Below, piece by piece: positions 1 to 64,000 of a DNA stretch of 64,000 nucleotides. Position 1 is the first letter of the stretch, and each line of letters begins with the position of its first letter. The DNA comes from Azonexus sp. (GTDB lineage Bacteria; Pseudomonadota; Gammaproteobacteria; Burkholderiales; Rhodocyclaceae). The translations under genes and the position numbers were made by a program. Below the pieces are notes generated by a model. The model made no database searches and had not been told where the DNA came from. It was given only the letters and a program-made list of their open reading frames with translations. The stretch lies in contig JAUYEI010000128.1 of assembly GCA_030691385.1 (NCBI GenBank), positions 1 through 64,000 of the forward strand, read 5' to 3'.

Positions 1-14
1 ACAATTGCTTTCAT
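1..14 (-). CDS. Start of the next cassette gene (partial)
   Basis: A minus-strand ATG at position 14 is preceded by a GAGGG ribosome-binding-like stretch and opens M-K-A-I before running off the window edge. It lies about 50 bases past the attC core at 61-67, as expected for the first gene of the next cassette. Only five codons are visible, so no product can be named. Confidence 0.4.
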
Positions 15-60
15 GCGTTATCGCCCTCGAAGGTTGCTTTGATCCGCTATCTTTCGCGTT

Positions 61-132
61 GTCCAACGTTGTAGGTAAGGGGCGCTGCGCGGCGCTTTAT
101 CGCGCAGCGTCCCTTGGAGCGCCGGGTTGGGC
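61..132 (-). other. attC recombination site
   Basis: The plus strand reads GTCCAAC at 61-67 and GTTGGGC at 126-132, which are complementary core-type boxes. Between them is an imperfect hairpin containing GCGCTGCGCGGCGCTTTATCGC. The site is 72 bp and closely resembles the other attC sites here. The recombination core faces left. Confidence 0.88.
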
Positions 133-234
133 AATAGTGCCCGGCAGCGTGATGAGGCCGAGCTACGCGCACAAAGTCGGCGCTGGCGAGACGGCGAGCT
201 GAAAATGATAAGGCCCACGGAAACCCCTCTGCCG

Positions 235-411
235 CTATGAGTAGGCAACGGTAACGAAAACTGCCGCGCCAACGATGACACCGATAACAATGTATTCGCC
301 AATGCACTGAGCCTTCTTTGGTTCGAGATGGAAAGTGCGGCCCACGACACGACCAGCCAAATAAGCGACAGTCTCGCCAATTGCGGAAGCGGTAGCGTCG
401 AGAAGGCTCAT
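235..411 (-). CDS. Small cassette-encoded membrane protein
   Basis: A 58-residue product is obtained from the internal ATG at 411; the longer ORF reads through cassette-junction sequence. The N-terminal half is soluble-looking (MSLLDATASAIGETVAYLAG). Residues about 39-57 form one hydrophobic segment (YIVIGVIVGAAVFVTVAYS). Several lysine and arginine residues precede it. No family was recognised. It sits just downstream of a second small membrane protein, from which it is separated only by an attC remnant, so the two may now travel as a single cassette. Confidence 0.5.
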   Translation of the reverse strand: MSLLDATASAIGETVAYLAGRVVGRTFHLEPKKAQCIGEYIVIGVIVGAAVFVTVAYS

Positions 412-413
412 GA

Positions 414-456
414 CACCCAGCGACCGAAGGGAGCGAGGTTGATCGCCGGGTTTGAC
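414..456 (-). other. Truncated attC remnant
   Basis: The stretch CCAGCGACCGAAGGGAGCG followed by AGGTTGATCGCCGGGTTTGAC matches the right half of the intact attC sites (CCAGCGACCGGAGGGAGCG...). The left half with its GCCCAAC core and the GCGCGGCTTTATCGCGC stem is missing. It lies between two small genes, which suggests a deletion that fused two cassettes into one. Confidence 0.55.
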
Positions 457-476
457 TGGTTTCGGTTCATGGTCAC

Positions 477-734
477 CTAGCCTGAAAATAGACCAGACAT
501 AGCGGCAAGCACAGAAGCAACTGCGACTATTGCACCAGCGATAACGGCAAGCCCTGACCGAAATAGCAAGGTGGCTCCAAGCTTCAGCTCGGTGTCCTTT
601 CGGGAGCGGTATTTCAGCACAGCGATGACACAAATAACTGCCCCCGCAATGAGCAGTGCGGCAGGATGCAACATGACGGTGAGGAGCGCGCTCAAGAAAA
701 ATAACGCTGTGGGTACGACAATATTCTTGTTCAT
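477..734 (-). CDS. Cassette-encoded hypothetical membrane protein
   Basis: This 85-residue protein is almost entirely hydrophobic. It has a segment at about residues 6-40 (TALFFLSALLTVMLHPAALLIAGAVICVIAV region), a charged loop (KYRSRKDTELK), and a last segment at about 55-82. Two or three membrane helices are likely. The ATG at 734 lies 18 bases past an attC core, the usual cassette geometry. The family was not recognised, so the function is unknown. Confidence 0.6.
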   Translation of the reverse strand: MNKNIVVPTALFFLSALLTVMLHPAALLIAGAVICVIAVLKYRSRKDTELKLGATLLFRSGLAVIAGAIVAVASVLAAMSGLFSG

Positions 735-751
735 GACGCTCCTATGGCGAC

Positions 752-817
752 GCCCAACGTAGAGCTAACCGGCGCTGCGCGGCTTTATCGCAAGTCGCCT
801 GGAACGCCGGGTTGGGC
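752..817 (-). other. attC recombination site
   Basis: GCCCAAC at 752-758 and GTTGGGC at 811-817 bound a 66-bp imperfect palindrome containing GGCGCTGCGCGGCTTTATCGC. The 3' end of the HNH gene reads into it. Confidence 0.9.
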
Positions 818-1360
818 CATTTCCACCACCCATAAACGCAATTGACTGGGCTGTGGAAATGTCTGTGGAATTGCAGATAACGAGAATGGAAGCTCTGGTG
901 TTTCTGCAAGCGGTGTATCCATAAGGTTTCTTTCTCGGCTAATTTCAATTGCAAGTTTCAGGTAACGGCGAAGAAGCAGGATTGGAGGAAATTGGTTTTT
1001 CTCCATCAGCCATTCGAGTGCGTCACGGGCGCACTTTGAGCTGTTACACGAACGGCACGCCCAGACGAGGTTGTCGCCAGAGTTCGCTCCACCTCGCTTT
1101 GTCGGTATGAGATGGTCAACAGATAAGTAGTCTCGGCTTCCGCAGTAGCAGCAAGCTTGGGGCAGCACCATCTTCAAGCGTTCGTCGTTAGCTAGAGGGC
1201 CTATGCTCATGGTCTGATTATTTAGACCTTTGTAGAGACGAGAACGAATCATGAAATGTGTGCGCCCGTACTTATCGGCTTTCGCAGTGATAGCCGAATG
1301 AGCCATCGCGAGGTTCGCGTATGACCAGTGGAGCAACTCGCCAAGAGTGGTAATTTCCAT
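785..1360 (-). CDS. HNH endonuclease family protein (integron cassette)
   Basis: This 191-residue protein carries a C-terminal-half HNH nuclease core. A CxxC pair at about residues 70-73 (CCYCG) is followed by VDHLIP at 81-86, a GG...GDNLVWACRSCN segment at 90-106 and a final lysine, the standard zinc-bound beta-beta-alpha-metal layout. It would act as a DNA-cutting or nicking enzyme. The residues before the core match no domain I recognise. The last codons (PGVPGDLR) are written by the attC stem. Its role as defence, recombination or host function cannot be told from context. It is a single-gene cassette. Confidence 0.85.
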   Translation of the reverse strand: MEITTLGELLHWSYANLAMAHSAITAKADKYGRTHFMIRSRLYKGLNNQTMSIGPLANDERLKMVLPQACCYCGSRDYLSVDHLIPTKRGGANSGDNLVWACRSCNSSKCARDALEWLMEKNQFPPILLLRRYLKLAIEISRERNLMDTPLAETPELPFSLSAIPQTFPQPSQLRLWVVEMAQPGVPGDLR

Positions 1361-1367
1361 TACTCAG

Positions 1368-1437
1368 GCCCAACGTTCAAGGTCAGGAGCGGTGCGCGGC
1401 TTTATCGCGCAGCGTCCCCTGCACCGCAGAGTTGGGC
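1368..1437 (-). other. attC recombination site
   Basis: GCCCAAC at 1368-1374 and GTTGGGC at 1431-1437 enclose GGTGCGCGGCTTTATCGCGC. The site is 70 bp. The glycosyltransferase stop codon at 1402 falls inside it. Confidence 0.9.
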
Positions 1438-2685
1438 GTCGCCGCAAAGGCGGCTCAAAATCGAGTCGCAGGCCGTGACGATTGAATTGCAATTGGCAAA
1501 TCGGGTCGCGACCTGCTGACAACGCTGATTCAACGAGCTGTCGGTGGTTAGCTTCTTAAGTGCACCTGCAACAACATGAGGAACATACTGCTTTGGCAAA
1601 ACTTCTTGTGCCACGCCAAGGCGCACCGCGTGGGCGGAATTGTCAAACTGATCATAGGCGACAGGCCGGATAAGTTGTGGAATGCCTGCACGTAATGCTT
1701 GGCTGGTGGAGCCGATGCCGCCGTGATGGACGAATGCGGCAAGCTTGGGCAGCAAGGCACCAAAGGGGGCATAGTCGACGTGAATCACACCTTTGGGCAG
1801 TGAAGCCGGAACTTGCTGTGGGAAATGCGTTAGGAGGATCGCCCGCAACCCAGTAGTTTCTGAGGCTTCGACAGATGTTTTGAAGAATTCATGCGCAGTG
1901 GCGGTGGCTGTTCCTGCTGAGAAGGCGACAGGCGGCTGATCGGCTTTTATAAATTCGTCGAGGCGTGGCGAGAGGGAAGCCTGATAGCCGTGATCATATA
2001 AAGGAAAGTCGGCTAGAGCCACGTGTCCGGGCCAGTCGCGTTGGGGCTCACCGAACCAGTCCGGAAACAATCCAACTACGCAGTCTGCCTCATGAATCCA
2101 GGAGCGGAATATCCGATCTACACTAGGCAGGCCGAGCTCGGCCCGGTATCTATTGAGTGGTGCCGTGAAGTTAGGATCATAGAAAGTCTTGTCAAGCATC
2201 CACCAAGCCGTCCGCTTCAGCAGAGATGGTGTGCGCGATGTAATCCAATTTGGAACCAGTCGCGGCGGCCTCACATTCGACCGAAAGACGGACGGTGCCA
2301 GGTGAACGGTTGCACAAGGAACGCGGTCGGTTTCTCTCAACAAGCGAGGAGAAAACAACAATGAATTTCCGAGAGCTATTGTATTGCTTGGAATGACATC
2401 CGCTTTCATGGCCCGGTAGTACTCTGGGCAAATCTCGGCATACTCCATTGCTACACGCTTGAAAGCGCGGCTTGGGTCGCCATCTGACAGTTCGCCAAAT
2501 AGTGAGGAATATTTCTCGACCGTACTTATGGGTACGAAGCGAATTGCAGAATCCGTTGTGTAGCTGCGGAAGAACGGATTTGCATAAAGAATGACTTCGT
2601 GCCCGCGAGCAGCGAACTCTCGACCCAGTGCAACGAATGGCAGTACATCGCCGTGACTGCCTGCTGTAGAAATTAGCACTCTCAT
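1402..2685 (-). CDS. RhlB-like family 1 glycosyltransferase (integron cassette)
   Basis: This 427-residue protein has the two-domain GT-B layout of the UDP-glycosyltransferase/RhlB/MGT group. The N-terminus is MRVLISTAGSHGDVLPFVAL. The middle is RhlB-like (CVVGLFPDWFGEPQRDWPG). The C-terminal donor-binding region contains FVHHGGIGSTSQALRAGIPQ followed by AYDQFDNSAHAVRLG. Family members transfer NDP-sugars to lipids or small hydrophobic acceptors, but the acceptor here is unknown. The ATG at 2685 overlaps the stop of an ORF reading through the upstream attC by four bases. At about 1.3 kb it is a long cassette gene. Confidence 0.88.
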   Translation of the reverse strand: MRVLISTAGSHGDVLPFVALGREFAARGHEVILYANPFFRSYTTDSAIRFVPISTVEKYSSLFGELSDGDPSRAFKRVAMEYAEICPEYYRAMKADVIPSNTIALGNSLLFSPRLLRETDRVPCATVHLAPSVFRSNVRPPRLVPNWITSRTPSLLKRTAWWMLDKTFYDPNFTAPLNRYRAELGLPSVDRIFRSWIHEADCVVGLFPDWFGEPQRDWPGHVALADFPLYDHGYQASLSPRLDEFIKADQPPVAFSAGTATATAHEFFKTSVEASETTGLRAILLTHFPQQVPASLPKGVIHVDYAPFGALLPKLAAFVHHGGIGSTSQALRAGIPQLIRPVAYDQFDNSAHAVRLGVAQEVLPKQYVPHVVAGALKKLTTDSSLNQRCQQVATRFANCNSIVTACDSILSRLCGDAQLCGAGDAAR

Positions 2686-3023
2686 AATGATGGCTCAAGG
2701 TCGTGTGGAAAACGTGACGCCCAACGTTGTAGGTAAAGGGCGCTGCGCGGCGCTTCATCGCGCAGCGTCCAGCGACCGGAGGGAGCGGCCTTGACCGCAG
2801 TGTTAGAAGGGTTTGCCGGGAAAGCGGTAGTGCAAGCGAACGGCTTGCAGTCGAGACCGCCGGTGGCAAACGGAAAATGCTTTGCAGCCGGGAAAGCCCC
2901 AAAACCCGAGGATTTTGATTTTGGCTGAAATTTCCGGTTGACCGTAGCAACGCCGAAAACGCTGAGCCGACGGGCCAAAACAGGGACAGAGCCAAGAGCA
3001 AGCGACGGGCGGCGAAGTGACAT
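2682..3023 (-). CDS. Possible mini-cassette ORF reading through attC (copy 1)
   Basis: From the ATG at 3023 an open frame of 113 codons crosses the 229-bp cassette body and the whole attC at 2719-2808, ending in an ATGA overlap with the glycosyltransferase start. It begins MSLRRPSLALGSVPVLARR and includes the translated dispersed repeat (VATVNRKFQPKSK). The homologous ORF at 4441-4758 keeps the frame, but many of the differences change amino acids. An alternative frame encodes a signal-peptide-like stretch (LLLALSLFWPVGSAFS). It may be non-coding, and coding status is unproven. Confidence 0.3.
   Translation of the reverse strand: MSLRRPSLALGSVPVLARRLSVFGVATVNRKFQPKSKSSGFGAFPAAKHFPFATGGLDCKPFACTTAFPANPSNTAVKAAPSGRWTLRDEAPRSALYLQRWASRFPHDLEPSL
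2719..2808 (-). other. attC recombination site
   Basis: GCCCAAC at 2719-2725 and GTTAGAA at 2802-2808 bound a 90-bp site whose stem includes GGGCGCTGCGCGGCGCTTCA and CGACCGGAGGGAGCGGCC. It is nearly identical to the site at 4454-4543. Confidence 0.9.
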
Positions 3024-3044
3024 GAGAAACCGGAGCCTTCTAAC
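2802..3044 (-). repeat. Duplicated 243-bp mini-cassette, copy 1
   Basis: This segment, from GTTAGAA to TTCTAAC, is the same length as 4537-4779 and differs from it at only around twenty positions by eye, mostly clustered in the 2825-2865 equivalent. Both copies carry one dispersed 42-bp repeat at the same internal position. The pair looks like a cassette duplication within the array. Confidence 0.85.
2910..2950 (-). repeat. Dispersed 42-bp repeat (copy in mini-cassette 1)
   Basis: The minus strand reads CTACGGTCAACCGGAAATTT then CAGCCAAAATCAAAATCC, a near-consensus copy of the element found throughout the window. Its presence inside a mobile cassette means it can be moved by the integrase. 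Confidence 0.85.
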
Positions 3045-3124
3045 GTGTAGATGACCGGCGCTGCGCGGCTTTATCGCGCAGCGTCCAGCGACTGAAAGGA
3101 GCGAGGTTGAGCGCCATGTTAAGT
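3038..3124 (-). other. attC recombination site
   Basis: TTCTAAC at 3038-3044 and GTTAAGT at 3118-3124 bound an 87-bp imperfect palindrome with GGCGCTGCGCGGCTTTATCG. The stop codon of the NERD-domain gene (3119) is in its right core. Confidence 0.88.
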
Positions 3125-3877
3125 GACTTTTTGGATCGTGCGGCATTTTGGAAAAGCGGAGCAGCCCCAAAATTTGCCACCCGCGAGTTCTCCGCTTTTT
3201 GTTGTGCGCAGAACCATTTGTTCACCGCATTTTGGACATGACCTTGGCGCATGGGGATCTAAGCGGCATTGAATATTCTGCACATGCTCACGATTTGTGG
3301 CGAGCGACGGAGCCATTCTGCCGGTGCTAATTGCAGTGGACACTGCCTCAACTTCGGAGAGCGATAGAAAAACTTCGGTCTTTGACTTGATGTAAGAAAT
3401 ATATCCACCCGCGTAAGTAACGTTTGCCGGCATCTTTGTCTTGAACTCGCTCCCGCCGACAAAGACAACGACAGAGTGAATTTTCTCCGGCGGAAGATTT
3501 AGCAGGGCTTCCAATGCTTTGACATGCTTATAGTTTTGGCGAAGCGGGTTTTGAAATTTGTTGGTCTTCTTGAAAATCCTCTGTGTCCACATGGGCTGAT
3601 GCTCATCGCCAAAAATCCAGCCACTGTAGTTTTTTGTTTCAACGACGAACAAACCAAATCGTGATACGAAGATGTGATCGATTTGCGTCGTTCCATCGGG
3701 TGTTTTAAGCGTGACATTGTGAATCGGTCGGTACTCCTTTGGGTCAAGGAGGAACTTTGCAGACAACCTGACCAACCATTCGCCAAAGACCCCCTTAAAC
3801 CATGGAGTTTTAACGACAGCGACTGCAATGAGTAGAGGAAATATCCACCACAGTTGAACAAAGAGTGATTTGAGCAT
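3119..3877 (-). CDS. NERD-domain protein with C-terminal topoisomerase-type zinc finger (integron cassette)
   Basis: This 252-residue protein starts with a hydrophobic segment at about residues 5-23. A nuclease-related (NERD) domain follows, with FGEWLV at 31-36, IDHIF at 66-70 and FGLFVVETKNYSGWIFG at 74-90; the D/E-T-K pattern resembles the PD-(D/E)XK-like active site. The C-terminus has a C4 zinc ribbon of the topoisomerase I type (CPKCGEQM ... GGKFWGCSAFPKC). The combination suggests DNA or RNA processing at the membrane, but no substrate is known. It is AT-richer than the chromosome, fitting horizontal origin. Confidence 0.85.
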   Translation of the reverse strand: MLKSLFVQLWWIFPLLIAVAVVKTPWFKGVFGEWLVRLSAKFLLDPKEYRPIHNVTLKTPDGTTQIDHIFVSRFGLFVVETKNYSGWIFGDEHQPMWTQRIFKKTNKFQNPLRQNYKHVKALEALLNLPPEKIHSVVVFVGGSEFKTKMPANVTYAGGYISYIKSKTEVFLSLSEVEAVSTAISTGRMAPSLATNREHVQNIQCRLDPHAPRSCPKCGEQMVLRTTKSGELAGGKFWGCSAFPKCRTIQKVT

Positions 3878-3904
3878 GGATGTATATACCTGCTGAAGTT
3901 ACCG

Positions 3905-3968
3905 TGCTAGGTCAGTGGACGGCGGACAGCGAAGCTGGCCGACGGTCCGCTGGACCGGAATGTTGGGC
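3905..3968 (-). other. Atypical attC site
   Basis: A GTTGGGC core lies at 3962-3968, preceded by an imperfect palindrome (GTCAGTGGACGGCGGACAGC ... GACGGTCCGCTGGAC). It differs from the other attC sites and has no clear YYYAAC box on its left side, so its left limit is uncertain. Its position between two cassette genes supports the call. Confidence 0.5.
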
Positions 3969-4011
3969 GTCGCTGCTGCCGAAAGGATATTCATGACTTT
4001 CTGGTTCCTGC

Positions 4012-4437
4012 TCATGGTAGTGGAACGACAATGGACTCCTGCAAGCGTTCGAGGCGCCACGAACTTAGGAGCCGAGAAACAATAACTTGAACATTCTGGC
4101 TGTGCTGGCGGGCGCGCTGCGGCGTTGCCGGTCGCTTGCAGGGAATGACCATGCGGCGCGACCGGCGCCTTGCATCGCATCCCGCCAGCGCACCCCTATT
4201 TGTCCAACTTGTTATTTCTCGGCTCCTTAGTCCATTTGCTGTACCCACAACGCGAATAGCTCCTTTGTCCAAGCCTTCCCAGGCAAAGGCAATCTCGATT
4301 TCGAATTCTTCGCCGCCGTAGTGGACTGCAATTTGTGCTGCTGGAGCCCCAACAAGCGCTGCAAGTTCAGCGGGTGGAACTGTGCGCCACTTTTCTAATT
4401 CGTTCGCAAGTGCCGAATATGCGTGAGCTCGATGCAT
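4012..4437 (-). CDS. Cassette hypothetical protein interrupted by a palindromic element
   Basis: The ORF has 141 codons. Residues 1-75 look like an ordinary soluble domain (LANELEKWRTVPPAELAALV, then AVHYGGEEFEIEIAFAWEGL), rich in acidic and beta-strand-like segments. From about residue 76 the reading frame runs through a long inverted repeat (4064-4230) that encodes an arginine-rich, unnatural-looking stretch before ending ESIVVPLP. The original protein was probably shorter or had a different C-terminus. The family was not recognised. Confidence 0.55.
   Translation of the reverse strand: MHRAHAYSALANELEKWRTVPPAELAALVGAPAAQIAVHYGGEEFEIEIAFAWEGLDKGAIRVVGTANGLRSREITSWTNRGALAGCDARRRSRRMVIPCKRPATPQRARQHSQNVQVIVSRLLSSWRLERLQESIVVPLP
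4064..4230. repeat. 167-bp cruciform-like inverted repeat inside a cassette gene
   Basis: Outer arms are CTTAGGAGCCGAGAAA (4064-4079) and TTTCTCGGCTCCTTAG (4215-4230), one mismatch. Inner arms continue the symmetry: GTGCTGGCGGG with CCCGCCAGCGCAC, and CCGGTCGC with GCGACCGG. The whole segment could fold into one long hairpin and interrupts the otherwise ordinary cassette ORF. Confidence 0.7.
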
Positions 4438-4440
4438 GGG

Positions 4441-4758
4441 TTAGACCTTAGACGCCCAACGTTGTAGGTAAGGGGCGCTGCGCGGAGCTTTATCGCGCAG
4501 CGTCCAGCGACCGGAGGGAGCGGCCTTGACCGCAGTGTTAGAAGGGTTTGCCGGGAAAGCGGCGGTGCAAACGAACTGCTTGCAGCCGCGAGCGCTGGCG
4601 GCAAACGGAAAATGCCTGGCAGCCGGGAAAAGCCCAAAACCCGAGGGTTTTGATTTTGGCTGAAATTTCCGGTTGACCGTAGCAACGCCGAAAACGCTGA
4701 GCCGACGGGCCAAAACAGGCACAGAGCCAAGAGCAAGCGACGGGCGGCGAAGTGACAT
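4441..4758 (-). CDS. Possible mini-cassette ORF reading through attC (copy 2)
   Basis: This 105-codon ORF from the ATG at 4758 is homologous to the one at 2682-3023 (same MSLRRPSLALGSVPVLARR start, same VNRKFQPKSK segment from the dispersed repeat). Its C-terminal third is encoded by the attC site. As the cassette nearest attI it should be the best expressed of the array. Coding status is doubtful for the same reasons as copy 1. Confidence 0.3.
   Translation of the reverse strand: MSLRRPSLALGSVPVLARRLSVFGVATVNRKFQPKSKPSGFGLFPAARHFPFAASARGCKQFVCTAAFPANPSNTAVKAAPSGRWTLRDKAPRSAPYLQRWASKV
4454..4543 (-). other. attC recombination site
   Basis: GCCCAAC at 4454-4460 and GTTAGAA at 4537-4543 enclose a 90-bp palindromic site with GGGCGCTGCGCGGAGCTTTA. 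It is almost identical to the site at 2719-2808. Confidence 0.9.
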
Positions 4759-4779
4759 GAGAAACCAGAACCTTCTAAC
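4537..4779 (-). repeat. Duplicated 243-bp mini-cassette, copy 2 (attI-proximal)
   Basis: This is the second copy of the 243-bp unit at 2802-3044. It lies directly next to the integrase-side attachment site, so it is the most recently inserted cassette if insertion at attI is the rule. Confidence 0.85.
4645..4685 (-). repeat. Dispersed 42-bp repeat (copy in mini-cassette 2)
   Basis: The minus strand reads CTACGGTCAACCGGAAATTT then CAGCCAAAATCAAAACC. It occupies the same position as the copy in mini-cassette 1, so it predates the duplication. Confidence 0.85.
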
Positions 4780-4885
4780 GAATCAGTAGACACCCCGGCG
4801 GGTGTCTACTTCCCGCCAGCGTGGTGTATAAAAACAAAAATATCCTGATAACATTTTGATTTTTAATTCCTCATTGGAAACTGCA
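4773..4885. other. Integron attI region and likely integrase/cassette promoters
   Basis: The first cassette ends at TTCTAAC (4773-4779), whose complement GTTAGAA is an attI/attC core. The next 106 bases to the integrase start hold a perfect hairpin (4785-4810) and a very AT-rich stretch (GTATAAAAACAAAAATATCC). Divergent promoters for intI and the cassettes are expected here. I could not fix -35/-10 boxes with confidence and saw no clear CTG-N10-CAG LexA site. Confidence 0.65.
4785..4810. repeat. Perfect 11-bp-arm hairpin next to attI
   Basis: The sequence AGTAGACACCC-CGGC-GGGTGTCTACT is a perfect inverted repeat with a 4-base loop, starting 6 bases from the attI core. It has no T-run on either side, so it does not look like an intrinsic terminator. 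Confidence 0.8.
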
Positions 4886-5869
4886 ATGTCTGGCGAACTG
4901 TCTTCTGCACCACAGCCACCAAAATTGCTTGATCAGGTGCGGAACCGGATTCGGGTCAAGCATTACAGCATACGCACTGAAACGCAATATCTGAACTGGA
5001 TAAGACGTTTCATTTTGTTTCATGACAAGCGGCATCCGCGCGAGATGGGTGCGGTTGAGGTTGAGGCGTTTTTGACGCATCTGGCCGTCAAAGGCCGGGT
5101 GGCGGCTTCGACGCAGAATCAGGCGCTGTCGGCTTTGCTTTTCCTGTATAGGGAAGTGCTCGGGATCAATTTGCCGTGGCTCAATGGCGTGGTTCGCGCC
5201 AAGCAGCCGCAGCGTTTGCCGGTGGTGTTGACGCGCCAGGAGGTGAGCGGGTTGCTCGATCGCATGAATGGGCTGCACGGCATGATGGCGCGTTTGTTGT
5301 ACGGCACCGGCATGCGTTTGATGGAGTGCGTGCGGCTGCGCGTCAAGGATGTCGAATTCGAGCGGGCGGAGATTGTGGTGCGCGATGGCAAGGGGGCCAA
5401 GGATCGGGTGACGATGCTGCCGCAATCCTTGAACGGGCCCTTGCGGGATCATTTGCGGTGGCGCCGCCAGCTGTTTGACGACGACAAGGCCAAGGGGCGG
5501 GCAGCGGTGTATTTGCCCCATGCGCTGGATAGAAAGTATCCGAACGCCGAGACGGAGTGGGCCTGGCCGTATGTTTTTCCGACTGCCGGTTTTTCGGCGG
5601 ATCCGCGCAGCGGTGATGAGCGGCGTCATCATGTCGATGAAAAGGCCTTGCAGCGGGCGGTCAAGAAGGCGGTGCAGGCGAGCGGCATTGCCAAGCTGGC
5701 GACGCCGCATACTTTTCGCCATTCGTTTGCGACGCATTTGCTGCAGTCCGGTTACGATATCCGTACCGTGCAGGAATTGCTGGGCCACGCCGACGTGGCC
5801 ACTACAATGATTTACACACATGTGTTGAACAAGGGCGGGCGCGGCGTTGTTTCGCCGCTGGACGTTTAG
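4886..5869 (+). CDS. intI: Integron integrase (tyrosine recombinase IntI)
   Basis: This is a tyrosine recombinase with the IntI-specific insertion. I use the ATG at 4886 (327 residues, [20 protein letters not shown]); the ORF track begins at a TTG 10 codons earlier. The N-terminal SAM-like domain includes [18 protein letters not shown]. The catalytic set is visible: Arg in [13 protein letters not shown], Lys in [10 protein letters not shown], His-x-x-Arg in [12 protein letters not shown], and [15 protein letters not shown] with the nucleophilic Tyr. The segment [20 protein letters not shown] between Lys and HxxR is the extra domain that distinguishes integron integrases. The gene appears intact and diverges from the cassettes, the usual arrangement. 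Confidence 0.96.
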
Positions 5870-5875
5870 AAACTT

Positions 5876-8800
5876 ATGAAAAATCAGAACGCCGGACAAC
5901 GGCGCGAAATTCCCGCGGCTGCGGGTTTGACCAGCGACGCGCGTCGCCTGCGCAGCCTGCAACGCGATGTACTGCGGTCAACCGGAAATGATCGCGAAAA
6001 ACTGAATGCCGATCTGGCGGCCTTGCTGGCCCGCTCGCAGGCGGCGGTCATCGAGCGTCGTGCCCGCTTGCCGAAGCCGGAATTCCAGAGCGATCTGCCG
6101 GTCAACGAGCGACGGGCCGATATCGCCGAGTTGATCGAGAAGAATCAGGTGGTCATCGTCTGCGGCGAAACCGGCTCGGGCAAGACCACACAGTTGCCGA
6201 AGATTTGCCTCGATCTCGGCCTTGGCGCCCGTGGCCTGATCGGCCACACCCAGCCGCGCCGGCTGGCCGCTCGTTCGGTCGCGACGCGGCTGGCGCAGGA
6301 ATTGAAAACGCAGGTTGGCGCTGGTGTCGGCGTCAAGATCCGTTTCCAGGATCGGTCGTCCCCGGAGAGTTGGGTCAAGCTCATGACTGACGGCATCCTG
6401 CTTGCCGAGTCGCAGTCCGATCCCTATCTGAATGCCTACGAGGCGATCATCATCGACGAGGCGCACGAGCGCAGCCTCAACATCGATTTCCTGCTCGGCT
6501 ATCTCAAGCAGTTGCTGGCCAAGCGGCCGGATTTGAAGGTCATCATCACCTCGGCGACCATCGATGCCGAGCGCTTCTCGCAGCATTTCAACGGCGCGCC
6601 GGTGATCGAAGTGTCCGGCCGGCTCTATCCGGTCGAAGTGCGTTACCGGCCAGTCGAGGATCTCGACAAGAAGGACGACGAACGCGATCTCTACGACGCC
6701 ATCGTCGATGCCGCCGACGAAGTGGCGCGGCTGGGCAGCGGCGACATCCTCGTCTTCCTGCCCGGTGAGCGGGAAATCCGCGAGGCGGCGGAGGCCTTGA
6801 GAAAGCACGCCCTGGCCCGGCCGGGGCTGTCTTCCGCCCATGCGCCGGAAATCCTGCCGCTCTTTTCCCGCCTGTCAGCTGGCGATCAGGACCGCATCTT
6901 CAAGCCCTCGGGCGGCCAGCGGCGCATCGTGCTGGCGACCAATGTGGCCGAAACTTCGCTCACCGTGCCGGGCATTCGCTACGTCATCGACACCGGGCTG
7001 GCCCGGGTCAAGCGTTATTCCTACCGCAACAAGGTCGAGCAGTTGCAGATCGAAAAAGTGTCTCAGGCGGCGGCCCGGCAGCGAGCGGGGCGTTGCGGCC
7101 GCGTGGCGGCGGGCGTCTGCATCCGGCTGTACGACGAACTCGATTTTAACGCCCGGCCGCCGTTCACCGATCCGGAAATCCTCCGTTCATCGCTGGCCGG
7201 CGTCATCCTGCGCATGAAGTCGCTGCGCCTGACCGATGTCGAGAGCTTCCCCTTCATCGAACCGCCGCCAGCCAAGGCCATCGCCGACGGCTACGCGCTG
7301 TTGCAGGAGCTCGGCGCGCTCGACGACGACAATGTGCTGACGCCGATCGGTGCGTCGCTCGCCAAGCTGCCCCTCGATCCGCGCATCGGCCGCATGCTTG
7401 TTGCGGCGCGCGACCTCGGTTGTTTGAAGGAAGTCATGGTCATCGCCGCCGGCCTCTCGGCGCAGGACCCGCGCGAACGGCCGCAGGATAGACAGCAGGC
7501 GGCAGATGAAAAGCACAAATTGTTTGCCGACGAGAAATCGGAATTCCTCGGTTGGTGGAAGTTGTGGAACTGGTTCCAGAACGCCGTCGAACACAAGAAA
7601 TCGAACAAGCAGCTGGTCGACAACTGCCACGCCCATTTCCTCTCCTACCTGCGCCTGCGCGAGTGGCGCGAGGTGCATGGGCAGTTGCATGCGATGGTGG
7701 CGGAGTTGGGTTGGGTGCGTGAGACTGGCGAGACCCATCCCCACCCCAACCCTCCCCTTGTCCCTGGGGATACCGGCCCTTCGGGCCATAAAGGGGAGGG
7801 AGTGAAGGCCAAGCCCCTCCCCCTTCAAGGGGGAGGAGAGCGCCCCCTCCCCTTCAAGGGGAGGGCTGGGGTGGGGATGGGTGAAACACCCCCCGCCACC
7901 TACGACGCCATCCACCAGGCGCTGCTCGCCGGCCTGCTCGGCAACCTCGGCTGCAAGGCCGACGAGTCCGGTTTCTACCTCGGCGCGCGGGGCATCCGTT
8001 ACCTGATCCATCCCTCGTCACCGCTGCAAAAAAAGGCCGGCAAGTGGATCATGGCGGCCGAGATCACCGAGACGACGCGCCTCTTCGGCCGCTGCGTCGC
8101 CCGCATCGAACCGGACTGGCTGGAGAAAGTGGGCGCTCACCTGATCAAGCGCCAGTATTTTGACGCCCACTGGGAAAAGAAGTCCATGCAGGTCTCCGGC
8201 TGGGAGCGGACAACGCTCTACGGCGTGGTCATCAACCCGAAACGGCGCATCCATTACGGCCCGATGGCGCCGGCCGAATCGCGGGAAATCTTCATCCGCC
8301 AGGGCCTGGTCAGCGAGGAAATCGACGAGGCTTTTGCCAAACGCTGGCCCTTCTTTCAGCACAACCAGAAGTTGATCCGCGAGATCGAACACCTCGAACA
8401 CAAACAGCGCCGGCAGGATGTGCTGGTCGATGACGAACTGATTTTCGCCTTCTACGACTCGATCATCCCGGAAGGCATCCACAACGGCGCGACCTTCGAC
8501 CACTGGCGCAAGGAAGCCGAGCGCGAGACGCCGAAGCTGCTCTACCTGTCGAAAGACGACCTCATGCGTCATTCGGCGGCCGGCGTGACGACCGAGGCTT
8601 TCCCGCATCACCTCAAGGTCGGCGGCATTGATTACCCGCTGAGCTACCACTTCGAGCCGGGTTCGCCGCGCGATGGCGTGACGCTGACCCTGCCGCTGGC
8701 GCAGCTCAACCAGATTCCCGTGTTGCGCATGGAATGGCTGGTGCCGGGGCTGCTCAAGGAAAAGCTCGTGCAGCTCATCAAGACGCTGCCGCAGAAAATT

Positions 8801-9982
8801 CGGGCGAAAGTGGTGCCGGTGCCGGAATTTGTCGAAGAATTCATGTCGACCGTGGCCGGCAACGAAAAGAAGATGAATCAGGGCCTGATCACGCCGCTCA
8901 TCGACCACATTCTCGAAGCGCGCGGCCTCAATGCGCGTGGCTGGGCCGTGACGCCGGATGCCTTCCGGCCCGACGCGCTGCCCGCCCATTTTTCGATGAA
9001 CTACAAGCTCATCGACGAACATGGTCGCCAGCTCGACATGAACCGCAGCCTCGTCGCCCTGCGCGCCGAGTGGGGCCGTCAGGCCAAGGATGAGTTTGCC
9101 GAGTTGCACGAAACGCCGTCCGAATTCACCAATCTGACCGACTGGACTTTCGGCGAATTGCCCGAGTTGATGGAAGTGCCGGTCGCCGGCCAGACCGTGC
9201 TCGGCTACCCGGGGCTGACCGACGAGGGGGAAACCGTCAGTCTCAAGGTTTTCGACTCCGCCGAGGAGGCCGCAGCCGCCCATCGCGCCGGCCTGCTGCG
9301 CCTGTTCATGCTGCAGTTCCGCGATCAGGTGAAGTATTTCGACAAGAACATCCCCGGCCTGAGCCAGATGGCGATGCAATACATGGCGCTGGGCAGCGCC
9401 GACGACCTCAAGAACCAGATCGTCGCCCTGACTTTCGAGCGCGCCTGCCTGACCGAGCCGCTGCCGACGACGCCGAATGCCTTCAAGAGCCGTTGCGGCG
9501 ACAGCAAGGCGCGGCTCGGGCTGATCATGCAGGAAGTCTGCCGGCTGGTCGGCACCGTGCTGAGCGAATGGCAGACGGTCATCAAGAAGCTGCCGGCCTT
9601 CAAGGCGCACGCCGCGGCGGTGGCCGACATCGAGGCGCAACTGAAGCGGCTGATGGGCAGGAATTTCCTGATCGATACGCCCTTCGAGCGTTTGCAACAC
9701 TACCCGCGCTACTTCAAGGCTATCGTCGTCCGCCTCGACAAGCTCAAGGCCAACCCGGGGCGCGATGCGCAATTGATGGTCGAATACACGCCGCTATGGA
9801 CCAACTACGAACGCCGCGCCATCCAGCTCGCCAAGCTCGGCACGCTCGACCCGCAGGTCGAGCAATTCCGCTGGCTGCTCGAAGAATTGCGCGTCGGCCT
9901 CTACGCGCAGGAATTGCGGACGCCGGTGCCGGTTTCATCCAAACGTTTACAGAAACAGTGGGAAGGAATCAAGAATGGGTGA
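5876..9982 (+). CDS. hrpA: ATP-dependent RNA helicase HrpA (with in-frame repeat insertion)
   Basis: This 1368-residue DEAH-box helicase has Walker A GETGSGKTTQ at 97-106, DEAHERS near 194, a SAT motif (IITSATIDAERF), motif V/VI in NVAETSLTVPGIRYV and QRAGRCGR, then helicase-associated and DUF3418-type C-terminal regions. HrpA acts in mRNA processing and translation-related RNA remodelling. Residues about 619-669 (HPHPNPPLVPG ... AGVGMGE) come from a 150-bp palindromic repeat inserted in frame, which probably adds an exposed loop. A possible degenerate 42-bp repeat lies near residue 36. It starts 6 bp after intI, marking the chromosomal flank of the integron. Confidence 0.95.
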   Translation: MKNQNAGQRREIPAAAGLTSDARRLRSLQRDVLRSTGNDREKLNADLAALLARSQAAVIERRARLPKPEFQSDLPVNERRADIAELIEKNQVVIVCGETGSGKTTQLPKICLDLGLGARGLIGHTQPRRLAARSVATRLAQELKTQVGAGVGVKIRFQDRSSPESWVKLMTDGILLAESQSDPYLNAYEAIIIDEAHERSLNIDFLLGYLKQLLAKRPDLKVIITSATIDAERFSQHFNGAPVIEVSGRLYPVEVRYRPVEDLDKKDDERDLYDAIVDAADEVARLGSGDILVFLPGEREIREAAEALRKHALARPGLSSAHAPEILPLFSRLSAGDQDRIFKPSGGQRRIVLATNVAETSLTVPGIRYVIDTGLARVKRYSYRNKVEQLQIEKVSQAAARQRAGRCGRVAAGVCIRLYDELDFNARPPFTDPEILRSSLAGVILRMKSLRLTDVESFPFIEPPPAKAIADGYALLQELGALDDDNVLTPIGASLAKLPLDPRIGRMLVAARDLGCLKEVMVIAAGLSAQDPRERPQDRQQAADEKHKLFADEKSEFLGWWKLWNWFQNAVEHKKSNKQLVDNCHAHFLSYLRLREWREVHGQLHAMVAELGWVRETGETHPHPNPPLVPGDTGPSGHKGEGVKAKPLPLQGGGERPLPFKGRAGVGMGETPPATYDAIHQALLAGLLGNLGCKADESGFYLGARGIRYLIHPSSPLQKKAGKWIMAAEITETTRLFGRCVARIEPDWLEKVGAHLIKRQYFDAHWEKKSMQVSGWERTTLYGVVINPKRRIHYGPMAPAESREIFIRQGLVSEEIDEAFAKRWPFFQHNQKLIREIEHLEHKQRRQDVLVDDELIFAFYDSIIPEGIHNGATFDHWRKEAERETPKLLYLSKDDLMRHSAAGVTTEAFPHHLKVGGIDYPLSYHFEPGSPRDGVTLTLPLAQLNQIPVLRMEWLVPGLLKEKLVQLIKTLPQKIRAKVVPVPEFVEEFMSTVAGNEKKMNQGLITPLIDHILEARGLNARGWAVTPDAFRPDALPAHFSMNYKLIDEHGRQLDMNRSLVALRAEWGRQAKDEFAELHETPSEFTNLTDWTFGELPELMEVPVAGQTVLGYPGLTDEGETVSLKVFDSAEEAAAAHRAGLLRLFMLQFRDQVKYFDKNIPGLSQMAMQYMALGSADDLKNQIVALTFERACLTEPLPTTPNAFKSRCGDSKARLGLIMQEVCRLVGTVLSEWQTVIKKLPAFKAHAAAVADIEAQLKRLMGRNFLIDTPFERLQHYPRYFKAIVVRLDKLKANPGRDAQLMVEYTPLWTNYERRAIQLAKLGTLDPQVEQFRWLLEELRVGLYAQELRTPVPVSSKRLQKQWEGIKNG
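5971..6010 (+). repeat. Possible degenerate 42-bp dispersed repeat in hrpA
   Basis: GCGGTCAACCGGAAATGATC followed by GCGAAAAACTGAATGCC resembles the tatC copy (ACGGTGAACCCGGAAAATGACGC...). It is translated as LRSTGNDREKL. The similarity is partial and could be chance. Confidence 0.4.
7733..7882. repeat. 150-bp palindromic repeat inserted in hrpA
   Basis: The 28-bp outer arms ACCCATCCCCACCCCAACCC... (7733-7760) and ...GGGGTGGGGATGGGT (7855-7882) are complementary with one mismatch. Inside are further hairpins built of CCCTCCCC / GGGGAGGG and CCCTTCAAGGGG units. The length is a multiple of three and there is no stop in the hrpA frame. Confidence 0.9.
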
Positions 9983-10709
9983 TGTCATGCTGGCGCTGGC
10001 GCGAACCTTCGCCAACCTCAAAAGCGGCAAGGTCTGGCTCTATGTCCTGACCCCGGCGCTGTTCTCGTTGTTGCTGACTATCGCGCTCGCCGTCTGGGGG
10101 CTGGGCTGGATGGTGCAGCAGATGATGGACTATCCGCCGATGACCCTGCTCGTCGGCTGGGGCCTGGTCTGGCTGGCGCATATCCTGGCTTACCTCGGCG
10201 GCTGGATGGCGATCTTCGCCGTCGCCTACCTGACGGCTTCGCTGCTGGCGGCCATCGTCATTCTGCCGCTCATGCTCAAGCACCTGTCGGCAACCGAATA
10301 TCGCGACGTCGCGCCGATGGGCAAGGACAGTTTTGTTGCTGCGGCGGTCAACAGCCTGTTCGCAGCCATTCTCTTCATCGCCGGCTGGCTGATCACCATT
10401 CCGCTCTGGCTGATTCCCGGTTTCTCGCTACTCATTCCGCTGCTGCTCATGGGCTGGCTGAATCGCCGGACGTTTGCCTACGATGCGCTGTCCATGCACG
10501 CTACCGCCGGTGAGTGGCAGGAAGTTCGCACACGCCAGAAAACGCCGCTCTTCATGCTCGGCCTGACCATGGCACTGCTTGCACACATTCCGCTTGTCGG
10601 CCTGCTGGTGCCGGCGCTGGCTGCCCTGTCGTTCGTTCATTACGGGCTGGAAGCCCTGCGCCGTTCGCGTCACGGCGCCGTCGTGACCATCGAGGGAGAA
10701 AGACTATGA
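9975..10709 (+). CDS. EI24/CysZ-type integral membrane protein
   Basis: This 244-residue protein has about six hydrophobic segments (for example ALFSLLLTIALAVWGLGWMV, AVAYLTASLLAAIVILPLML, SLFAAILFIAGWLITIPLWLI, LFMLGLTMALLAHIPLVGLLVPALAALSFVHY). The N-terminus ALARTFANLKSGKVWLYVL and the AYDALSMHA...EWQEVR region fit the EI24 domain family, which includes the sulfate transporter CysZ. The substrate is unknown. It overlaps the end of hrpA by 8 bp and the next gene by 4 bp, so it is probably co-translated with both. Confidence 0.75.
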   Translation: MGDVMLALARTFANLKSGKVWLYVLTPALFSLLLTIALAVWGLGWMVQQMMDYPPMTLLVGWGLVWLAHILAYLGGWMAIFAVAYLTASLLAAIVILPLMLKHLSATEYRDVAPMGKDSFVAAAVNSLFAAILFIAGWLITIPLWLIPGFSLLIPLLLMGWLNRRTFAYDALSMHATAGEWQEVRTRQKTPLFMLGLTMALLAHIPLVGLLVPALAALSFVHYGLEALRRSRHGAVVTIEGERL

Positions 10710-11470
10710 GCCGCAACTTTGGCGCCGTGATCATCGGCGACGAAATCCTGTCGGGCAAACGGCAGGACAAGCATTTCGCCAGGATCGCCGAACTGCTAGT
10801 CGGGCGTGGCCTGCGCCTGAGCTGGGTGGAATACCTCGGCGACGACCGCGAACGCCTCGCTGCCACGTTCAGGCGCACGATGGCCGCCGGCGATGTCGTC
10901 TTTTCCTGCGGCGGCATCGGCAACACGCCGGATGATCACACCCGGCAGGCCGTGGCGGCGGCGCTCGGCGTCGGGCTGGAACTGCATCCCGAAGGTTTCG
11001 AGGAACTCAAAGTGCGTTTCGCCGGCGAGGAAATCACTGACCAGCGCCGTCAGTTGACCACCTTCCCGGCCGGCGTGAAGATCATCCCCAACCCGTTCAA
11101 CCGTATCCCCGGCTTCATGGTCAACGACCATTATTTCGTGCCCGGCTTTCCGCAGATGGCGCATCCGATGATCGAATGGGCGCTCGATACTTTCTACCGG
11201 GATCAGTTCAAGGCGGTCGACGGCATGGTCGAAAAGGCCTTTCTGCTGACTGGCCCCACGGCCTACGAAAGCGCGCTGCTCGACCTCATGGAGCGCATCG
11301 TCAAGGATTACCCGACACTGCGCCTGTTCTCGCTGCCCTCGCTGGTCGGCAAGGAGCGCAGGCATCTGGAACTCGGCGTCGAAGGTTCGCCCGAACTCGT
11401 CGACAAGGCGATGGAGGAAATCCGTATTGAAGTCGAAAGTCGGCGAATCAACTGGGTCTGGCGGACCTGA
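10706..11470 (+). CDS. CinA N-terminal / MoaB-fold domain protein
   Basis: This 254-residue protein starts at the ATG at 10706 after GGGAGAAAG; the track ORF extends upstream in error. It has the molybdopterin-binding MoaB/CinA-N fold: GAVIIGDEILSGKRQDKHF, then the substrate-site segment VFSCGGIGNTPDDHTRQAVA, then FNRIPGFMVNDHYFVPGFPQMA. It lacks the C-terminal nicotinamide-nucleotide amidase domain of full CinA, so it is the stand-alone N-domain type whose reaction is not settled. The start overlaps the preceding membrane-protein stop (ATGA). Confidence 0.82.
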   Translation: MSRNFGAVIIGDEILSGKRQDKHFARIAELLVGRGLRLSWVEYLGDDRERLAATFRRTMAAGDVVFSCGGIGNTPDDHTRQAVAAALGVGLELHPEGFEELKVRFAGEEITDQRRQLTTFPAGVKIIPNPFNRIPGFMVNDHYFVPGFPQMAHPMIEWALDTFYRDQFKAVDGMVEKAFLLTGPTAYESALLDLMERIVKDYPTLRLFSLPSLVGKERRHLELGVEGSPELVDKAMEEIRIEVESRRINWVWRT

Positions 11471-11482
11471 TCCAGTTTTTCG

Positions 11483-11525
11483 GACTTCCACGGTCAACCC
11501 GAAAAAACGGCCAAAATTGAAATCC
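11483..11525 (+). repeat. Dispersed 42-bp repeat (downstream of the CinA-like gene)
   Basis: GACTTCCACGGTCAACCCGAAAAAACGGCC followed by AAAATTGAAATCC is close to the consensus. It lies between the CinA-like stop codon and the terminator. Confidence 0.85.
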
Positions 11526-11540
11526 CCGAACGCCAGACGT

Positions 11541-11570
11541 AAAAAAGCCCGCGAATCTCGCGGGCTTTTT
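11541..11570. terminator. Bidirectional intrinsic terminator
   Basis: AAAAAAGCCCGCGAATCTCGCGGGCTTTTT is a GC-rich stem flanked by A- and T-runs between two convergent genes (the CinA-like gene on + and the phasin on -), so it can serve both. Confidence 0.92.
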
Positions 11571-11591
11571 CGTCAGCGCAGGGCGCCGGAA

Positions 11592-12158
11592 TTACTTGGC
11601 AGCGGACTTGCGAGCAGCAGCAGTGGCGCTGGTCTTGGCCGGAGCAGCAGCCTTGCCGGCAGCAGCCATGTTGGCTTCGGCGATGTCGGACAGTTGCTTG
11701 GCCATGCCGGTCATATTGTCGAAAGCCTTGGTCGAGGCGTTCAGCATCGACTGCATGGTGGCGGCGAACACGTCACCACCGACCGGAGCGGAGGTCTTGG
11801 CCTTTTCGACGGCGCTGTTGATGTTCTTGGTGAAGCTGCCGTACTGGGATTCCATGACCGAAGTAACTTCCTTCTGCATTTCGGCGACCAGTTCGTACAC
11901 GCTGCGCGAGTAGTCCATCCACTTGGCGGCGTTCGGCTGGGCCAGCTCGGTGTTGAGCTTGGCGACAGCGTTGGCATCCTTGGCGCTCAACAGTTGCTGG
12001 GTACCAGCCAACGTGTTGTTGAAAAACTCGCGGGAGGCGGCCATGTTCAGGGCGGTCAGGCGCTCGACGCCGTTGAAGGCCGTGCGCAGCAGGGTCGTCA
12101 TGACTTCGGCGTTGGCTTTCTGGGCGGCGGTCAGTTGTTCGAAATTCGGGTTGCTCAT
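11592..12158 (-). CDS. Phasin family protein (first of a pair)
   Basis: This 188-residue protein is predicted from the second of two adjacent ATGs, after GGAGAAG. It matches the short phasin family: an N-terminal FEQLTAAQKANAEVMTTLLRTAFNGVERLTALNM segment, a helical amphipathic middle with WMDYSRSVYELVAEMQKEV, and an Ala/Lys-rich tail (AAAGKAAAPAKTSATAAARK). Phasins coat polyhydroxyalkanoate granules and control their size. It lies 73 bp downstream of a paralogous phasin gene on the same strand. Confidence 0.92.
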   Translation of the reverse strand: MSNPNFEQLTAAQKANAEVMTTLLRTAFNGVERLTALNMAASREFFNNTLAGTQQLLSAKDANAVAKLNTELAQPNAAKWMDYSRSVYELVAEMQKEVTSVMESQYGSFTKNINSAVEKAKTSAPVGGDVFAATMQSMLNASTKAFDNMTGMAKQLSDIAEANMAAAGKAAAPAKTSATAAARKSAAK

Positions 12159-12195
12159 CATCTTCTCCAAGTCTGATTGTGGGTGTGGATGAAAC

Positions 12196-12223
12196 AAGCC
12201 CCCACATTTCTGCGGGGGCTCTT
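12196..12223 (-). terminator. Intrinsic terminator after the upstream phasin gene
   Basis: On the minus strand AAGAGCCCCCGCAGAAATGTGGGGGCTTGTTTC forms a GC-rich stem with a short T-rich tail, 9 bp after the stop of the 12232-12801 gene and ahead of the second phasin. The two phasins may therefore be transcribed in unequal amounts. Confidence 0.75.
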
Positions 12224-12231
12224 GCTGCTAA

Positions 12232-12801
12232 TTACTTGCCAGCCTTCTTGGTGGCAGCGGCGGTAGCGCCAACAGCCTTGACAGTGGCGTTGGTGGCTGC
12301 GGCAACGTTGGCTTCGGTGATCTCGGCAACCTGCTTGGCAGCCTTGTTCATGTTGTCGAAAGCGGAAGTGGCGGCAGCGATGGCCGACTTGACGGCAGCA
12401 ACGGCAACGTCAGAACCGGCCGGGGCAGACTTGGCAGCCTTGTCGAGCAGGCCGGCAACGGTCTTCTGGAAGTCGCCGAACTGGCCTTCGACCATCTTGG
12501 AAAGTTCTTCCTGGGTCTGGGCCGAGATTTCATACACGGAGCGCGAGTAGGCAACAGCCTTCTCGACATTCGGCTGGGCCAGCGAAGCCTGGATGGACAG
12601 GGCTTCCTGGACGTCCTTGGCACCCATCATGGCCTTGGCGCCGGAGACGGAGTCTTCCATCAGCGAACGGGCGGTGTTCAGGTTCAGGGCAGCGATGCGC
12701 TCGGCAGAAGCCAGGGCGGTGTTGGCCAGGGACAGCAGGGAATCAACGGTTGCCTTGTTGGCAGAAGCGAATTGCTCGGGGGTGGTGAAGTTGAACGTCA
12801 T
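12232..12801 (-). CDS. Phasin family protein (second paralogue)
   Basis: This 189-residue protein has MTFNFTTPEQFASANKATVDSLL at its start, then AERIAALNLNTARSLMEDS, AYSRSVYEISAQTQEELSKM and an Ala-rich lysine-ending tail (AAATKKAGK). It is an alpha-helical phasin similar to its neighbour in length and motif order, so the pair looks like a tandem duplication that has diverged. The ATG follows GGAG at a good distance. A near-consensus sigma70 promoter and an inverted repeat lie upstream, pointing to strong and regulated expression, as expected for a granule coat protein. Confidence 0.93.
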   Translation of the reverse strand: MTFNFTTPEQFASANKATVDSLLSLANTALASAERIAALNLNTARSLMEDSVSGAKAMMGAKDVQEALSIQASLAQPNVEKAVAYSRSVYEISAQTQEELSKMVEGQFGDFQKTVAGLLDKAAKSAPAGSDVAVAAVKSAIAAATSAFDNMNKAAKQVAEITEANVAAATNATVKAVGATAAATKKAGK

Positions 12802-12894
12802 GGGTTATCTCCAGAATTAAAAGGTTATGCAGAACAATCTAAAACCGTTGCAGCGCTATCCCATGAGGCGATGTTGCGCTGCACCATGGTCTTT

Positions 12895-12922
12895 ATTATA
12901 GGGATGATTGTTGTATTGTCAA
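12895..12922 (-). promoter_or_regulatory. Near-consensus sigma70 promoter of the phasin gene
   Basis: The minus strand reads TTGACA, a 16-bp spacer, then TATAAT, with both hexamers perfect. The -10 box is about 95 bp from the phasin start codon at 12801. Confidence 0.88.
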
Positions 12923-12924
12923 CA

Positions 12925-12949
12925 TTATTTTGTGCGGTGCACAAAATAA
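12925..12949. promoter_or_regulatory. Putative operator upstream of the phasin promoter
   Basis: TTATTTTGTGC-GGT-GCACAAAATAA is a perfect inverted repeat with 11-bp arms, 2 bp upstream of the -35 box. Its TGC-N3-GCA centre resembles PhaR-type phasin repressor sites, but the assignment is an inference. Confidence 0.6.
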
Positions 12950-13037
12950 ATAAGTCCATGAAAATCATGGGCTTGACGGCCTTTGCTGGCTCAGTAAATG
13001 GCGGGGTTTGCGCTGGGCTCAGTCCGCCGATGCGCTG

Positions 13038-13637
13038 CTATTGTGCGCTTTGCGACCCCAGGTTGCCGGAGCCCTTGAGCTCAAGGCGTTCCCCGCGGCT
13101 TGCCGGCTTCGCTTCGCTGCTATCCTTGCCCTTGGGCTGGATGACGACGCGAACGCGACCCGGCGGCGCTTTCGGATCGCGCGATTCGCCGGCCGTGACC
13201 AGATATTTCTCGCTGACCGCGTCGTACCAGATGTAGTCGCCGCGAACCTGGTCCTCACCGCTCTTGACCCAGGCGCGATGGAACAGTTCGACGACCTCGC
13301 TGTTGGTGTTGTACTCGATGCGCTCGCCTTCACCCTCGACGTATTCCTCCTTGCCGTCGCGCTTCTGGCGGAAACGCGCGAGCCCGCTCTTGCCGCCGAA
13401 GGCCGTGCCCTTCTGGAAGCCGTACTGGTCTTCCTTGATCACCACGCGGTCGGCTTTCAGCGTCATCGTGCCCTTGGTGATCAGGACGTCGCCTTCAAGG
13501 ATCTGGATTTTCTTGGCGTCGTCGATCGAGACACGGTTGGCCTCAAGCAGCATCGGCTTGTCGCGGTCAGCCCGTTCGGCATGGGCGGCAAGGCTGATCA
13601 GCAGGCAGACGGTGAGCGTGGCAAGTCGAATGGTCAT
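13038..13637 (-). CDS. lptA: LPS transport periplasmic protein LptA
   Basis: This 199-residue OstA/LptA protein has a cleavable signal (MTIRLATLTVCLLISLAAHA). The LptA beta-jellyroll hallmarks follow: KPMLLEANRVSIDDAKKIQILEGDVLITKGTMTLKADRVVI. The body ends in a charged tail. LptA bridges LptC in the inner membrane to LptD in the outer membrane for lipopolysaccharide transport. Its start overlaps the lptC stop (ATGA). In many betaproteobacteria lptB and rpoN follow directly, but here the next genes are phasins. Confidence 0.93.
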   Translation of the reverse strand: MTIRLATLTVCLLISLAAHAERADRDKPMLLEANRVSIDDAKKIQILEGDVLITKGTMTLKADRVVIKEDQYGFQKGTAFGGKSGLARFRQKRDGKEEYVEGEGERIEYNTNSEVVELFHRAWVKSGEDQVRGDYIWYDAVSEKYLVTAGESRDPKAPPGRVRVVIQPKGKDSSEAKPASRGERLELKGSGNLGSQSAQ

Positions 13638-14215
13638 GGCGCGGCCCTGGGTCGAATGAGTTGTCCCCGGACCTGTGATTGCAGGACGAGGGTCGAATTG
13701 TTGTTGTCGATATGAATGCCGACACCCTTGATCCAGGATTGCCCCTGGGTGATTTCCACCGGACTGCCGGTGAAGGCGATGCCGGCGTCGGGCTGGGCGG
13801 TCAGATCGGGCATGCGGGCAACCATTTCCAGGCGGTCCGGCGTCGCCGCCCGCGTGACGCTGACATTGTCCCAGAGAAAGATGGTTTCGCCCTTGGCGGT
13901 CACCTTGGCGTGATCGCCGGTGACGGTGACAGCGGCACCTTCCGGGCGATAGCTGATCAGCGTTGGCGACTTGAGTTCGGAGGTGTCGTCGTCGGGGTAG
14001 TGCACAAGATATGGTGCGGTGAGGCGATATTTTATCTGGCCGTCCTGGCCGAAACGGCGCACGGTGAAGTTCTCGGCCGTCGCATCCGGATCGTGGCGGA
14101 ACTTGCCATCGTTATTCGTTTCGCCACGGTCAACGGTACTTTGCAGCCAAAAACTGAGCCCGGCCAGGACCAGCAGAACGACGACCGGAAAGAGTTGGCT
14201 GGGCCAGTGTTTCAT
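13634..14215 (-). CDS. lptC: LPS export protein LptC
   Basis: This 193-residue protein starts at the ATG at 14215 (MKHWPSQLFPVVVLLVLAGLS); the track ORF extends further upstream. It has a single N-terminal membrane anchor and a periplasmic LptC domain (YRLTAPYLVHYPDDDTSELKSP, GDHAKVTAKGETIFLWDNVSV). It receives LPS from LptBFG and passes it to LptA. It overlaps kdsC and lptA by 4 bp each, a tightly coupled operon. A weak match to the 42-bp repeat falls just after the membrane anchor. Confidence 0.9.
   Translation of the reverse strand: MKHWPSQLFPVVVLLVLAGLSFWLQSTVDRGETNNDGKFRHDPDATAENFTVRRFGQDGQIKYRLTAPYLVHYPDDDTSELKSPTLISYRPEGAAVTVTGDHAKVTAKGETIFLWDNVSVTRAATPDRLEMVARMPDLTAQPDAGIAFTGSPVEITQGQSWIKGVGIHIDNNNSTLVLQSQVRGQLIRPRAAP
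14121..14160 (+). repeat. Possible degenerate 42-bp dispersed repeat in lptC
   Basis: TCGCCACGGTCAACGGTACTTTGCAGCCAAAAACTGAGCC matches the first eleven consensus bases and the GCCAAAA block with mismatches between. It is translated on the minus strand near the LQSTVDRGE segment. Confidence 0.4.
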
Positions 14216-14739
14216 TGTGCGCTGAGGTAGGGCGCGAAGGCCGCGTCGAGTTTGCCCTGGGCGGCGAGGATGAATTCGATGGCCTCGCGCACGGCACCCT
14301 TGCCGCCGCTGGCGTCGGTCACCATGTGGGCGCGTTGCTTGACGACGGGACGGGCATTGGCCGGTGCGATGGCCAGACCGCACCGGGTCATCGCCGGCAG
14401 GTCGATCAGGTCATCGCCCATGAAAGCGAGTTCCGACCATTGCAGCCCCAGTTGTTCGAGCAGTTGGCCGGAAACGGCACCCTTGTCGCCGACGCCGTGG
14501 AAGACATGCTCGACACCGAGATCCCTGGCGCGGCAATTGACGACGTTCGAAGTGCGCCCGGTGATGATGGCCACCTTGATGCCGGCACGGCGCAACAGCA
14601 CAACACCGAGGCCGTCCTGAACATTGAAGGTTTTCAGTTCATGGCCGTCGTCGGTGTAATGCAGGCCGCCATCGGTCATCACACCGTCGATGTCGAAGGC
14701 GACCAGCTTGATGTTGGCGGCGCGGGTGTTGATGTCCAT
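14212..14739 (-). CDS. kdsC: 3-deoxy-D-manno-octulosonate 8-phosphate phosphatase KdsC
   Basis: This 175-residue HAD-family phosphatase of the KdsC type has the nucleophile motif VAFDIDGVMTDGGL at about 13-26, followed by the thresholds IITGRTS and FMGDDLIDLPAM. It hydrolyses KDO-8-phosphate to KDO in the cytoplasm for lipid A-core synthesis. It sits between kdsD and lptC and overlaps lptC by ATGA, consistent with one transcript for KDO synthesis and LPS transport. Confidence 0.95.
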   Translation of the reverse strand: MDINTRAANIKLVAFDIDGVMTDGGLHYTDDGHELKTFNVQDGLGVVLLRRAGIKVAIITGRTSNVVNCRARDLGVEHVFHGVGDKGAVSGQLLEQLGLQWSELAFMGDDLIDLPAMTRCGLAIAPANARPVVKQRAHMVTDASGGKGAVREAIEFILAAQGKLDAAFAPYLSAQ

Positions 14740-15737
14740 CAGATGACCTTGGCGGTGAAGAGATCGTGCATGTTGAGCGCGCCGATCAGGTGATTGTCGG
14801 CATCGACGACGAGCAGGGCGTTGATGCGCAAGCGCTCCATCATTTCGACGGCTTCGACGGCGAGGCGGTCGGGGCCGATGGTGCTCGGCGCGGCATGCAT
14901 GACCGAAGCGATGTCGCCGTGCAGCAGGTCGATGCGTTTTTCAAAAGAGCGACGCAAGTCGCCGTCGGTGAAGATGCCGAGCACCTCGTTGGCCGGGCCG
15001 GTAATTGCGACCAGCCCCAGACCGCCACGCGACATGGCGATGATGGCATCGGTGATCGGCGTGGCGGGGGCAACGGCCGGCACCCTGTCATCGGCGCGCA
15101 TGACGTCACGAACGTGGGTGAGCAGGCGACGGCCGAGCGAGCCGCCGGGGTGCGAGCGGGCGAAGTCATCCGGCCCGAAACCGCGGGCGTCGAGCAGCGC
15201 GACGGCCAGCGCATCGCCGAGGGCCAGCGCGGCAGTCGTGCTGGCGGTCGGCGCCAGGTTATGCGGGCAGGCCTCCTGGGCAACGCCGGCATCGAGGTGG
15301 ATGTCAGCTTCGCGAGCCAGGGTCGATGTGGAGACGCCCGTCATCGCAATGATCTTGGCGCCCTGGCGCTTGAGGGCCGGCAGGATGCTCAGCAGTTCGC
15401 CCGATTCGCCGGAATTGGACAGGGCAAGCAGCACGTCGTCGCGGGTGATCATGCCGAGGTCGCCGTGGCTGGCTTCAGCCGGATGGACGAAATAGGCCGG
15501 GGTGCCGGTGCTGGCCATGGTTGCGGCAATCTTGCGGGCGATGTGGCCCGATTTGCCCATGCCGCTGACGATCAGGCGGCCGTGGCTGTTCAGGATCAAT
15601 TCAACGGCTCGGGCAAAGTCACCGTTTATTCGGCTTTTTAGCGCGTCGACCGCAGCAGCCTCGATGCTCAGGGTCTGACGACCCAGTTCCAGAGCGCGTT
15701 CCGGCGAGAAGCGGGCGGTAGATTGGCTTGGGTTCAT
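14739..15737 (-). CDS. kdsD: Arabinose-5-phosphate isomerase KdsD
   Basis: This 332-residue protein has an N-terminal SIS sugar-isomerase domain (GRLIVSGMGKSGHIARKIAATMASTGTPAYFVHPAEASHGDLGM) and two C-terminal CBS domains (from about residue 210; VLGIFTDGDLRR, HLIGALNMHDLF). It interconverts ribulose-5-phosphate and arabinose-5-phosphate, the first KDO-pathway step. It is the first gene of the kdsD-kdsC-lptC-lptA operon, divergent from the antiporter gene with about 50 bp between them. Confidence 0.95.
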   Translation of the reverse strand: MNPSQSTARFSPERALELGRQTLSIEAAAVDALKSRINGDFARAVELILNSHGRLIVSGMGKSGHIARKIAATMASTGTPAYFVHPAEASHGDLGMITRDDVLLALSNSGESGELLSILPALKRQGAKIIAMTGVSTSTLAREADIHLDAGVAQEACPHNLAPTASTTAALALGDALAVALLDARGFGPDDFARSHPGGSLGRRLLTHVRDVMRADDRVPAVAPATPITDAIIAMSRGGLGLVAITGPANEVLGIFTDGDLRRSFEKRIDLLHGDIASVMHAAPSTIGPDRLAVEAVEMMERLRINALLVVDADNHLIGALNMHDLFTAKVI

Positions 15738-15789
15738 GGGCTTGCTGAGGTTATGATGGCCAAAGTATACCTGACTTCACGCAACGACC

Positions 15790-17748
15790 TTGAGCGCCCT
15801 CTCCCTCGTCCTCCTTCTGCTCGGTGCCTCGGTTCTGGCCGTGGTCGTCTTTCGTCGTTTCAATTTGCCGCCGGTCCTCGGCTACCTGTTCGTCGGTTGC
15901 GTCATCGGTCCGCATGCCCTGAACCTGATGGACGACGTCTATCGGGCCGAGCACCTCGCTGAATTCGGCGTCGTTTTCCTGATGTTCTCGATTGGCCTCG
16001 AATTCTCGCTGCCCAAACTGTATGCGATGAAACGCATCGTGTTCGGTCTGGGCATGTTGCAGGTTCTCCTGAGCATGACCCTGGTTGCCGGGCTGGTCAT
16101 GCTCTTCGGCGTTAGCTGGCAGCTGGGCATTGCCCTCGGCGGCGTCTTCGCCATGTCGTCGACGGCGGTGCTGACCAAGCTGCTCGTCGAGCGTCAGCAG
16201 CTGGATTCGGCGCACGGGCGGGAGATCATGGGCGTCCTGCTCTTCCAGGATCTGGCCGTGGTTCCCTTGCTGGTCATCATCCCGTCGCTGACCCAGCCGC
16301 CCGAAGAACTGGCCATGCTGTTGGCGGTGGCGTTGGTCAAGGCCGTCATTGTGCTGGCCGTCATCCTTGTCTTCGGTCAGAAGCTGATGCGCAAATGGTT
16401 CCATTTCGTCGCGCGCGCCAAGTCCTCCGAAGTGTTCGTCCTCAACGTGCTGCTGATTACACTGAGTCTGGCCACCCTGACCGAGGTGGCCGGGCTGTCG
16501 CTGGCGCTCGGTGCTTTCGTCGCCGGCATGCTGATTTCGGAAACCGAATACAAAATGCAGGTGGAAGAAGACATCAAGCCTTTCCGCGATGTGCTGATGG
16601 GACTGTTCTTCGTGACCATCGGCGTCAAGCTCGATCTGCATATCCTGGTGGGGCTGTGGTGGCAGGTCTTGCTGGCGCTGCTCGCCTTGCTGCTGATCAA
16701 GTCGCTGGTTGTCGGCCTGCTTTCGTGGCGTTTGGGCGCCTCGCCGGGCAATGCCATCCGTTCCGGCTTGTGGCTGTGCGCCGGTGGCGAATTCGGCTTC
16801 GTGCTGCTCGGCGAAATCATCAACATGCCCAGGGAAATCCAGCAGGTCGCGTTGACCGTGCTCGTCCTCTCGATGCTGATCGCGCCGTTCATCGTGCAGT
16901 ACAGCGAGCGGATCGTGGTGCGTTTTGTTGCCAACGAATGGATGATGCGCTCGATGCAATTGACCAAGATCGCTGCTCAGTCAATGGGCGCCGAAAAACA
17001 CGTGATTCTTTGCGGTTTCGGCCGAAGCGGGCAGTACCTTGCCCGTTTCCTGAACCAGGAAAACATCACCTATGTGGCCCTCGACCTCGATCCGGATCGG
17101 GTTCGGGAAGCGGCGGCTGGCGGCGAAAACGTGGTTTACGGCGATGTCGGCAGAAAGGAAGCCTTGCTGGCTGCCGGCCTGATGCGGGCCAGCGTGGTGA
17201 TCGTCACCATCAGCGACACCCCGTTAGCCGAGAAAGTCCTGCATCACGTTCAGGAGTCGCGCCCTGACTTGCCGGTGGTTGTCCGTACCTTCGATGAGCG
17301 CGATATGGACCGTCTGACCCGGGCCGGTGCCACCGAAGTCGTTCCGGAAACGCTGGAAGCCAGCCTGATGCTTGCCTCGCACGCCCTGGTTCTGGTCGGC
17401 GTGCCGATCAATCGCGTGCTCAAGCGCATTCGTCAGACACGCTCCCAGCGCTACAGCCTGTTACGCGGCTTTTATCGAGGCATCTCGGACCGCGATCATG
17501 ACGATGACGATGAACATCATCCGCGCCTCCACTCGGTGCTGCTGGCATCGGGCTCGGCTGGCATCGGGCAGACCCTGGATAGTCTGAATCTTGACGATCT
17601 GGGTTGCGAAGTCAGCGCCATCCGTCGGCGCGGTATTCGTGCTCTGGAACCAGCCCCGGAGACTCGGCTGGAGGAAGGCGATGTTGTCGTCGTCCTCGGT
17701 TTGCCGGAAGCGGTGTCTGCGGCCGAGGAACGGTTGCTGCTGAAATGA
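15790..17748 (+). CDS. CPA2-family (Kef-type) cation:proton antiporter
   Basis: This 652-residue protein begins with an approximately 380-residue membrane domain of a Na+/H+ exchanger type (LPPVLGYLFVGCVIGPHAL, FMFSIGLEFS-like, AMSSTAVLTKLL, CAGGEFGFVLLG). A TrkA-N NAD-binding domain follows (HVILCGFGRSGQYLARFLNQ), then a TrkA-C domain near the end. It is expected to exchange K+ or Na+ for protons in the inner membrane under nucleotide control. The only in-frame start after the upstream stop is the TTG at 15790. It diverges from kdsD. Confidence 0.9.
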   Translation: MSALSLVLLLLGASVLAVVVFRRFNLPPVLGYLFVGCVIGPHALNLMDDVYRAEHLAEFGVVFLMFSIGLEFSLPKLYAMKRIVFGLGMLQVLLSMTLVAGLVMLFGVSWQLGIALGGVFAMSSTAVLTKLLVERQQLDSAHGREIMGVLLFQDLAVVPLLVIIPSLTQPPEELAMLLAVALVKAVIVLAVILVFGQKLMRKWFHFVARAKSSEVFVLNVLLITLSLATLTEVAGLSLALGAFVAGMLISETEYKMQVEEDIKPFRDVLMGLFFVTIGVKLDLHILVGLWWQVLLALLALLLIKSLVVGLLSWRLGASPGNAIRSGLWLCAGGEFGFVLLGEIINMPREIQQVALTVLVLSMLIAPFIVQYSERIVVRFVANEWMMRSMQLTKIAAQSMGAEKHVILCGFGRSGQYLARFLNQENITYVALDLDPDRVREAAAGGENVVYGDVGRKEALLAAGLMRASVVIVTISDTPLAEKVLHHVQESRPDLPVVVRTFDERDMDRLTRAGATEVVPETLEASLMLASHALVLVGVPINRVLKRIRQTRSQRYSLLRGFYRGISDRDHDDDDEHHPRLHSVLLASGSAGIGQTLDSLNLDDLGCEVSAIRRRGIRALEPAPETRLEEGDVVVVLGLPEAVSAAEERLLLK

Positions 17749-17770
17749 AAAAGCCCGCCGGGGCGGACTT
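17748..17770 (-). terminator. Intrinsic terminator of the pilin gene
   Basis: The minus strand reads AAGTCCGCCCCGGCGGGCTTTTTC, a short GC stem with one wobble pair and a T-run, 21 bp beyond the pilin stop. It also abuts the antiporter stop codon. Confidence 0.7.
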
Positions 17771-17791
17771 GATCGAGTTCTGGACTGGTTT

Positions 17792-18487
17792 TTACAGGCT
17801 GGCGCAGACTGTGTATTGCTGGCCCTCGACAATGTTGGCAGTCAATGTTGCTGCAGCGCCGCGCGCGGAACCCATTGGGACAGCCTGAACCGACCCACCT
17901 GCCGTATTGCCATCATCCATTGTCGTGTCGATTTGTCGAACATAGCGGCCAAGAATGCCTTCGGAGCAGACAAAGACAGCGCCGCGCATGCCGGCAATGA
18001 AGGGGGCTGCTACGCCTGCACCGCTGATGCCGCTTTCAATGCCAATAAAGCCGCCATCAGCGTTGCGAGGGCGGTAGTTTTGGTCGCCGGTGTTGATCGC
18101 TCCTGTCGCCAGATTGGCCAGGCGGACATGCTGCCAGAAGACAAAAGTCTCGTCGGTGACGGCAGCGGCATTCCAGTTGCCGTCGATGCGGCCATTGTTA
18201 CTGACGCACTGGCCAGCGGTATTGGCCGGGGCGCATGCCGTTGCATTAGCTGCTGCACCAAAGGCATCGGTCAGCTGCAACTGGGTCTGGTCTCCAGGAA
18301 AGCTCTTGAAACGATCCTGGTAGCCGTATACCAAGGCCGAAGTGGTCCTGAAGTCATTCACCATGTTTTTGACTTTGGCGCTGTTGATCAACTCCTGCCC
18401 CTTCAGAACGCCCCCCAGCAATAGGCCGATAATGACCAGGACAATGGCGATTTCGACAAGGGTGAAGCCTTTTTGATGGTGTTTCAT
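17792..18487 (-). CDS. Type IV pilin-like major subunit (prepilin)
   Basis: This 231-residue protein starts at the ATG at 18487 after GGAG. It has a class IVa-type prepilin leader MKHHQKG cleaved before FTLVEIAIVLVIIGLLLGGVL, with Glu5 present. The rest is a hydrophobic stalk and a globular domain containing three or four cysteines (ATACAPANTAGQC, FVCSE, YTVCASL). The SFPGD segment resembles other MSHA/PulG-like pilins. It lies apart from the assembly operon, across a histidine kinase and cyclase, and has its own sigma54-like promoter, suggesting it is the abundant regulated subunit. Confidence 0.88.
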   Translation of the reverse strand: MKHHQKGFTLVEIAIVLVIIGLLLGGVLKGQELINSAKVKNMVNDFRTTSALVYGYQDRFKSFPGDQTQLQLTDAFGAAANATACAPANTAGQCVSNNGRIDGNWNAAAVTDETFVFWQHVRLANLATGAINTGDQNYRPRNADGGFIGIESGISGAGVAAPFIAGMRGAVFVCSEGILGRYVRQIDTTMDDGNTAGGSVQAVPMGSARGAAATLTANIVEGQQYTVCASL

Positions 18488-18518
18488 GGCATGCTCCGGT
18501 TGAGTTTTGAGTATTCCT

Positions 18519-18536
18519 CCGCAAATTTCGTGCCTA
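18519..18536 (-). promoter_or_regulatory. Putative sigma54 (-24/-12) promoter of the pilin gene
   Basis: The minus strand reads TAGGCACGAAATTTGCGG, with GG and GC elements 10 bases apart and GGCACG-N4-TTGC matching the RpoN consensus. The -12 element is about 34 bp from the start codon at 18487, leaving room for the GGAG ribosome site. Confidence 0.8.
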
Positions 18537-18615
18537 TGCATTTAGGCGTAGATTTGGCAATTGTTGGCGAAGAGTTGGGTGGTGCGTGTCGAAATATGGA
18601 CAGAGTGTCTGAAAT

Positions 18616-20298
18616 ATGAACACCGGGATAGTTGGCAAAATTGCCAGCCGCCTGGCTGGCTGGCCGCATTTCCTGTTGGCCGCCCATTTGCTGATGCTGC
18701 ACACGCTGGCATTTGGTGGCTGGAAAATCCCAGCCGTTCGCCTGCTATGGGTGGTTGCTCTCGGACTTTTCCTGATCTGGCAACCCTTTGTTGCCGGCGA
18801 GCGCCGAATCGAGTTGCGGCAAGGCGTTGTGCTGCTCGGCGTGGTTCTGGTGTCGACGTTGTTGCTTGGGCCATGGCTGCTCTTGATCTGGTGTGGCGCG
18901 CTGGCCGCGGCTATCGGCGGGCGGGTGCTGGGGACCGAAAGGCCTACCGAGCGTTCGGGTTATCTCCTGGCTTTTGGCTACCTGGTGAGCATTACCGTTC
19001 TGGGCGTGGTCCCGGAAATCTCCCCGGCTGTCGCCATCGACCCGCTGTTGCGCGGGCTGCTTGCCCGCTTCATGCCGCTGGTTCTGCCATTCCTGCTGAT
19101 TTTTCCGGCGCGGGCGCCTGAGCGAAAATCCGGCGAGGCCTTCGATCTGTTCTATGGGGTCATGGTTTTCCTCGTCCTTGCCGTTTTCGTGCTCGGTACA
19201 CTGGCCTACATGCTGGTCGGCGGGGGGGGCTATGTCGAGGCCCTGTTCAAGACTTCGCTGGCGGTTGCCGGCGCCTTGCTCGTGGTCGCCTGGGCGTGGA
19301 ATCCGCGCGGTGGCTTTTCCGGTATCGGCTCGGCGATTTCACGTTACATGTTGTCGCTGGGCATGCCTCTCGAGCAGTGGCTGGTGCAGCTTTCGGAGGA
19401 AAGTGAGCGGCATACCGATCCGGCGCGGTTTCTCGACGCGGTCATGCAGCGTTTGCGTGGCATTCCCTGGGTTGTCGGCGTCTCGTGGCGTACGGGAGAG
19501 CGAGCGGGGCAATCCGGTGAACAGACCATCTCCGCACATACCTACCAGGCGAACGAACTTGAGCTCTCGGTCCATTTTCATCATTCACCCTCGCCGGCCA
19601 TGCGCTGGCATGTCGAGTGGCTGCTGCGACTGGCTGTCGAGTTTTATCTGGTCAAACTACAGACGTATCAGTTACAGCGCATGGGTTATGTTCAGGCCAT
19701 CTATGAAACCGGTGCGCGGGTGACGCACGACGTGAAGAATCTGCTCCAGTCCTTGCAAACCCTTTGCTATGCCGCGAATCAGCCGGGTGATCCAGCCGAG
19801 GTGGCGGCCTTGCTGGGCCGACAGTTGCCGCAAATCGCCGATCGCCTGAAAGCGACGCTGGATAAATTGCAGTCGCCACAAATCGAGAGTCTGGAACAGG
19901 TTGAGGCCTGTTCGTGGTGGCGCCAGTTCAAGGAGCGCAATAGCCATTTGCCGGTTGATTGGCAGGGCGAGGCCAGCCCTGGTCAACTCTTGCCGGGACC
20001 CCTATTCGACAGCGTGGCCGAGAATCTGTTGCAGAACGCGCTGGCCAAACGCTTGCGCCAACCGGGCCTGGGTATTAGCGTACTTTTTGCCGAGGGCAGA
20101 CTGACAGTCGCCGATGACGGCCTGGCCATCGCAGCCCCCTTGGCCGGTGCCTTGCTCAAGGAGCCGGTCAACTCCGAAGACGGTTTGGGAATCGGTTTGT
20201 ATCACGCCGCACGGCAGGCCGACGGGGTGGGCTATTCGCTGGTCCTGGCTGAAAATCGGCCGGGATGCGTTGCATTTACGCTGTCGGTTTGCCACTAG
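18616..20298 (+). CDS. Membrane sensor histidine kinase (PilS/PrsK-like)
   Basis: This 560-residue protein has about seven hydrophobic segments up to about residue 225, then a cytoplasmic linker and a kinase core. The H-box is ARVTHDVKNLLQSLQTL, the N-box FDSVAENLLQNALAKRLR, and the ATP-lid SEDGLGIGLYHAARQ. The HDVKNLxxxL form of the H-box resembles PrsK-type kinases. No response regulator is adjacent. The nearest candidate is the NtrC-family regulator heading the pilus operon at 36 kb. It converges on the cyclase gene, with 23 bp of 3' overlap. Confidence 0.85.
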   Translation: MNTGIVGKIASRLAGWPHFLLAAHLLMLHTLAFGGWKIPAVRLLWVVALGLFLIWQPFVAGERRIELRQGVVLLGVVLVSTLLLGPWLLLIWCGALAAAIGGRVLGTERPTERSGYLLAFGYLVSITVLGVVPEISPAVAIDPLLRGLLARFMPLVLPFLLIFPARAPERKSGEAFDLFYGVMVFLVLAVFVLGTLAYMLVGGGGYVEALFKTSLAVAGALLVVAWAWNPRGGFSGIGSAISRYMLSLGMPLEQWLVQLSEESERHTDPARFLDAVMQRLRGIPWVVGVSWRTGERAGQSGEQTISAHTYQANELELSVHFHHSPSPAMRWHVEWLLRLAVEFYLVKLQTYQLQRMGYVQAIYETGARVTHDVKNLLQSLQTLCYAANQPGDPAEVAALLGRQLPQIADRLKATLDKLQSPQIESLEQVEACSWWRQFKERNSHLPVDWQGEASPGQLLPGPLFDSVAENLLQNALAKRLRQPGLGISVLFAEGRLTVADDGLAIAAPLAGALLKEPVNSEDGLGIGLYHAARQADGVGYSLVLAENRPGCVAFTLSVCH

Positions 20299-21598
20299 GC
20301 TGCGGTTCTCGCAAGCCATTCAATCGATAAACGAGCGTATTGCCCTTGCCTTTTAGGTGGAGCGCCTGTGGTTCATCGAATGAAAAGTGCTGCGCCAGCC
20401 GCAGGTAGGTGGTTGCATCGACATGGATCATTCCGGGGGTGCCTTCGCTGGTGATCCGGCTGGCGATATTGACAGTGTCGCCCCACAGGTCGTAGATGAA
20501 TTTCTTCTTGCCGACGACACCGGCGACGACCGGCCCGGTACCGATGCCGATACGAACGTCAAGATGCATGTCGTTGACCGTGAAGTCGCGATGCAGCAGG
20601 TCGCGCATGGCGATGGCCAGTTCGGCGATGGACCGGGTGTAGTTGGTCTGCTCGTTGTTCAGGCCGCCGGCAACCATGTAGGCGTCGCCAATGGTCTTGA
20701 TTTTCTCCATGCCATATTGCTCGGCCAATTCGTCGAAAGACGAAAATATCCGGTTGAGCATGGAAAAGACCTGCTGTGGTGTCAGCCCTTCGGCGATACG
20801 TGTGAAATTGACGATATCGACGAACATGATCGTAACGTCGGCAAAGCCATCGGCGATGGCCTGGTTGTCATGCTTCAGGCGTTCGGCAATGGGGCCGGGC
20901 AGGATGTTCAGGAGCAGGCGTTCGGAGCGACCCTGTTCGTCCTGCAACAGGCGGTGGGTCTCTTCGAGGCTGGCTTGTGTCTTGGCCTTTTCCTGGACGG
21001 CGTAGCGCAGCAGCAGATAAACGATGCTGGAAATGGCAGCGAAATTGAGCGCGAAGAAAAAGACGCTGGTCCGGATCGAAATATTCGGGGCACTGCTGAC
21101 CAGGCTGTCGGCCAGGAAGTAGTCGAAGAAGCCGGATAGCGCCGTCAGGAAAATATAGGCAAAGAACCACGCCAGCGATTCACGAGCCCCGAAGAACAGC
21201 ACGGCGCCGATTGGGGCGAGCAATCCCCACAGGCTGGTGCCGCTGGCCGTGATGAAGTTGCCGATGCTCCACTGCACGGCGAACGGTGCAAACAGGAAGA
21301 GGGCTAGCTGCGAATAGCGAAAGAGGTCGAAATTGCCACTGCGAAAGTAGTAGAGCAGGTTGCCAACGAGCAGCAACTGGAAAACGAAGGGCGCATTGGC
21401 CGAAAACTGCGGTCCCATCTGGCCATAAAGAAAAAGCCAGAGCATTGAGCCGGCACAAACCAGGCCCGTGGCGAATACCAGCAGCGACTTTTTCAGGCGC
21501 GTTTCGGCATCGTCTTCCGGAAGAACTCCACCGGTACGCAGGGCGACAAGGAATGGCTGCTGGCTCACGGGACTCGCTGATAACGACGGGGTTGGCAA
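20276..21598 (-). CDS. Class III adenylate/guanylate cyclase with membrane domain
   Basis: This 440-residue protein has an N-terminal region of about six hydrophobic segments (residues 35-205), a short helical linker (LEETHRLLQDEQGRSERLLLNILP) and a C-terminal class III cyclase domain. That domain has the metal-binding MFVDIVNFTRIAEGL, GDAYMVAGG, GIGTGPVVAGVVG and DLWGDTVNIASRI. It probably makes cAMP. It is the last gene of the minus-strand pilus operon, 65 bp after a minor-pilin gene. The start is uncertain: TTG at 21598, with a GTG ten codons later. Confidence 0.88.
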   Translation of the reverse strand: MPTPSLSASPVSQQPFLVALRTGGVLPEDDAETRLKKSLLVFATGLVCAGSMLWLFLYGQMGPQFSANAPFVFQLLLVGNLLYYFRSGNFDLFRYSQLALFLFAPFAVQWSIGNFITASGTSLWGLLAPIGAVLFFGARESLAWFFAYIFLTALSGFFDYFLADSLVSSAPNISIRTSVFFFALNFAAISSIVYLLLRYAVQEKAKTQASLEETHRLLQDEQGRSERLLLNILPGPIAERLKHDNQAIADGFADVTIMFVDIVNFTRIAEGLTPQQVFSMLNRIFSSFDELAEQYGMEKIKTIGDAYMVAGGLNNEQTNYTRSIAELAIAMRDLLHRDFTVNDMHLDVRIGIGTGPVVAGVVGKKKFIYDLWGDTVNIASRITSEGTPGMIHVDATTYLRLAQHFSFDEPQALHLKGKGNTLVYRLNGLREPQPSGKPTA

Positions 21599-21663
21599 TT
21601 CGGCTCAGTTTGGCAGTCGGCTGACTGCCGGTCAATATGCCAAAGGGTTGACTGGGGGCTTGC

Positions 21664-22419
21664 CTAGGGGAGTTTGCCGACGGCAACCAGGCGCGATTTG
21701 AGCACGGTGGGGATGATCCAGGTGAGCAGATCGTCGAAATTTTCGGTGGGCGTGTGGGCGATGAAGGTCAGATCAGCATCGGCATTTTCGGCTTCGTCGC
21801 CAATTGCGCCGGGTAACTGGGCGCCGTTTGGCTGGTAGGCGCCGACGCCTCGGCTGCCGTGGCTGACGATGACGGCTGGGACATCAGACGCAATGACCAG
21901 TCCGTTGTCCATGACGTTGGCAGTGCCCGCGTTGTCGGCTGGCACGGCGGTAGCGCTTCCCGTCGAGAGGGTGAAGCTGGCCTGGGCATCGGCCGCCAGG
22001 GCCGCGGTGAATTTGGCGCTGACAAAATAGGTAAAGCGATTTCCCCACGGGTCGGTCTCGGATAAGCCCAGCGTCACCCAGGGGACGACACCAAAACGCA
22101 AGTCGTCTGCACACGGCGGTGTGCGTGTCCTTCCTGCTGCAGGATCGGTGTTGGGCAGGTTGGCGGGGGCCGGGCAGGGCAGGCGTCCGTTCGTCATGGC
22201 GTAGCCGATCAGGGCTTCCCGAATGGTTTCCAGCTGCTGCCGGGCTTCCTTGCTCTGGATTTGCTCGCGCTGGCCCGACAGGCCGAACATGAGACCGCCG
22301 GCCAGCAGGGCGACAATGACCAGTACGATGGTCAGTTCGACAAGGGAAAAGCCTCCGTGCTGCGCCGGTGTGCTCAGGGAGTGGCGGAAGGTGACAGGCT
22401 TAGTAGGCAAGGTGGTCAT
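21664..22419 (-). CDS. Minor pilin-like protein with prepilin leader
   Basis: This 251-residue protein starts at the ATG at 22419, which overlaps the preceding gene by 20 bp. The leader ends QHGG before FSLVELTIVLVIVALLAGGLM, a prepilin peptidase site with Glu5. The globular part contains GRLPCPAP, GVVPWVTLGLSETDPWGNRFTYFV and DLLTWIIPTVLKSRLV, a motif set shared with the large protein encoded just upstream. It is a likely minor pilin or priming subunit of the MSHA-like pilus. Confidence 0.82.
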   Translation of the reverse strand: MTTLPTKPVTFRHSLSTPAQHGGFSLVELTIVLVIVALLAGGLMFGLSGQREQIQSKEARQQLETIREALIGYAMTNGRLPCPAPANLPNTDPAAGRTRTPPCADDLRFGVVPWVTLGLSETDPWGNRFTYFVSAKFTAALAADAQASFTLSTGSATAVPADNAGTANVMDNGLVIASDVPAVIVSHGSRGVGAYQPNGAQLPGAIGDEAENADADLTFIAHTPTENFDDLLTWIIPTVLKSRLVAVGKLP

Positions 22420-24676
22420 TAAACGAGGGGCTAACGGTTTCGGCAACGAAACGGGGTGTTGGCGCCAGAGCGTCGCCATTGCGTGACAGATCGCCATTGC
22501 CTTTTTCCAGATAGTTGCGAACATCGTTGCTTGGCCGAGGCTGCGAGGATAAAGCGCGACCGGCGCCGATGACAACTGCACGGTAGTTGCCGACGCCATT
22601 GACGGTCAGCGTGCCGCTTAGTGGCCGGACTTGTGCGCTGATCTGGTAGAAAAACAGGGTTTTCCAGTTGCCTTGCGTCCACCAGTTGCCTTGGCTGCTG
22701 GTCGGCGTCAGAAAGGCGCATTCGGCGCTGGACCAGCGGGTCGGGATGGCGGCCTGGGCGAAACCTGTCCGCAAGCTGTCATCGAGCGCATCGGCAGCAG
22801 CGATCAAGGCGTTCAGGCGGTAACGCAGGTTGGCGATGGCGGCTGCAATCTCCTCGCTACTGGAAGTTGCATTCCCCAGTACCGCGATGGCGCCGCCGCT
22901 GCCAGCGAGGCTGTTCAGCAATTGGCTGGCCGCTGCGTAGGCTGAACTGTCGCGGTTTTCCAGAGCGACCTGTCCGCCGACGATTCCCTTGCGTGCCTTG
23001 CCGGCGAGGTCGGGCGTCAGTTCGATGGCAATCGAAATCCAGGCCTGCAGAATATCGATCGTTTTGGCCAGTTCGCGCGCAGCGGTCACCTTGGCAGGGG
23101 CGGTGTTCTGTGCCGTGGCGAGTAAATTGATCGCAGCGGTGATCGATTCGAGTGCGATATTGTCTGCAGTGCTGCCAGGTGTTGCTGCTGTGCGACTGGC
23201 CAGCACGACAGGTTCGATGGCTTGGCTTGCTGTCAGCAAGGCTACTGTGTCCGCTCTGGCTTGTGCGACGGCTTCACTGGAAAGTTGCTTCCAGGCTGTA
23301 TTCAGGCTGCTGACTGCCGATGTGGCCCGCGCATGGGTGCTCGAAATTGCGCTTTCGATGGCGAGATCAGAGGACTGGCTATTCTCCAGCAGGCCATTTC
23401 TCAATGGGGTAACCGCATCCAGAACCGTTCGGACCTGCGTGCTGGTCGGCTGAGCGGGAAGCTGAGAAAGTTTGCTCTCGATGTTCTGGTTCAACGGAAT
23501 CAACTTGCCGACGAATAGGTCGAAGCCGCTGTCGGCGAGCGCCGTCCGGAATGCGTCGAGTGTGGCCTGGTTGGCCGTGATGGCGGTAGGAATGGTTTGC
23601 GACAGTGCGCTGTAGCTCTCCTTGCTGGCGGTGGCTGTATCGAAAATGCCTTCCAGTTCAGCCAGGCTTTGTCCAGCACGGAAGGCAGAATCGTACAGGG
23701 CGACGGCGGCCAGGAAAATGCGGTCGTAAAGTGCCATTGCCTTGGCTGCCTCGGCCTGCAGCGCCGACAAAGTACTGGTTGTCGGTGTCTGTGCCTGCGC
23801 CAGGGTTGTTTGCAGTTCGCGCAAGCTAAGGGTCGAGCCCTGCAGTGCCTTCTCCGGGTTGCCGGGCTGGGTGTCAGGGACCATGCCGAATAGTGATCCG
23901 ATGAAACCGGGGGCATTGGTAATGCGCGTTGTCGCATTTGCTGTATTGGTCAGCACTTGTTCGGCGATACGGGAAAACGGGGCTGGCCACGGGTAGGTGT
24001 TCGTGCTTCGGGAATGTTGCTCGAGGCAGGTGCGGAGTTCGTTGGCAATGCGCTGCTCGACTGCGGCCATCAATTCCTGGCGGGTGATGGCGATGACGAT
24101 GTCGTTGTCGTTGGAGGTGCTGAGTTCGTTCGTGCGGTCATGGTTGTAGAAATAGTCGTTGCCATCGGCATTGCGGGCATCCGGTACGCCGCGGGTGGCG
24201 ATGATGATGGCGGCAATGTCGTTGCTGTTGCTGCCGGCCGGAACATCAAGACGAAGCGTGGTTGGGGTTTCGCTGTTGAGGACGACGTTGGCGTTCTGGC
24301 CGCCGAAGGCCGGAGTCATGTGGTAGCGGAATTTTCCGCCTTGCGGGTCGGAGTTTTCGCTCAGGTCGAGTGTTTTCCACGGCAACCAACCGCTATAGCT
24401 GTCGCAGTCGTCACGAGATAACAGCGGAGAATTGCCATCGCCGATCAGGTCGGGGCAGAGCAGTCGTCCAGGCCGCGTGGCGTCGTTCACGGCGTGGGCG
24501 ATGACCGCTTCCTTGGCGCGGGCCAGGCGCTGCATGACGGTGTCGCGTTCCTGGTTCTGGGTGCCGTCGAGATTGCTGCTGCGATAGAAGGCATAGCCTC
24601 CGGCCAGCAGGAGCATGACGAGTAGGGCGATCAGAGCAACGCCCCTCTGCGCGGAGGGTGGGGCGCGGCGTTTCAT
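22400..24676 (-). CDS. Large pilus-associated membrane-anchored protein
   Basis: This 758-residue protein starts at the ATG at 24676 (MKRRAPPSAQRGVALIALLVMLLLAGGYAFYRSS). The track ORF extends 124 codons too far upstream. One N-terminal membrane helix is preceded by RG, like PilX-type minor pilins but without FTLxE. A domain with RLLCPDLIGDG ... GWLPWKTLDLSENSDPQGGKFRYH parallels the next gene. The long central part (about 300-700) is Ala/Ser/Thr-rich and mostly helical. Its role is probably pilus tip or anchoring, an inference from context. It overlaps the upstream small gene by ATGA. Confidence 0.72.
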   Translation of the reverse strand: MKRRAPPSAQRGVALIALLVMLLLAGGYAFYRSSNLDGTQNQERDTVMQRLARAKEAVIAHAVNDATRPGRLLCPDLIGDGNSPLLSRDDCDSYSGWLPWKTLDLSENSDPQGGKFRYHMTPAFGGQNANVVLNSETPTTLRLDVPAGSNSNDIAAIIIATRGVPDARNADGNDYFYNHDRTNELSTSNDNDIVIAITRQELMAAVEQRIANELRTCLEQHSRSTNTYPWPAPFSRIAEQVLTNTANATTRITNAPGFIGSLFGMVPDTQPGNPEKALQGSTLSLRELQTTLAQAQTPTTSTLSALQAEAAKAMALYDRIFLAAVALYDSAFRAGQSLAELEGIFDTATASKESYSALSQTIPTAITANQATLDAFRTALADSGFDLFVGKLIPLNQNIESKLSQLPAQPTSTQVRTVLDAVTPLRNGLLENSQSSDLAIESAISSTHARATSAVSSLNTAWKQLSSEAVAQARADTVALLTASQAIEPVVLASRTAATPGSTADNIALESITAAINLLATAQNTAPAKVTAARELAKTIDILQAWISIAIELTPDLAGKARKGIVGGQVALENRDSSAYAAASQLLNSLAGSGGAIAVLGNATSSSEEIAAAIANLRYRLNALIAAADALDDSLRTGFAQAAIPTRWSSAECAFLTPTSSQGNWWTQGNWKTLFFYQISAQVRPLSGTLTVNGVGNYRAVVIGAGRALSSQPRPSNDVRNYLEKGNGDLSRNGDALAPTPRFVAETVSPSFNDHLAY

Positions 24677-25038
24677 TTCGTGCCGCGCTTTATGTCGATG
24701 CGGCCGCTGCCGATCACGCTTTCGCGCTCGCCGGTGGCCGGATTGAAGGTGTCGCCGACCGGCACGCGGGGCGGCGGTGCCGTGCCGTCCCAGTTGGCTT
24801 CGCCGTTGATCCAGCGGATGCTGCGGCCATCGCTGCTGCGGACTTCGCCGTTGATGGTCTGGCTGGCTTCGCTGTTGCCGACATTGGGCTGGAAGCCGGG
24901 GTTGTGCTGGCGCTGGAGGTCGAGCCTGGCTCTTTGCTGCGGGTCGAGGAAGAGGCGGCCGAGCGGTGCTTCTTCGCCCAGGCCGGGGGCGTTGGCCGAG
25001 CACAGCAGCAGGAGGGTGAGCAGGCGGATCCGGTTCAT
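24673..25038 (-). CDS. Small exported protein in the pilus operon (MshK position)
   Basis: This 121-residue protein has a signal peptide (MNRIRLLTLLLLCSANAPGLG) and a periplasmic part rich in charged and Gly residues (LDPQQRARLDLQRQHNPGF, INGEVRSSDGRSIRWINGEANWDG). The INGEV...WINGE pattern resembles small secretion-system proteins that contact the secretin. It occupies the MshK position after the MshJ-like gene and overlaps both neighbours by 4 bp. Function is inferred only from location. Confidence 0.65.
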   Translation of the reverse strand: MNRIRLLTLLLLCSANAPGLGEEAPLGRLFLDPQQRARLDLQRQHNPGFQPNVGNSEASQTINGEVRSSDGRSIRWINGEANWDGTAPPPRVPVGDTFNPATGERESVIGSGRIDIKRGTK

Positions 25039-25637
25039 TTTTTGTCACTCGCCGGACGAATGGTCAGCCACTGCATTTCGCAATCGGCTCCGAACTGGGC
25101 CATGGCGGCGCGGCCATCGGCCTGGCGCGGCAAAGGCGAGAGCTTGCAGGCGCGTACGATGACCAGGGCCTTGGCATTTTTCTCGATGCGGGCGAGGAAG
25201 TTGATCAAGTCCTCTTCGTGCAGCAGGCGGAGCTGCAGGCGCAGCGGGCTGCTGAACCAGGCGTAGCTGGCGTCGTCTGCCTTGTCCAGGCTGGTCTGGG
25301 CGCCGAACTCGTAGCTCATGCCCGGGATGCGCAGTTCGCGCTGCGTTTCGCGGAGCATTTCCATCCAGTCGAGGCGTTTTTCGTCGCCGCTGATGCCGGA
25401 ATTTTGCAGTTGCTGCAGGCGTTGTGTGCGCTCGCGGATTTCCTGTTCTTCGGTGCGGACCTGGCGCAGACGTTGTTCGATCTGGTTTTTGGCCGTCATT
25501 GCTGCGTTGCGTTCGTGCTCGGCCTTGCCGGCGTCGAACTGGCTGCCCCAGACGAGCAGGCTGGCGACGGCAATCATGGCCAGCGCGGCGAGCAGGGGGA
25601 GCCAGAGTTTCGGGAGATCGCGGCTGGTCAGTTTCAT
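25035..25637 (-). CDS. mshJ: MSHA biogenesis MshJ-like (PilO/GspM-type) protein
   Basis: This 200-residue protein has an N-terminal membrane helix (LPLLAALAMIAVASLLVWG), a coiled-coil stretch (KNQIEQRLRQVRTEEQEIRERTQRLQQL) and a small periplasmic ferredoxin-like C-terminal domain (LRLQLRLLHEEDLINFLARIEK), the PilO/GspM layout. It would form part of the inner-membrane alignment complex with the MshI-like protein. Both ends overlap neighbours by 4 bp. Confidence 0.75.
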   Translation of the reverse strand: MKLTSRDLPKLWLPLLAALAMIAVASLLVWGSQFDAGKAEHERNAAMTAKNQIEQRLRQVRTEEQEIRERTQRLQQLQNSGISGDEKRLDWMEMLRETQRELRIPGMSYEFGAQTSLDKADDASYAWFSSPLRLQLRLLHEEDLINFLARIEKNAKALVIVRACKLSPLPRQADGRAAMAQFGADCEMQWLTIRPASDKK

Positions 25638-27142
25638 GGCGCGACGTTCCGGACGATTTCGACGGCAAACTGCCGGGGCTGGGTTTCTTCATCCAGCCCG
25701 TCGCCGCCGCGCAGGGCTCGCCCTGATTCGATGTCGAAGGGGCGTTGCAGGACGTTGATGGTGTTGGCGGGGTCGGCGCGCAGCGCGTCGACAAATTGAT
25801 CGAAGACGGCCAGGGTTTGCCGGGTCGTCGCCCGCTCAAGATGGATGGAGCCGCGGACGGTGGTGATTTCCGGCTCGCGGCCAGGCACTCCCACGGTCAA
25901 CCGGAAATTTTGCCCAAATTTCCAATCGATGCCTTCGAGAACGATGGCCGGCATGCGGTCGAGAACGTGGCTGATCATGCGATAGCTCGGTGTCGGCTGG
26001 CGTTGCTGGGCGAGCAGCTCGCCGTAGCGGCCGGTCACGCGGCGCAGTGTGTTGTTGTCCATGCCGAGCTGCGGAAAGGTCGCCGAGATTTCCTGGTAGC
26101 GCCGGCTGAAATCGGCTTCGCTGGCCGCCAGCGCCCGGGCCTCGGCGCGCAGGTCACTGGCCTTGTAGGTTTCCTTGGCGGCGAACAGGACGCCGCCGAG
26201 CAGGGCGATCAGTCCGGCCGCGAAGAGGCCGTGGCGGATTTGCGCCAGGCGGAAATGGTGGCGATGTGTTTCGTCGGCAAACTGCTGGGCGGGCGGCGCC
26301 GTTGCCAGCAGGTGCAGGAAGAGCTGGTCGCTGCGGTTGTCGGCGGGCAGTGTGTGCAACTTGAGCTTGTGCGCGGCGACATGGCTGTCGATCAGCGTGA
26401 AGTTCAGCTTGCTGTGTTCCGGGCAGGCCTTTTCGATGGACGGAATGGTCAGCGGATGGGCGACGATGAAAGCGGGCAGGCCTTCGTCGCGCCCGATCAG
26501 GCGCTGACCGATCAGGTATTGGTGCAGTTTGCCCGCTTCGGCGGCAAAGGCGCTGGCGATGCCGGCGATGCTGCTGTCGGTGAGCGGCGCCATACGCGAG
26601 AAATGGGCGTGGCCGTCAACCAGGTAGGTTTCGCGGATCGAGTGATCCTGCAGGGTGAGCAGCAGGCAGCGGCCGCTGTCCTGTCCCAGCTTTTTGAGCA
26701 ACTGGCCGCCCAGTTGGGCCACCGTGTAAATGCCGGCCAGCGGCACCTCGGCATCGCCGATCCGGCGCAGCCATGGCTCGAAATGGGCCGGGTTGGTCAG
26801 GGCGGAGAGCAGCAGCTTTTCGTTCTTGCGCTGGCTTTTTTCGTAGCCCAGAGACACCGCCGCGGCCAGTGGTGTGCCGAGAAAATGCTGGCCGATCTTG
26901 CGGGTAATCAGTGTTTGCCGGTCGCCGCCCTGCAGGAAAGGGATGGTTTCCAGGGCATGGCCTTCCTCGGCGACATTGGCCAGCAGCGAGAACTGGCTGC
27001 TGCTGTGCTCCCTGAGATATTCGGCGAATTGCTGCAGGCCGCCCTCGTCGTTGTCGAACACCCCCTCGGCGCGCAGCTTGCCCTGCTGCCAGGCATGGGC
27101 CGACAGGCGATGCGTGTTGAGATAGAGGAGGCGGCTGCTCAC
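25634..27142 (-). CDS. mshI: MSHA biogenesis MshI-like (PilM/GspL-type) protein
   Basis: This 502-residue protein has an N-terminal actin-like PilM/GspL cytoplasmic region (to about residue 290), a membrane helix (LFAAGLIALLGGVLFAAK at about 305-322), a coiled linker and a periplasmic PilN-like domain. It therefore resembles a PilM-PilN fusion of the MshI/GspL kind. The 42-bp dispersed repeat lies antisense in the periplasmic domain, encoding FGQNFRLTVGVPG. It overlaps mshG and mshJ by 4 bp. Confidence 0.8.
   Translation of the reverse strand: MSSRLLYLNTHRLSAHAWQQGKLRAEGVFDNDEGGLQQFAEYLREHSSSQFSLLANVAEEGHALETIPFLQGGDRQTLITRKIGQHFLGTPLAAAVSLGYEKSQRKNEKLLLSALTNPAHFEPWLRRIGDAEVPLAGIYTVAQLGGQLLKKLGQDSGRCLLLTLQDHSIRETYLVDGHAHFSRMAPLTDSSIAGIASAFAAEAGKLHQYLIGQRLIGRDEGLPAFIVAHPLTIPSIEKACPEHSKLNFTLIDSHVAAHKLKLHTLPADNRSDQLFLHLLATAPPAQQFADETHRHHFRLAQIRHGLFAAGLIALLGGVLFAAKETYKASDLRAEARALAASEADFSRRYQEISATFPQLGMDNNTLRRVTGRYGELLAQQRQPTPSYRMISHVLDRMPAIVLEGIDWKFGQNFRLTVGVPGREPEITTVRGSIHLERATTRQTLAVFDQFVDALRADPANTINVLQRPFDIESGRALRGGDGLDEETQPRQFAVEIVRNVAP
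25887..25928 (+). repeat. Dispersed 42-bp repeat inside the mshI-like gene
   Basis: ACTCCCACGGTCAACCGGAA then ATTTTGCCCAAATTTCCAATCG lies antisense to the gene and in an open frame. The first 20 bases match the consensus exactly. Confidence 0.88.
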
Positions 27143-28338
27143 GTTTTGATCTTGCTGATGACGTCGTAAATGGGGCCGATGACCGACAGCATAATCCAGC
27201 CGAGCAGGGCGCCCATGAAAAGCGTCAGCATCGGCTCGATCAGCGCCTGCGCCTTGCCGACCGATTCCTTGACGTCGCGGTTGTAGAAATAGCTGACGTT
27301 GAGCAGCGCCTTGTCCAGTCCGCCGGTGCTTTCACCGATGCGCAACATGCGTACGACGAGTGGCGGAAACATGCCGACATCGCGGAAGGCGCCGGCCACA
27401 TTCTGACCTTCGCGGATCGATTGCTCGACCCGCTCGAGCGCCTTCTGGACGACACGGTTGCCGACAATGGCTTGAGTGGTGCGGATCGACTCAAGTACCG
27501 GGATGCCGGAAGCGTAGAGCATGGCGAACGTATTGGCGAAACGGGAGAGGATGATTTTTTTGAGGATCGGGCCGATGACCGGTAGACGGAGTTTGATGCC
27601 GTCGAGGCGGAAGCGCGCCAGCGGGTTGGTGCGCAGGACCGCCTGCAAGGCGATGACGGCGATGATCGGCAAGGCGAGAAAAACAAACCAGTAGTTGACC
27701 AGCAGATCGGAGATGAAAAACAGCAGCTTGGTGTGCGGCGGCAAAACCTGCCCCATGTTCTTCACGAACAGCTTGAGCTGCGGAACCATGTAGATCATCA
27801 GGAAGAAGGTGGCGGAGAGCACGATGGTCGCCACGAAGGCCGGGTACATCAGCAGCTTTTTCGTGTGCGAGGCCAGTTCGTCTTCCCATTTCAGTGACTC
27901 GGACAGGCTGGCCAGCACATCCGGCAACTGGCCGCTCGCCTCGCCGGCGCGGATCAGGTTGCAGAAGACCTGGCTGAAAACTTCCGGGTGGGTGTTCATG
28001 GCCTGCGACAAGGTCTGGCCGCCTTCGATGCTTTCGATCAGCCCGGCCATCACCTCGCGGAAGCGGGGGTGGTCGACCGAGTCGCGCAGATCGGTCAGCC
28101 CTTCGAGGATGGGGACGCCGGCCCGGGTCAGGTGTTCGAGGTGAAAGCAGAAATTGATCAGCTCCGGCCGCGGCACGCGCTGCCCGCCAAACAGGGCGCG
28201 ATGCTGGATCGGCGAACCGTTGACCAGATCGAGATTCATGCGCTTCAAACGCATTTCGAGGTCGACCAGATTGATCGCATCGAGTCGTCCGTAGGTCATC
28301 CGACCTTCCACGCTGACCGCCTTGTAGTCGAACAACAT
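27139..28338 (-). CDS. mshG: Type II secretion/type IV pilus inner-membrane platform protein (MshG/PilC family)
   Basis: This 399-residue protein has two T2SSF domains separated by membrane helices. The first includes ELINFCFHLEHLTRAGVPILEGLTDLRDSV and the second LSRFANTFAMLYASGIPVLESIR. Helices lie at about residues 170-190, 210-230 and 370-390. It is the polytopic platform through which the ATPase drives pilin assembly. It starts at the ATG at 28338, 7 bp after mshE, and overlaps mshI by 4 bp. Confidence 0.92.
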   Translation of the reverse strand: MLFDYKAVSVEGRMTYGRLDAINLVDLEMRLKRMNLDLVNGSPIQHRALFGGQRVPRPELINFCFHLEHLTRAGVPILEGLTDLRDSVDHPRFREVMAGLIESIEGGQTLSQAMNTHPEVFSQVFCNLIRAGEASGQLPDVLASLSESLKWEDELASHTKKLLMYPAFVATIVLSATFFLMIYMVPQLKLFVKNMGQVLPPHTKLLFFISDLLVNYWFVFLALPIIAVIALQAVLRTNPLARFRLDGIKLRLPVIGPILKKIILSRFANTFAMLYASGIPVLESIRTTQAIVGNRVVQKALERVEQSIREGQNVAGAFRDVGMFPPLVVRMLRIGESTGGLDKALLNVSYFYNRDVKESVGKAQALIEPMLTLFMGALLGWIMLSVIGPIYDVISKIKT

Positions 28339-28345
28339 GGCGCGT

Positions 28346-30052
28346 CTACATCCGGTCGGTCAGGTCGACGACGCGGGCCAGTTCTTCAAGCGAAGTCGTG
28401 CCGTTCAGCACGCGGTGCATGCCGTCGTCGGCCAGCGTGGTGAAGCCCTGGAGCAGCGCCCGCGAGCGGATCTCGTGGGTGGTGGCGCGGCGGGCGATCA
28501 GTTCGTCGATGCCGGCATCGATGCGCAGCAGTTCCATGATCGCGATGCGGCCGCGGTAACCCTGGAAATCGCACAATTCGCAACCGGTGGCGCGGAACAG
28601 CACCGGGCGCGGACCTTCGCCCAGTTCGCCGAGCAGCCGGATTTCATGCGGTTCGGCGTGATACGGTGACTTGCAGTGATCGCACAGGCGGCGAATCAGG
28701 CGCTGGGCGATGATGCCGATGATGTTGCCGGCCATCACGTCGGGCAGCACGCCGATGTCGAGCAGGCGCGGCACGGCGCCGATGGCCGAATTGGTGTGCA
28801 GGGTGGTGTACACCTGATGCCCGGTCATCGCCGCGCGGAAGGCCATTTCGGCCGTTTCCGCATCGCGCACTTCGCCGACCAGGATGACGTCCGGGTCCTG
28901 GCGCATCATCGAGCGGATGCCGTTGGCGAAATCGAGTTTGGCGGTTTCCGAGACCGAGGTCTGGCGAACCATCGCCATCGGGTATTCGACCGGGTCTTCG
29001 AGGGTCATGATGTGGATGCCCTCGGAATTGATGTGATTGAGCACCGAGTACAGCGTCGTCGTCTTGCCGCTACCGGTCGGCCCGGTGACGAGGATGATGC
29101 CCTCGGGCCGCGAAATCATCAGCTTGAGCTGGTGCAGGTGTTCCTCGGCCAGACCGAGATTTTCCAGCGGCACGATGCCTTTTTGCCGGTCGAGAATGCG
29201 CAGGACGATGTTTTCGCCGTGAATGGTCGGCTGGCTGGCGACCCGGAAGTCGATCGGCCGGCCGGACACGGTGAGGCTGATCCGGCCATCCTGCGGCGCC
29301 CGCATTTCGGCGATGTTCATGCCGGAAAGCACCTTGATGCGCACCGTCATGGCCGGCCAGTAGGACTTATGCAGGGCGCGGATCTGGCGCAGCATGCCGT
29401 CGATGCGGTAACGGATGCGCAGGAAATTGGCTTCGGGTTCGAAATGGATGTCCGAGGCCTCGCGCTTGACCGCATCGGTCAGGATCGAATCGATCAGGCG
29501 AACGACCGGCTGGCTGTACTCGTCGTCGGTGGCGGACAGGCTCTGCCAGTCGATTTCGCCGGTTTCGATCTCGTGCAGGATGCCGTCGATCGACAACTCA
29601 TGGCCGTAATACTGGTCGATGGCGTGGTCGATTTCCGATTCGCCGCCGAGCAGGGTTTCAATTTCGGTGCCTTCTTCCAGTTGACCGCGCACCCGGTCGA
29701 GACCAACGATGTCGTTGATGTCCGAAATGGCCAGCGTCAGGCGGCGGTTCGGGCGGTCGTAGTCGAGCGGCAGCAGGTGGTGGCGTTTGGCCATGTCGCG
29801 CGGCACCAGCTTGAGCGCCTGCGGGTCGACGACGGCGTGCGACAGGTCGATGCTCTGCTTGCCGAGATTCTCGGACAGCGCCTGGCGCAGCGTAGCCTCG
29901 GTGACGAAGCCAAGCGAAACCAGCAGCTTGCCGATCGGCTGGTTCTGCTTCATTTGCTCGAGCAGCGCGATGCGCAACTGATCTTCCGACAGGATGCCTT
30001 CGGAAATCAGGATCTGGCCGAGTGGCCGGCGCTGGAGGGCGGAAGTGCTCAT
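28346..30052 (-). CDS. mshE: Pilus assembly ATPase (MshE/PilB/GspE family)
   Basis: This 568-residue protein starts at the ATG at 30052 (MSTSALQRRPLGQILISEGIL). It has an N-terminal MshEN domain of the kind that binds cyclic-di-GMP in relatives, then the ATPase core: Walker A GPTGSGKTTTLYSVL, Asp box and Walker B (RQDPDVILVGEVRD), His box (TGHQVYTTLHTN). A zinc-binding tetracysteine (CDHCKSPY ... CELCDFQG) is near the C-terminus. It powers pilus extension. It is followed by mshG with a 7-bp gap. Confidence 0.93.
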   Translation of the reverse strand: MSTSALQRRPLGQILISEGILSEDQLRIALLEQMKQNQPIGKLLVSLGFVTEATLRQALSENLGKQSIDLSHAVVDPQALKLVPRDMAKRHHLLPLDYDRPNRRLTLAISDINDIVGLDRVRGQLEEGTEIETLLGGESEIDHAIDQYYGHELSIDGILHEIETGEIDWQSLSATDDEYSQPVVRLIDSILTDAVKREASDIHFEPEANFLRIRYRIDGMLRQIRALHKSYWPAMTVRIKVLSGMNIAEMRAPQDGRISLTVSGRPIDFRVASQPTIHGENIVLRILDRQKGIVPLENLGLAEEHLHQLKLMISRPEGIILVTGPTGSGKTTTLYSVLNHINSEGIHIMTLEDPVEYPMAMVRQTSVSETAKLDFANGIRSMMRQDPDVILVGEVRDAETAEMAFRAAMTGHQVYTTLHTNSAIGAVPRLLDIGVLPDVMAGNIIGIIAQRLIRRLCDHCKSPYHAEPHEIRLLGELGEGPRPVLFRATGCELCDFQGYRGRIAIMELLRIDAGIDELIARRATTHEIRSRALLQGFTTLADDGMHRVLNGTTSLEELARVVDLTDRM

Positions 30053-30059
30053 GGTGCGG

Positions 30060-31313
30060 TCAGCGCTGCAGCCCGGGTTGCAACTCGCCCAGACGTTGCT
30101 CGACCTTGTCGCGCGCGAAGCCGGCCGGGCGTCTGGCCGACGCTTCCAGGGCCAGCCGGTAATGCTGGGCAGCGAGGCGCGCTTGGCGCAGGTGATCGAG
30201 GCTGACCGCCAGGTTGAACAGGTAATCGGGGTTGTCGCCATCGGCGGCCACGGCGTTGAAATAGACCTGCTGGGCCTCGGCCCAGCGGGCCTGGCGAGAA
30301 TACAGATTACCGAGCGCAAAATTGAGCGGCGCCGATTCGGGCTGGCTGGAGAGCAGCGACTTCAGGCGGCTTTCTGCGGTGTGCGGATCGGCGTTGGCCG
30401 ACAGGTTGTTGAGGACGGCCGCCTGTGCCGCCGGATCGCTCGGGTTGGCGACCAGCGCCCGCTGGCGCAAACCGTCGGCGTCCGCAGTGCGCCCCTGGCG
30501 ATGAGCGATGGCGGCCAGGGCGAGCAGGGCATCGGTGTTGTTCGGATCGCGTTGCAGCGCCTGTTCGAACTCCCGGCGCGACATTTCGGTTTCGCCGCGT
30601 TGCAGGCTGGCGTGACCACGCGCCAAGTTGGCGTCAGGCTCCGGCTGGGTGCGCGTCAGGCGAATCCGGGGGGCGGCCTCTGTTTCGCCATCGGGCGCGT
30701 ACATCGGTGCCGGGCGCGCCTCGCGTCGCGGGAAAAGCGGGGGCGTGGCCGGTTCGGGAGTGACTCCCACGGTAGACCGGAAAAAAGGGGCAAAATCAGA
30801 AGGCGGGGCGGGCTGCACCGCCGGCGCCGCCCGGGGTGGCGATGGCTGGGCTGGCTGCGTCATCGCCGCTGGTGCGCCAGCGGCCAACGACCCACGGTTC
30901 ATCGCGTTCATCTGATACCAGACATAGCCACCGATGGCGATACCGGCAACGCCGAGCGTGCCCAGTGCTGCCCAGAGCGGCAGCCGCGAAGGTGTCGCAG
31001 CGGCTTGTTTGGCGGCAAAGGCATTGCGCACGGCTTCGCGTTGTTCGGTCGGCCTGGCTTGTGGTGTCTCACTGGCTTGGATAGCGGCCGGGCGGGGCTC
31101 GGGAAGCGCTGACCTGGCCAGTTCGGCGTCGACTGCCGCCAGGTGCGAGGCAAGGTCCGGCAGCGGATTGGCGGCGCCTTTGCCCGGTTCGGATGTGATC
31201 GGTTCCAGGCTGAGCAGGTCGCTGGCTGTTGGCAACAGCCCACCCTGCGAGTTGCGGGCCGATTCCTGCTTGGCATTTTCTGCCCGCTTCAGGGCATCCA
31301 TCAGCAGGCTCAT
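30060..31313 (-). CDS. mshN: TPR protein of the pilus operon (MshN-like)
   Basis: This 417-residue protein has the conserved N-terminus MSLLMDALKRAENAKQE, a Pro/Ala-rich region, a single membrane helix (PLWAALGTLGVAGIAIGGYVWY at about 134-155), a second Pro/Ala-rich linker, and TPR repeats from about residue 225 to the end (LARGHASLQRGETEMSRREFEQAL, LLALAAIAHRQGRTADADGLR). A 42-bp dispersed repeat lies antisense in the linker, giving FAPFFRSTVGVTPEP. It probably scaffolds the secretin or assembly complex. It lies between mshL and mshE. Confidence 0.8.
   Translation of the reverse strand: MSLLMDALKRAENAKQESARNSQGGLLPTASDLLSLEPITSEPGKGAANPLPDLASHLAAVDAELARSALPEPRPAAIQASETPQARPTEQREAVRNAFAAKQAAATPSRLPLWAALGTLGVAGIAIGGYVWYQMNAMNRGSLAAGAPAAMTQPAQPSPPRAAPAVQPAPPSDFAPFFRSTVGVTPEPATPPLFPRREARPAPMYAPDGETEAAPRIRLTRTQPEPDANLARGHASLQRGETEMSRREFEQALQRDPNNTDALLALAAIAHRQGRTADADGLRQRALVANPSDPAAQAAVLNNLSANADPHTAESRLKSLLSSQPESAPLNFALGNLYSRQARWAEAQQVYFNAVAADGDNPDYLFNLAVSLDHLRQARLAAQHYRLALEASARRPAGFARDKVEQRLGELQPGLQR
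30763..30803 (+). repeat. Dispersed 42-bp repeat inside the mshN-like gene
   Basis: ACTCCCACGGTAGACCGGAA then AAAAGGGGCAAAATCAGAAGG lies in the disordered linker of the TPR protein, antisense to the gene. One two-base change (TCAA to TAGA) departs from the core. Confidence 0.85.
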
Positions 31314-31322
31314 GCGCAGCCC

Positions 31323-33128
31323 TCAGCGGCTCGGGGTGATATTGAAGGGCTGGGCTTCATTCGGCTGAGCAAAGAAATTTTGCCCGGGAAGATGGTCGCG
31401 CAAGGCTGCGAAGTCACCTTCGAGGCTGGCGTCTTTGATGACGACGGGGCGCAGGAAAATGACAAGTTCGGATTTTTTGGCAGTGTTTTCTCGACGTGTC
31501 GCGATTTCGCCTGCTAGTGGAATTTGCCCAACCAATGGGATGCGACCGGTGTCGTAGCTGATCTTGTCCTCCATCAGGCCGCCAAGTACCGCTATGTCTC
31601 CACTGGAGACTCGCATGACTGACTCAATTTCCCTGGTGCGAATAACAGGAACGCGGTTTTCGATAGTGAGGCTTGGGTTTGGGTCTCTAACCGTTCCAGC
31701 TAGCGAAGTGATAGTGGGGCGGATGTTTAGTGTCACTACGTCACTGTCGCTAATCTGCGGCGTTACACCGACGACCAAACCAATTGACACCGTCTGAGGT
31801 GTAGTTGTGTAGGTGGTGACACTGGCGACATTTGCTGAGGTGGTGGTGTCGGCCTTGACGTTGAAATATACGTAGTTTTCAACAACTTTTAGGAGGGCGG
31901 TTTGATTGTTGAGAACCGACAGGCGTGGGCTAGACAGTACTTTGACCGTACCGAAAGATTGCAATAGATCTACTGCGGCAATCAGGTCAGCGGGCTTTGT
32001 TAGTACGAGATTTGCTGTCGAGGCAAAGCTAGTTGCGTTGCCCGGAGCTAACATCCTGAATTCTCTGTTGCCACTCAAGAATCGATTCCATTCGATGCCT
32101 TGTTTGTAGCCATCAGACAACTCAACTTCGACAATGGTAGCCTCAATCAAAACTTGTTTTTTCGCCGAGTGAACTACACGGTCGACAAACTCCTGGATCC
32201 GCTCATGCTGCCGCTGGGTGGCGCGCACGGTTATGACGCCGCTTTCAGCGTTCATGATGACCGATGCCGCTTCCCGGAAGGTGCTGCGGCGCTCAATGGA
32301 GGTGCCGGTCGCCTGGCTGGCCGAGTTCGGATTGGGGTTTGCCTGCAAGGCGTTGGCAATCGACTGGGCGGCACGCTGCCCGACTCCCTGAGGCAGGGCG
32401 GCGGTACCGGTGGCGGCTTGCGCAGTGGATCTTTCTATGACGGTTTCGCTCGATCCTTCCGGGAAAACCTTGTCGGTTTCGCGCAGGATGTCCTTGATGT
32501 TCTTTTCCAGCGAATCCCAGAACTGATTGCGGGAGGTGTTTTCAATGCGTGTGTTGGAAATGTTGCCACCGCCGCTCGTGGAGGGTGCGCTTGTGCTGCC
32601 CGTGCTCCCCGTGCTCCCGCCCGGGGTTCCGGTGGCGATCTGGGTGTTGGTCGAAACGGTGCCCGTGACGTTGCGCGCCATGTTCACGTAATCGACCTTG
32701 TAGTGCTTGAGGAAGGGCGAGTCGGGCATGACGGCGAGGTTGGGGCCATCCAGTTCGAAGCGCATGTCGACTTGCTTGGAAATCCGGGTCAGCAGTTGCG
32801 GCAAGGTCTGGTCGATGGCGTTCAGTGTGACCGTGCCGGTGATGCCGGGGTGTATGTCGACATTGACCTTGGCGTCGCGGGCCAGGGCAAAAAGCAGGTC
32901 GCGAACCGGAACATTATTGACGACGACGCTGTAGGTTTCGGCCTTGCGGGTGGTGCGCGGCTTGGGTAGGGCCAGTGTTTGCTGGACCGGGGCAGGAATG
33001 TTCGCGGCGGCTGATGGCGCCGTGCTTTCGGTATTGAGATGCCCCTTCAGCGGTTCGCGCGGGGTGGGTGCCGCACAGGCGGCCAGCAGGAAAGAGACGA
33101 GCGTTGTGCAGATGAAACCGATTTTCAT
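31323..33128 (-). CDS. mshL: Pilus secretin MshL
   Basis: This 601-residue outer-membrane secretin has a lipoprotein-type signal ending LLAACA and a secretin/TonB short N-terminal domain (VVVNNVPVRDLLFALARDAKVNVDIHPGITG). A low-complexity Gly/Ser/Thr segment follows (GSTGSTGSTSAPSTSGGG at about 195-212), then the C-terminal secretin barrel (VEVELSDGYKQGIEWNRF, VLSSPRLSVLNNQTALLKV, EIESVMRVSSGDIAVLGGLM). It forms the pilus exit pore. The 3' half (about 31.44-32.17 kb) is visibly AT-richer than the 5' half and neighbours, possibly from recombination with foreign DNA. Confidence 0.93.
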   Translation of the reverse strand: MKIGFICTTLVSFLLAACAAPTPREPLKGHLNTESTAPSAAANIPAPVQQTLALPKPRTTRKAETYSVVVNNVPVRDLLFALARDAKVNVDIHPGITGTVTLNAIDQTLPQLLTRISKQVDMRFELDGPNLAVMPDSPFLKHYKVDYVNMARNVTGTVSTNTQIATGTPGGSTGSTGSTSAPSTSGGGNISNTRIENTSRNQFWDSLEKNIKDILRETDKVFPEGSSETVIERSTAQAATGTAALPQGVGQRAAQSIANALQANPNPNSASQATGTSIERRSTFREAASVIMNAESGVITVRATQRQHERIQEFVDRVVHSAKKQVLIEATIVEVELSDGYKQGIEWNRFLSGNREFRMLAPGNATSFASTANLVLTKPADLIAAVDLLQSFGTVKVLSSPRLSVLNNQTALLKVVENYVYFNVKADTTTSANVASVTTYTTTPQTVSIGLVVGVTPQISDSDVVTLNIRPTITSLAGTVRDPNPSLTIENRVPVIRTREIESVMRVSSGDIAVLGGLMEDKISYDTGRIPLVGQIPLAGEIATRRENTAKKSELVIFLRPVVIKDASLEGDFAALRDHLPGQNFFAQPNEAQPFNITPSR

Positions 33129-33239
33129 CGGGTTTTGCCTTGTCTGAGCTAGATAGTCACGGTAACGGGTTACGGCGTATCGCTATGATGCTAGCACGTA
33201 AATTGTCATGGCAACACGGTTTGGCTCCTGCCTGGCAGG

Positions 33240-34622
33240 CTAGCGTAACTTGCTGACCTGCCTTGGGAAAGGCTGGGCTGCCTTGATTGATTCCGGCAGG
33301 GTCTGCATGGCTGCAACGGCCTCTTCACGGCTGTCGTAATCACCAAAAATAACGCCGACCCGATCTCGCCCGGAAAGGCTGGAGCGGTAGGCGCGAATCT
33401 GCGATGCGTCGAGTACGGCTGTCGCACGATTGAGAAAGCCTTCTATCTCCCCTGTCTGCGATGCGTCAGTGGCCAGTAGCTGGATGAAATAATGATTGTT
33501 TGGGGCATCCGCGATCCACTGGTCATACTGACTGAAATGCTGGCGAGTCAGAGGGGCGAAGCGGATTTTGTCCGGCGTGCTTGCGGGGGCTTGGGCGTCG
33601 GCGCGCAAGCTTAATGCTTGCAGGCGCTTGCCGGGTTGGGCGGCTTGCTGGGGTTGAGGCGCCAAGGGGGGCGGGGCGTTGCCGGGATCGGCCTCCAGGA
33701 AGGCATGAGGAGGCGAGCCTGCGATCAGTGCAGCGAGCAGGGCAACAACGCCGGCGCCGGTCACTCCCCAAAGCAGCGGTTTGGGGTTGAAGGGGGCTTG
33801 GGGTTTTAGCGGTGAAAATCGCGCATCCTGCGCCGCAATCTTGATTTCACTGCTGCCTACTTGATGGGTGCCGCTGGAATAGGCGGCAAGCAGCGCCTTG
33901 TCGGCAAGAATGTTGATGCGTCGCGACAAGCCTTCCGAGATTTTCGTAATCATTGTCACCGCTTCGGCGGTGAAAGGATTGGGCCCGTGGTACCCGGCGG
34001 CGCGCAGGCGAAATTCGATGTAGGCCGCGACGTCGTTCTGTTTGAGTGGCGCCAGGTTGAAATGTTGGGTAATTCGCTCACGGAGCTGGCGCATGTCAGT
34101 GGCGGCGAGGCGCTCATCCAGTTCAGGCTGGGCGAAGAGCGCGATCTGCAACAATTTCGCGGCTTTGGATTCGAGGTTGGAGAGCAGGCGGATTTCTTCG
34201 AGCGATTCGGCGGGCATCGCATGCGCTTCGTCGATCAGCAACACGACGCGCTTGCCCCCGGCGTAACGCTCGATCAGGGCATCCTGCAAGGCGCGGGTCA
34301 GCGAGTGCGTGGCCTTGCCCTCGACCGGAACGCCAAGTTCGTCGGCTATGGCGCCAAGTATTTCCTGTCGGGATAGCGACGGGTTGGCCAGGTAAAGTGT
34401 TTCGACGTTCTCGGGCAGACGTTCGAGCAGCATCCGGCAGAGCATGGTCTTGCCGCTGCCGACTTCGCCGGTGACCTTGACGATGCCTTCGTCCTGCGTG
34501 ATGGCATAGATCAGGGCGTCGAGCGTCGGCCCCCGGTTCGCCCCGGTAAAGAAAAAGTCGGTGTGCGGCGTAATCCGAAACGGTGGCTCGCGCAGGCCGA
34601 AGTGTTCGAGGTAAAGGCTCAT
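33240..34622 (-). CDS. mshM: MshM/ExeA-like AAA ATPase with C-terminal SPOR-like domain
   Basis: This 460-residue protein begins [25 protein letters not shown], the ExeA/MshM signature. An AAA domain follows with Walker A GEVGSGKTML and Walker B VVLLIDEAHAMP. A membrane helix is at about residues 285-303 (LLWGVTGAGVVALLAALIAG), then a Pro/Ala linker and a SPOR-like peptidoglycan-binding end (NHYFIQLLATDASQTGEIEGFL, GVIFGDYDSREEAVAAMQTLP). It probably helps the secretin cross the cell wall. It overlaps the regulator gene by ATGA and is 111 bp upstream of mshL. Confidence 0.88.
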   Translation of the reverse strand: MSLYLEHFGLREPPFRITPHTDFFFTGANRGPTLDALIYAITQDEGIVKVTGEVGSGKTMLCRMLLERLPENVETLYLANPSLSRQEILGAIADELGVPVEGKATHSLTRALQDALIERYAGGKRVVLLIDEAHAMPAESLEEIRLLSNLESKAAKLLQIALFAQPELDERLAATDMRQLRERITQHFNLAPLKQNDVAAYIEFRLRAAGYHGPNPFTAEAVTMITKISEGLSRRINILADKALLAAYSSGTHQVGSSEIKIAAQDARFSPLKPQAPFNPKPLLWGVTGAGVVALLAALIAGSPPHAFLEADPGNAPPPLAPQPQQAAQPGKRLQALSLRADAQAPASTPDKIRFAPLTRQHFSQYDQWIADAPNNHYFIQLLATDASQTGEIEGFLNRATAVLDASQIRAYRSSLSGRDRVGVIFGDYDSREEAVAAMQTLPESIKAAQPFPRQVSKLR

Positions 34623-36046
34623 CGGCGGGTCCAGCTTTCCATGCGGTTATAGAGTGTCGTACGGTTGATGCCCAGGCGGCGGGCGGCTTCGCTCATGTTG
34701 CCGCCACTCAGTTCGATGGCGGCCTCGATGTAGCCGCGCTGCCAGAGTTCGAGGGTCGCATCGAGGTTGAGCCGGGAGGCTTTTTCGAGATGCCGACTGG
34801 CCGCCAGTTTGGCGTCTTTGAGATCATCGGCGGCGAGTCCGGCTGCACTGGCCGCTGGCTCGATACTGTCAAAGTGGTCGAGCTCGGCGCGCAACTGGTC
34901 GGTGGTTACACCCTGGCCGGGGTAGCGGGCACTCAGGCGGATGACGATATTGCGCAGTTCTCGCACGTTGCCCGGAAAGCCATAATCCAGCCAGAGCGAC
35001 TGGGCGGGCGGGGTGAGCAGGAAGGGATCGGCGTGAACGCTGGTAGCGCAGCTTTTGCGGAAGTGTTCGAGAAGCAGCAGGCGATCCAGGCCGGTTTCGC
35101 GTAGCGGCGGCACCGCTACGGTAAACACGGAAAGTCGGTGAAAAAGGTCAGCCCGGAAGCGCCCGGCCCGCATTTCCTGACGCAGGTCGCGATTGGTCGC
35201 GGCGACGATACGTGCTGTGGAAACCCGGGTTTGCGTTTCGCCAACGCGCTGGTATTCGCCATTTTCGAGAACGCGCAGGAGTTTTGGTTGCAAATCGAGC
35301 GGCAATTCACCAATTTCATCAAGGAACAGCGTCCCGCTATCGGCGTCTTCAAAGTAGCCCGATTTGGCACGGGTGGCGCCGGTAAAGGCCCCTTTGGCGT
35401 AGCCAAAAAGAGTGGGTTCAAGCAGCGTCGGCGAAATGGCTGCACAGTTCAAGGCAAGAAAAGGCTTGTCGTGGCGCTCGGTCAGGCGGTGCAGATAGTG
35501 GCTGGCGACGATGTCCTTGCCGCTGCCCGACTCTCCTTCGATCAATACCGGGTAGGCCAGATTGGCGTATTGGCCGAGTTGCAGGCGAAGGCGCTGCATG
35601 GGCAGGCTTTCACCGATCAGCCCACCCGCCTGAGCGGTCCGGGGCTCGTTGCCAAAACGCAGCGCCTGACGAAAAAGTTCAGTCAGTCGGCTCGGATCGC
35701 ATGGTTTGGCTACGAAGTCGACGGCACCCAGGGTGCGCGCATGGCGGGCATTGCCCTCGTCGCTCTGGCCGGAAAGGACAATGATCTTCATGTCCGGCGA
35801 CAGGGCCAGCAGGTCGCCGATCAGGGCAAATCCCTCGTCCGGCCGGTGCGGGAGGGGCGGAAGGCCGAGGTCGACCAGGGCCAGTTGAGGCGGTTGCCTG
35901 AGTTGCCGGAGCAGGGTCAGGGCATGCCCTCTGGATTGACTGGTGAGAACGTCATATTCCTGCGCGAAAGCGAAACTGAGCGATTCGCTGATGAGCAAAT
36001 CATCATCGACAATCAACAAGAGTGGCTTGGCTGATGGCAAGAGCAC
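34619..36046 (-). CDS. NtrC-family sigma54-dependent response regulator (PilR/PrsR-like)
   Basis: This 475-residue protein has a receiver domain ([16 protein letters not shown], phosphorylatable Asp in [26 protein letters not shown]), an AAA+ sigma54-activation domain ([17 protein letters not shown] contact loop, [14 protein letters not shown]) and a Fis-type helix-turn-helix ([19 protein letters not shown]). It starts with GTG at 36046 and heads the pilus operon, overlapping mshM by 4 bp. With the orphan kinase at 18.6 kb and the sigma54-type pilin promoter, it is the likely activator of pilin transcription. The pairing is inferred. Confidence 0.9.
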
Positions 36047-36145
36047 AACATTCCATATGAAATTTTACTGATTATAGCCTCGTCGTTTCCCGGTGATGGT
36101 GAGGCTTTCTGCTAAAATCGCCCGACTTTTTCCAGGGAATACGCT

Positions 36146-36958
36146 TTGTCTGACGACATCCTTGTCGATATCGAAGACCTCCATTTTGCCTATGATGGCC
36201 AGCCGGTGCTGCAGGGAATCAACATGAAGATTCCGCGCGGCAAGGTGGTGGCCATCATGGGTGGTTCCGGTTGTGGCAAAACGACGCTGCTGCGCTGCAT
36301 CGGCGGCCAGTTGCGGCCGACCGGGGGGCGCGTTCGCCTGGAAAAACATCAGGTGTGCGGAATGTCGGAGGCGGAGTTGTATCGTTTGCGCCGCCGGATG
36401 GGCATGCTCTTTCAGTTTGGTGCCTTGTTTACCGACATGACCGTATTCGAGAATGTTGCTTTTCCAATGCGCGAACATACCGACATGTCGGATGAGATGA
36501 TCCGCGATCTGGTGCTCATGAAGCTCGAGGCGGTCGGATTGCGCGGTGCTCACAAGTTGATGCCGGGCGCATTGTCCGGCGGCATGGCCCGGCGGGTGGC
36601 GCTGGCCCGTGCCTTGGCGCTTGACCCGATGCTGGTGATGTACGACGAGCCATTTACCGGGCTCGACCCGATTGCGCTGGGCGTTATCGGTCAGCTGATT
36701 CGCAAGTTGAACGATGCCTTGGGGGCGACGTCGATCATGGTGACCCACGATATTCAGGAGTCCCTGCTTATCGTGGACTACATTTATTTCATGAATGGCG
36801 GGCGGGTGGTTGCCGAAGGCACGCCGGATCAGATTCGCGCCTCGACCGATCCCTTTGTTCATCAATTTGTTCATGCTGCGCCGGACGGCCCGGTCCATTT
36901 TGATTATCCCGCGCTGTCGGTGCGCGACGAATTTCTGGGCGTGACTGCGCATGTTTGA
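36146..36958 (+). CDS. mlaF: Phospholipid ABC transporter ATP-binding protein MlaF
   Basis: This 270-residue ABC ATPase has Walker A GGSGCGKTTLLRC, Q-loop FQFGALFTDMTV, signature LSGGMARRVALARAL, Walker B LVMYDEPFTGLD and the switch His in MVTHDIQ. The start is TTG at 36146 after AGGGA. It powers the Mla system that moves phospholipids between outer and inner membranes. It heads a six-gene mla cluster, overlaps mlaE by 8 bp, and diverges from the pilus regulator. Confidence 0.94.
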   Translation: MSDDILVDIEDLHFAYDGQPVLQGINMKIPRGKVVAIMGGSGCGKTTLLRCIGGQLRPTGGRVRLEKHQVCGMSEAELYRLRRRMGMLFQFGALFTDMTVFENVAFPMREHTDMSDEMIRDLVLMKLEAVGLRGAHKLMPGALSGGMARRVALARALALDPMLVMYDEPFTGLDPIALGVIGQLIRKLNDALGATSIMVTHDIQESLLIVDYIYFMNGGRVVAEGTPDQIRASTDPFVHQFVHAAPDGPVHFDYPALSVRDEFLGVTAHV

Positions 36959-37742
36959 CCCGGTTTCCATTATTCGCCGGCTGGGCCACGCGACGGTTGA
37001 CCGCATTTGGCGGCTCGGTTTCGCTGCTCGATTCCTGTGGGCCGTGCTGATGCATTCGGGGTCTTCCTTCCGTCGCCTGCCACTGACCCTGCGCGAAATT
37101 TATTTCAGCGGTGTGCTGTCGCTGCTGATCATCATGGTTTCCGGGCTGTTTGTTGGCCTGGTGCTCGGTCTTCAGGGCTACGAAATCCTGCAGCGGTTCG
37201 GCTCTACGGAAGCGCTGGGGACACTGGTTGCCCTTTCGCTAACCCGCGAATTGGGGCCGGTTCTGGCGGCCATTTTTTTTGCTTCGCGGGCGGGCTCCTC
37301 GGTGACGGCTGAAATTGGCCTGATGAAGGCAACCGAGCAACTGAAGGCGATGGACATGATGGCCGTCAATCCCATAGCCCGTGTTGTGGCGCCGCGTTTC
37401 TGGGGCGGTGTCATCTCGATGCCCTTTCTGGCGGCGATCTTTTCCGCCATGGGTGTTCTTGGCGGATGGTTGATCGGTGTCGTGGGCATCGGTGTCGATG
37501 ACGGCTCCTACTGGTCGCAAATGCAGGCCAGCGTCGATTTTCGCTATGACATCTGGAATGGCGTGGTGAAAAGTTTTGTCTTCGGGATCGCCGTTTCCCT
37601 GATTGCCGTTTTTGAAGGTTATGACTCGGTACCGACGGCCGAGGGTGTCTCGCGTGCCATTACGCGTACCGTGGTGACTTCAGTGCTGACCGTTCTGGCG
37701 CTGGATTTTGTCCTAACCTCGTTCATGTTCCGGGGAGCTTGA
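36951..37742 (+). CDS. mlaE: Phospholipid ABC transporter permease MlaE
   Basis: This 263-residue MlaE/YrbE permease has about five membrane helices. The family segment GYEILQRFGSTEALGTLVALSLTRELGPVLAAIFFASRAGSSVTAEIGLMKATEQLKAMDMMAVNP region is complete. It is the inner-membrane core of the Mla complex with MlaF, MlaD and MlaB. It overlaps mlaF by 8 bp, and its stop shares bases with the mlaD start. Confidence 0.95.
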   Translation: MFDPVSIIRRLGHATVDRIWRLGFAARFLWAVLMHSGSSFRRLPLTLREIYFSGVLSLLIIMVSGLFVGLVLGLQGYEILQRFGSTEALGTLVALSLTRELGPVLAAIFFASRAGSSVTAEIGLMKATEQLKAMDMMAVNPIARVVAPRFWGGVISMPFLAAIFSAMGVLGGWLIGVVGIGVDDGSYWSQMQASVDFRYDIWNGVVKSFVFGIAVSLIAVFEGYDSVPTAEGVSRAITRTVVTSVLTVLALDFVLTSFMFRGA

Positions 37743-38212
37743 TGAATCGTACTGTTCTCGACCTGTGGGTCGGTTTTTTCGTGGCAATCGGCTTGGCCGC
37801 CCTGCTCTTCCTGTCGCTCAAGGTGGGGAACCTCTCGTCGTCAAATTTGTCAGAATCATACGTTTTGAAGGCCAGGTTTGATAATATTGGCGGCCTGAAG
37901 GTGCGTGGTCCGGTCAAGAGCGCCGGGGTGGTGGTCGGGCGGATCGTCGATATCCAGTTCGATTCGGCGACCTACGAAGCGGTGGTCAGCATGACCATCG
38001 ATGGCCGTTACCACTTCCCGAAAGACACCTTTGCATCGATCAATACGGCGGGTCTGCTCGGCGAGCAGTACGTCGGCTTTGATGCCGGCGGCAATGAAAA
38101 GATGTTGTTGGCCGGTGATACGATTGCCAAGACGCAATCAGCAGTTGTTCTCGAAAAATTGATCAGCCAGTTTTTATTCAGCAATGCAGCGGACGGGCAG
38201 GACAAGAAATGA
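37742..38212 (+). CDS. mlaD: Phospholipid transport MCE-domain protein MlaD
   Basis: This 156-residue protein starts at the ATG at 37742 (the track used the TTG one codon earlier). It has an N-terminal membrane anchor (LDLWVGFFVAIGLAALLFLSLKVG) and one MCE domain (VLKARFDNIGGLKVRGPVKSAGVVVGRIVDI). It forms the periplasmic hexameric ring of the Mla importer that receives lipid from MlaC. It overlaps the next gene by 4 bp. Confidence 0.94.
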   Translation: MNRTVLDLWVGFFVAIGLAALLFLSLKVGNLSSSNLSESYVLKARFDNIGGLKVRGPVKSAGVVVGRIVDIQFDSATYEAVVSMTIDGRYHFPKDTFASINTAGLLGEQYVGFDAGGNEKMLLAGDTIAKTQSAVVLEKLISQFLFSNAADGQDKK

Positions 38213-38934
38213 CGGACTATTTTTGCGCATCGGCAGTGCGTCGGGCTCAACGCCGGGTTGTTGGCGCGTTGGCTCTCGCCTTTGCCTGCTCCGGTGCGGT
38301 AGCTGACGGAAATCCCAACGATCCCTACGAGGCGTTCAATCGGCCGATGTTCGCGGTCAATGAAGCCATCGACAAATATGCCGCCAAGCCGGTTGCCCAG
38401 GTCTATGACAACGCTGTTCCGTTGCCGGTCAAGGCCAGCGTCGGTAACTTCTTCGGCAATGCCGGCGATCTGTGGATTGGTGTCAATAGCGCCCTGCAGG
38501 GCAAGTTTGGTGATGCCGGTATCGATATTGGCCGCCTTTTGATCAATTCGACGGTCGGCATCTTCGGTCTTTTCGATGTTGCCAGCGAACTGGGCCTCGA
38601 GCGGCACGACGAAGATTTCGGCCAGACGCTGGCGGTCTGGGGTGTGGGCGGTGGCGGCTACCTGTTCTGGCCGGTGATCGGCCCGCGCAATGTGCGCGAT
38701 ACGGTCGGTTTTGCGGTTGGCACCTATGCCGACCCGGTGATGTATGTGCGTCCGGTCTCGGTGCGCAACAGCATGGCAGCGTTGCGTTTTGTCGACATCC
38801 GCGCCAGTTTGTTGCCTTCCGACAGGGTGGTGGAAGAGGCTGCGCTGGATAAATATGCTTATATTCGCGACGCTTATCTGCAACGTCGTCGTAGCCAGAT
38901 TTTCGATGGCCGCCCGCCGCGGCTGGATGATTGA
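38209..38934 (+). CDS. mlaA: Outer-membrane phospholipid-removal protein MlaA (VacJ)
   Basis: This 241-residue VacJ-family protein has an export signal with a weak lipobox (ALAFACSG), then NDPYEAFNRPMFAVNEAIDKY, GNFFGNAGDLWIGVNSALQGK, INSTVGIFGLFDVASELGL and FGQTLAVWGVGGGGYLFWPVIGP, all family hallmarks. It removes mislocalised phospholipid from the outer leaflet and hands it to MlaC. In E. coli this gene lies elsewhere; here it is placed between mlaD and mlaC. Confidence 0.93.
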   Translation: MTDYFCASAVRRAQRRVVGALALAFACSGAVADGNPNDPYEAFNRPMFAVNEAIDKYAAKPVAQVYDNAVPLPVKASVGNFFGNAGDLWIGVNSALQGKFGDAGIDIGRLLINSTVGIFGLFDVASELGLERHDEDFGQTLAVWGVGGGGYLFWPVIGPRNVRDTVGFAVGTYADPVMYVRPVSVRNSMAALRFVDIRASLLPSDRVVEEAALDKYAYIRDAYLQRRRSQIFDGRPPRLDD

Positions 38935-38949
38935 TTACTCACTGAAAAG

Positions 38950-39564
38950 ATGATGAAAAAGTTATTTGCCTTGTTATTTGCCGGATTCGTTGTCAGCGCT
39001 GCTTATGCCCAGGAGGCGCCGGATGTGCTGGTGCAGCGTGTCACCGACGATGTACTGGAGATTATTCGCAAGGACAGGGATATTCAGAACGGCGATACGC
39101 ACAAGGTCATTGAGCTGGTCGACAAGAAGGTGCTGCCGCATTTCAATTTCTCGCACATGACTGCACTGGCGCTCGGCAAGGATTGGCGCAAGGCCAGTCC
39201 ACAGCAGCAGCAGCAGTTGACAGCCGAGTTCAAGACGCTGCTCGTGCGCACTTACGCCAACGCCTTGACTGGCTACAGGAATCAAAAAGTGGTCTACAAG
39301 CCGCTTAAAATGGCGCCGACCGATTCCGACGTCTTGGTCCGGACCGAGGTGCTGCAGCCCGGCAGCAAGCCGGTTCAGCTTGATTACAGCCTGGAGAAGC
39401 TGGAGTCGGGCTGGAAGGTCTATGACGTGGTGGTGGCCGGTATCAGCCTGGTGACCAACTATCGTGACCAGTTCGGCCAGGAGGTGCGCAACGGCGGCAT
39501 TGATGGCCTGATCGCTTCTATTGCAGCCAAGAACAAGTCTCTGGAAGCCAATTCGAAGAAATGA
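38950..39564 (+). CDS. mlaC: Periplasmic phospholipid-binding protein MlaC
   Basis: This 204-residue protein has a Sec signal (MMKKLFALLFAGFVVSAAYAQEA) and the MlaC/Tgt2 domain (DKKVLPHFNFSHMTALALGKDWRKASPQQQQQLTAEFKTLLVRTY, SLEKLESGWKVYDVVVAGISLVTNYRDQF). It shuttles phospholipid across the periplasm between MlaA and MlaD. Two adjacent ATGs (38950, 38953) can start it. It overlaps mlaB by 4 bp. Confidence 0.94.
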   Translation: MMKKLFALLFAGFVVSAAYAQEAPDVLVQRVTDDVLEIIRKDRDIQNGDTHKVIELVDKKVLPHFNFSHMTALALGKDWRKASPQQQQQLTAEFKTLLVRTYANALTGYRNQKVVYKPLKMAPTDSDVLVRTEVLQPGSKPVQLDYSLEKLESGWKVYDVVVAGISLVTNYRDQFGQEVRNGGIDGLIASIAAKNKSLEANSKK

Positions 39565-39842
39565 TCGAACGAGAAATGGGGCGCCTTGTTGTCAAGGTGC
39601 CGTTGGTGATGGCGAATGCGCGCGGCCTGCTCGAAGCAGGCCGTTCTGCTTTGCAGCCAGGTGAGCAGATATTTGATTTTTCCGAAGTGACCGAGGCCGA
39701 CTCGTCGGCGCTCGCCGTGATGCTCGGCTGGTTGCGCGCCGCAGCACTCTCACGGTCAACCGTAAAATTTGCCCAAATTCCAAATGGCGTCGTTGCACTG
39801 GCCGAACTGTACGGCGTGACCGACCTGCTGCCCCTCGCCTGA
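39561..39842 (+). CDS. mlaB: STAS-domain protein MlaB
   Basis: This 93-residue STAS-domain protein has the FSEVTEADSSALAVMLGWLRAA core and the C-terminal VVALAELYGVTDLLPLA, as in MlaB, the cytoplasmic accessory of MlaF. The strand between these (SRSTVKFAQIPNG) is encoded by a copy of the 42-bp dispersed repeat, yet the protein keeps the normal family length. It ends 10 bp before the next ABC ATPase gene. Confidence 0.88.
   Translation: MIEREMGRLVVKVPLVMANARGLLEAGRSALQPGEQIFDFSEVTEADSSALAVMLGWLRAAALSRSTVKFAQIPNGVVALAELYGVTDLLPLA
39746..39787 (+). repeat. Dispersed 42-bp repeat inside mlaB
   Basis: ACTCTCACGGTCAACCGTAA then AATTTGCCCAAATTCCAAATGG lies in sense orientation within a conserved STAS strand. 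It is a near-consensus copy. Confidence 0.88.
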
Positions 39843-39852
39843 GGGGCCTTCC

Positions 39853-40572
39853 ATGATTCCTGCTGTTTCCATCGTTGACGTCGTCAAGCATTTCGGCTCG
39901 CTGCAAGCGCTGGCCGGGGTGTCGCTCGAGATCGGGCAGGGCGAGTTCTTCGGCCTGCTCGGTCCGAATGGCGCCGGCAAAACGACGCTGATTTCCTCGC
40001 TGGCCGGGCTGATCCGTCCGGACTCCGGGACGATCAAAGTGATGGGCCATGACGTTATCAGTGGCTTTCGCGAGGCGCGTCGCTTGCTCGGCGTCGTGCC
40101 CCAGGAGCTGGTCTTCGACCCCTTCTTCAATGTCCGCGAAACGCTGCGCATCCAGTCCGGCTATTTCGGTATCCGCAAGAACGATGACTGGATCGACGAA
40201 ATCCTGGAACACCTCGATCTGACGAGCAAGGCCAATGTCAATATGCGCCGGCTGTCCGGCGGTATGAAGCGGCGCGTGCTGGTGGCGCAGGCTTTGGTGC
40301 ACAAGCCGCCGGTCATTGTTCTCGACGAGCCCACGGCCGGTGTTGATGTCGAATTACGCCAGGGGCTGTGGCAGTTCATTCGTCGCCTCAATGGCGAAGG
40401 CCATACGATCATTCTGACGACGCATTACCTTGAAGAGGCCGAGGCCCTGTGCAACCGCATCGCGCTCATGAAGCAGGGGCGGGTGATTGCGCTGGACACC
40501 ACGGCCAACCTCATGGCGGCGTATCCGGGCGCCTCGCTGGAAGAGGTTTTTGTGCGGACCATGCAGCAATGA
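39853..40572 (+). CDS. ABC-2 type transporter ATP-binding protein (YadG-like)
   Basis: This 239-residue ABC ATPase has Walker A GPNGAGKTTLISSLAG, signature RRLSGGMKRRVLVAQAL, Walker B VIVLDEPTAGVD and the switch His in LTTHYLEEAE. It is paired with the ABC-2 permease encoded next (4-bp overlap). The pair matches YadG/YadH-type exporters, whose substrate is not known. It is located between mlaB and ibaG-murA, as in many betaproteobacteria. Confidence 0.9.
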   Translation: MIPAVSIVDVVKHFGSLQALAGVSLEIGQGEFFGLLGPNGAGKTTLISSLAGLIRPDSGTIKVMGHDVISGFREARRLLGVVPQELVFDPFFNVRETLRIQSGYFGIRKNDDWIDEILEHLDLTSKANVNMRRLSGGMKRRVLVAQALVHKPPVIVLDEPTAGVDVELRQGLWQFIRRLNGEGHTIILTTHYLEEAEALCNRIALMKQGRVIALDTTANLMAAYPGASLEEVFVRTMQQ

Positions 40573-41321
40573 TCGGTTTCCGGACCCTGTTCGAAAAAGA
40601 GATCCTGCGCTTCTGGAAAGTCGGTTTTCAGACGGTGGCCGCGCCGGTGCTGACCGCCTTGCTCTATCTGCTGATTTTCGGCCATGTACTCGACGAACAT
40701 GTGCAGGTGCATGGTGTGCGTTACATCAGCTTTCTGGTGCCCGGTCTGGTCATGATGCAGGTGTTGCAGAACGCTTTCGCCAATTCATCATCGAGCCTGA
40801 TCCAGGCCAAGATCACTGGCTCGATTGTGTTTGTGTTGCTGCCGCCGATACCGTATGGCGCCTTCTTCGCGGCTTACGTGCTGGCGGCTGTGGCGCGCGG
40901 TTTGCTGGTTGGCGCTGGGGTCTTGCTGGCAACCGTGTGGTTTGCCGAACTGAAGGTCGTCGCGCCGTGGTGGACGCTGGTCTTTGCGCTGTTCGGTGGC
41001 GGCTTGTTTGCAGCGCTGGGCGTCATCGCCGGCATCTGGTCCGAGAAGTTCGACCAGTTGGCCGCCTTCCAGAATTTCCTGATCATGCCGCTGACCATGT
41101 TGTCGGGTGTTTTCTACTCGATTTACACACTCCCCACATTCTGGCAGGGGCTGTCGCATTACAATCCCGTCTTTTACATGATTGACGGCTTCCGTTATGG
41201 CTTTTTCGGCGTCTCCGATGTGGCGCCGGAAACCAGTCTGGCGGTCGTCGTTGCCTGCTTCGCCGCCGTGTCCATGCTGACGCTGCGCCTCCTGAAGCAG
41301 GGCTGGAAGCTGAGAGGCTGA
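40569..41321 (+). CDS. ABC-2 type transporter permease (YadH-like)
   Basis: This 250-residue protein starts at the ATG at 40569 (MIGFRTLFEKEILRFWKVGFQTVAAP). The track ORF begins upstream in error. It has six membrane helices of the ABC-2 permease family, with the characteristic LVPGLVMMQVLQNAFANSSSSLIQAKITG and FQNFLIMPLTMLSGVFYSIYTLPTFWQGLSHYNPVFYMIDGFRYG segments. It is the partner of the preceding ATPase. The exported molecule is unknown. Confidence 0.9.
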   Translation: MIGFRTLFEKEILRFWKVGFQTVAAPVLTALLYLLIFGHVLDEHVQVHGVRYISFLVPGLVMMQVLQNAFANSSSSLIQAKITGSIVFVLLPPIPYGAFFAAYVLAAVARGLLVGAGVLLATVWFAELKVVAPWWTLVFALFGGGLFAALGVIAGIWSEKFDQLAAFQNFLIMPLTMLSGVFYSIYTLPTFWQGLSHYNPVFYMIDGFRYGFFGVSDVAPETSLAVVVACFAAVSMLTLRLLKQGWKLRG

Positions 41322-41323
41322 AC

Positions 41324-42815
<1,492 letters not shown>

Positions 42816-42842
42816 CCGGGCCACGCCGCATCGTTGAGTTTC

Positions 42843-42874
42843 GCAACTTTCTGCACTCGGCTGCAGAAAGTTGC
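42843..42874. repeat. Perfect 13-bp hairpin upstream of the cold-shock gene
   Basis: GCAACTTTCTGCA-CTCGGC-TGCAGAAAGTTGC is a perfect stem with a 6-base loop between murA and the cold-shock gene. It is followed by A6, not T, so it is not a normal rho-independent terminator for murA. It may be a regulatory or mRNA-end structure. Confidence 0.75.
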
Positions 42875-43038
42875 AAAAAAGGCTTGGCGTATTCCAAATG
42901 CTGGCCCATACTCCGAGCCTCGGGATTTCCAGGCAGTGTTTTGTTCCTGCGCCGTACCACGGTTTGTCAGCTCTCCTCGGTCTTGGTTCTCGTGTTTTTG
43001 TGGCGCAAGCCCGTATTTTTATTTTAGGAAGCTATCAA

Positions 43039-43245
43039 ATGGCAAACGGTACCGTTAAGTGGTTCAACGACTCCAAGGGTTTTGGTTTCATCTCCCCGTC
43101 CGAAGGTGGTGAAGACCTCTTCGCTCACTTCTCTGCAATTCAAGGCAACGGTTTCAAGACCCTGGCCGAAAACCAGAAAGTGACGTTCGACGTCGTGAAC
43201 GGCCCGAAGGGCAAGCAGGCTGCAAACATCCGCCCGGCTGAATAA
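43039..43245 (+). CDS. Cold-shock domain protein (CspA family)
   Basis: This 68-residue protein starts at the ATG at 43039 after AGGAAGC; the track ORF extends upstream. It is a single OB-fold cold-shock domain with [32 protein letters not shown], carrying RNP1 (KGFGFI) and RNP2 (DLFAHF). It binds single-stranded RNA/DNA as an RNA chaperone. A leader of up to 223 bp from murA, containing a perfect hairpin, fits the long structured 5' UTRs known for csp genes. A strong terminator follows. Confidence 0.96.
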
Positions 43246-43268
43246 GTCCGCGGAGTCGCCTGACTCAA

Positions 43269-43300
43269 AGAAAGCCCGGCTTGCCGGGCTTTCTGCTTTT
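43269..43300 (+). terminator. Intrinsic terminator after the cold-shock gene
   Basis: AGAAAGCCCGGC-TT-GCCGGGCTTTCT followed by GCTTTT is a perfect 12-bp stem with a T-rich tail, 24 bp beyond the stop codon. Confidence 0.92.
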
Positions 43301-43357
43301 GTGGCCGGCCGTTTTGCGGCTTTGCGGTAAAATCATTCTTTTGCCACGAGAAAAACC

Positions 43358-44002
43358 GTGACCGGCATCACCATTGCACTCTCCAAGGGCCGTATTTTCG
43401 AAGAAACCTTGCCGTTGCTCGCTGCAGCCGGCATCGTCCCGAGCGAAAATCCCGAAACATCCCGCAAACTGATCATCGAGACGAACAACCCGGATGTGCG
43501 CGTCGTCATCGTGCGTGCCTCCGATGTGCCGACCTATGTCCAGTACGGCGCCGCCGACCTCGGCGTGGCCGGCAAGGATGTATTGATCGAGCATGGCTGC
43601 GAAGGCCTTTATTCGCCGCTCGACCTGAAGATCGCCAAGTGCCGCATGATGGTTGCCGTGCCGGAAGGCTTCGACTACGCCAAGGCTGTACGCCAGGGTA
43701 ATCGCCTGAAAGTGGCGAGCAAATACACCAAGATCGCGCGCGAACATTTTGCTGCCAAGAGCGTTCATGTCGACCTCATCAAGCTTTACGGCTCGATGGA
43801 GCTGGCGCCGCTGGCCGGGCTGGCCGATGCCATCGTCGATCTGGTGTCGACCGGCGGGACGCTGAAAGCCAACAGGCTGGTTGCCGTCGAGCATGTCGTG
43901 GATATTTCGAGCCGGCTGGTGGTCAACCAGGCCTCGCTCAAGGTCAAGCGCGAAATCCTGCAACCGATCATCGACGCCTTTGCCCGGGCGGTGGAGAAAT
44001 AA
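43358..44002 (+). CDS. hisG: ATP phosphoribosyltransferase, short form, HisG
   Basis: This 214-residue protein contains [44 protein letters not shown] and the PRPP-binding [20 protein letters not shown]. It lacks the C-terminal regulatory domain, so it is the HisG-S type that needs HisZ for activity; hisZ is not in this window. It performs the first step of histidine synthesis. It starts with GTG at 43358 and is 5 bp before hisD. Confidence 0.95.
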
Positions 44003-44007
44003 ACCTT

Positions 44008-45309
44008 ATGGTCGCGATCAAACGTCTTTCTACGGTCGACGCCGATTTCACGGCAAAAATGGATGCCCTGCTCGCTTTTGAGGCGGCGCAGGATGAAGGC
44101 ATCGAACGCACCGTCATCGGCATCCTGTCCGATGTGAAGGCGCGCGGCGATGCGGCCGTCGTCGAGTACAGCAACAAGTTCGACCGGCTGTCGGTCGGCG
44201 GCATGGCCGATCTGGAGTTGTCGAAGGCCGAGATGCAGAAGGCGCTCGACAGCCTGCCGGCGGAACAGCGCCAGGCCCTGGAAGCGGCGGCGCAGCGCAT
44301 TCGCGTTTATCACGAGAAGCAGCAACTGGAAGGCTGGTCCTACACCGAAGCCGACGGCACCATGCTCGGCCAGATGATTACGCCACTCGACCGCGTCGGC
44401 CTCTACGTGCCGGGCGGCAAGGCGGCTTATCCGTCGTCCGTGCTGATGAACGCGATTCCGGCCAAGGTCGCCGGCGTCAAGGATCTGGTCATGGTCGTCC
44501 CGACCCCGGGCGGCGAGCACAATCAGCTGGTGCTGGCGGCGGCCTGTCTGGCCGGCGTCGACCGCGTGTTCACCATCGGTGGCGCGCAGGCGGTTGGCGC
44601 GCTGGCTTACGGTACGGCAACCATTCCGCAGGTAGACAAGATCGTCGGCCCTGGAAACGCCTATGTTGCCTGCGCCAAGCGTCGGGTGTTCGGCATCGTC
44701 GGCATCGACATGATCGCCGGCCCGTCGGAAATCCTCGTTGTGGCAGATGGCTCCGGGAATCCGGACTGGGTGGCGATGGATCTTTTCTCGCAGGCCGAGC
44801 ACGATGAACTGGCGCAGTCGATCCTGATCTGTACCGATGCCGGCTATATCGAACAGGTGCAGGCGAGCATCGAAAAGTTGCTGCCGGCCATGCCGCGCCG
44901 TGAAGTGATTGAAACCTCGCTGACCAATCGTGGCGCTTTCATCCTGGTCCGCGACCTTGAAGAGGCGATCGCCATCGCCAATCGCGTGGCGCCGGAACAC
45001 CTCGAATTGGCGCTGGCCGATCCCGATCCGTGGGTCAGCAAGATTCATCATGCCGGCGCCATCTTCATCGGCCACTACACTTCGGAATCGCTGGGCGACT
45101 ACTGTGCCGGCCCGAACCACGTGTTGCCGACTTCCGGGAGTGCGCGTTTCTCGTCGCCGCTCGGCGTCTATGACTTCCAGAAGCGGACCAGCCTGATCAA
45201 GGTGTCGCAGGCCGGGGCGCAGACGCTGGGTCGCATCGCGTCGACGCTGGCACACGGCGAAGGTCTGCTGGCGCACGCCAGGTCGGCCGAATTCCGACTT
45301 CAAAATTGA
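44008..45309 (+). CDS. hisD: Histidinol dehydrogenase HisD
   Basis: This 433-residue enzyme has complete family motifs: [73 protein letters not shown] and [25 protein letters not shown]. It oxidises histidinol to histidine at a zinc site. The last codons and the TGA (LQN*) lie inside a copy of the dispersed 42-bp repeat, so the C-terminus may have been rewritten by the element. Confidence 0.96.
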
Positions 45310-45337
45310 GCGAAATTTCCGGTTCACCGTGGAAGTC
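45296..45337 (-). repeat. Dispersed 42-bp repeat spanning hisD stop and chromate-transporter start
   Basis: The minus strand reads GACTTCCACGGTGAACCGGAAATTTCGC then TCAATTTTGAAGTC. The hisD TGA (45307-45309) and the GTG (45329) that opens the next gene are both within the element. Confidence 0.88.
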
Positions 45338-45886
45338 CCTGAATCGCCAAGCCGCCCGGACCTCCGGGCGCTTTTTTTCTGCTTTTCTTCCGTCGGACTG
45401 TCCGGCTTCGGTGGCGTCCTGCCCTTTGCCCGCCGCATGCTGGTCGAGGAGCGGCGCTGGATGACGGCCGAGGAGTTCAACGCCCAGCTTGGCCTCTGCC
45501 AGTTCCTGCCCGGGCCGAATGTGGTCAATCTGGCCGTCGTCGTCGGCAAGCGCTATGGCGGGCTGGCGGGGGCCATTGTCGCGCCGGTCGGCCTGCTTGC
45601 CGGGCCGTTGGCCATCGTGCTGCTGCTGGCGCTGCTCTACGACCGCTACGGCAGCCTGCCGCTGGCGCAGTCGATGCTGCGCGGCATCGCTGCCGTCGGT
45701 TGCGGCCTGCTTTTCGCCATGGCCTGGCGCATGGGGGCGGCGATCAAGGACAAGCCGTTTTTCCTGCCCTTCACGGTGCTGACCGTCGCGGCCATCGCCG
45801 GCCTGCGCTGGCCGATGCCCGTCGTGATGGTCGCCGGGCTGTTTCTGTCCGGTGGCGTCGCCTACTGGAAGCTGGGGCGAAAATGA
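45329..45886 (+). CDS. Chromate transporter, N-terminal half-size subunit
   Basis: This 185-residue CHR-family protein has the SSVGLSGFGGVLPFARRMLVEERRWMTAEEFNAQLGLCQFLPGPNVVNLAVVVGKRYGG region of the ChrA half-domain and about five membrane helices. It forms a short-chain pair with the next gene (4-bp overlap). Such pairs function together in chromate or related anion export. The GTG start at 45329 lies inside a dispersed repeat, and no clear Shine-Dalgarno sequence other than repeat sequence precedes it. Confidence 0.87.
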   Translation: MEVPESPSRPDLRALFFCFSSVGLSGFGGVLPFARRMLVEERRWMTAEEFNAQLGLCQFLPGPNVVNLAVVVGKRYGGLAGAIVAPVGLLAGPLAIVLLLALLYDRYGSLPLAQSMLRGIAAVGCGLLFAMAWRMGAAIKDKPFFLPFTVLTVAAIAGLRWPMPVVMVAGLFLSGGVAYWKLGRK

Positions 45887-46401
45887 TCGTCGTCGACCTC
45901 TTCCTCGAATTCGCGCTGCTTTCCTTCGTTGCTTTCGGTGGCGCGACGGCGCTGCTGCCGGAAATGCATCGCGTCGTCGTCGAAAACCATCATTGGCTGG
46001 ACGATACGACCTTCACGCATCTCTACGCCATTGCCCAGGCGGCGCCCGGGCCAAATGTGCTGGTGGTGACGCTGATCGGCTGGAAAATCGCCGGGTTGGC
46101 CGGCGCCCTGGCGGCGACGCTGGCTATGTGTCTGCCGATGAGCGTGCTGATTTATTTACTCATCGACCGCTGGGAGAGCTTTTCCGGCAAGCGCTGGCAG
46201 AAGGCGGTGAGCCTTGGCGTGGCGCCGCTGGCCGTCGGGCTGATTTTCTCCGGGGCGACGCTCATTGCGCAGGCGGCGCAATTCGGCTGGGCGGCGTGGC
46301 TGCTGGTGGCGGCGACCGTGGCGGCCACCCTGCGGACAAAACTGCATCCGCTGTGGTTTATCGGCGTTGGCGCCGGGCTCGGTTTGCTCGGCCTGGTCTA
46401 G
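45883..46401 (+). CDS. Chromate transporter, second half-size subunit
   Basis: This 172-residue CHR-family half protein has FVAFGGATALLPEMHRVVVENHHWLDDTTFTHLYAIAQAAPGPNVLVVTLIGWKIAG, aligned with the same region of its partner, and about five membrane helices. It starts at the ATG overlapping the partner stop. The 3' end overlaps the convergent CZB gene by 4 bp. The pair lies within what would otherwise be the his operon. Confidence 0.88.
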   Translation: MIVVDLFLEFALLSFVAFGGATALLPEMHRVVVENHHWLDDTTFTHLYAIAQAAPGPNVLVVTLIGWKIAGLAGALAATLAMCLPMSVLIYLLIDRWESFSGKRWQKAVSLGVAPLAVGLIFSGATLIAQAAQFGWAAWLLVAATVAATLRTKLHPLWFIGVGAGLGLLGLV

Positions 46402-46754
46402 CTGCGTTTATCGCGCTGCAGGGCGCGCAGTTCGTCAAAGAGGTTGGCCAGGCGGTGCGATGTGTCGGATAGCTCGGGCAGCATGAGGTCGGCAGCGTCG
46501 GCCATGCCGTTGCCGCTCAATTCCTGGATCTCGCTGGCCAGGGCGTGGAAGCGCGTGTGCGCCTTGATCAGCGCCTGGAATTGCGGCAGCGCCCGTGAGG
46601 CGTCGTCGGCGGCGGCAATCGCGTAGCCGAACATGCAGCCCTGATGGTCGGACAGCGGCATGTCGGCGTAGCTGCCGCGGGCGAAGGCGTTCATGAACTG
46701 CCGGCGCCAGCCGTTGTGCAGGCGGATGGCTTCGTCGAAATCGATACCTTGCAT
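46398..46754 (-). CDS. Stand-alone CZB (chemoreceptor zinc-binding) domain protein
   Basis: This 118-residue protein consists only of a CZB domain. The 3-His/1-Cys zinc ligands are visible as His13 (RLHNGW), Cys40 (HQGCMFG), His66 and His70 (KAHTRFH). CZB domains sense zinc or hypochlorite in chemoreceptors and diguanylate cyclases; free-standing versions probably regulate partners in trans. It lies 13 bp downstream of the inverted hisC on the same strand. Its function here is unknown. Confidence 0.82.
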   Translation of the reverse strand: MQGIDFDEAIRLHNGWRRQFMNAFARGSYADMPLSDHQGCMFGYAIAAADDASRALPQFQALIKAHTRFHALASEIQELSGNGMADAADLMLPELSDTSHRLANLFDELRALQRDKRS

Positions 46755-46767
46755 CGGGTGCCCCTTC

Positions 46768-47859
46768 CTAAGCCAGAATGCCTTGCAGGGTTTGCGTCAG
46801 CGCCTGGCATTCGGCGTCGGTGCCGACGGTGATGCGCAGGAACTGGTCGATGCGCGGCAGCTTGAAGTGGCGGACGATGATGCTCTTGTCGCGCAGCGCC
46901 TTGGCCAGTTCGGCCGCGTCGCGCTGCGGGTGGCGGGCGAAGATGAAATTGGCGGCGGAGGGCAGCACTTCGAAACCGAGGCCGCGCAGATCGGTGCTCA
47001 GCGTCTCGCGCGTGGCGATGACGGCACGGCAGCATTGCTCGAAATACGCCTCGTCTTCCATGGCAGCGACGGCGCCGGCGATGGCGAGGCGGTCCAGCGG
47101 ATAGGAGTTGAAGCTGTTCTTGACGCGTTCGAGCGCTTCGATCAGCGCCGGATGGCCGACGGCGAAGCCGACGCGCAGGCCGGCCAGCGAACGCGATTTG
47201 GACAGCGTGTGGACGACGAGCAGGTTGTCGTAGCGGTCGACAAGCGGGATCGCCGTGTCGCCACCGAAATCGACGTAGGCTTCATCGACCACGACGACGA
47301 CATCCGGATTGGCCTTGAGGATCTGCTCGATGGCGGCGAGCCCCAACAGGCGACCGGTTGGCGCGTTCGGGTTGGGGAAGATGATGCCGCCGATTTCATT
47401 TTTGGCGCTTTTTTCCGGTTGACCGTGGAAGTCGTCCGGATTGATCGAAAAGTCCTCAGCCAGCGGCACCGTGCGGAAATCGATGCCGTAGAGGCCGCAA
47501 TACACCGGGTAGAAGCTGTAGGTGATGTCCGGGAACAAGATCGGCGCCTCGTGCTTGAGCAGCGCCAAGAAGACGTGACCGAGCACCTCGTCCGAACCGT
47601 TACCGACGAAGACCTGCTGCGGCGTCACGGCATGCCGTCCGGCCACCGCTGCCTTGAGCAGATCGGCGTTCGGGTCCGGGTAGAGGCGCAGGCGCGCCGC
47701 GTCGTCGCCGAGCTCGGCCTGGATCGCCGCCAGCACCCTGGGCGAGGGCGGAAACGGGTTCTCGTTGGTGTTGAGCTTGATCAGCTTGGCAATCTTGGGC
47801 TGCTCGCCCGGGACGTAGGGGGTGAGGTCGCGGACGACCTGGCTCCAGAAGCGACTCAT
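46768..47859 (-). CDS. hisC: Histidinol-phosphate aminotransferase HisC
   Basis: This 363-residue protein starts at the ATG at 47859 ([21 protein letters not shown]); the track extends 57 codons upstream. It is a PLP fold-I aminotransferase: [49 protein letters not shown] and the Schiff-base lysine in [15 protein letters not shown]. The segment [15 protein letters not shown] just before [11 protein letters not shown] is written by a 42-bp dispersed repeat in sense orientation. The gene is on the opposite strand to the rest of the his cluster, an unusual local inversion. Confidence 0.95.
47391..47432 (-). repeat. Dispersed 42-bp repeat inside hisC
   Basis: The minus strand reads ACTTCCACGGTCAACCGGAA then AAAAGCGCCAAAAATGAAATCG, nearly consensus, in the sense orientation of hisC and in frame ([13 protein letters not shown]). 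Confidence 0.9.
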
Positions 47860-47938
47860 GGGGTTTTCACGGAAGGCGTAAAAGTAGGCCGAAATGGTAT
47901 CATGGCCCTCCGATAAAAGCCTTTTGCAGCCTTCAACC

Positions 47939-48526
47939 ATGCGGCAAGCCGAAATAACTCGCAATACGCTGGAGACGCAGATCACCGTGCGTCTCAACCT
48001 CGATGGCACCGGCCAGGGCAAATTTGCCACCGGCGTCCCCTTTCTTGATCACATGCTCGACCAGATCGCCCGTCATGGCCTGATCGACCTCGATATCGAG
48101 GCTGTCGGCGACCTGCATATCGACGCCCACCACACGGTCGAAGACATCGGCATCACCTTCGGTCAGGCGCTGGCCAAGGCGTGGGGCGACAAGAAGGGGC
48201 TGACCCGTTACGGCCACAGCTACGTGCCGCTCGACGAGGCCCTGTCGCGCGTTGTTATCGACTTGTCCGGGCGTCCGGGGCTGGAACTCAATGTCGAATT
48301 CTCGCGTGCCGTCATCGGATCTTTCGATGTCGACCTCGTCAGCGAATTCTTCCACGGCCTGGTCAACCACGCCGGCGTCACGCTGCACATCGACAACCTG
48401 CGTGGCCAGAATGCCCACCATCAGGCCGAAACCGTCTTCAAGGCCTTCGGTCGCGCCCTGCGCATGGCGGTGACGCCCGACCCGCGCATGGCCGGTACCA
48501 TGCCGTCGACCAAGGGTTCGCTGTGA
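47939..48526 (+). CDS. hisB: Imidazoleglycerol-phosphate dehydratase HisB
   Basis: This 195-residue protein starts at the ATG at 47939 ([26 protein letters not shown]). It is the monofunctional dehydratase with metal-binding [38 protein letters not shown] and [27 protein letters not shown]. It catalyses the sixth step of histidine synthesis. There is no fused phosphatase domain. It starts a new plus-strand run, 79 bp from the divergent hisC. Confidence 0.96.
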
Positions 48527-49179
48527 GCGCTGGCAGCAAGGTCAACGGCGCCATCGCCGTCATCGACTACGGCATGGGCAACCTGCGTTCCGTGTCGAAG
48601 GCGCTGGAGCATGTGGCCGGCGGCAAGGCGGTCGTCGTGACCGCCGATCCGGCAGTCGTGGCGGCGGCCGAGCGCGTCGTATTCCCCGGTCAGGGCGCCA
48701 TGCCCGACTGCATGAACGAGCTCGATGCGCGCGGCCTGCGTGCCGCCGTGCTGGCGGCCGCCAGGGACAAACCTTTCCTCGGCATCTGTGTCGGTGAGCA
48801 GATGCTCTTCGAACACAGCGATGAAGGCGACGTCCCGGCGCTCGGTGTTTTTCCCGGCAACGTCAAACGTTTCCCGGATGAAAAAATGCATCTGCCGACC
48901 GGCGAACGCCTCAAAGTGCCGCACATGGGCTGGAACGAGGTGTGCCAGAAACCGCACGCGCTGTGGAATGGCATCGCCGACGGCTCGCGCTTCTATTTTG
49001 TGCACAGCTACTTTGTCGAACCGGCCGATTCGGCACTGGTGACGGGGAGTTGCGAATATGGCGTCCCCTTTACCTGTGCGGTGGGGCGGGATAATATCTT
49101 CGCGGTTCAGTTCCACCCCGAGAAAAGTGCTCGTGACGGCCTGCAACTCCTGAAAAACTTCGTCGAGTGGCACCCCTGA
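48523..49179 (+). CDS. hisH: Imidazole glycerol phosphate synthase glutamine amidotransferase HisH
   Basis: This 218-residue class I glutaminase uses the GTG at 48523 overlapping the hisB stop; the track ORF starts far upstream. Key motifs are [17 protein letters not shown], the nucleophile in [19 protein letters not shown] and the His-Glu pair in [18 protein letters not shown]. It supplies ammonia to HisF. The nucleophile elbow is CVGEQ rather than the commoner CLGMQ, but the catalytic Cys is intact. Confidence 0.94.
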
Positions 49180-49213
49180 TTCGCATCTGTCGAATTTAAT
49201 CTCCTAGAATCCC

Positions 49214-49966
49214 ATGCTGATTATTCCCGCGATTGATCTCAAGGACGGCCAATGCGTCCGTCTCAAGCAGGGCCTGATGGAACAGGTCACTGTCTTTTCC
49301 GATAGCCCGGCCGAGCAGGCGCGGCACTGGCTCGAGCAAGGCGCCCGTCGCCTGCATCTGGTCGACCTCAATGGCGCCTTTGCCGGCAAGCCGAAGAATG
49401 CGGCGGCGATCAGGGCCATCCTGGCCGAAGTCGGCGACGAGATTCCCGTCCAGCTCGGCGGTGGCATTCGCGATCTCGATACCATCGAAGCCTGCATCGA
49501 CGGCGGCCTGACCTACGTCATCATCGGCACGGCGGCCGTCAAGAACCCCGGCTTCCTGCACGACGCCTGCGTCGCCTTCCCCGGCCACATCATCGTCGGC
49601 CTCGATGCCAGGGACGGCAAGGTCGCCACCGACGGCTGGTCCAAGCTGACCGGCCACGATGTCGTCGATCTGGCCAGGAAATACGAAGACTACGGCGTCG
49701 AGTCGATCATCTACACCGACATCGGCCGCGACGGCATGCTCTCCGGCCTCAACATCGAGGCCACCGTCCGTCTGGCCCAGGCGCTGACCATTCCGGTCAT
49801 CGCTTCCGGCGGACTGACCGGCTTTGACGACATTCGTGCCCTGTGCGCCGTCGAAGGCGAAGGCGTCGTCGGCACCATCGCCGGTCGCGCCGTTTACGAT
49901 GGTTCGCTCGACTTCAAGGCGGCGCAGGACATGGCCGACGATCTGATGGCAAAAGCGCGCGCCTGA
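49214..49966 (+). CDS. hisA: Phosphoribosylformimino-5-aminoimidazole carboxamide ribotide isomerase HisA
   Basis: This 250-residue beta-alpha barrel contains [20 protein letters not shown] (catalytic Asp), [32 protein letters not shown] and [15 protein letters not shown]. It performs an Amadori rearrangement in the histidine pathway. The stop overlaps the hisF start (TGATG). Confidence 0.96.
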
Positions 49967-50724
49967 TGCTCGCCAAACGCATCATCCCTTGCCTTGACGT
50001 CACGGCTGGCCGCGTCGTCAAGGGCACCAATTTCGTCGGCCTGCGCGATGCCGGCGATCCGATCGAAATCGCCCGCCGCTACAACGAGCAGGGCGCCGAC
50101 GAGGTGACTTTCCTCGATATCACGGCCTCGAGCGACCAGCGCGACATCATCCTGCACATCGTCGAAGCCTGCGCCGAGCAGGTCTTCATTCCGCTGACCG
50201 TCGGTGGTGGCGTGCGCAAGGTGGAGGACGTCCGTCGTCTGCTCAATGCCGGTGCCGACAAGGTGTCGATGAACACGGCGGCGGTGCAGAATCCCGATCT
50301 CGTTTTCGACGCCTCGAGCAAGGTCGGCTCGCAGTGCATCGTCGTCGCCATCGACGCCAAGCAGGTGGCACCGGGCCAGTGGCACGTCTTTACGCATGGC
50401 GGCCGTAACGACACCGGCCTCGATACGATTGAATGGGCCAAAAAAGTGGCGGCGCTGGGGGCTGGCGAAATCCTGCTGACCAGCATGGATCGCGATGGCA
50501 CCAAGAACGGTTTCGACCTGGCGCTGACCCGTGCCGTCTCCGATGCGGTGAGTATTCCGGTCATCGCCTCGGGCGGCGTCGGCAACCTGCAGCATCTGGC
50601 CGATGGCGTCAGCGAAGGCCGCGCCGATGCGGTGCTGGCCGCCTCGATCTTCCATTTTGGCGAATACACCGTGCGTCAGGCCAAGGAATACATGGCGGCA
50701 CGTGGCATCGAAGTGCGACTCTGA
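49966..50724 (+). CDS. hisF: Imidazole glycerol phosphate synthase cyclase HisF
   Basis: This 252-residue protein starts at the ATG at 49966 ([23 protein letters not shown]). It is a beta-alpha barrel with catalytic Asp residues in IIPCLDV and [18 protein letters not shown], and phosphate loops [14 protein letters not shown] and [14 protein letters not shown]. It joins HisH to make IGP and AICAR. The last two codons and the TGA fall within a dispersed 42-bp repeat. Confidence 0.96.
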
Positions 50725-50759
50725 CGGTCGACCGGAAAAAACGCCCAAAATCGAAATGG
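50718..50759 (+). repeat. Dispersed 42-bp repeat spanning hisF stop and hisI start
   Basis: ACTCTGACGGTCGACCGGAA then AAAACGCCCAAAATCGAAATGG contains the hisF TGA (50722-50724) and the hisI ATG (50756-50758). The 31 bp between the two genes is entirely repeat sequence. Confidence 0.9.
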
Positions 50760-51154
50760 CTGATCTCGACAATTCCCTGGACTGGCTCGCCGCGTTGAAG
50801 TGGGACGCCGACGGCATGATCCCGGCCATCGCCCAGGATCAGAACAGCCGCGTCGTCATGTTCGCGTACATGAATCGCGAGTCGCTGCAGGAAACGGTTC
50901 TCTGCGGCAACGCGGTATACTGGTCGCGCTCGAGAAAGCGTCTGTGGCGCAAGGGCGAGGAGTCGGGGCATTTCCAGAGGATCCGCTCCATTCGCACCGA
51001 TTGCGACGGCGACGTGCTGCTCTTGAGCATTGAACAAGTGGGCGGGATTGCCTGTCATACTGGCCGTGAAAGCTGTTTTTTCAATGAATTGAACGGGGAC
51101 CGCTGGGTTCCCGCTGATCCGGTTCTGAAAGACCCGAAGGAAATCTACAAATGA
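50756..51154 (+). CDS. hisI: Phosphoribosyl-AMP cyclohydrolase HisI
   Basis: This 132-residue protein uses the ATG at 50756 ([21 protein letters not shown]). Motifs are [28 protein letters not shown], the Mg/Zn site DCDGDVLLL and [10 protein letters not shown]. It opens the ring of phosphoribosyl-AMP. There is no fused HisE domain; HisE is encoded by the next gene with a 4-bp overlap. The upstream repeat supplies the start codon and the spacer in place of a recognisable Shine-Dalgarno sequence. Confidence 0.95.
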
Positions 51155-51477
51155 GCACCCATGACATCCTGCACCGTCTCTCCGAGACGCTGGCTTCCCG
51201 TCGGCACGCCGATCCGGAAAAGTCCTACACCGCCAAGCTCTTTTCGGAAGGTCCTGATTCGATTCTGAAAAAAATCGGTGAGGAAACTGCCGAACTGATC
51301 ATGGCCGCCAAGGATGGCAAGCGCCTCAACATCGTCTGGGAATCGACCGATGTCATTTATCACGTGCTCGTCCTGCTCGCCTTCTACGGCCTGAGCATCG
51401 AGGACGTTTCGCAGGAAATGCGCCGCCGCGAAGGCATTTCCGGTATCGACGAAAAGGCGGCGCGGGGCAACAAGTGA
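51151..51477 (+). CDS. hisE: Phosphoribosyl-ATP pyrophosphatase HisE
   Basis: This 108-residue MazG-like all-helical protein has [32 protein letters not shown] and [19 protein letters not shown], the HisE metal-binding pattern. It hydrolyses PR-ATP to PR-AMP, the second pathway step. It overlaps hisI and the HIT gene by 4 bp each. Confidence 0.95.
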
Positions 51478-51824
51478 GCGACTGCATTTTCTGCAAGATC
51501 GTCGACGGCAGGATTCCGGCGCAGAAGGTCTATGAAGACGAGGATATCCTCGCCTTCAATGACATCAACCCGGCGCGGCCGGTCCATGTACTGGTGATTC
51601 CAAAGAAGCACATCGCCTCGCTGGCGACTGCCGCTGCCGAAGATGTCCCGGTGCTCGGCAGGATTTTGGCCAAGGCCAACGAAATTGCGGTAACTCAAGG
51701 CAGCCCGGATGGTTTCCGGGTGATCATCAACACAGGACGTGTGGGGCAGCAGGAAGTGCCGCACCTGCACGCGCACATCGTGGGCGGACCAGATCCGGTC
51801 GGCCCCATGCTCAAACGCATCTAG
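51474..51824 (+). CDS. HIT family nucleotide hydrolase (HinT-like)
   Basis: This 116-residue protein begins [30 protein letters not shown] and ends with the histidine triad [12 protein letters not shown] proteins of this type hydrolyse purine phosphoramidates. The gene is joined to the his cluster by a 4-bp overlap and precedes tatA, an order seen in other betaproteobacteria. Confidence 0.93.
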
Positions 51825-51834
51825 GAGACACATC

Positions 51835-52068
51835 ATGGGCAGTTTTTCCATTTGGCACTGGCTGATCGTTCTGGTCATCGTCATGCTTATTTTCGGTACC
51901 AAGAAATTGCGCAATGTCGGGCAGGATCTCGGCGGTGCCGTCAAGGGTTTCAAGGACGGCATGAAGGACGCGACGGGAGGCGACAAGCCGGCCGACGCAG
52001 CGCAGCCGACCCAGCAGGTGGGCGGTCAGACCATCGACGTTGAAGTCAAGGAAAAGACGAAAAGCTAG
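51835..52068 (+). CDS. tatA: Twin-arginine translocase subunit TatA
   Basis: This 77-residue protein starts at the ATG at 51835 after GGAG; the track ORF extends upstream. It has an N-terminal membrane helix with [24 protein letters not shown], the hinge and amphipathic helix [19 protein letters not shown], and a charged tail. It forms the protein-conducting part of the Tat export system with TatB and TatC encoded just downstream. Confidence 0.95.
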
Positions 52069-52078
52069 TTGCGAGTCG

Positions 52079-52107
52079 CTAGTTGTTAGCTTTTAGCTAA
52101 AAACTAG
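52079..52107. repeat. AT-rich hairpin in the tatA-tatB spacer
   Basis: CTAGTTGTTAGC-TTTTA-GCTAAAAACTAG forms 12-bp arms with one mismatch. It is followed by the short repetitive run TAACTAATAACTAACTAC, making the 64-bp tatA-tatB spacer unusually AT-rich for this genome. Confidence 0.7.
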
Positions 52108-52132
52108 TAACTAATAACTAACTACTAAAAGT

Positions 52133-52498
52133 ATGTTCGATATCGGCTTTTCCGAATTGATGGTGATCGGCATCGTGGCGCTGATCGTCATCGGCCCCGA
52201 GCGCCTGCCCAAGGTGGCACGCACGCTCGGGCATCTGCTCGGTCGCGCCCAGCGCTATGTTAGCGATGTCAAGTCGGACATCAGTCGCGAGGTTCAACTC
52301 GACGAGCTGAGAAAACTGCAATCCCAGGTTTCCGAATCAGCCCGCGAACTGGAAAGCTCGGTGCGCAACGAATACGAAACGGCACGCAGCGCGATCGAGG
52401 CGCCGGCCAAGGAGGCTGTGGCCGAGTTGCAGTCGACGGCCAACACGCTGACGGAAACCCTGCCCGTCGCCGACGCTACCAATAAGCCGGCGGCATGA
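52133..52498 (+). CDS. tatB: Twin-arginine translocase subunit TatB
   Basis: This 121-residue protein begins [43 protein letters not shown], the TatB membrane helix and glycine-proline hinge, followed by a long amphipathic helical region ([26 protein letters not shown]). It recognises Tat substrates with TatC. It overlaps tatC by 4 bp. Confidence 0.95.
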
Positions 52499-53322
52499 GC
52501 GAACCCCAGGAAGACTCCTTCATCTCGCACCTGGTTGAGTTGCGTGATCGCCTGTTGCGCAGCCTGATCGCCATCGCGGTCGTGCTTGGCGCCCTGTGTA
52601 TTTATCCGGGGCCGGGTGAAATTTACGACATCCTTGCCGCACCGTTGACCAATGCCTTGCCGGAAGGCACCAAGATGGTCGCCATCGGCGTCATCACGCC
52701 GTTCATGGTGCCGCTCAAGGTCACGGCGATGGTCGCCTTCGTGCTGGCCTTGCCGTTCATTCTTTATCAGGTCTGGTCCTTCGTGGCGCCGGGTCTTTAT
52801 GCCCACGAAAAGCGTCTGGGCATTCCGCTGATCGTTTCGAGCACTTTCCTGTTCGTCTCGGGCATGGCCTTCTGCTACTTCTTCGTCTTCGGCCAGGTGT
52901 TCAGCTTCATCAACAGTTTCGCGCCGAAGAGTATTACGCCGGCGCCTGACATCGAGGCCTACCTGTCCTTCGTGATGACCATGTTCCTGGCTTTTGGTCT
53001 TTCTTTCCAGGTGCCGGTGGCGCTCGTCATGCTGGTCAAGCTCAACGTCGTGACCGTCGAAAAGCTCAAGGAGTGGCGTTCCTACTTCATCGTCGGCGCC
53101 TTCGTGGTGGCCGCCGTGGTGACGCCGCCCGATGTCGTTTCCCAACTGGCGCTGGCCATCCCGATGTGCCTGCTCTACGAGTTGGGCATCCTGGTGTCGC
53201 GACTGGTGTCGCGTCCGGCACCGGTGGAGGCCACTCCCACGGTGAACCCGGAAAATGACGCAAAAATGGAATCCGAAATGGACAAGGCGGAAGAAGAATT
53301 CCGCAAGCTGCCGGGCCGCTGA
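52495..53322 (+). CDS. tatC: Twin-arginine translocase subunit TatC
   Basis: This 275-residue protein has six membrane helices. The conserved N-terminus [22 protein letters not shown] is followed by [17 protein letters not shown] and [17 protein letters not shown]. It binds twin-arginine signal peptides. The cytoplasmic C-terminal tail from about residue 246 ([14 protein letters not shown]) is written by a 42-bp dispersed repeat in sense orientation. Confidence 0.96.
53233..53274 (+). repeat. Dispersed 42-bp repeat in the 3' end of tatC
   Basis: ACTCCCACGGTGAACCCGGA then AAATGACGCAAAAATGGAATCC lies in frame in the cytoplasmic tail of TatC. It is somewhat diverged in the right half. Confidence 0.82.
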
Positions 53323-54126
53323 TCAGGGCTTCTTCACCGGCCCCGGCCGCGTCGGCAAGGTCTTGACCGGCGTCCCTTCCTCGAACCACCACAGCGTCCC
53401 CGGCGGCATGTCGGTCCACGCTTCGTTGTCGGTCAGCGGCAGGGTGGCGATGACGGCGACGCGGTCATCCGGCGAGGTCACATCGCTGAAATCGACGGTT
53501 ACATCCTGATCCTTCAGGTGGGCCTGGGCGAATGGCGCCTTGCGCACGATGTGGCTCAGTTTGGTCGAGGCGTGGGCGAACAGGCAGTCGCCATTCGAGA
53601 GCAGGAAATTGAACTCGCCATGCTGCGAAATTTCCAGCGTCAGCGCATGAATCGCGTCGAACAGCGCGCTGCGCTCCGGTACATGGTTGCCGAAGCGCCG
53701 GCGCAACTCCTGCAGCAGCCAGCAGAAGGCGCGTTCACTGTCGGTCAGGCCGACCGGAACGAAGCTGCCATCGAGTTGCGGCATGAAATCGAAGAGGTTG
53801 CCGTTGTGGGCGAAAATCCAGTAACGGCCCCACAGTTCGCGCATGAACGGATGGGTGTTTTCCAGCCCGATGGCCCCCTGCGTCGCCTTGCGGATGTGGG
53901 CGATGACGTTCTTCGAGCGAATCGGGTAGTGGCGGACCAGTTCGGCGACCGGCGAGGTACTCGACGGCTGCGGATCGAGGAAGAGGCGGGTGCCTTTGCC
54001 TTCAAAGAAGGCGATGCCCCAGCCATCCGAATGAACATCCGTGGCGCCGCCCCGGGCCTGGAAGCCGCTGAAGGAAAAGCAGATATCGGTCGGCACGTTG
54101 CAGTTCATGCCGAGCAACTGGCACAT
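53323..54126 (-). CDS. Class II glutamine amidotransferase (YafJ-like)
   Basis: This 267-residue protein begins with the N-terminal nucleophile Cys after Met (MCQLLGMNCNVPTDICFSF). It has SDGWGIAFFEGKGTRLF, NVIAHIRKATQGAIGLENTHPFMRELWGRYWIFAHNGNLFDF and a C-terminal WWFEEGTPV. It is an Ntn-hydrolase of the GATase type 4 family. The substrate is unknown; YafJ relatives are linked to glutamine-dependent amide chemistry. The stop directly abuts the tatC stop. Confidence 0.9.
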   Translation of the reverse strand: MCQLLGMNCNVPTDICFSFSGFQARGGATDVHSDGWGIAFFEGKGTRLFLDPQPSSTSPVAELVRHYPIRSKNVIAHIRKATQGAIGLENTHPFMRELWGRYWIFAHNGNLFDFMPQLDGSFVPVGLTDSERAFCWLLQELRRRFGNHVPERSALFDAIHALTLEISQHGEFNFLLSNGDCLFAHASTKLSHIVRKAPFAQAHLKDQDVTVDFSDVTSPDDRVAVIATLPLTDNEAWTDMPPGTLWWFEEGTPVKTLPTRPGPVKKP

Positions 54127-54129
54127 GGC

Positions 54130-55284
54130 TTACTCTTTTTCGGCGCGTATGGCCGGGCGTTTGCCGATCTTCACCTGGACTTCGACGATGGTCTTGTCGC
54201 GGCGCAGGCGGAAAGCCGAGCGGTCGTCCGGTTTCAGGGCGGCAATCAGGTCGAGCATGACCTGCGGATCCTTGACGGCCTTGCCGCCAACCGAGAGCAG
54301 GACATCGCCGGGACGGATGCCGGCGCTGTCGGCTGGGCTGCCGCGCACGACACCGGCGATCAGGGCGCCTTCGTTGTCGGGCAGGCCGAAGGATTCGGCC
54401 AGTTCGGGCGTGATTTCCTGGGCTTCGACGCCGATCCAGCCGCGCGTCACGGCGCCGGTCCGGATGATCTGTTCCATGATGCTGCGGGCGCTGGACACCG
54501 GGATGGCGAAGCCGATGCCGAGCGAGCCGCCGGTGCGCGAGTAGATGGCGGAGTTGATGCCGACCAGGTTGCCGTTGACGTCGATCAGGGCGCCGCCGGA
54601 GTTGCCGGGGTTGATCGCGGCATCGGTCTGGATGAAGTTCTCGAAGGTGTTGATGCCGAGATGCGAGCGGCCGAGCGCTGAAACGATGCCCATGGTCACC
54701 GTCTGGCCGACGCCGAAGGGATTGCCGATGGCGAGCACGACATCGCCGACGCGCAGGCTGTCCATCTGGCCGAAGGTGACGACCGGCAGCTTGTCGGCCT
54801 TGATCTGCAGGATGGCGAGGTCGGATTCCGGGTCACTGCCGACGATCCTGGCCTTGTAGGTCTTGCTGTCATTGAGCGAAACCTGAATGTCGTCGGCGCC
54901 GTCGATGACGTGGAAGTTGGTCAGGATGTAGCCGTTGGGACTGACGATGACGCCGGAGCCGAGGCCGGAGTTGCGCTGCGCCTGACCCTCGGGGCGCTCG
55001 CCAAAGAAGTGACGGAAAATCGGGTCGTCGAACAGCGGGTGGCGCTGCTGCTTGATTTGCTGCGTCGTGTAGATGTGGACAACAGAAGGTAGCGCGGCAC
55101 GGGCCGCGTCGCGATACGAGCCGGTTGGCGCGACCTTGCCGTCGTCGCTGCCGGCCGGGGCTTCCTGCAGGGCGACGACCGCCTGCCGTGGCGGCAGCCA
55201 TTCCGGTTTCAGCGTGGAGACGACGAACAGAATGGCCAGCGCAACGGTGACCGTTTGTGCAAAAATCAGCCACAACCTCTGCAT
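54130..55284 (-). CDS. HtrA-family periplasmic serine protease (DegS/AlgW-like, one PDZ)
   Basis: This 384-residue protein has an N-terminal anchor ([21 protein letters not shown]). Its trypsin-like domain contains His in [11 protein letters not shown], Asp in [10 protein letters not shown] and Ser in [15 protein letters not shown]. One C-terminal PDZ domain follows ([26 protein letters not shown]). A single PDZ with a membrane anchor suggests a DegS/AlgW role in envelope-stress signalling. It is 3 bp from the amidotransferase gene. Its start overlaps head-to-head with the divergent NIF3 gene region. Confidence 0.92.
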
Positions 55285-55297
55285 GGAAATTGTCTCG

Positions 55298-56044
55298 ATG
55301 AAGCGTGAAGAATTGTTGGAGTATCTGGAGGGGCTGTTGATGCCCGGAAGGTTCCGGGATTATTGCCCAAACGGCCTGCAAGTGGAAGGCAGATCCGAGA
55401 TCGCCTGCATTGTGACCGGCGTGACGGCCAGTCAGGAACTGCTCGATGCGGCGCTTGACCGCCATGCCGATGCCATCGTGGTGCACCACGGCTATTTCTG
55501 GAAAGGCGAGGATGGCCGGGTCACCGGCATCCGGCGCAAGCGGCTGGCGACGCTGCTGGCCAACGACATCAACCTGCTGGCTTACCACCTGCCGCTCGAC
55601 GCCCATCCGGAGCTTGGCAACAACGCCCAGTTGGCGAGCCGGCTCGGCTGGATTGCTGACGGCCGCTTTGGCGAGCAGGATATCGCCTGGCTGGGAACGT
55701 TGGCCGAGCCTTGTGATTTGACGGCGCTGGCGGCGAAAGTGGCGGCTGTTCTCGGGCGGGAACCGATGGTGATCGGCGATGGCGCCCGGCCGATTCGGCG
55801 GATCGCCTGGTGCTCGGGTGGCGCACAAGGCTATTTCGAGCAGGCCATCGCGCTCGGTGTTGACGCCTTCATGTCCGGCGAAATTTCGGAACAGACCGTG
55901 CATCTGGCCCGCGAGAGCGGGGTGGCCTATCTGGCGGCCGGGCATCATGCCACCGAGCGCTACGGGGTGCAGGCTCTGGCCGGGCATCTGGCGCAGCGGT
56001 TCGGCATCGCCTGCGAATTCGTCGATGTGGATAACCCGGTCTAG
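55298..56044 (+). CDS. NIF3/DUF34 dinuclear metal-binding protein
   Basis: This 248-residue protein uses the ATG at 55298 ([17 protein letters not shown]); an ATG five codons upstream is also possible. Metal-binding motifs are [44 protein letters not shown] and [35 protein letters not shown]. These proteins were long annotated as type 1 GTP cyclohydrolase-like, but the activity is not established. It diverges from the HtrA gene. Confidence 0.92.
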
Positions 56045-56078
56045 GCAGTTCCGGATTTGCCGGAAAGGCGGCAAACCC

Positions 56079-56120
56079 CGATTTCAGATTTGGCCGAAAT
56101 TTCCGGTTGACCGTGGCAAT
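56079..56120 (-). repeat. Dispersed 42-bp repeat (downstream of the NIF3 gene)
   Basis: The minus strand reads ATTGCCACGGTCAACCGGAA then ATTTCGGCCAAATCTGAAATCG, close to the consensus including the GGCCAAA block. Confidence 0.9.
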
Positions 56121-56123
56121 GAA

Positions 56124-56358
56124 CCTTGAAACCTCAGTTGACCGCTTATCCAGCCTTGGCCAGCCGCCTGAATACAGGCCTTTGCGCCTTCGAGGCGATC
56201 CACCCGTTGGCTGACAGCGCGACGTGGCCGCTGGCACGCCGGGTCGGGCGCCCGGCTTTGTCGCTCCTTCTTGCCGGCATGAGCCTGCGGCGGCGTCGCT
56301 TCGCGCCGGCCATCCCGCCCCGGCGCACCATCTGCCACGTCCAACTGAGGTTTCAAGG
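56124..56358. repeat. 235-bp element with perfect 17-bp terminal inverted repeats
   Basis: CCTTGAAACCTCAGTTG at 56124-56140 is repeated as its exact complement CAACTGAGGTTTCAAGG at 56342-56358. A second inner pair GACGTGG / CCACGTC extends the symmetry. The interior is GC-rich and partly palindromic. It looks like a miniature inverted-repeat element or a large structured RNA. No transposase is present. Confidence 0.75.
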
Positions 56359-56417
56359 ATGATGGCAGGCGACGTGGGCTCAGAAATCGATGCCTTCTTG
56401 CCTGGGGTTTTTCCTTG

Positions 56418-57467
56418 TCAAACCGTCGTCTGACGCCGCCGCTTGCCGGATTTTGCGTTGTGCGGGGTCAGGGCGCTAACGCTGCGCGCCTGGTCGTGCC
56501 GGCGACTGACCAAGTGGGCGACGCCGGCTGAAACGCTGCCACCAAGCAGGAGACCGAACAGCAACTCGAGCCAGCCGTCGGCCGTGGACTTGGCTCGAGC
56601 CGGGGTTTGCGGCGTGGCAGCCTGGACGCTGGGCAGGATGCCCGGTGTGGCCTGTTGTGCCTGCATGTCCTGCAGCTTTTCCCGCACGGCACGCGATTCG
56701 GCGCCCAGGGTCACGGCCGTGCTCAATTTGTCGACTTCCTGGTTAAGCAGATGCAGCGTCGTTTCCATCTTGAGCAGGCGCTCGTCGAGTTCGTTGACCG
56801 GGGCGAGCGGGTCGCCGGCGCCGGGTGGCGGCAGGTCGTCGAGGGCGGCGCCGAGGACGATCCGATCCTTGCCGCTGGCGATGCCGGCCAGCGTGTCGCG
56901 TGGCAGCGGCTTCTTTGGCTTGGTCGCCGCGCTTGGCGCGGTGCGAGGCGGGCGGGGTTTGGCTGCCGGCTGCGGGGGCGCATCGCTGTCGGCCGCCCAG
57001 GTTTCGCTGAAACGTTCTGCCGCCACGCGGCGGCGCGGCACGTCGCGCGGTGCCGGGCTGGCCACTGTCGGCGGCGACTCGATGTCGGTGGCGGAGCTCA
57101 GCGGCGGTGCCGGCAGCAGCACGTATTCGCGCCGCACATCCATGCCGCAGCCGGCGCGCAGGCTGATGACGATGACCGGCTCGTCGATGGCCTTGCTGCC
57201 CGTGAGGATCAGCCGGTAATCCGGGCCGATGCGCACCAGTCGCGTCCGGGCGGCAGTGATGACCGGAAAATCGGCGTTGGGAACGGGAACGAGAGAGAAA
57301 CAGGCGGCATCGAGGGATTCGCCGCCGGAGATGACCGGGATATCGGCGCGCAGGGCCTCGCCGATGCGCGAATGGAGGGTGATTTCGCCGAGTCCGACGG
57401 CGCTGGCCGCACCCGAGAAAATTGCCGCGCTCAGCAGGGTATGGCGCAGCAGTCGTGAAGCGATCAT
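56418..57467 (-). CDS. FimV N-terminal-domain protein
   Basis: This 349-residue protein has a signal peptide (LLSAAIFSGAASA) followed by the FimV/HubP N-terminal signature LGEITLHSRIGEALRADIPV and a conserved beta-rich region. Next come a long Pro/Ala linker, a coiled-coil stretch (LDERLLKMETTLHLLNQEVDKLSTAV) and a membrane helix near the C-terminus (LELLFGLLLGGSVSAGVAHLV). It lacks a LysM domain and a TPR tail, so it is a short relative of FimV, a polar-hub and pilus-associated protein. Its exact role is unknown. Confidence 0.78.
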   Translation of the reverse strand: MIASRLLRHTLLSAAIFSGAASAVGLGEITLHSRIGEALRADIPVISGGESLDAACFSLVPVPNADFPVITAARTRLVRIGPDYRLILTGSKAIDEPVIVISLRAGCGMDVRREYVLLPAPPLSSATDIESPPTVASPAPRDVPRRRVAAERFSETWAADSDAPPQPAAKPRPPRTAPSAATKPKKPLPRDTLAGIASGKDRIVLGAALDDLPPPGAGDPLAPVNELDERLLKMETTLHLLNQEVDKLSTAVTLGAESRAVREKLQDMQAQQATPGILPSVQAATPQTPARAKSTADGWLELLFGLLLGGSVSAGVAHLVSRRHDQARSVSALTPHNAKSGKRRRQTTV

Positions 57468-57581
57468 CCGGGGGTCTATGTCAATTGGTTTTTTGATGCC
57501 AAAACTTTAACACCGGGCTGGCCGGGGAAGGATGAAATGTTGCACACTTCCAGCCCTGACCATCGATTCCGGAGCCGTCCC

Positions 57582-58283
57582 ATGAGCCTTGTCTTTCCTC
57601 CGCATCCAGTCGCTACCTTGCCGGTTGTCGGGAGCGGGCAGCGCTTTCCGGTCCGGCGTATTTTTTGTGTCGGCCGCAACTATGCCGACCACGCCCGCGA
57701 GATGGGCGCGATCGATCAGGCCGAGGGGCGTGAGCCGCCATTTTTCTTCACCAAGCCGGGTGACGCCGTGGTCAGTGGCGAGGGTGAAATCAGCGTGGCC
57801 TATCCGCCGCAGACGAACAACTTGCATCACGAGGTCGAAATGGTCGTTGCCCTGGGGGCCGGCGGCGCCAATGTGACGGTCGACGCCGCAACCGGCTTGG
57901 TTTTCGGGTACGCCGTCGGCCTTGACCTGACGCGCCGCGACATGCAGGCGAAGGCCAAGGAAAAGAGCCATCCCTGGGACATGAGCAAAGGTTTCGACCA
58001 GTCGGCCGTGGCCGGTGCCATCCGCCCGGTGGCGCTGTGCGGCCACCCTGCGGCCGGCCGCATCTGGCTGACGGTGAATGGCCAGCCGCGGCAGGATGGC
58101 GACCTGTCGGCGATGATGTGGAAGGTGGCGGAGATTGTCAGCAACCTGTCGACGCTGGTTCGTCTCGAAGCCGGTGACCTGATCTACACCGGCACGCCGG
58201 CCGGGGTTGGGCCGATCGTGCCGGGCGATGTGCTGGAAGGGGGCATCGACGGTGTTGGAACGCTGCGCGCGCGCATTGTTTGA
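57582..58283 (+). CDS. Fumarylacetoacetate hydrolase family protein (fumarylpyruvate hydrolase-like)
   Basis: This 233-residue protein starts at the ATG at 57582 after GGAG. It has the FAH fold with FCVGRNYADHAREMG, FFFTKPGDAVV, NNLHHEVEMVVALG, DLTRRDMQAKAKEKSHPWDMSKGFDQSA and IYTGTPAGVGPIVPGD. Members cleave C-C bonds of 2,4-diketo acids (acylpyruvates) in aromatic catabolism or act as oxaloacetate decarboxylases. It is a lone gene here, so the substrate is open. Confidence 0.9.
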   Translation: MSLVFPPHPVATLPVVGSGQRFPVRRIFCVGRNYADHAREMGAIDQAEGREPPFFFTKPGDAVVSGEGEISVAYPPQTNNLHHEVEMVVALGAGGANVTVDAATGLVFGYAVGLDLTRRDMQAKAKEKSHPWDMSKGFDQSAVAGAIRPVALCGHPAAGRIWLTVNGQPRQDGDLSAMMWKVAEIVSNLSTLVRLEAGDLIYTGTPAGVGPIVPGDVLEGGIDGVGTLRARIV

Positions 58284-58350
58284 GGGGTGGCGTCCCGCCG
58301 TCGCGGCTGGCATTGGCTATGCAGCGCTGTCGTGACTTGTGAATTCAGGC

Positions 58351-58394
58351 CATTTTTACGTTTCACGCAGTAAACCCGGTTGACCGTCGGAATG
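58351..58394 (-). repeat. Partial or diverged dispersed 42-bp repeat
   Basis: The minus strand reads ATTCCGACGGTCAACCGG, matching the left half of the consensus, but the right half (GTTTACTGCGTGAAACGTA) is diverged. It lies between the FAH and MATE genes. Confidence 0.6.
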
Positions 58395-58410
58395 GGCGGC
58401 CGGGCGGGGT

Positions 58411-59769
58411 ATGCGACAATCCGGCCCCATGTTTCGCGCCGCCGCGCGTGGCCTGATTGCCCACGCCCTCCCCATTTTGATCGCCCAGTTGTCCTCCATC
58501 GGCATGATGGTGGTCGATACCGCCGTGCTCGGCCATGTCAGCTCGCTCGATCTGGCTGCCGTGGCAATTGGCGGCGGCATCCATGTTTCGGTCGTCTTCG
58601 CGCTGGTCGGCATCCTGCAGGCCGTGTCGCCGGTTGTCGCCCACCTGCACGGCGCCGGGCGCGATGACGAGGTGGCTGGCATACTCCAGCAGGGATTCTG
58701 GCTGGCCATGCTGCTCGCCGTGCCGGGCATCCTGTTCCTGACTCATCCGGGTGCCGTGCTCGGCATGGCGGACATGGATGCGGCGGTCGAGGCCAAGGTT
58801 CGCCAATATCTCGCCCTGCTCGCCTGGGGCCTGCCGGCTTCGCTGTTCTACCGGACTTTCTGGGCGTTCTGCAATGCGCTGGGCAAACCGCGCGTGCTCA
58901 TGGGCATCGGGCTGTCCAGCCTGGCTCTGCATGCGCTACTGGCCTGGGGGCTGGCCTTGCAGGGCTGGCTCGGCGAACCGCTCGGCGTGGCCGGGTGCGC
59001 GCTGTCCAATATCCTGATCGGCTGGCTGGCCTGTGCCAGCGCCGCCGCCTATCTCGCCTTCGGGCCGCTCGGCCGGCGTTATCGGCCGTTTTCCAACTGG
59101 CGGTCGCCAAACTGGGCCGCCTGGCGCGAACTGCTGCGCATAGGGGTGCCGATGGGCTTGTCGAATCTCGTCGAAATTACCTCGTTCACGCTGATCGCGC
59201 TGTTTGTCGCTTCGCTCGGGGCGACCGTGGTGGCCGGTCATCGCATCGTGGCCAACCTGTCGGCACTGATCTACATGCTGCCATTGTCGCTTGGCATCGC
59301 CACCATGGTCGCCGTTGGTCAGGCGGTCGGTGCCCATGACGCGGCGCGGGCGCGGGGGACGATCCGGGCCGGACTGATTCTGGCGGGCGTCTCGTCTTCC
59401 ACTGTCGGTTTTTTGCTCTGGCTCAGCGCCGAACCGCTGGTCGCCGCCTATACCGATGATCCAACCGTGCGCGCCGTGGCCATGAGCCTGATCATCTATG
59501 TCGCCATCTATCAATTTTTCGATGCGCTGCAGACCATCGCCGGCCACGTTTTGCGGGCCTATCGCGTCACTTTCGTGCCCATGCTGGTGCAGATTTTCTG
59601 CTTCTGGGGCGTCGGCCTGCTCGGTGGCGCCTGGCTCTGTTACCGCTGGTCCACGCCGCTCGGCGTCGCCGGTTTCTGGCTGGCCGCCGTGATCAGTCTG
59701 CTGTTGGCGGCGGCCATGCTGCTCCCCTTGTTGCGCAAGGTGATGCTGGCCACGGAATCAACCCTGTAA
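58411..59769 (+). CDS. MATE family multidrug/Na+ efflux transporter (NorM-like)
   Basis: This 452-residue protein has twelve expected membrane helices in two related halves. The first opens ALPILIAQLSSIGMMVVDTAVLGHVSSLDLAAVAIG and the second contains GVPMGLSNLVEITSFTLIALFVASLGATVVAGHRIVANL, the usual MATE repeat. It exports cationic compounds in exchange for Na+ or H+. The start may be the ATG at 58411 or the one at 58429 (MFRAAARG). It is a single gene between the FAH hydrolase and sucC. Confidence 0.9.
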   Translation: MRQSGPMFRAAARGLIAHALPILIAQLSSIGMMVVDTAVLGHVSSLDLAAVAIGGGIHVSVVFALVGILQAVSPVVAHLHGAGRDDEVAGILQQGFWLAMLLAVPGILFLTHPGAVLGMADMDAAVEAKVRQYLALLAWGLPASLFYRTFWAFCNALGKPRVLMGIGLSSLALHALLAWGLALQGWLGEPLGVAGCALSNILIGWLACASAAAYLAFGPLGRRYRPFSNWRSPNWAAWRELLRIGVPMGLSNLVEITSFTLIALFVASLGATVVAGHRIVANLSALIYMLPLSLGIATMVAVGQAVGAHDAARARGTIRAGLILAGVSSSTVGFLLWLSAEPLVAAYTDDPTVRAVAMSLIIYVAIYQFFDALQTIAGHVLRAYRVTFVPMLVQIFCFWGVGLLGGAWLCYRWSTPLGVAGFWLAAVISLLLAAAMLLPLLRKVMLATESTL

Positions 59770-59905
59770 TTATGAATTTCGGCGTGCCGCGATTGTTTGC
59801 GTCTGTGGTAAGATTTTGAGTTCAAGCCGGTATAACCGGGTGGGGTCGGGGGAAGTTTCGGCCACCGCTCATTGCTCGCAACTCAACTAAACGCAAGGAA
59901 AGCGC

Positions 59906-61066
<1,161 letters not shown>

Positions 61067-61077
61067 GGAGCTATTGA

Positions 61078-61971
61078 ATGTCCATTTTCATCAATAAAAA
61101 CACCCGCATCATTACCCAGGGCATCACCGGCAAGACCGGCCAGTTCCATACGGAAAAGTGCCAGGAATACGCCAACGGCAAGGAATGCTTCGTTGCCGGC
61201 GTGAACCCGAAGAAGGCTGGCGAAAGCATCTTCAACATTCCTATCTTCGGTTCCGTCAAGGAAGCCGCGGCCGAAACCGGCGCCACCGTTTCCGTCATCT
61301 ACGTGCCGCCCCCGGGTGCTGCCGCTGCCATCTGGGAAGCCGTTGAAGCCGACCTCGATCTGGCCATCTGCATCACCGAAGGCATCCCGGTTCGCGACAT
61401 GCTGATCCTGCGCAACAAGATGAAGGCCAAGGAAGCCGCCGGTGGCAAGAAGACCCTGCTGCTCGGCCCGAACTGCCCTGGCCTGATCACCCCGGACGAA
61501 GTGAAGATCGGCATCATGCCGGGTCACATCCACCGCAAGGGCCGCATCGGCGTCGTTTCCCGTTCCGGCACCCTGACCTACGAAGCCGTCGGCCAGCTGA
61601 CCGAAATCGGTCTCGGCCAGTCGTCGGCCGTCGGTATCGGTGGTGACCCGATCAACGGTCTCAAGCACATCGACGTCATGAAGGCTTTCAACGACGATCC
61701 GGATACCGACGCGGTCATCATGATCGGCGAAATCGGTGGTCCTGACGAAGCCGAAGCCGCCATGTGGTGCAAGGAAAACATGAAGAAGCCGATCGTCGGC
61801 TTCATCGCCGGTGTCACCGCACCGGCCGGCAAGCGCATGGGTCACGCTGGTGCCCTGATCTCCGGCGGTGCCGACACGGCTGATGCCAAGCTCGCCATCA
61901 TGGAAGAGTGTGGTTTCACCGTGACGCGCAACCCGTCCGAAATGGCCAGGCTGCTCAAGGCCTTGCTGTAA
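61078..61971 (+). CDS. sucD: Succinyl-CoA ligase alpha subunit SucD
   Basis: This 297-residue protein begins MSIFINKNTRIITQGITGKTGQFHTEKC. It has a CoA-binding Rossmann domain (VSVIYVPPPGAAAAIWEAVE), LLGPNCPGLITPDEVKIGIMPG, and the phospho-histidine in AGVTAPAGKRMGHAGALI. It forms a heterodimer or heterotetramer with SucC. A strong terminator follows. Confidence 0.97.
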   Translation: MSIFINKNTRIITQGITGKTGQFHTEKCQEYANGKECFVAGVNPKKAGESIFNIPIFGSVKEAAAETGATVSVIYVPPPGAAAAIWEAVEADLDLAICITEGIPVRDMLILRNKMKAKEAAGGKKTLLLGPNCPGLITPDEVKIGIMPGHIHRKGRIGVVSRSGTLTYEAVGQLTEIGLGQSSAVGIGGDPINGLKHIDVMKAFNDDPDTDAVIMIGEIGGPDEAEAAMWCKENMKKPIVGFIAGVTAPAGKRMGHAGALISGGADTADAKLAIMEECGFTVTRNPSEMARLLKALL

Positions 61972-61991
61972 AATTCGAGCCTGGCTCAACT

Positions 61992-62024
61992 AAAAAGACG
62001 GGCCATGAGCCCGTCTTTTTTTTG
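61992..62024 (+). terminator. Intrinsic terminator after sucCD
   Basis: AAAAAGACGGGC-CATGA-GCCCGTCTTTTTTTT is a perfect stem followed by eight T residues, 20 bp past the sucD stop. Confidence 0.95.
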
Positions 62025-62052
62025 TCCGGCCAAGCCGGGCGTGGATTGAAAC

Positions 62053-62754
62053 ATGGAACTCGATTTCACCTCCGCCGTTTTCTGGGCCGCTGTCGGCCAG
62101 ATCATCCTGATCGACATCGTGCTCTCCGGCGACAACGCCGTGGTCATCGCACTGGCCTGCCGCAACCTGTCGCCGGAGCAGCGCAAAACAGGCATTTTCT
62201 GGGGCGTCGCCGGCGCCGTGAGCCTGCGCGTCGTGCTCACGGTGTTTGCCGCGCTGGTCATGAACCTGCCGTGGCTCAAACTCGTCGGCGGCCTGTTGCT
62301 GGTGTGGATCGCCGTCAAGCTCATGTTGCCGGAGGATGAGGAGGGGCATGATATCGAGTCTTCGGGGAATCTCTGGGGCGCTGTCAAGACCATTGTGGTC
62401 GCCGATTTCGTCATGAGCCTCGACAACGTGATTGCCGTTGCTGGCGCCGCCCAGGGCAGTCTGGCCTTGCTCCTTTTCGGGCTGGCCGTCAGCATTCCGC
62501 TGATCGTCTGGTCGAGCCAGCTGATCCTGCACTGGATGGAGCGTTTTCCGTCCATCGTCCTGTTTGGTGCCGCTTTGCTCGGCTACGTTGCCGGGCAAAT
62601 GATTTTTTCCGATCCTGGCGTCATCGCCATCCTGCCGCAACTGCCGGAATGGTCGGCCAAGGCGGCCGGAATCGTTGGTGCCTTGCTGGTTGTTTTTGTC
62701 GGCCGCTGGCTTGAGCGGCGGGCTCTTGCACGGCAGGACGTGACCATCGTTTAG
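62053..62754 (+). CDS. TerC family integral membrane protein (YjbE-like)
   Basis: This 233-residue protein has about seven membrane helices and the TerC family acidic motifs: ILIDIVLSGDNAVVIALACRNL near residue 25 and VADFVMSLDNVIAVAGAAQG near 125, with the paired Asp-Asn residues. TerC/YjbE proteins are linked to metal (Mn2+) export and to metalation of exported enzymes. It is 10 bp upstream of the cyclodeaminase-family gene. Confidence 0.9.
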   Translation: MELDFTSAVFWAAVGQIILIDIVLSGDNAVVIALACRNLSPEQRKTGIFWGVAGAVSLRVVLTVFAALVMNLPWLKLVGGLLLVWIAVKLMLPEDEEGHDIESSGNLWGAVKTIVVADFVMSLDNVIAVAGAAQGSLALLLFGLAVSIPLIVWSSQLILHWMERFPSIVLFGAALLGYVAGQMIFSDPGVIAILPQLPEWSAKAAGIVGALLVVFVGRWLERRALARQDVTIV

Positions 62755-62764
62755 GGAGCACATC

Positions 62765-63721
62765 GTGGCCTTGTTTCTTTCGGAAAATGACGTAAAAAAC
62801 CTGTTGACCGTGGAAATGGCGCTCGAAGCTGTCGAATCGGCGCAACGCGACCTGGCCAACGGTCTGGCGCAGGATACGCCGCGGGCGCGCAGCCGCTTGC
62901 CGCAGACGACGCTGCATATCCTGCAGGGCGCCCTCCCGGCGCAAGGCGTGATCGGCTACAAGGCTTACACGAGCAACAAGAGCGGCAACCGTTTTCTGGT
63001 CCATTTGTTCGATGCCGCGACGGGGCAGCTCAAGGCGATCATCGCGGCCGACTATCTGGGCATGATCCGCACCGGTGCGGCGAGCGGTGTCGCGGCCCGC
63101 TGGCTGGCGCGGCCCGACGCCAGCGTGGCCGGCGTGTTTGGATCAGGCTGGCAGGCCGAAGGCCATGTCCGGGCCATCTGCGCCGCCCTGCCACTGGAGC
63201 GCGTCAAGGTATTCGGCCGGAAGGCCGACAAATTGCAGGATTTTTGCCGGCGCCTGAGCGAAACGACGGGTATTGCCGTCGAGCCGGCCGCAAGTGCCGA
63301 AGAAACCGTGCGCGGCAGTGATGTCATCGGGACGGTGACGACGGCGGCGCAGCCTTTGTTCGACGCCGCCTGGCTCGAGCCCGGGGTGCATATCAATGCC
63401 GCCGGTTCCAATTCGCTGATTCGTCAGGAGTTGTCCGAGGCAGCCGTCAGGCGCTGCGACCTGATTACGGTCGATGCAGTGCCGACGGCGCTGGCCGAGG
63501 CTGGCGACCTGTTGCCCCTGCTGGAGAAAGGCCGCCTGCACGCCAGGCAACTGGTGGAACTGGGCGAGGTGATAGTCGGACGCCACGCCGGGCGAGTGTC
63601 GGCCGAACAGATCACGCTGTTCGAGTCGCAGGGGATGGCCATTCAGGATCTTGCCGTGGCGCTGCGGGTGCTGGCCGCCGCCGAAGCAAAAGGCTTGGGC
63701 CAGACTATCCCCATGGAATGA
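62765..63721 (+). CDS. Ornithine cyclodeaminase / mu-crystallin family protein
   Basis: This 318-residue protein starts with GTG at 62765 after GGGAG. The family layout is an N-terminal dimer/substrate domain (FLSENDVKNLLTVEMALEAVE, ANGLAQDTPRARSRLP, GYKAYTS) and an NAD-binding Rossmann fold (VAGVFGSGWQAEGHVRAICAALPLERVKVFGR), then HINAAGSNSLIRQEL. It may be ornithine cyclodeaminase, an alanine dehydrogenase or an imine reductase; the family cannot be subdivided by eye. A weak match to the 42-bp repeat lies at its 5' end. Confidence 0.87.
   Translation: MALFLSENDVKNLLTVEMALEAVESAQRDLANGLAQDTPRARSRLPQTTLHILQGALPAQGVIGYKAYTSNKSGNRFLVHLFDAATGQLKAIIAADYLGMIRTGAASGVAARWLARPDASVAGVFGSGWQAEGHVRAICAALPLERVKVFGRKADKLQDFCRRLSETTGIAVEPAASAEETVRGSDVIGTVTTAAQPLFDAAWLEPGVHINAAGSNSLIRQELSEAAVRRCDLITVDAVPTALAEAGDLLPLLEKGRLHARQLVELGEVIVGRHAGRVSAEQITLFESQGMAIQDLAVALRVLAAAEAKGLGQTIPME
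62778..62818 (-). repeat. Possible diverged 42-bp repeat at the 5' end of the cyclodeaminase gene
   Basis: The minus strand reads CCATTTCCACGGTCAACAGG then TTTTTTACGTCATTTTCCG. The left half is a good match. The encoded residues fit the normal family N-terminus, so this may be coincidence. Confidence 0.35.
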
Positions 63722-63923
63722 GGTTTGACCGAAACCTTGCGACAAGTAAGAATGTCACGGTTTTGTGTCTCCAAAACGATTGGGGGACGGCCATCGGCGG
63801 AGGGGAAATGTTCGGGGCAGCGTATGGAAAAGCAGATCAATGTCGCCGGATGCGAGTTGTTCCGCTGGCGCTGCACGTCGAAAAGTCGGCCCCGGGCACA
63901 TGTTCTTCAATCAGGTTTGCCCG

Positions 63924-64000
63924 ATGAGGCTGGCCGATGCCCTGGAAATGGTGATGCGCACCGATCCGGGCATGATCCGTTCGCACAACGAAGATGCTGT
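63924..64000 (+). CDS. PP2C-type serine/threonine phosphatase (partial, 5' end)
   Basis: From the ATG at 63924 the frame reads MRLADALEMVMRTDPGMIRSHNEDAV to the end of the window. DxGxxRxxNED is the N-terminal metal-binding motif of PP2C/Stp1 phosphatases, which dephosphorylate targets of Hanks-type kinases. Only 25 codons are present. The preceding 200 bp contain no recognisable gene. Confidence 0.75.
   Translation, partial: MRLADALEMVMRTDPGMIRSHNEDA

Follow-up and report, generated by a model that had tools for sequence, protein, structure and literature searches.

A dispersed 41-bp motif in Azonexus resembles DNA uptake sequences, forms lineage dialects and is also carried by a family of integron cassettes

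To our knowledge, uptake sequences are so far known only in the Neisseriaceae and the Pasteurellaceae. Other short repeats, such as the Rickettsia palindromic elements (RPE), REP sequences and MITEs, can also reach hundreds of copies, some of them lying in frame within genes. The DNA uptake sequences (DUS) of the Neisseriaceae are 10–13 nt long, have a CTG core and fall into eight dialects (PMC3630211, PMC12616744), while the uptake signal sequences (USS) of the Pasteurellaceae have a GCGG core with AT-rich segments and reach 32 nt (PMC12616744). In the USS, the short core is accompanied, at a distance of roughly one to two helical turns, by AT-rich segments of lower conservation, and two dialects are distinguished (PMC12616744, PMC7811141). 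A chromosomal integron has been described in Dechloromonas aromatica RCB (PMC2426708). The papers that we searched yielded no uptake or competence experiment for the genus Azonexus, and the literature searched held nothing relevant on uptake sequences in this genus or its order, or on integron cassettes with uptake sequences.

The window, by which we mean the whole stretch of 64,000 nucleotides analysed here, comes from an Azonexus genome (G000; other genomes bear corresponding numbers) with a G+C content of 61%. Relatives of its integrase, together with this G+C content, point to the Rhodocyclaceae in the vicinity of Dechloromonas or Azonexus. It holds the start of a chromosomal integron, whose array runs leftwards from intI with its cassettes read on the minus strand (Table 1). 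Cassettes A and B are each bounded by G^TTRRRY core sites, at which the boundaries were read off the sequence, and each has its own attC within the array beside intI. The preliminary description of this DNA had reported two cassette bodies of 243 bp with around twenty differences and the repeat at the same place. This was confirmed, with 0 gaps and 17 differences (93.0% identity), and the repeat has an equal offset in both bodies and is the same in sequence except for one edge base. The homology in fact exceeds 243 bp, extending with the attC to 319 bp, and identity ends at the cassette boundaries. Matches to the attC of cassette A are present in other integron loci. Related cassettes sit in the arrays of other genomes, which is indirect evidence that A and B may be excised and inserted by IntI. 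The core of both cassettes, GTTAGAA, is one base away from the GTTRRRY consensus. Past the stretch from A to B, the array continues with a glycosyltransferase and an HNH cassette. The start codon of IntI may instead be the ATG at about 4886.

Table 1. Features of the integron locus and dispersed motif copies in the window; numbers in brackets after a copy are the site names used in the text.
Feature	Position	Strand	Remarks
attC of cassette A	2719..2808	-	GCCCAAC...GTTAGAA cores, long hairpin; DNA fold -21.6 kcal/mol, z -1.8
Cassette A, 319 bp, fourth from integrase	2725..3043	-	body 2802-3044; core-site boundaries, pairwise comparison
Uptake-sequence-like 41-bp motif, cassette A	2912..2952	+	
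Cassettes 2 and 3, between copies A and B	3044..4459	-	without motif
ORF in the cassettes between A and B	3119..3877	-	NERD nuclease domain and zinc ribbon
ORF in the cassettes between A and B	4012..4437	-	no family match
ORF of cassette B	4444..4758	-	105 aa including attC read-through; no Pfam/NCBIfam match
attC of cassette B	4454..4543	-	DNA fold -21.6 kcal/mol, z -2.2
Cassette B, 319 bp, first in array beside attI/intI	4460..4778	-	body 4537-4779; core-site boundaries, pairwise comparison
Uptake-sequence-like 41-bp motif, cassette B	4647..4687	+	
Presumed attI region	4780..4855	.	between intI and first cassette; placed by position alone
Integron integrase IntI	4856..5869	+	NCBIfam TIGR02249, 490.8 bits (cut-off 265); Pfam PF00589, PF13495
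Dispersed copy, apparently intergenic	11483..11523	-	
Dispersed copy in 502-aa ORF	25886..25926	-	
Dispersed copy, weaker	30762..30802	-	
Dispersed copy (39766)	39745..39785	-	G069, G053 and G002 orthologues gap-free to G040 or G049, 28-29/41 identical
Dispersed copy (45316)	45297..45337	+	ungapped versus G049
Dispersed copy (47412) in HisC-like aminotransferase gene (46768-48030, -)	47393..47433	+	in frame, 14 residues
Dispersed copy (50738)	50717..50757	-	~35 bp absent from G002, G074, G049, G040
Dispersed copy in coding region	53232..53272	-	G040 orthologue holds other dialect, GTCGACCGCT
Dispersed copy	56081..56121	+	upstream flank also cassette-like, ~80% over 64 bp

The repeat is genuinely dispersed, as had been claimed for it. 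Across a genome of 3.45 Mb, 517 sites match the 17-mer TTTCCGGTTGACCGTGG with at most two mismatches, compared with 2 for a reversed-pattern control. They are split 249/268 between the strands, an over-representation of a short motif in both orientations such as characterizes DUS and USS. The information profile of 75 copies reveals a 41-bp unit with abrupt ends and nothing outside, laid out as ATTTCAATTTTGGCC-N-WWW-TTTCCGGTTGACCGTGG-SARTS. The 17-mer is abundant (116–519 copies) in ten of 150 relatives and moderately frequent (35–38) in two more, all of the same genus, and it was counted 369 times in the window's own genome; among 74 genomes of other genera it gave 2 single matches. In Accumulibacter, Propionivibrio and Dechloromonas SB18, which were reached via their integrons, the motif showed no clear enrichment. 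Within 400 kb of G069, the 10-mer GGTTGACCGT occurs 45 times against 1.5 expected, and 28 of 63 motif copies lie outside genes, in about 11% of the DNA, a rough estimate from a simple ORF caller whose ORFs covered 89%. In G002, comEC is interrupted by a 33.7-kb island, which has 0 motif copies compared with about 4 expected. No known RNA family matched at the repeat. An all-plus run in G069 that had hinted at a replication-strand bias was an artefact of how the places were listed.

Sister species carry their own versions of the motif, CGGTTGACCGTRG, CGGTCGACCGTRA or GTCGACCGCTR, which reach 350–520 copies in the richest genomes and are at background elsewhere; the further dialects were revealed by k-mer enrichment in genomes poor in the dialect-1 motif. 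GGTTGACCGTRG occurs about 450–520 times in each of seven relatives, and G000 has 395 copies. CGGTCGACCGTRA was found 365 times in G065 and 360 times in G011, compared with 3–10 in genomes with the first motif, and GTCGACCGCTR 431 times in G040 and 421 times in G072, against a background of mostly 10–35. In aligned profiles, the three dialects share a GTYGACCG core and an upstream AT tract of the form ATTTT-GCC; the second is palindromic, with AT tracts flanking both sides. The dialects exclude each other between genomes, and some genomes of the genus, G048 for example, are enriched in none of the three. As in DUS and USS, dialects with a common core follow lineage: in a hisC tree, nine dialect-1 genomes form one clade, the tenth one shown, G044, lies outside it, and the dialect-3 pair is monophyletic. 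By its hisC contig, G064 also falls inside the dialect-1 clade, yet it lacks the motif; this contig probably represents contamination of a metagenome bin.

Genes for a competence apparatus are widespread in the genus. ComEC was found in 72 of 77 genomes and the ComP_DUS pilin family (PF16732) in 71, both in 52/52 good assemblies, and in G000 the pilin is encoded within a minor-pilin cluster, at about 4.3–4.7 kb of C103. By the presence of its genes, the genus would have the apparatus and the candidate type IV minor pilin that a DUS or USS system calls for. Both genes also occur in motif-poor genomes and do not track the motif. Being nearly universal in the genus, the ComP-family pilin is uninformative on specificity and was rejected as a marker of the motif, and apparatus genes found regardless of the motif prove only that such an apparatus could exist. 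Taking these data together with those presented below, we think it rather probable that the repeat belongs with DNA-uptake-sequence-like motifs, proper to this genus and with a presumptive role in uptake; the integron cassette carries it as well.

Alternatively, the motif could be bound by a protein that organises the chromosome, acts in replication or repair, or has a regulatory role, with the dialects reflecting divergence of that protein and the cassette copy present by descent. A long, rigid site that includes an AT tract and is in excess outside genes would also be compatible with a DNA-binding protein, and many genomes of the genus that are enriched in none of the three dialects nevertheless keep ComEC and a ComP-like pilin. 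However, neither accumulation in coding genes on both strands nor the strong conservation of the motif in a mobile cassette across hosts without the dialect follows from a protein site alone. We regard this explanation as unlikely, though it deserves to be kept in mind.

The origin of individual copies was followed by comparing syntenic stretches of six relatives. Gap-free alignment with outgroups, at 28–31 identical bases of 41, is seen for the motif or its orthologues at sites 45316 and 39766, which suggests a shift of these sites towards the consensus by substitution. At the hisC site, relatives without the motif are 21 bp shorter and have the same GGTCGACCG seed, which represents pre-existing sequence; it seems that the motif was gained there independently in G035 and G044. 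Together, the hisC site and site 50738 show net gains of 21–35 bp with the motif. Overall, several orthologous conversions are gap-free, others gained 21–41 bp, and a number of outgroup alignments could not be classified because of their divergence. The alignments indicate that several copies originated in place, by substitution or small indels. The G040 orthologue carries GTYGACCG at 5 of 7 comparable motif sites compared with 1.8% expected (binomial p ~4e-8), a tally that is indicative since the sites were picked by hand, and dialect turnover at fixed sites would give this pattern.

The gains of 21–41 bp at some orthologous sites, in frame in hisC, the apparently independent insertions in G044 and G035 and the sharp ends of the motif are also what would be expected of a small non-autonomous mobile element of the MITE, REP or RPE kind that inserts at GGTYGACC-like sites and entered the cassette long ago. 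Against this, no terminal inverted repeats or target duplications were seen in the copies and orthologous sites examined, and where such elements would show discrete insertion at empty sites, several copies differ from outgroup sequence by gap-free substitution without any insertion. Related dialects occupy the same orthologous positions. A mobile element of this kind is, in our judgement, improbable. The reading as an uptake-sequence-like motif accommodates many copies on both strands, an AT tract joined to a core, lineage dialects, apparent evolution in place, an excess between genes and absence from an island, all of which match DUS, and this combination of traits is hard to obtain from a transposable element.

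A query in which the repeat was removed and the two flanks joined was run against 77 genomes of the genus; 11 of them, the window's own included, gave cassette homologues, and in 250 genomes of the family searched, those outside the genus gave only scraps of 22–31 bp. Every homologue with a sequenced centre has the motif at the same position; one 55-bp match at a contig edge is uninformative in this respect. Homologues lacking the repeat, which the preliminary description had named as the sign of a single late insertion, were looked for in the genus and none was found. Full cassette copies number at least four in G044, four in G071 and two in G033. Among 17 cassettes from 9 genomes, a set selected by 10 core bases (the homologue survey omitted none for a missing core), the 20-nt core TTTCCGGTTGACCGTAGCAA has a mean major-allele frequency of 98.8%, compared with 68.5% upstream and 76.8% downstream, and 16 of its 20 positions are invariant as against 13 of 125 in the flanks. 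It also overlaps the best-conserved windows of the cassette. The repeat is thus integral to the cassette rather than a late hitchhiker.

The cassette ORF is open in eight complete homologues, with one 3-nt indel. Its variable sites are spread evenly across codon positions (18, 26, 25) and dN/dS is about 0.4–2.4, mostly near 0.9, so that the ORF looks neutral and protein-level selection was rejected as the cause of motif conservation. Variable columns make up 2 of 25 in the motif core compared with 67 of 194 elsewhere (Fisher p = 0.006). The four four-fold sites of the motif core are all invariant, too few for a separate test. With a conserved core in a neutral-looking ORF, the constrained part of the cassette is the DNA motif and not the peptide. 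The motif is intact even in hosts without that dialect (G008, G026, G041, G071 and G033).

A link between repeat and cassette had been proposed from the outset, and it stands insofar as a genus-wide cassette family carries the repeat throughout, even in hosts almost without dispersed copies; the integrase as a vehicle of dispersal does not. Spread by the integron integrase of a repeat that jumped into a cassette or arose from one would fit a cassette family that always has the motif and is present several times over in arrays. However, the dispersed copies end sharply at 41 bp, without attC or cassette flanks in the 75-copy profile, bar a few longer cassette-like ones, and this led us to reject integrase-driven dispersal. 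Nor does an origin from the cassette agree with copies that seem to have come about at their present sites through substitution or small indels, or with the dialect-2 and dialect-3 genomes, in which the cassette was not detected although they have their own dialects of the motif family. Dispersal by the integrase is accordingly very improbable. The longer cassette-like copies lie at 56081 in the window and at 2878412 in G044. Finally, the notion that the pair reflects nothing more than one cassette that had recently received the repeat and was then duplicated locally can virtually be dismissed: A and B are mutually closest among the cassettes compared, but at 93.0% they are nearly as different as A is from a G033 cassette (91.8%), which speaks against a fresh duplication, and homologues occur in 10 other genomes with the motif in place wherever the centre is sequenced.

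If the repeat is an uptake-sequence-like motif, competent cells would preferentially import DNA that bears it, alleles resembling it would be favoured at recombination, leading to the accumulation of hundreds of copies, and lineages would diverge into motif dialects. Free 319-bp cassette DNA would likewise be taken up preferentially by relatives, whose integrases may then capture the imported cassettes. We infer that the motif would be read by a protein during uptake and that it aids cassette traffic. Several observations count against a role in uptake. Copies are sparser, at about 0.15 per kb, than those of classical DUS and USS, and the motif is longer; some copies gained 20–40 bp and did not arise by substitution; and the cassette motif is conserved in hosts without its dialect, for which a recent arrival of the cassette or some role within it would be needed.

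On our best reading, what is new here is a dialect-forming, uptake-sequence-like motif outside the two families known for such signals. More tentatively, and with as much doubt as confidence or somewhat more, this may be a third bacterial family with sequence-specific uptake, using a long two-part signal with dialects, in which a cassette family has adopted the signal as its most conserved part and so addressed itself for transformation among relatives. If true, it would provide a third, unrelated case of an uptake signal with dialects, in environmental betaproteobacteria, and with it independent tests of uptake-signal origin, dialect change and species isolation. It would also couple uptake specificity to integron capture, a concrete mechanism for the circulation of chromosomal integron cassettes within a genus. 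The dialect counts offer a simple, repeatable genome test.

The comparison with known systems can be drawn as follows. The motif shares with RPE, REP and MITE families its hundreds of short copies, some in frame within genes, but dialect 1 has no palindrome-based mobile unit or transposase ends, several copies appear to have originated by substitution, and dialects seem to replace each other at orthologous sites. The array, with intI, attC-bounded cassettes, several ORF cassettes and a small one of no known product, is like the integron of Dechloromonas aromatica RCB; unlike in chromosomal integron cassettes, the constrained element here is a DNA motif and not an ORF. A short core combined with an AT-rich part recalls the Pasteurellaceae USS, in which, however, the AT segments lie downstream of GCGG, whereas the AT tract here lies upstream of the core as written, the motif spans 41 bp and the core is unrelated. 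The Neisseriaceae DUS is contiguous with a CTG core, while the present motif is two-part, has the core GTYGACCG, is several-fold less dense, belongs to a different family and also lies inside an integron cassette. As judged from sequence, it nonetheless resembles the DUS in its abundance, on the scale of hundreds to thousands of copies, in its occurrence on both strands and within as well as between genes, in its core-sharing dialects that follow phylogeny, and in the presence of a ComP-family minor pilin.

Some copies of the 319-bp cassette in related genomes appear rearranged close to the motif, the 41-bp uptake-sequence-like repeat that the family carries at a fixed place. In two partial cassettes, L150 (G031) and L146 (G063), the left part has been replaced, the replacement point lying within ~35 bp of the motif in the former and exactly at TTTCCGG in the latter, which suggests breakpoints of recombination or deletion near the motif. 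A longer, cassette-like dispersed copy, L161 (G044:C1 near 2878412), is without the cassette's left half and carries the motif and ~70 bp of the cassette's downstream part, followed by a degenerate second motif.

The competence gene comEC is interrupted by ~32-34 kb of DNA in two species (G002 and G045) and seems to be a target of mobile islands. The first protein of the G002 insert resembles a large serine recombinase, judging from the protein's start, and no motif copies were found in this insert. The hisC contig of another relative (G064:C428) clusters with species carrying dialect 1, the window genome's version of the motif, while the remaining G064 assembly is without the motif; this contig is probably a contaminant.

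Coordinates of features in the window and in relatives
Feature	Location	Details
Split comEC, G002	G002:C33:109525-144033	Loci L310, L311
Split comEC, G045	G045:C1:2218607-2251879	
Glycosyltransferase cassette	window 1402-2685	EryCIII/UDPGT domains
169-bp element	window 4063-4231	Within second cassette; 31-bp imperfect inverted ends (84%)
GC-rich inverted-repeat block, in frame	window 7733-7882	28-bp arms, 96% complementary
cspA thermoregulator RNA	window 42900-43297	RF01766

The inverted-repeat block lies within a 1368-aa helicase-like ORF (5876-9982), whose product appears by eye to be HrpA-like. The 169-bp element is possibly a MITE with a TTA target duplication. The glycosyltransferase has weak similarity, far under curated cut-offs, to macrolide- and rifamycin-inactivating glycosyltransferases.

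Follow-up and report, generated by a model that had tools for sequence, protein, structure and literature searches.

A Cya-type adenylate cyclase gene within the MSHA-like pilus locus of Azonexus sp. and other Rhodocyclaceae: conserved linkage and a possible functional alliance

The window analysed in this study, a 64,000-nucleotide stretch of DNA from the freshwater bacterium Azonexus sp. (assembly GCA_030691385.1, contig JAUYEI010000128.1), contains an MSHA-like pilus cluster whose genes all lie on the minus strand. The cluster is headed by a sigma-54-dependent response regulator of the NtrC type (34619..36046; PF00158 E=2e-61, PF00072, HTH_8), followed in order by an MshM-like AAA ATPase (33240..34622; PF13401 E=2e-30, with a weak SPOR domain), an MshL-like secretin (31323..33128; PF00263 E=3e-34, PF07655 Secretin_N_2 E=5e-8), an MshN-like protein recognized by TPR families (30060..31313), an MshE-like extension ATPase with an MshEN domain (28346..30079; PF00437 E=1e-124, PF05157 E=1e-13) and an MshG-like inner-membrane platform protein (27139..28338; PF00482 T2SSF E=5e-52). 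The MshE-like ATPase additionally carries the MshE-related c-di-GMP motif NF053729 above its cut-off. Several features of an MSHA locus, namely an MshEN ATPase together with a secretin, a GspF-type platform and AAA and TPR proteins, are thus found in one cluster. The MshI-like (25634-27142), MshJ-like (25035-25637) and MshK-like (24673-25038) genes that follow overlap one another (24673..27142) and encode proteins without a Pfam family, so these names were given only by position, with size and synteny in support. The next gene (TYPQ, 22400..24676) encodes a large protein with a pilin-like N-terminus, GVALIALLVMLLLAGG, read from the sequence; it has no Pfam match and is fast-evolving yet syntenic. 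The msh run ends with PIL1 (21664..22419), a prepilin-like minor pilin gene (PF07963 N_methyl E=9e-5; TIGR01710 GspG-like E=7e-9), and the adenylate cyclase gene comes last (20276..21598).

On the other side of the cyclase lies a convergent gene for a probable sensor histidine kinase (18616..20298, plus strand), the two genes overlapping by 23 bp. This kinase has no Pfam match and only a weak match to PrsK (TIGR02916, E=4.5e-6, far below the cut-off); H-box- and ATP-site-like motifs were found in it by eye, and the gene is syntenic in relatives. Beyond the kinase and divergent from it lies PILA2 (17792..18487, minus strand), a pilin presumed to be the major subunit, with the conserved N-terminus KGFTLVEIAIVLVIIGLLLGG and a Pfam match confined to the N-terminal methylation motif (PF07963 N_methyl E=3e-8). 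A sigma-54 -24/-12 promoter-like site, AGGCACGAAATTTGCG, was scored 33 bp before the PILA2 ATG (18520..18535, minus strand). Across 55 relatives, the best sigma-54 site before the pilin averages 17.4 vs. 13.5 for shuffled sequence; the site is conserved in most kinase-bearing relatives and falls to the control level in most kinase-less loci. Because the site tracks the presence of the kinase, the comparison suggests that the kinase and the NtrC-type regulator control PILA2. The kinase, the NtrC-type regulator and the sigma-54 site resemble a PilSR-like module, and in several relatives all three are jointly missing. Elsewhere in the window, a HrpA-like helicase ORF (5876-9982, plus strand) contains an in-frame proline/glycine-rich stretch (HPHPNPPL...GEG...) at approximately 7740-7882, which looks like an inserted intergenic repeat.

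The first-pass annotation had placed a class III membrane adenylate cyclase at the end of the pilus operon, 65 bp after the minor pilin gene and on the same strand, and had proposed that it may couple surface sensing by the pilus to cAMP in analogy to Pil-Chp/CyaB. The ORF was recovered as described, with 440 codons from a TTG and a 65 bp gap to the end of PIL1 at 21664. The TTG start itself is doubtful, since in an orthologue that is 91% identical the frame opens six codons downstream of the corresponding position. The first usable start of that orthologue corresponds to GTG 21568, which is probably the true start in the window as well, the TTG start then being wrong; the predicted protein would have 430 amino acids and the gap would widen to approximately 95 bp. 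All residue numbers below are counted from this GTG.

The identification as a class III membrane cyclase held. PF00211 covers residues 252-427 in a Pfam scan (E=3e-56, 190 bits vs. a cut-off of 21.9), and AlphaFold models of 26 orthologues have six transmembrane (TM) helices, the sixth continuing into a long helix that serves as a linker to the catalytic domain. These helices span residues 21-51, 58-77, 80-102, 111-125, 131-153 and 165-220 (mean pLDDT 78.8). D251, K291, D295, D360, N367 and R371 are identical in all 80 orthologues examined (63 from the family and 17 from outside it); we take D251 and D295 to bind metal, K291 and D360 to specify adenine, and N367 and R371 to stabilize the transition state, as in other class III cyclases. 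Since none of the six catalytic and adenine-specifying residues is missing, the enzyme is established at the level of sequence as a predicted catalytically competent cyclase for ATP. That the protein is instead a guanylate cyclase or inactive is very improbable: sequence-based calls of specificity can fail and its PDB sequence matches include guanylate cyclases, but the adenine-type Lys/Asp pair and the metal and transition-state residues are invariant across the 80 orthologues, and the structure that matches best over the full length belongs to an adenylyl cyclase. This match is Rv1625c/Cya (7yzk; 28% identity over 411 columns, E=2e-23). TM-scores against 7yzk are modest (0.41/0.46), probably from domain orientation, which is therefore uncertain in the model. 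The protein is best explained as a putative adenylate cyclase of the membrane, related in type to Rv1625c/Cya and acting as a homodimer. An identity of the CyaB/MASE2 type was ruled out because the Pfam scan at E<=0.001 found no MASE2 domain.

Within the genome carrying the window, a search confined to class I and PF00211 cyclases found no class I enzyme. The one other PF00211 protein (1033-1935, minus strand, on contig C106) combines a cyclase-like domain with an FHA domain; it was rejected as a second canonical cAMP source, as inspection by eye found neither the adenine-specifying pair nor the transition-state residues, including the Asn. The cyclase at the pilus locus may therefore be the main cAMP source of this genome. 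Eight cNMP-binding proteins are encoded, two of which belong to the CRP family and have cAMP-pocket-like motifs. Predicted CRP sites in the window were fewer than expected (6 vs. 18), with none above chance, and co-occurrence with the cyclase across genomes did not single out a CRP orthologue as the effector, the association being weak (p=0.02).

Alignment of the regions upstream of cyclase orthologues revealed a conserved promoter-like element, TTGACC-N17-CAAACT, at 21607..21635 (minus strand) in the window. The joint motif is present in 27 of 67 family orthologues vs. a mean of 0.18 and a maximum of 2 in 200 shuffles, and it occurs at both linked (18/46) and unlinked (9/19) loci; as a set, it was not seen in cyclase orthologues outside the family. 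In form the element is like a sigma-70 promoter whose -10 box is weak, matching at only 3/6 positions, and a generic promoter scan missed it for this reason. In the window, its spacer holds a perfect inverted repeat (GGCAGTC-AGCC-GACTGCC) that close relatives do not have. The conserved element implies that the cyclase could be transcribed independently, as is probably the case. Read-through from the pilus genes is also possible, since the gap between minor pilin and cyclase is short (median 82 bp; <=100 bp in 34/48 loci, with the two genes near-overlapping in some) and no terminator is predicted in the gap of the window.

The linkage between cyclase and pilus genes extends well beyond the window. 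Cyclase matches were found in 80 of 151 Rhodocyclaceae genomes, including Azonexus, Dechloromonas, Azospira, Accumulibacter and Sulfuritalea. Of 66 loci with a full-length cyclase, MshE and MshG precede it on its own strand at 48; at the other 18, some of them on short contigs, no msh genes precede the cyclase in this way within 15 kb. The kinase is present at 51 of the 66 loci and the pilin at 52. Where the msh genes have a different location, the kinase and pilin usually remain neighbours of the cyclase; at some loci without the kinase, the pilin is the next gene after the cyclase, in the same orientation. In cyclase-less relatives, PIL1 and PILA2 directly adjoin, forming an empty site. At one locus (L120, 9736-11392), the position that the cyclase occupies in other genomes, after the minor pilin and before the pilin, is taken by a different response regulator-kinase pair. 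The family cyclases form one clade (support 100/99) with the unlinked states scattered inside it; the linkage therefore looks ancestral, with several later separations. One genome (G105) has degraded copies of both the msh genes and the cyclase. The linkage is real and old, and it is probably functional; a survey of the linkage, which the first-pass annotation had proposed, thus showed it to be conserved across the family.

Co-occurrence of the two gene sets points in the same direction within the family, where an MshG orthologue accompanies 74 of 76 intact cyclases vs. 46 of 75 cyclase-less genomes (p=1e-8, a value that ignores phylogeny and genome size). Of the two exceptions, one (G042) has a diverged pilus-like cluster adjoining the cyclase and the other (G150) is an incomplete genome. 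The converse arrangement, MSHA genes without the cyclase, is found in 44-46 family genomes. As a control, a CRP homologue is not associated with MshG in the family (p=1.0). Additionally, one nearly complete genome of the same genus (G148) is without both the cyclase and MshG, a natural double loss. In other families of the order, 54 of 338 genomes carry the cyclase. At most of the loci inspected there it lies between ilvE/waaF and glnE (names given by eye from the protein sequences); one genome, G160, is an exception with a pilus-linked copy. Across the 338 genomes MshG is nevertheless present in 53 of 54 cyclase carriers vs. 107 of 284 others (p=9e-19), and the association persists when genera (21/21 vs. 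65/141 overall, p=1e-8) or families (13/13 vs. 33/50, p=0.002) are counted, all three values again ignoring phylogeny and genome size. The glnE-linked orthologues also allow the membrane domain to be compared: the conserved TM residues are the same as in pilus-linked orthologues, no pilus-specific TM residues were found, and only three positions diverge between the two groups, all in the catalytic domain. The similarity of the TM domains therefore does not suggest a pilus-specific ligand.

Combined, these results make it slightly better than an even proposition that the Cya-type cyclase, encoded in Rhodocyclaceae inside the pilus locus, after PIL1 and before PILA2, is functionally allied to the MSHA pilus. 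A somewhat unlikely alternative is that a general-purpose cyclase with its own promoter moved once into the locus in the family ancestor and was kept there by descent, having no special tie to the pilus. The promoter-like element shared by linked and unlinked genomes, the ilvE/waaF-glnE setting elsewhere in the order, the several independent separations from the msh genes and the membrane domain without pilus-specific residues would all fit such an incidental neighbour. It accounts less well for a linkage kept across many genera despite surrounding rearrangements, for the presence of MSHA genes in nearly all outside-family cyclase genomes although the genes are unlinked there, and for the joint decay in G105. 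A plasmid-borne origin of the cyclase was rejected, as no match was found in the plasmid collection.

A more specific model along the lines of the first-pass annotation, in which pilus genes and cyclase share a transcript and cAMP rises on surface touch or retraction of the pilus as in Pil-Chp/CyaB, appears improbable. The conserved linkage with its short or near-overlapping junctions, the gap without a predicted terminator and the co-occurrence with MSHA speak for it; against it stand the cyclase's own promoter-like element, a TM domain indistinct from that of non-pilus-linked orthologues, the persistence of the cyclase with kinase and pilin when the msh genes move, and a locus in which no chemosensory genes were found, PilJ-like genes and three PilT-family proteins being encoded on other contigs. 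Of the annotation's description as the end of the operon, the gene order stands, the next gene being convergent, whereas simple operon membership is weakened by the promoter-like element, the ilvE/glnE setting and the lack of pilus-specific TM positions. An independent promoter, no co-transcription and a lack of linkage in related genomes had been named together as evidence against the annotation's proposal; an independent promoter-like element is indeed present, but the linkage is kept.

Under the favoured alliance of cyclase and pilus, the cyclase would be expressed from a promoter of its own, probably supplemented to some extent by read-through from the pilus genes; it would make cAMP, and its membrane domain would receive a signal of a general nature, of the kind proposed for Cya. 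The cAMP may then act, by way of CRP-family regulators, on the attached way of life that the pilus serves, while c-di-GMP would act on MshE and the sigma-54 two-component pair would drive the pilin. With a general signal and a CRP route, the tie to the pilus would therefore be a shared programme and not necessarily direct contact sensing; from sequence comparison, a role of the cyclase in surface sensing is plausible. A bolder and rather doubtful extension is a dedicated MSHA-cAMP module across the order, with a Cya-type cyclase specific to the MSHA pilus, where cAMP, c-di-GMP (through MshE) and the sigma-54 pair decide attachment independently of Pil-Chp/CyaB. No description of a cyclase in an MSHA locus was found in the open literature searched. 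Cya-type cyclases with six TM helices are bacterial relatives of the mammalian membrane adenylyl cyclases, and the conserved genomic tie to MSHA provides a concrete setting in culturable bacteria such as Azospira oryzae DSM 21223 and Dechloromonas isolates. If true, the alliance would mean that coupling of cAMP to pili is not confined to Pseudomonas and can involve another cyclase and another pilus.

Several known systems resemble parts of this locus. In Pseudomonas aeruginosa, the PilS kinase and the NtrC-type regulator PilR control the pilin; the locus described here likewise has a kinase, an NtrC-type regulator and a sigma-54 site before the pilin gene, whereas its kinase weakly resembles PrsK and the regulator and kinase lie at opposite ends of the locus. 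With Mycobacterium tuberculosis Rv1625c/Cya (7yzk; PMC9433096), the cyclase has in common six TM helices, a helical domain, one catalytic domain and the catalytic residues; the Cya TM region has been proposed as a receptor for a ligand (PMC9433096). The two differ in sequence (28% identity) and in setting, the present gene belonging to a betaproteobacterium and adjoining a pilus locus. P. aeruginosa CyaB with Pil-Chp and Vfr (PMC12632253, PMC8787478) resembles the present case in that a piliated bacterium possesses a membrane-bound class III cyclase, with cAMP and a CRP-type regulator as a likely output, so that the analogy drawn by the first-pass annotation survives as a general idea; the two cases differ in that the present cyclase has no MASE2 match, its gene stands beside the pilus genes of an MSHA-like and not a Pil/Chp locus, and PilJ and the PilT-family proteins are encoded on other contigs. 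Finally, the MSHA system of Vibrio cholerae (PMC7096442, PMC9815625) has in common MshE with a c-di-GMP-binding MshEN domain, the MshL secretin, MshG, MshM and MshN. In comparison with that system, the pilins here are matched by their N-terminal motif only, the genes follow the order M-L-N-E-G-I-J-K, and the locus is flanked by a sigma-54 two-component pair and the cyclase gene.
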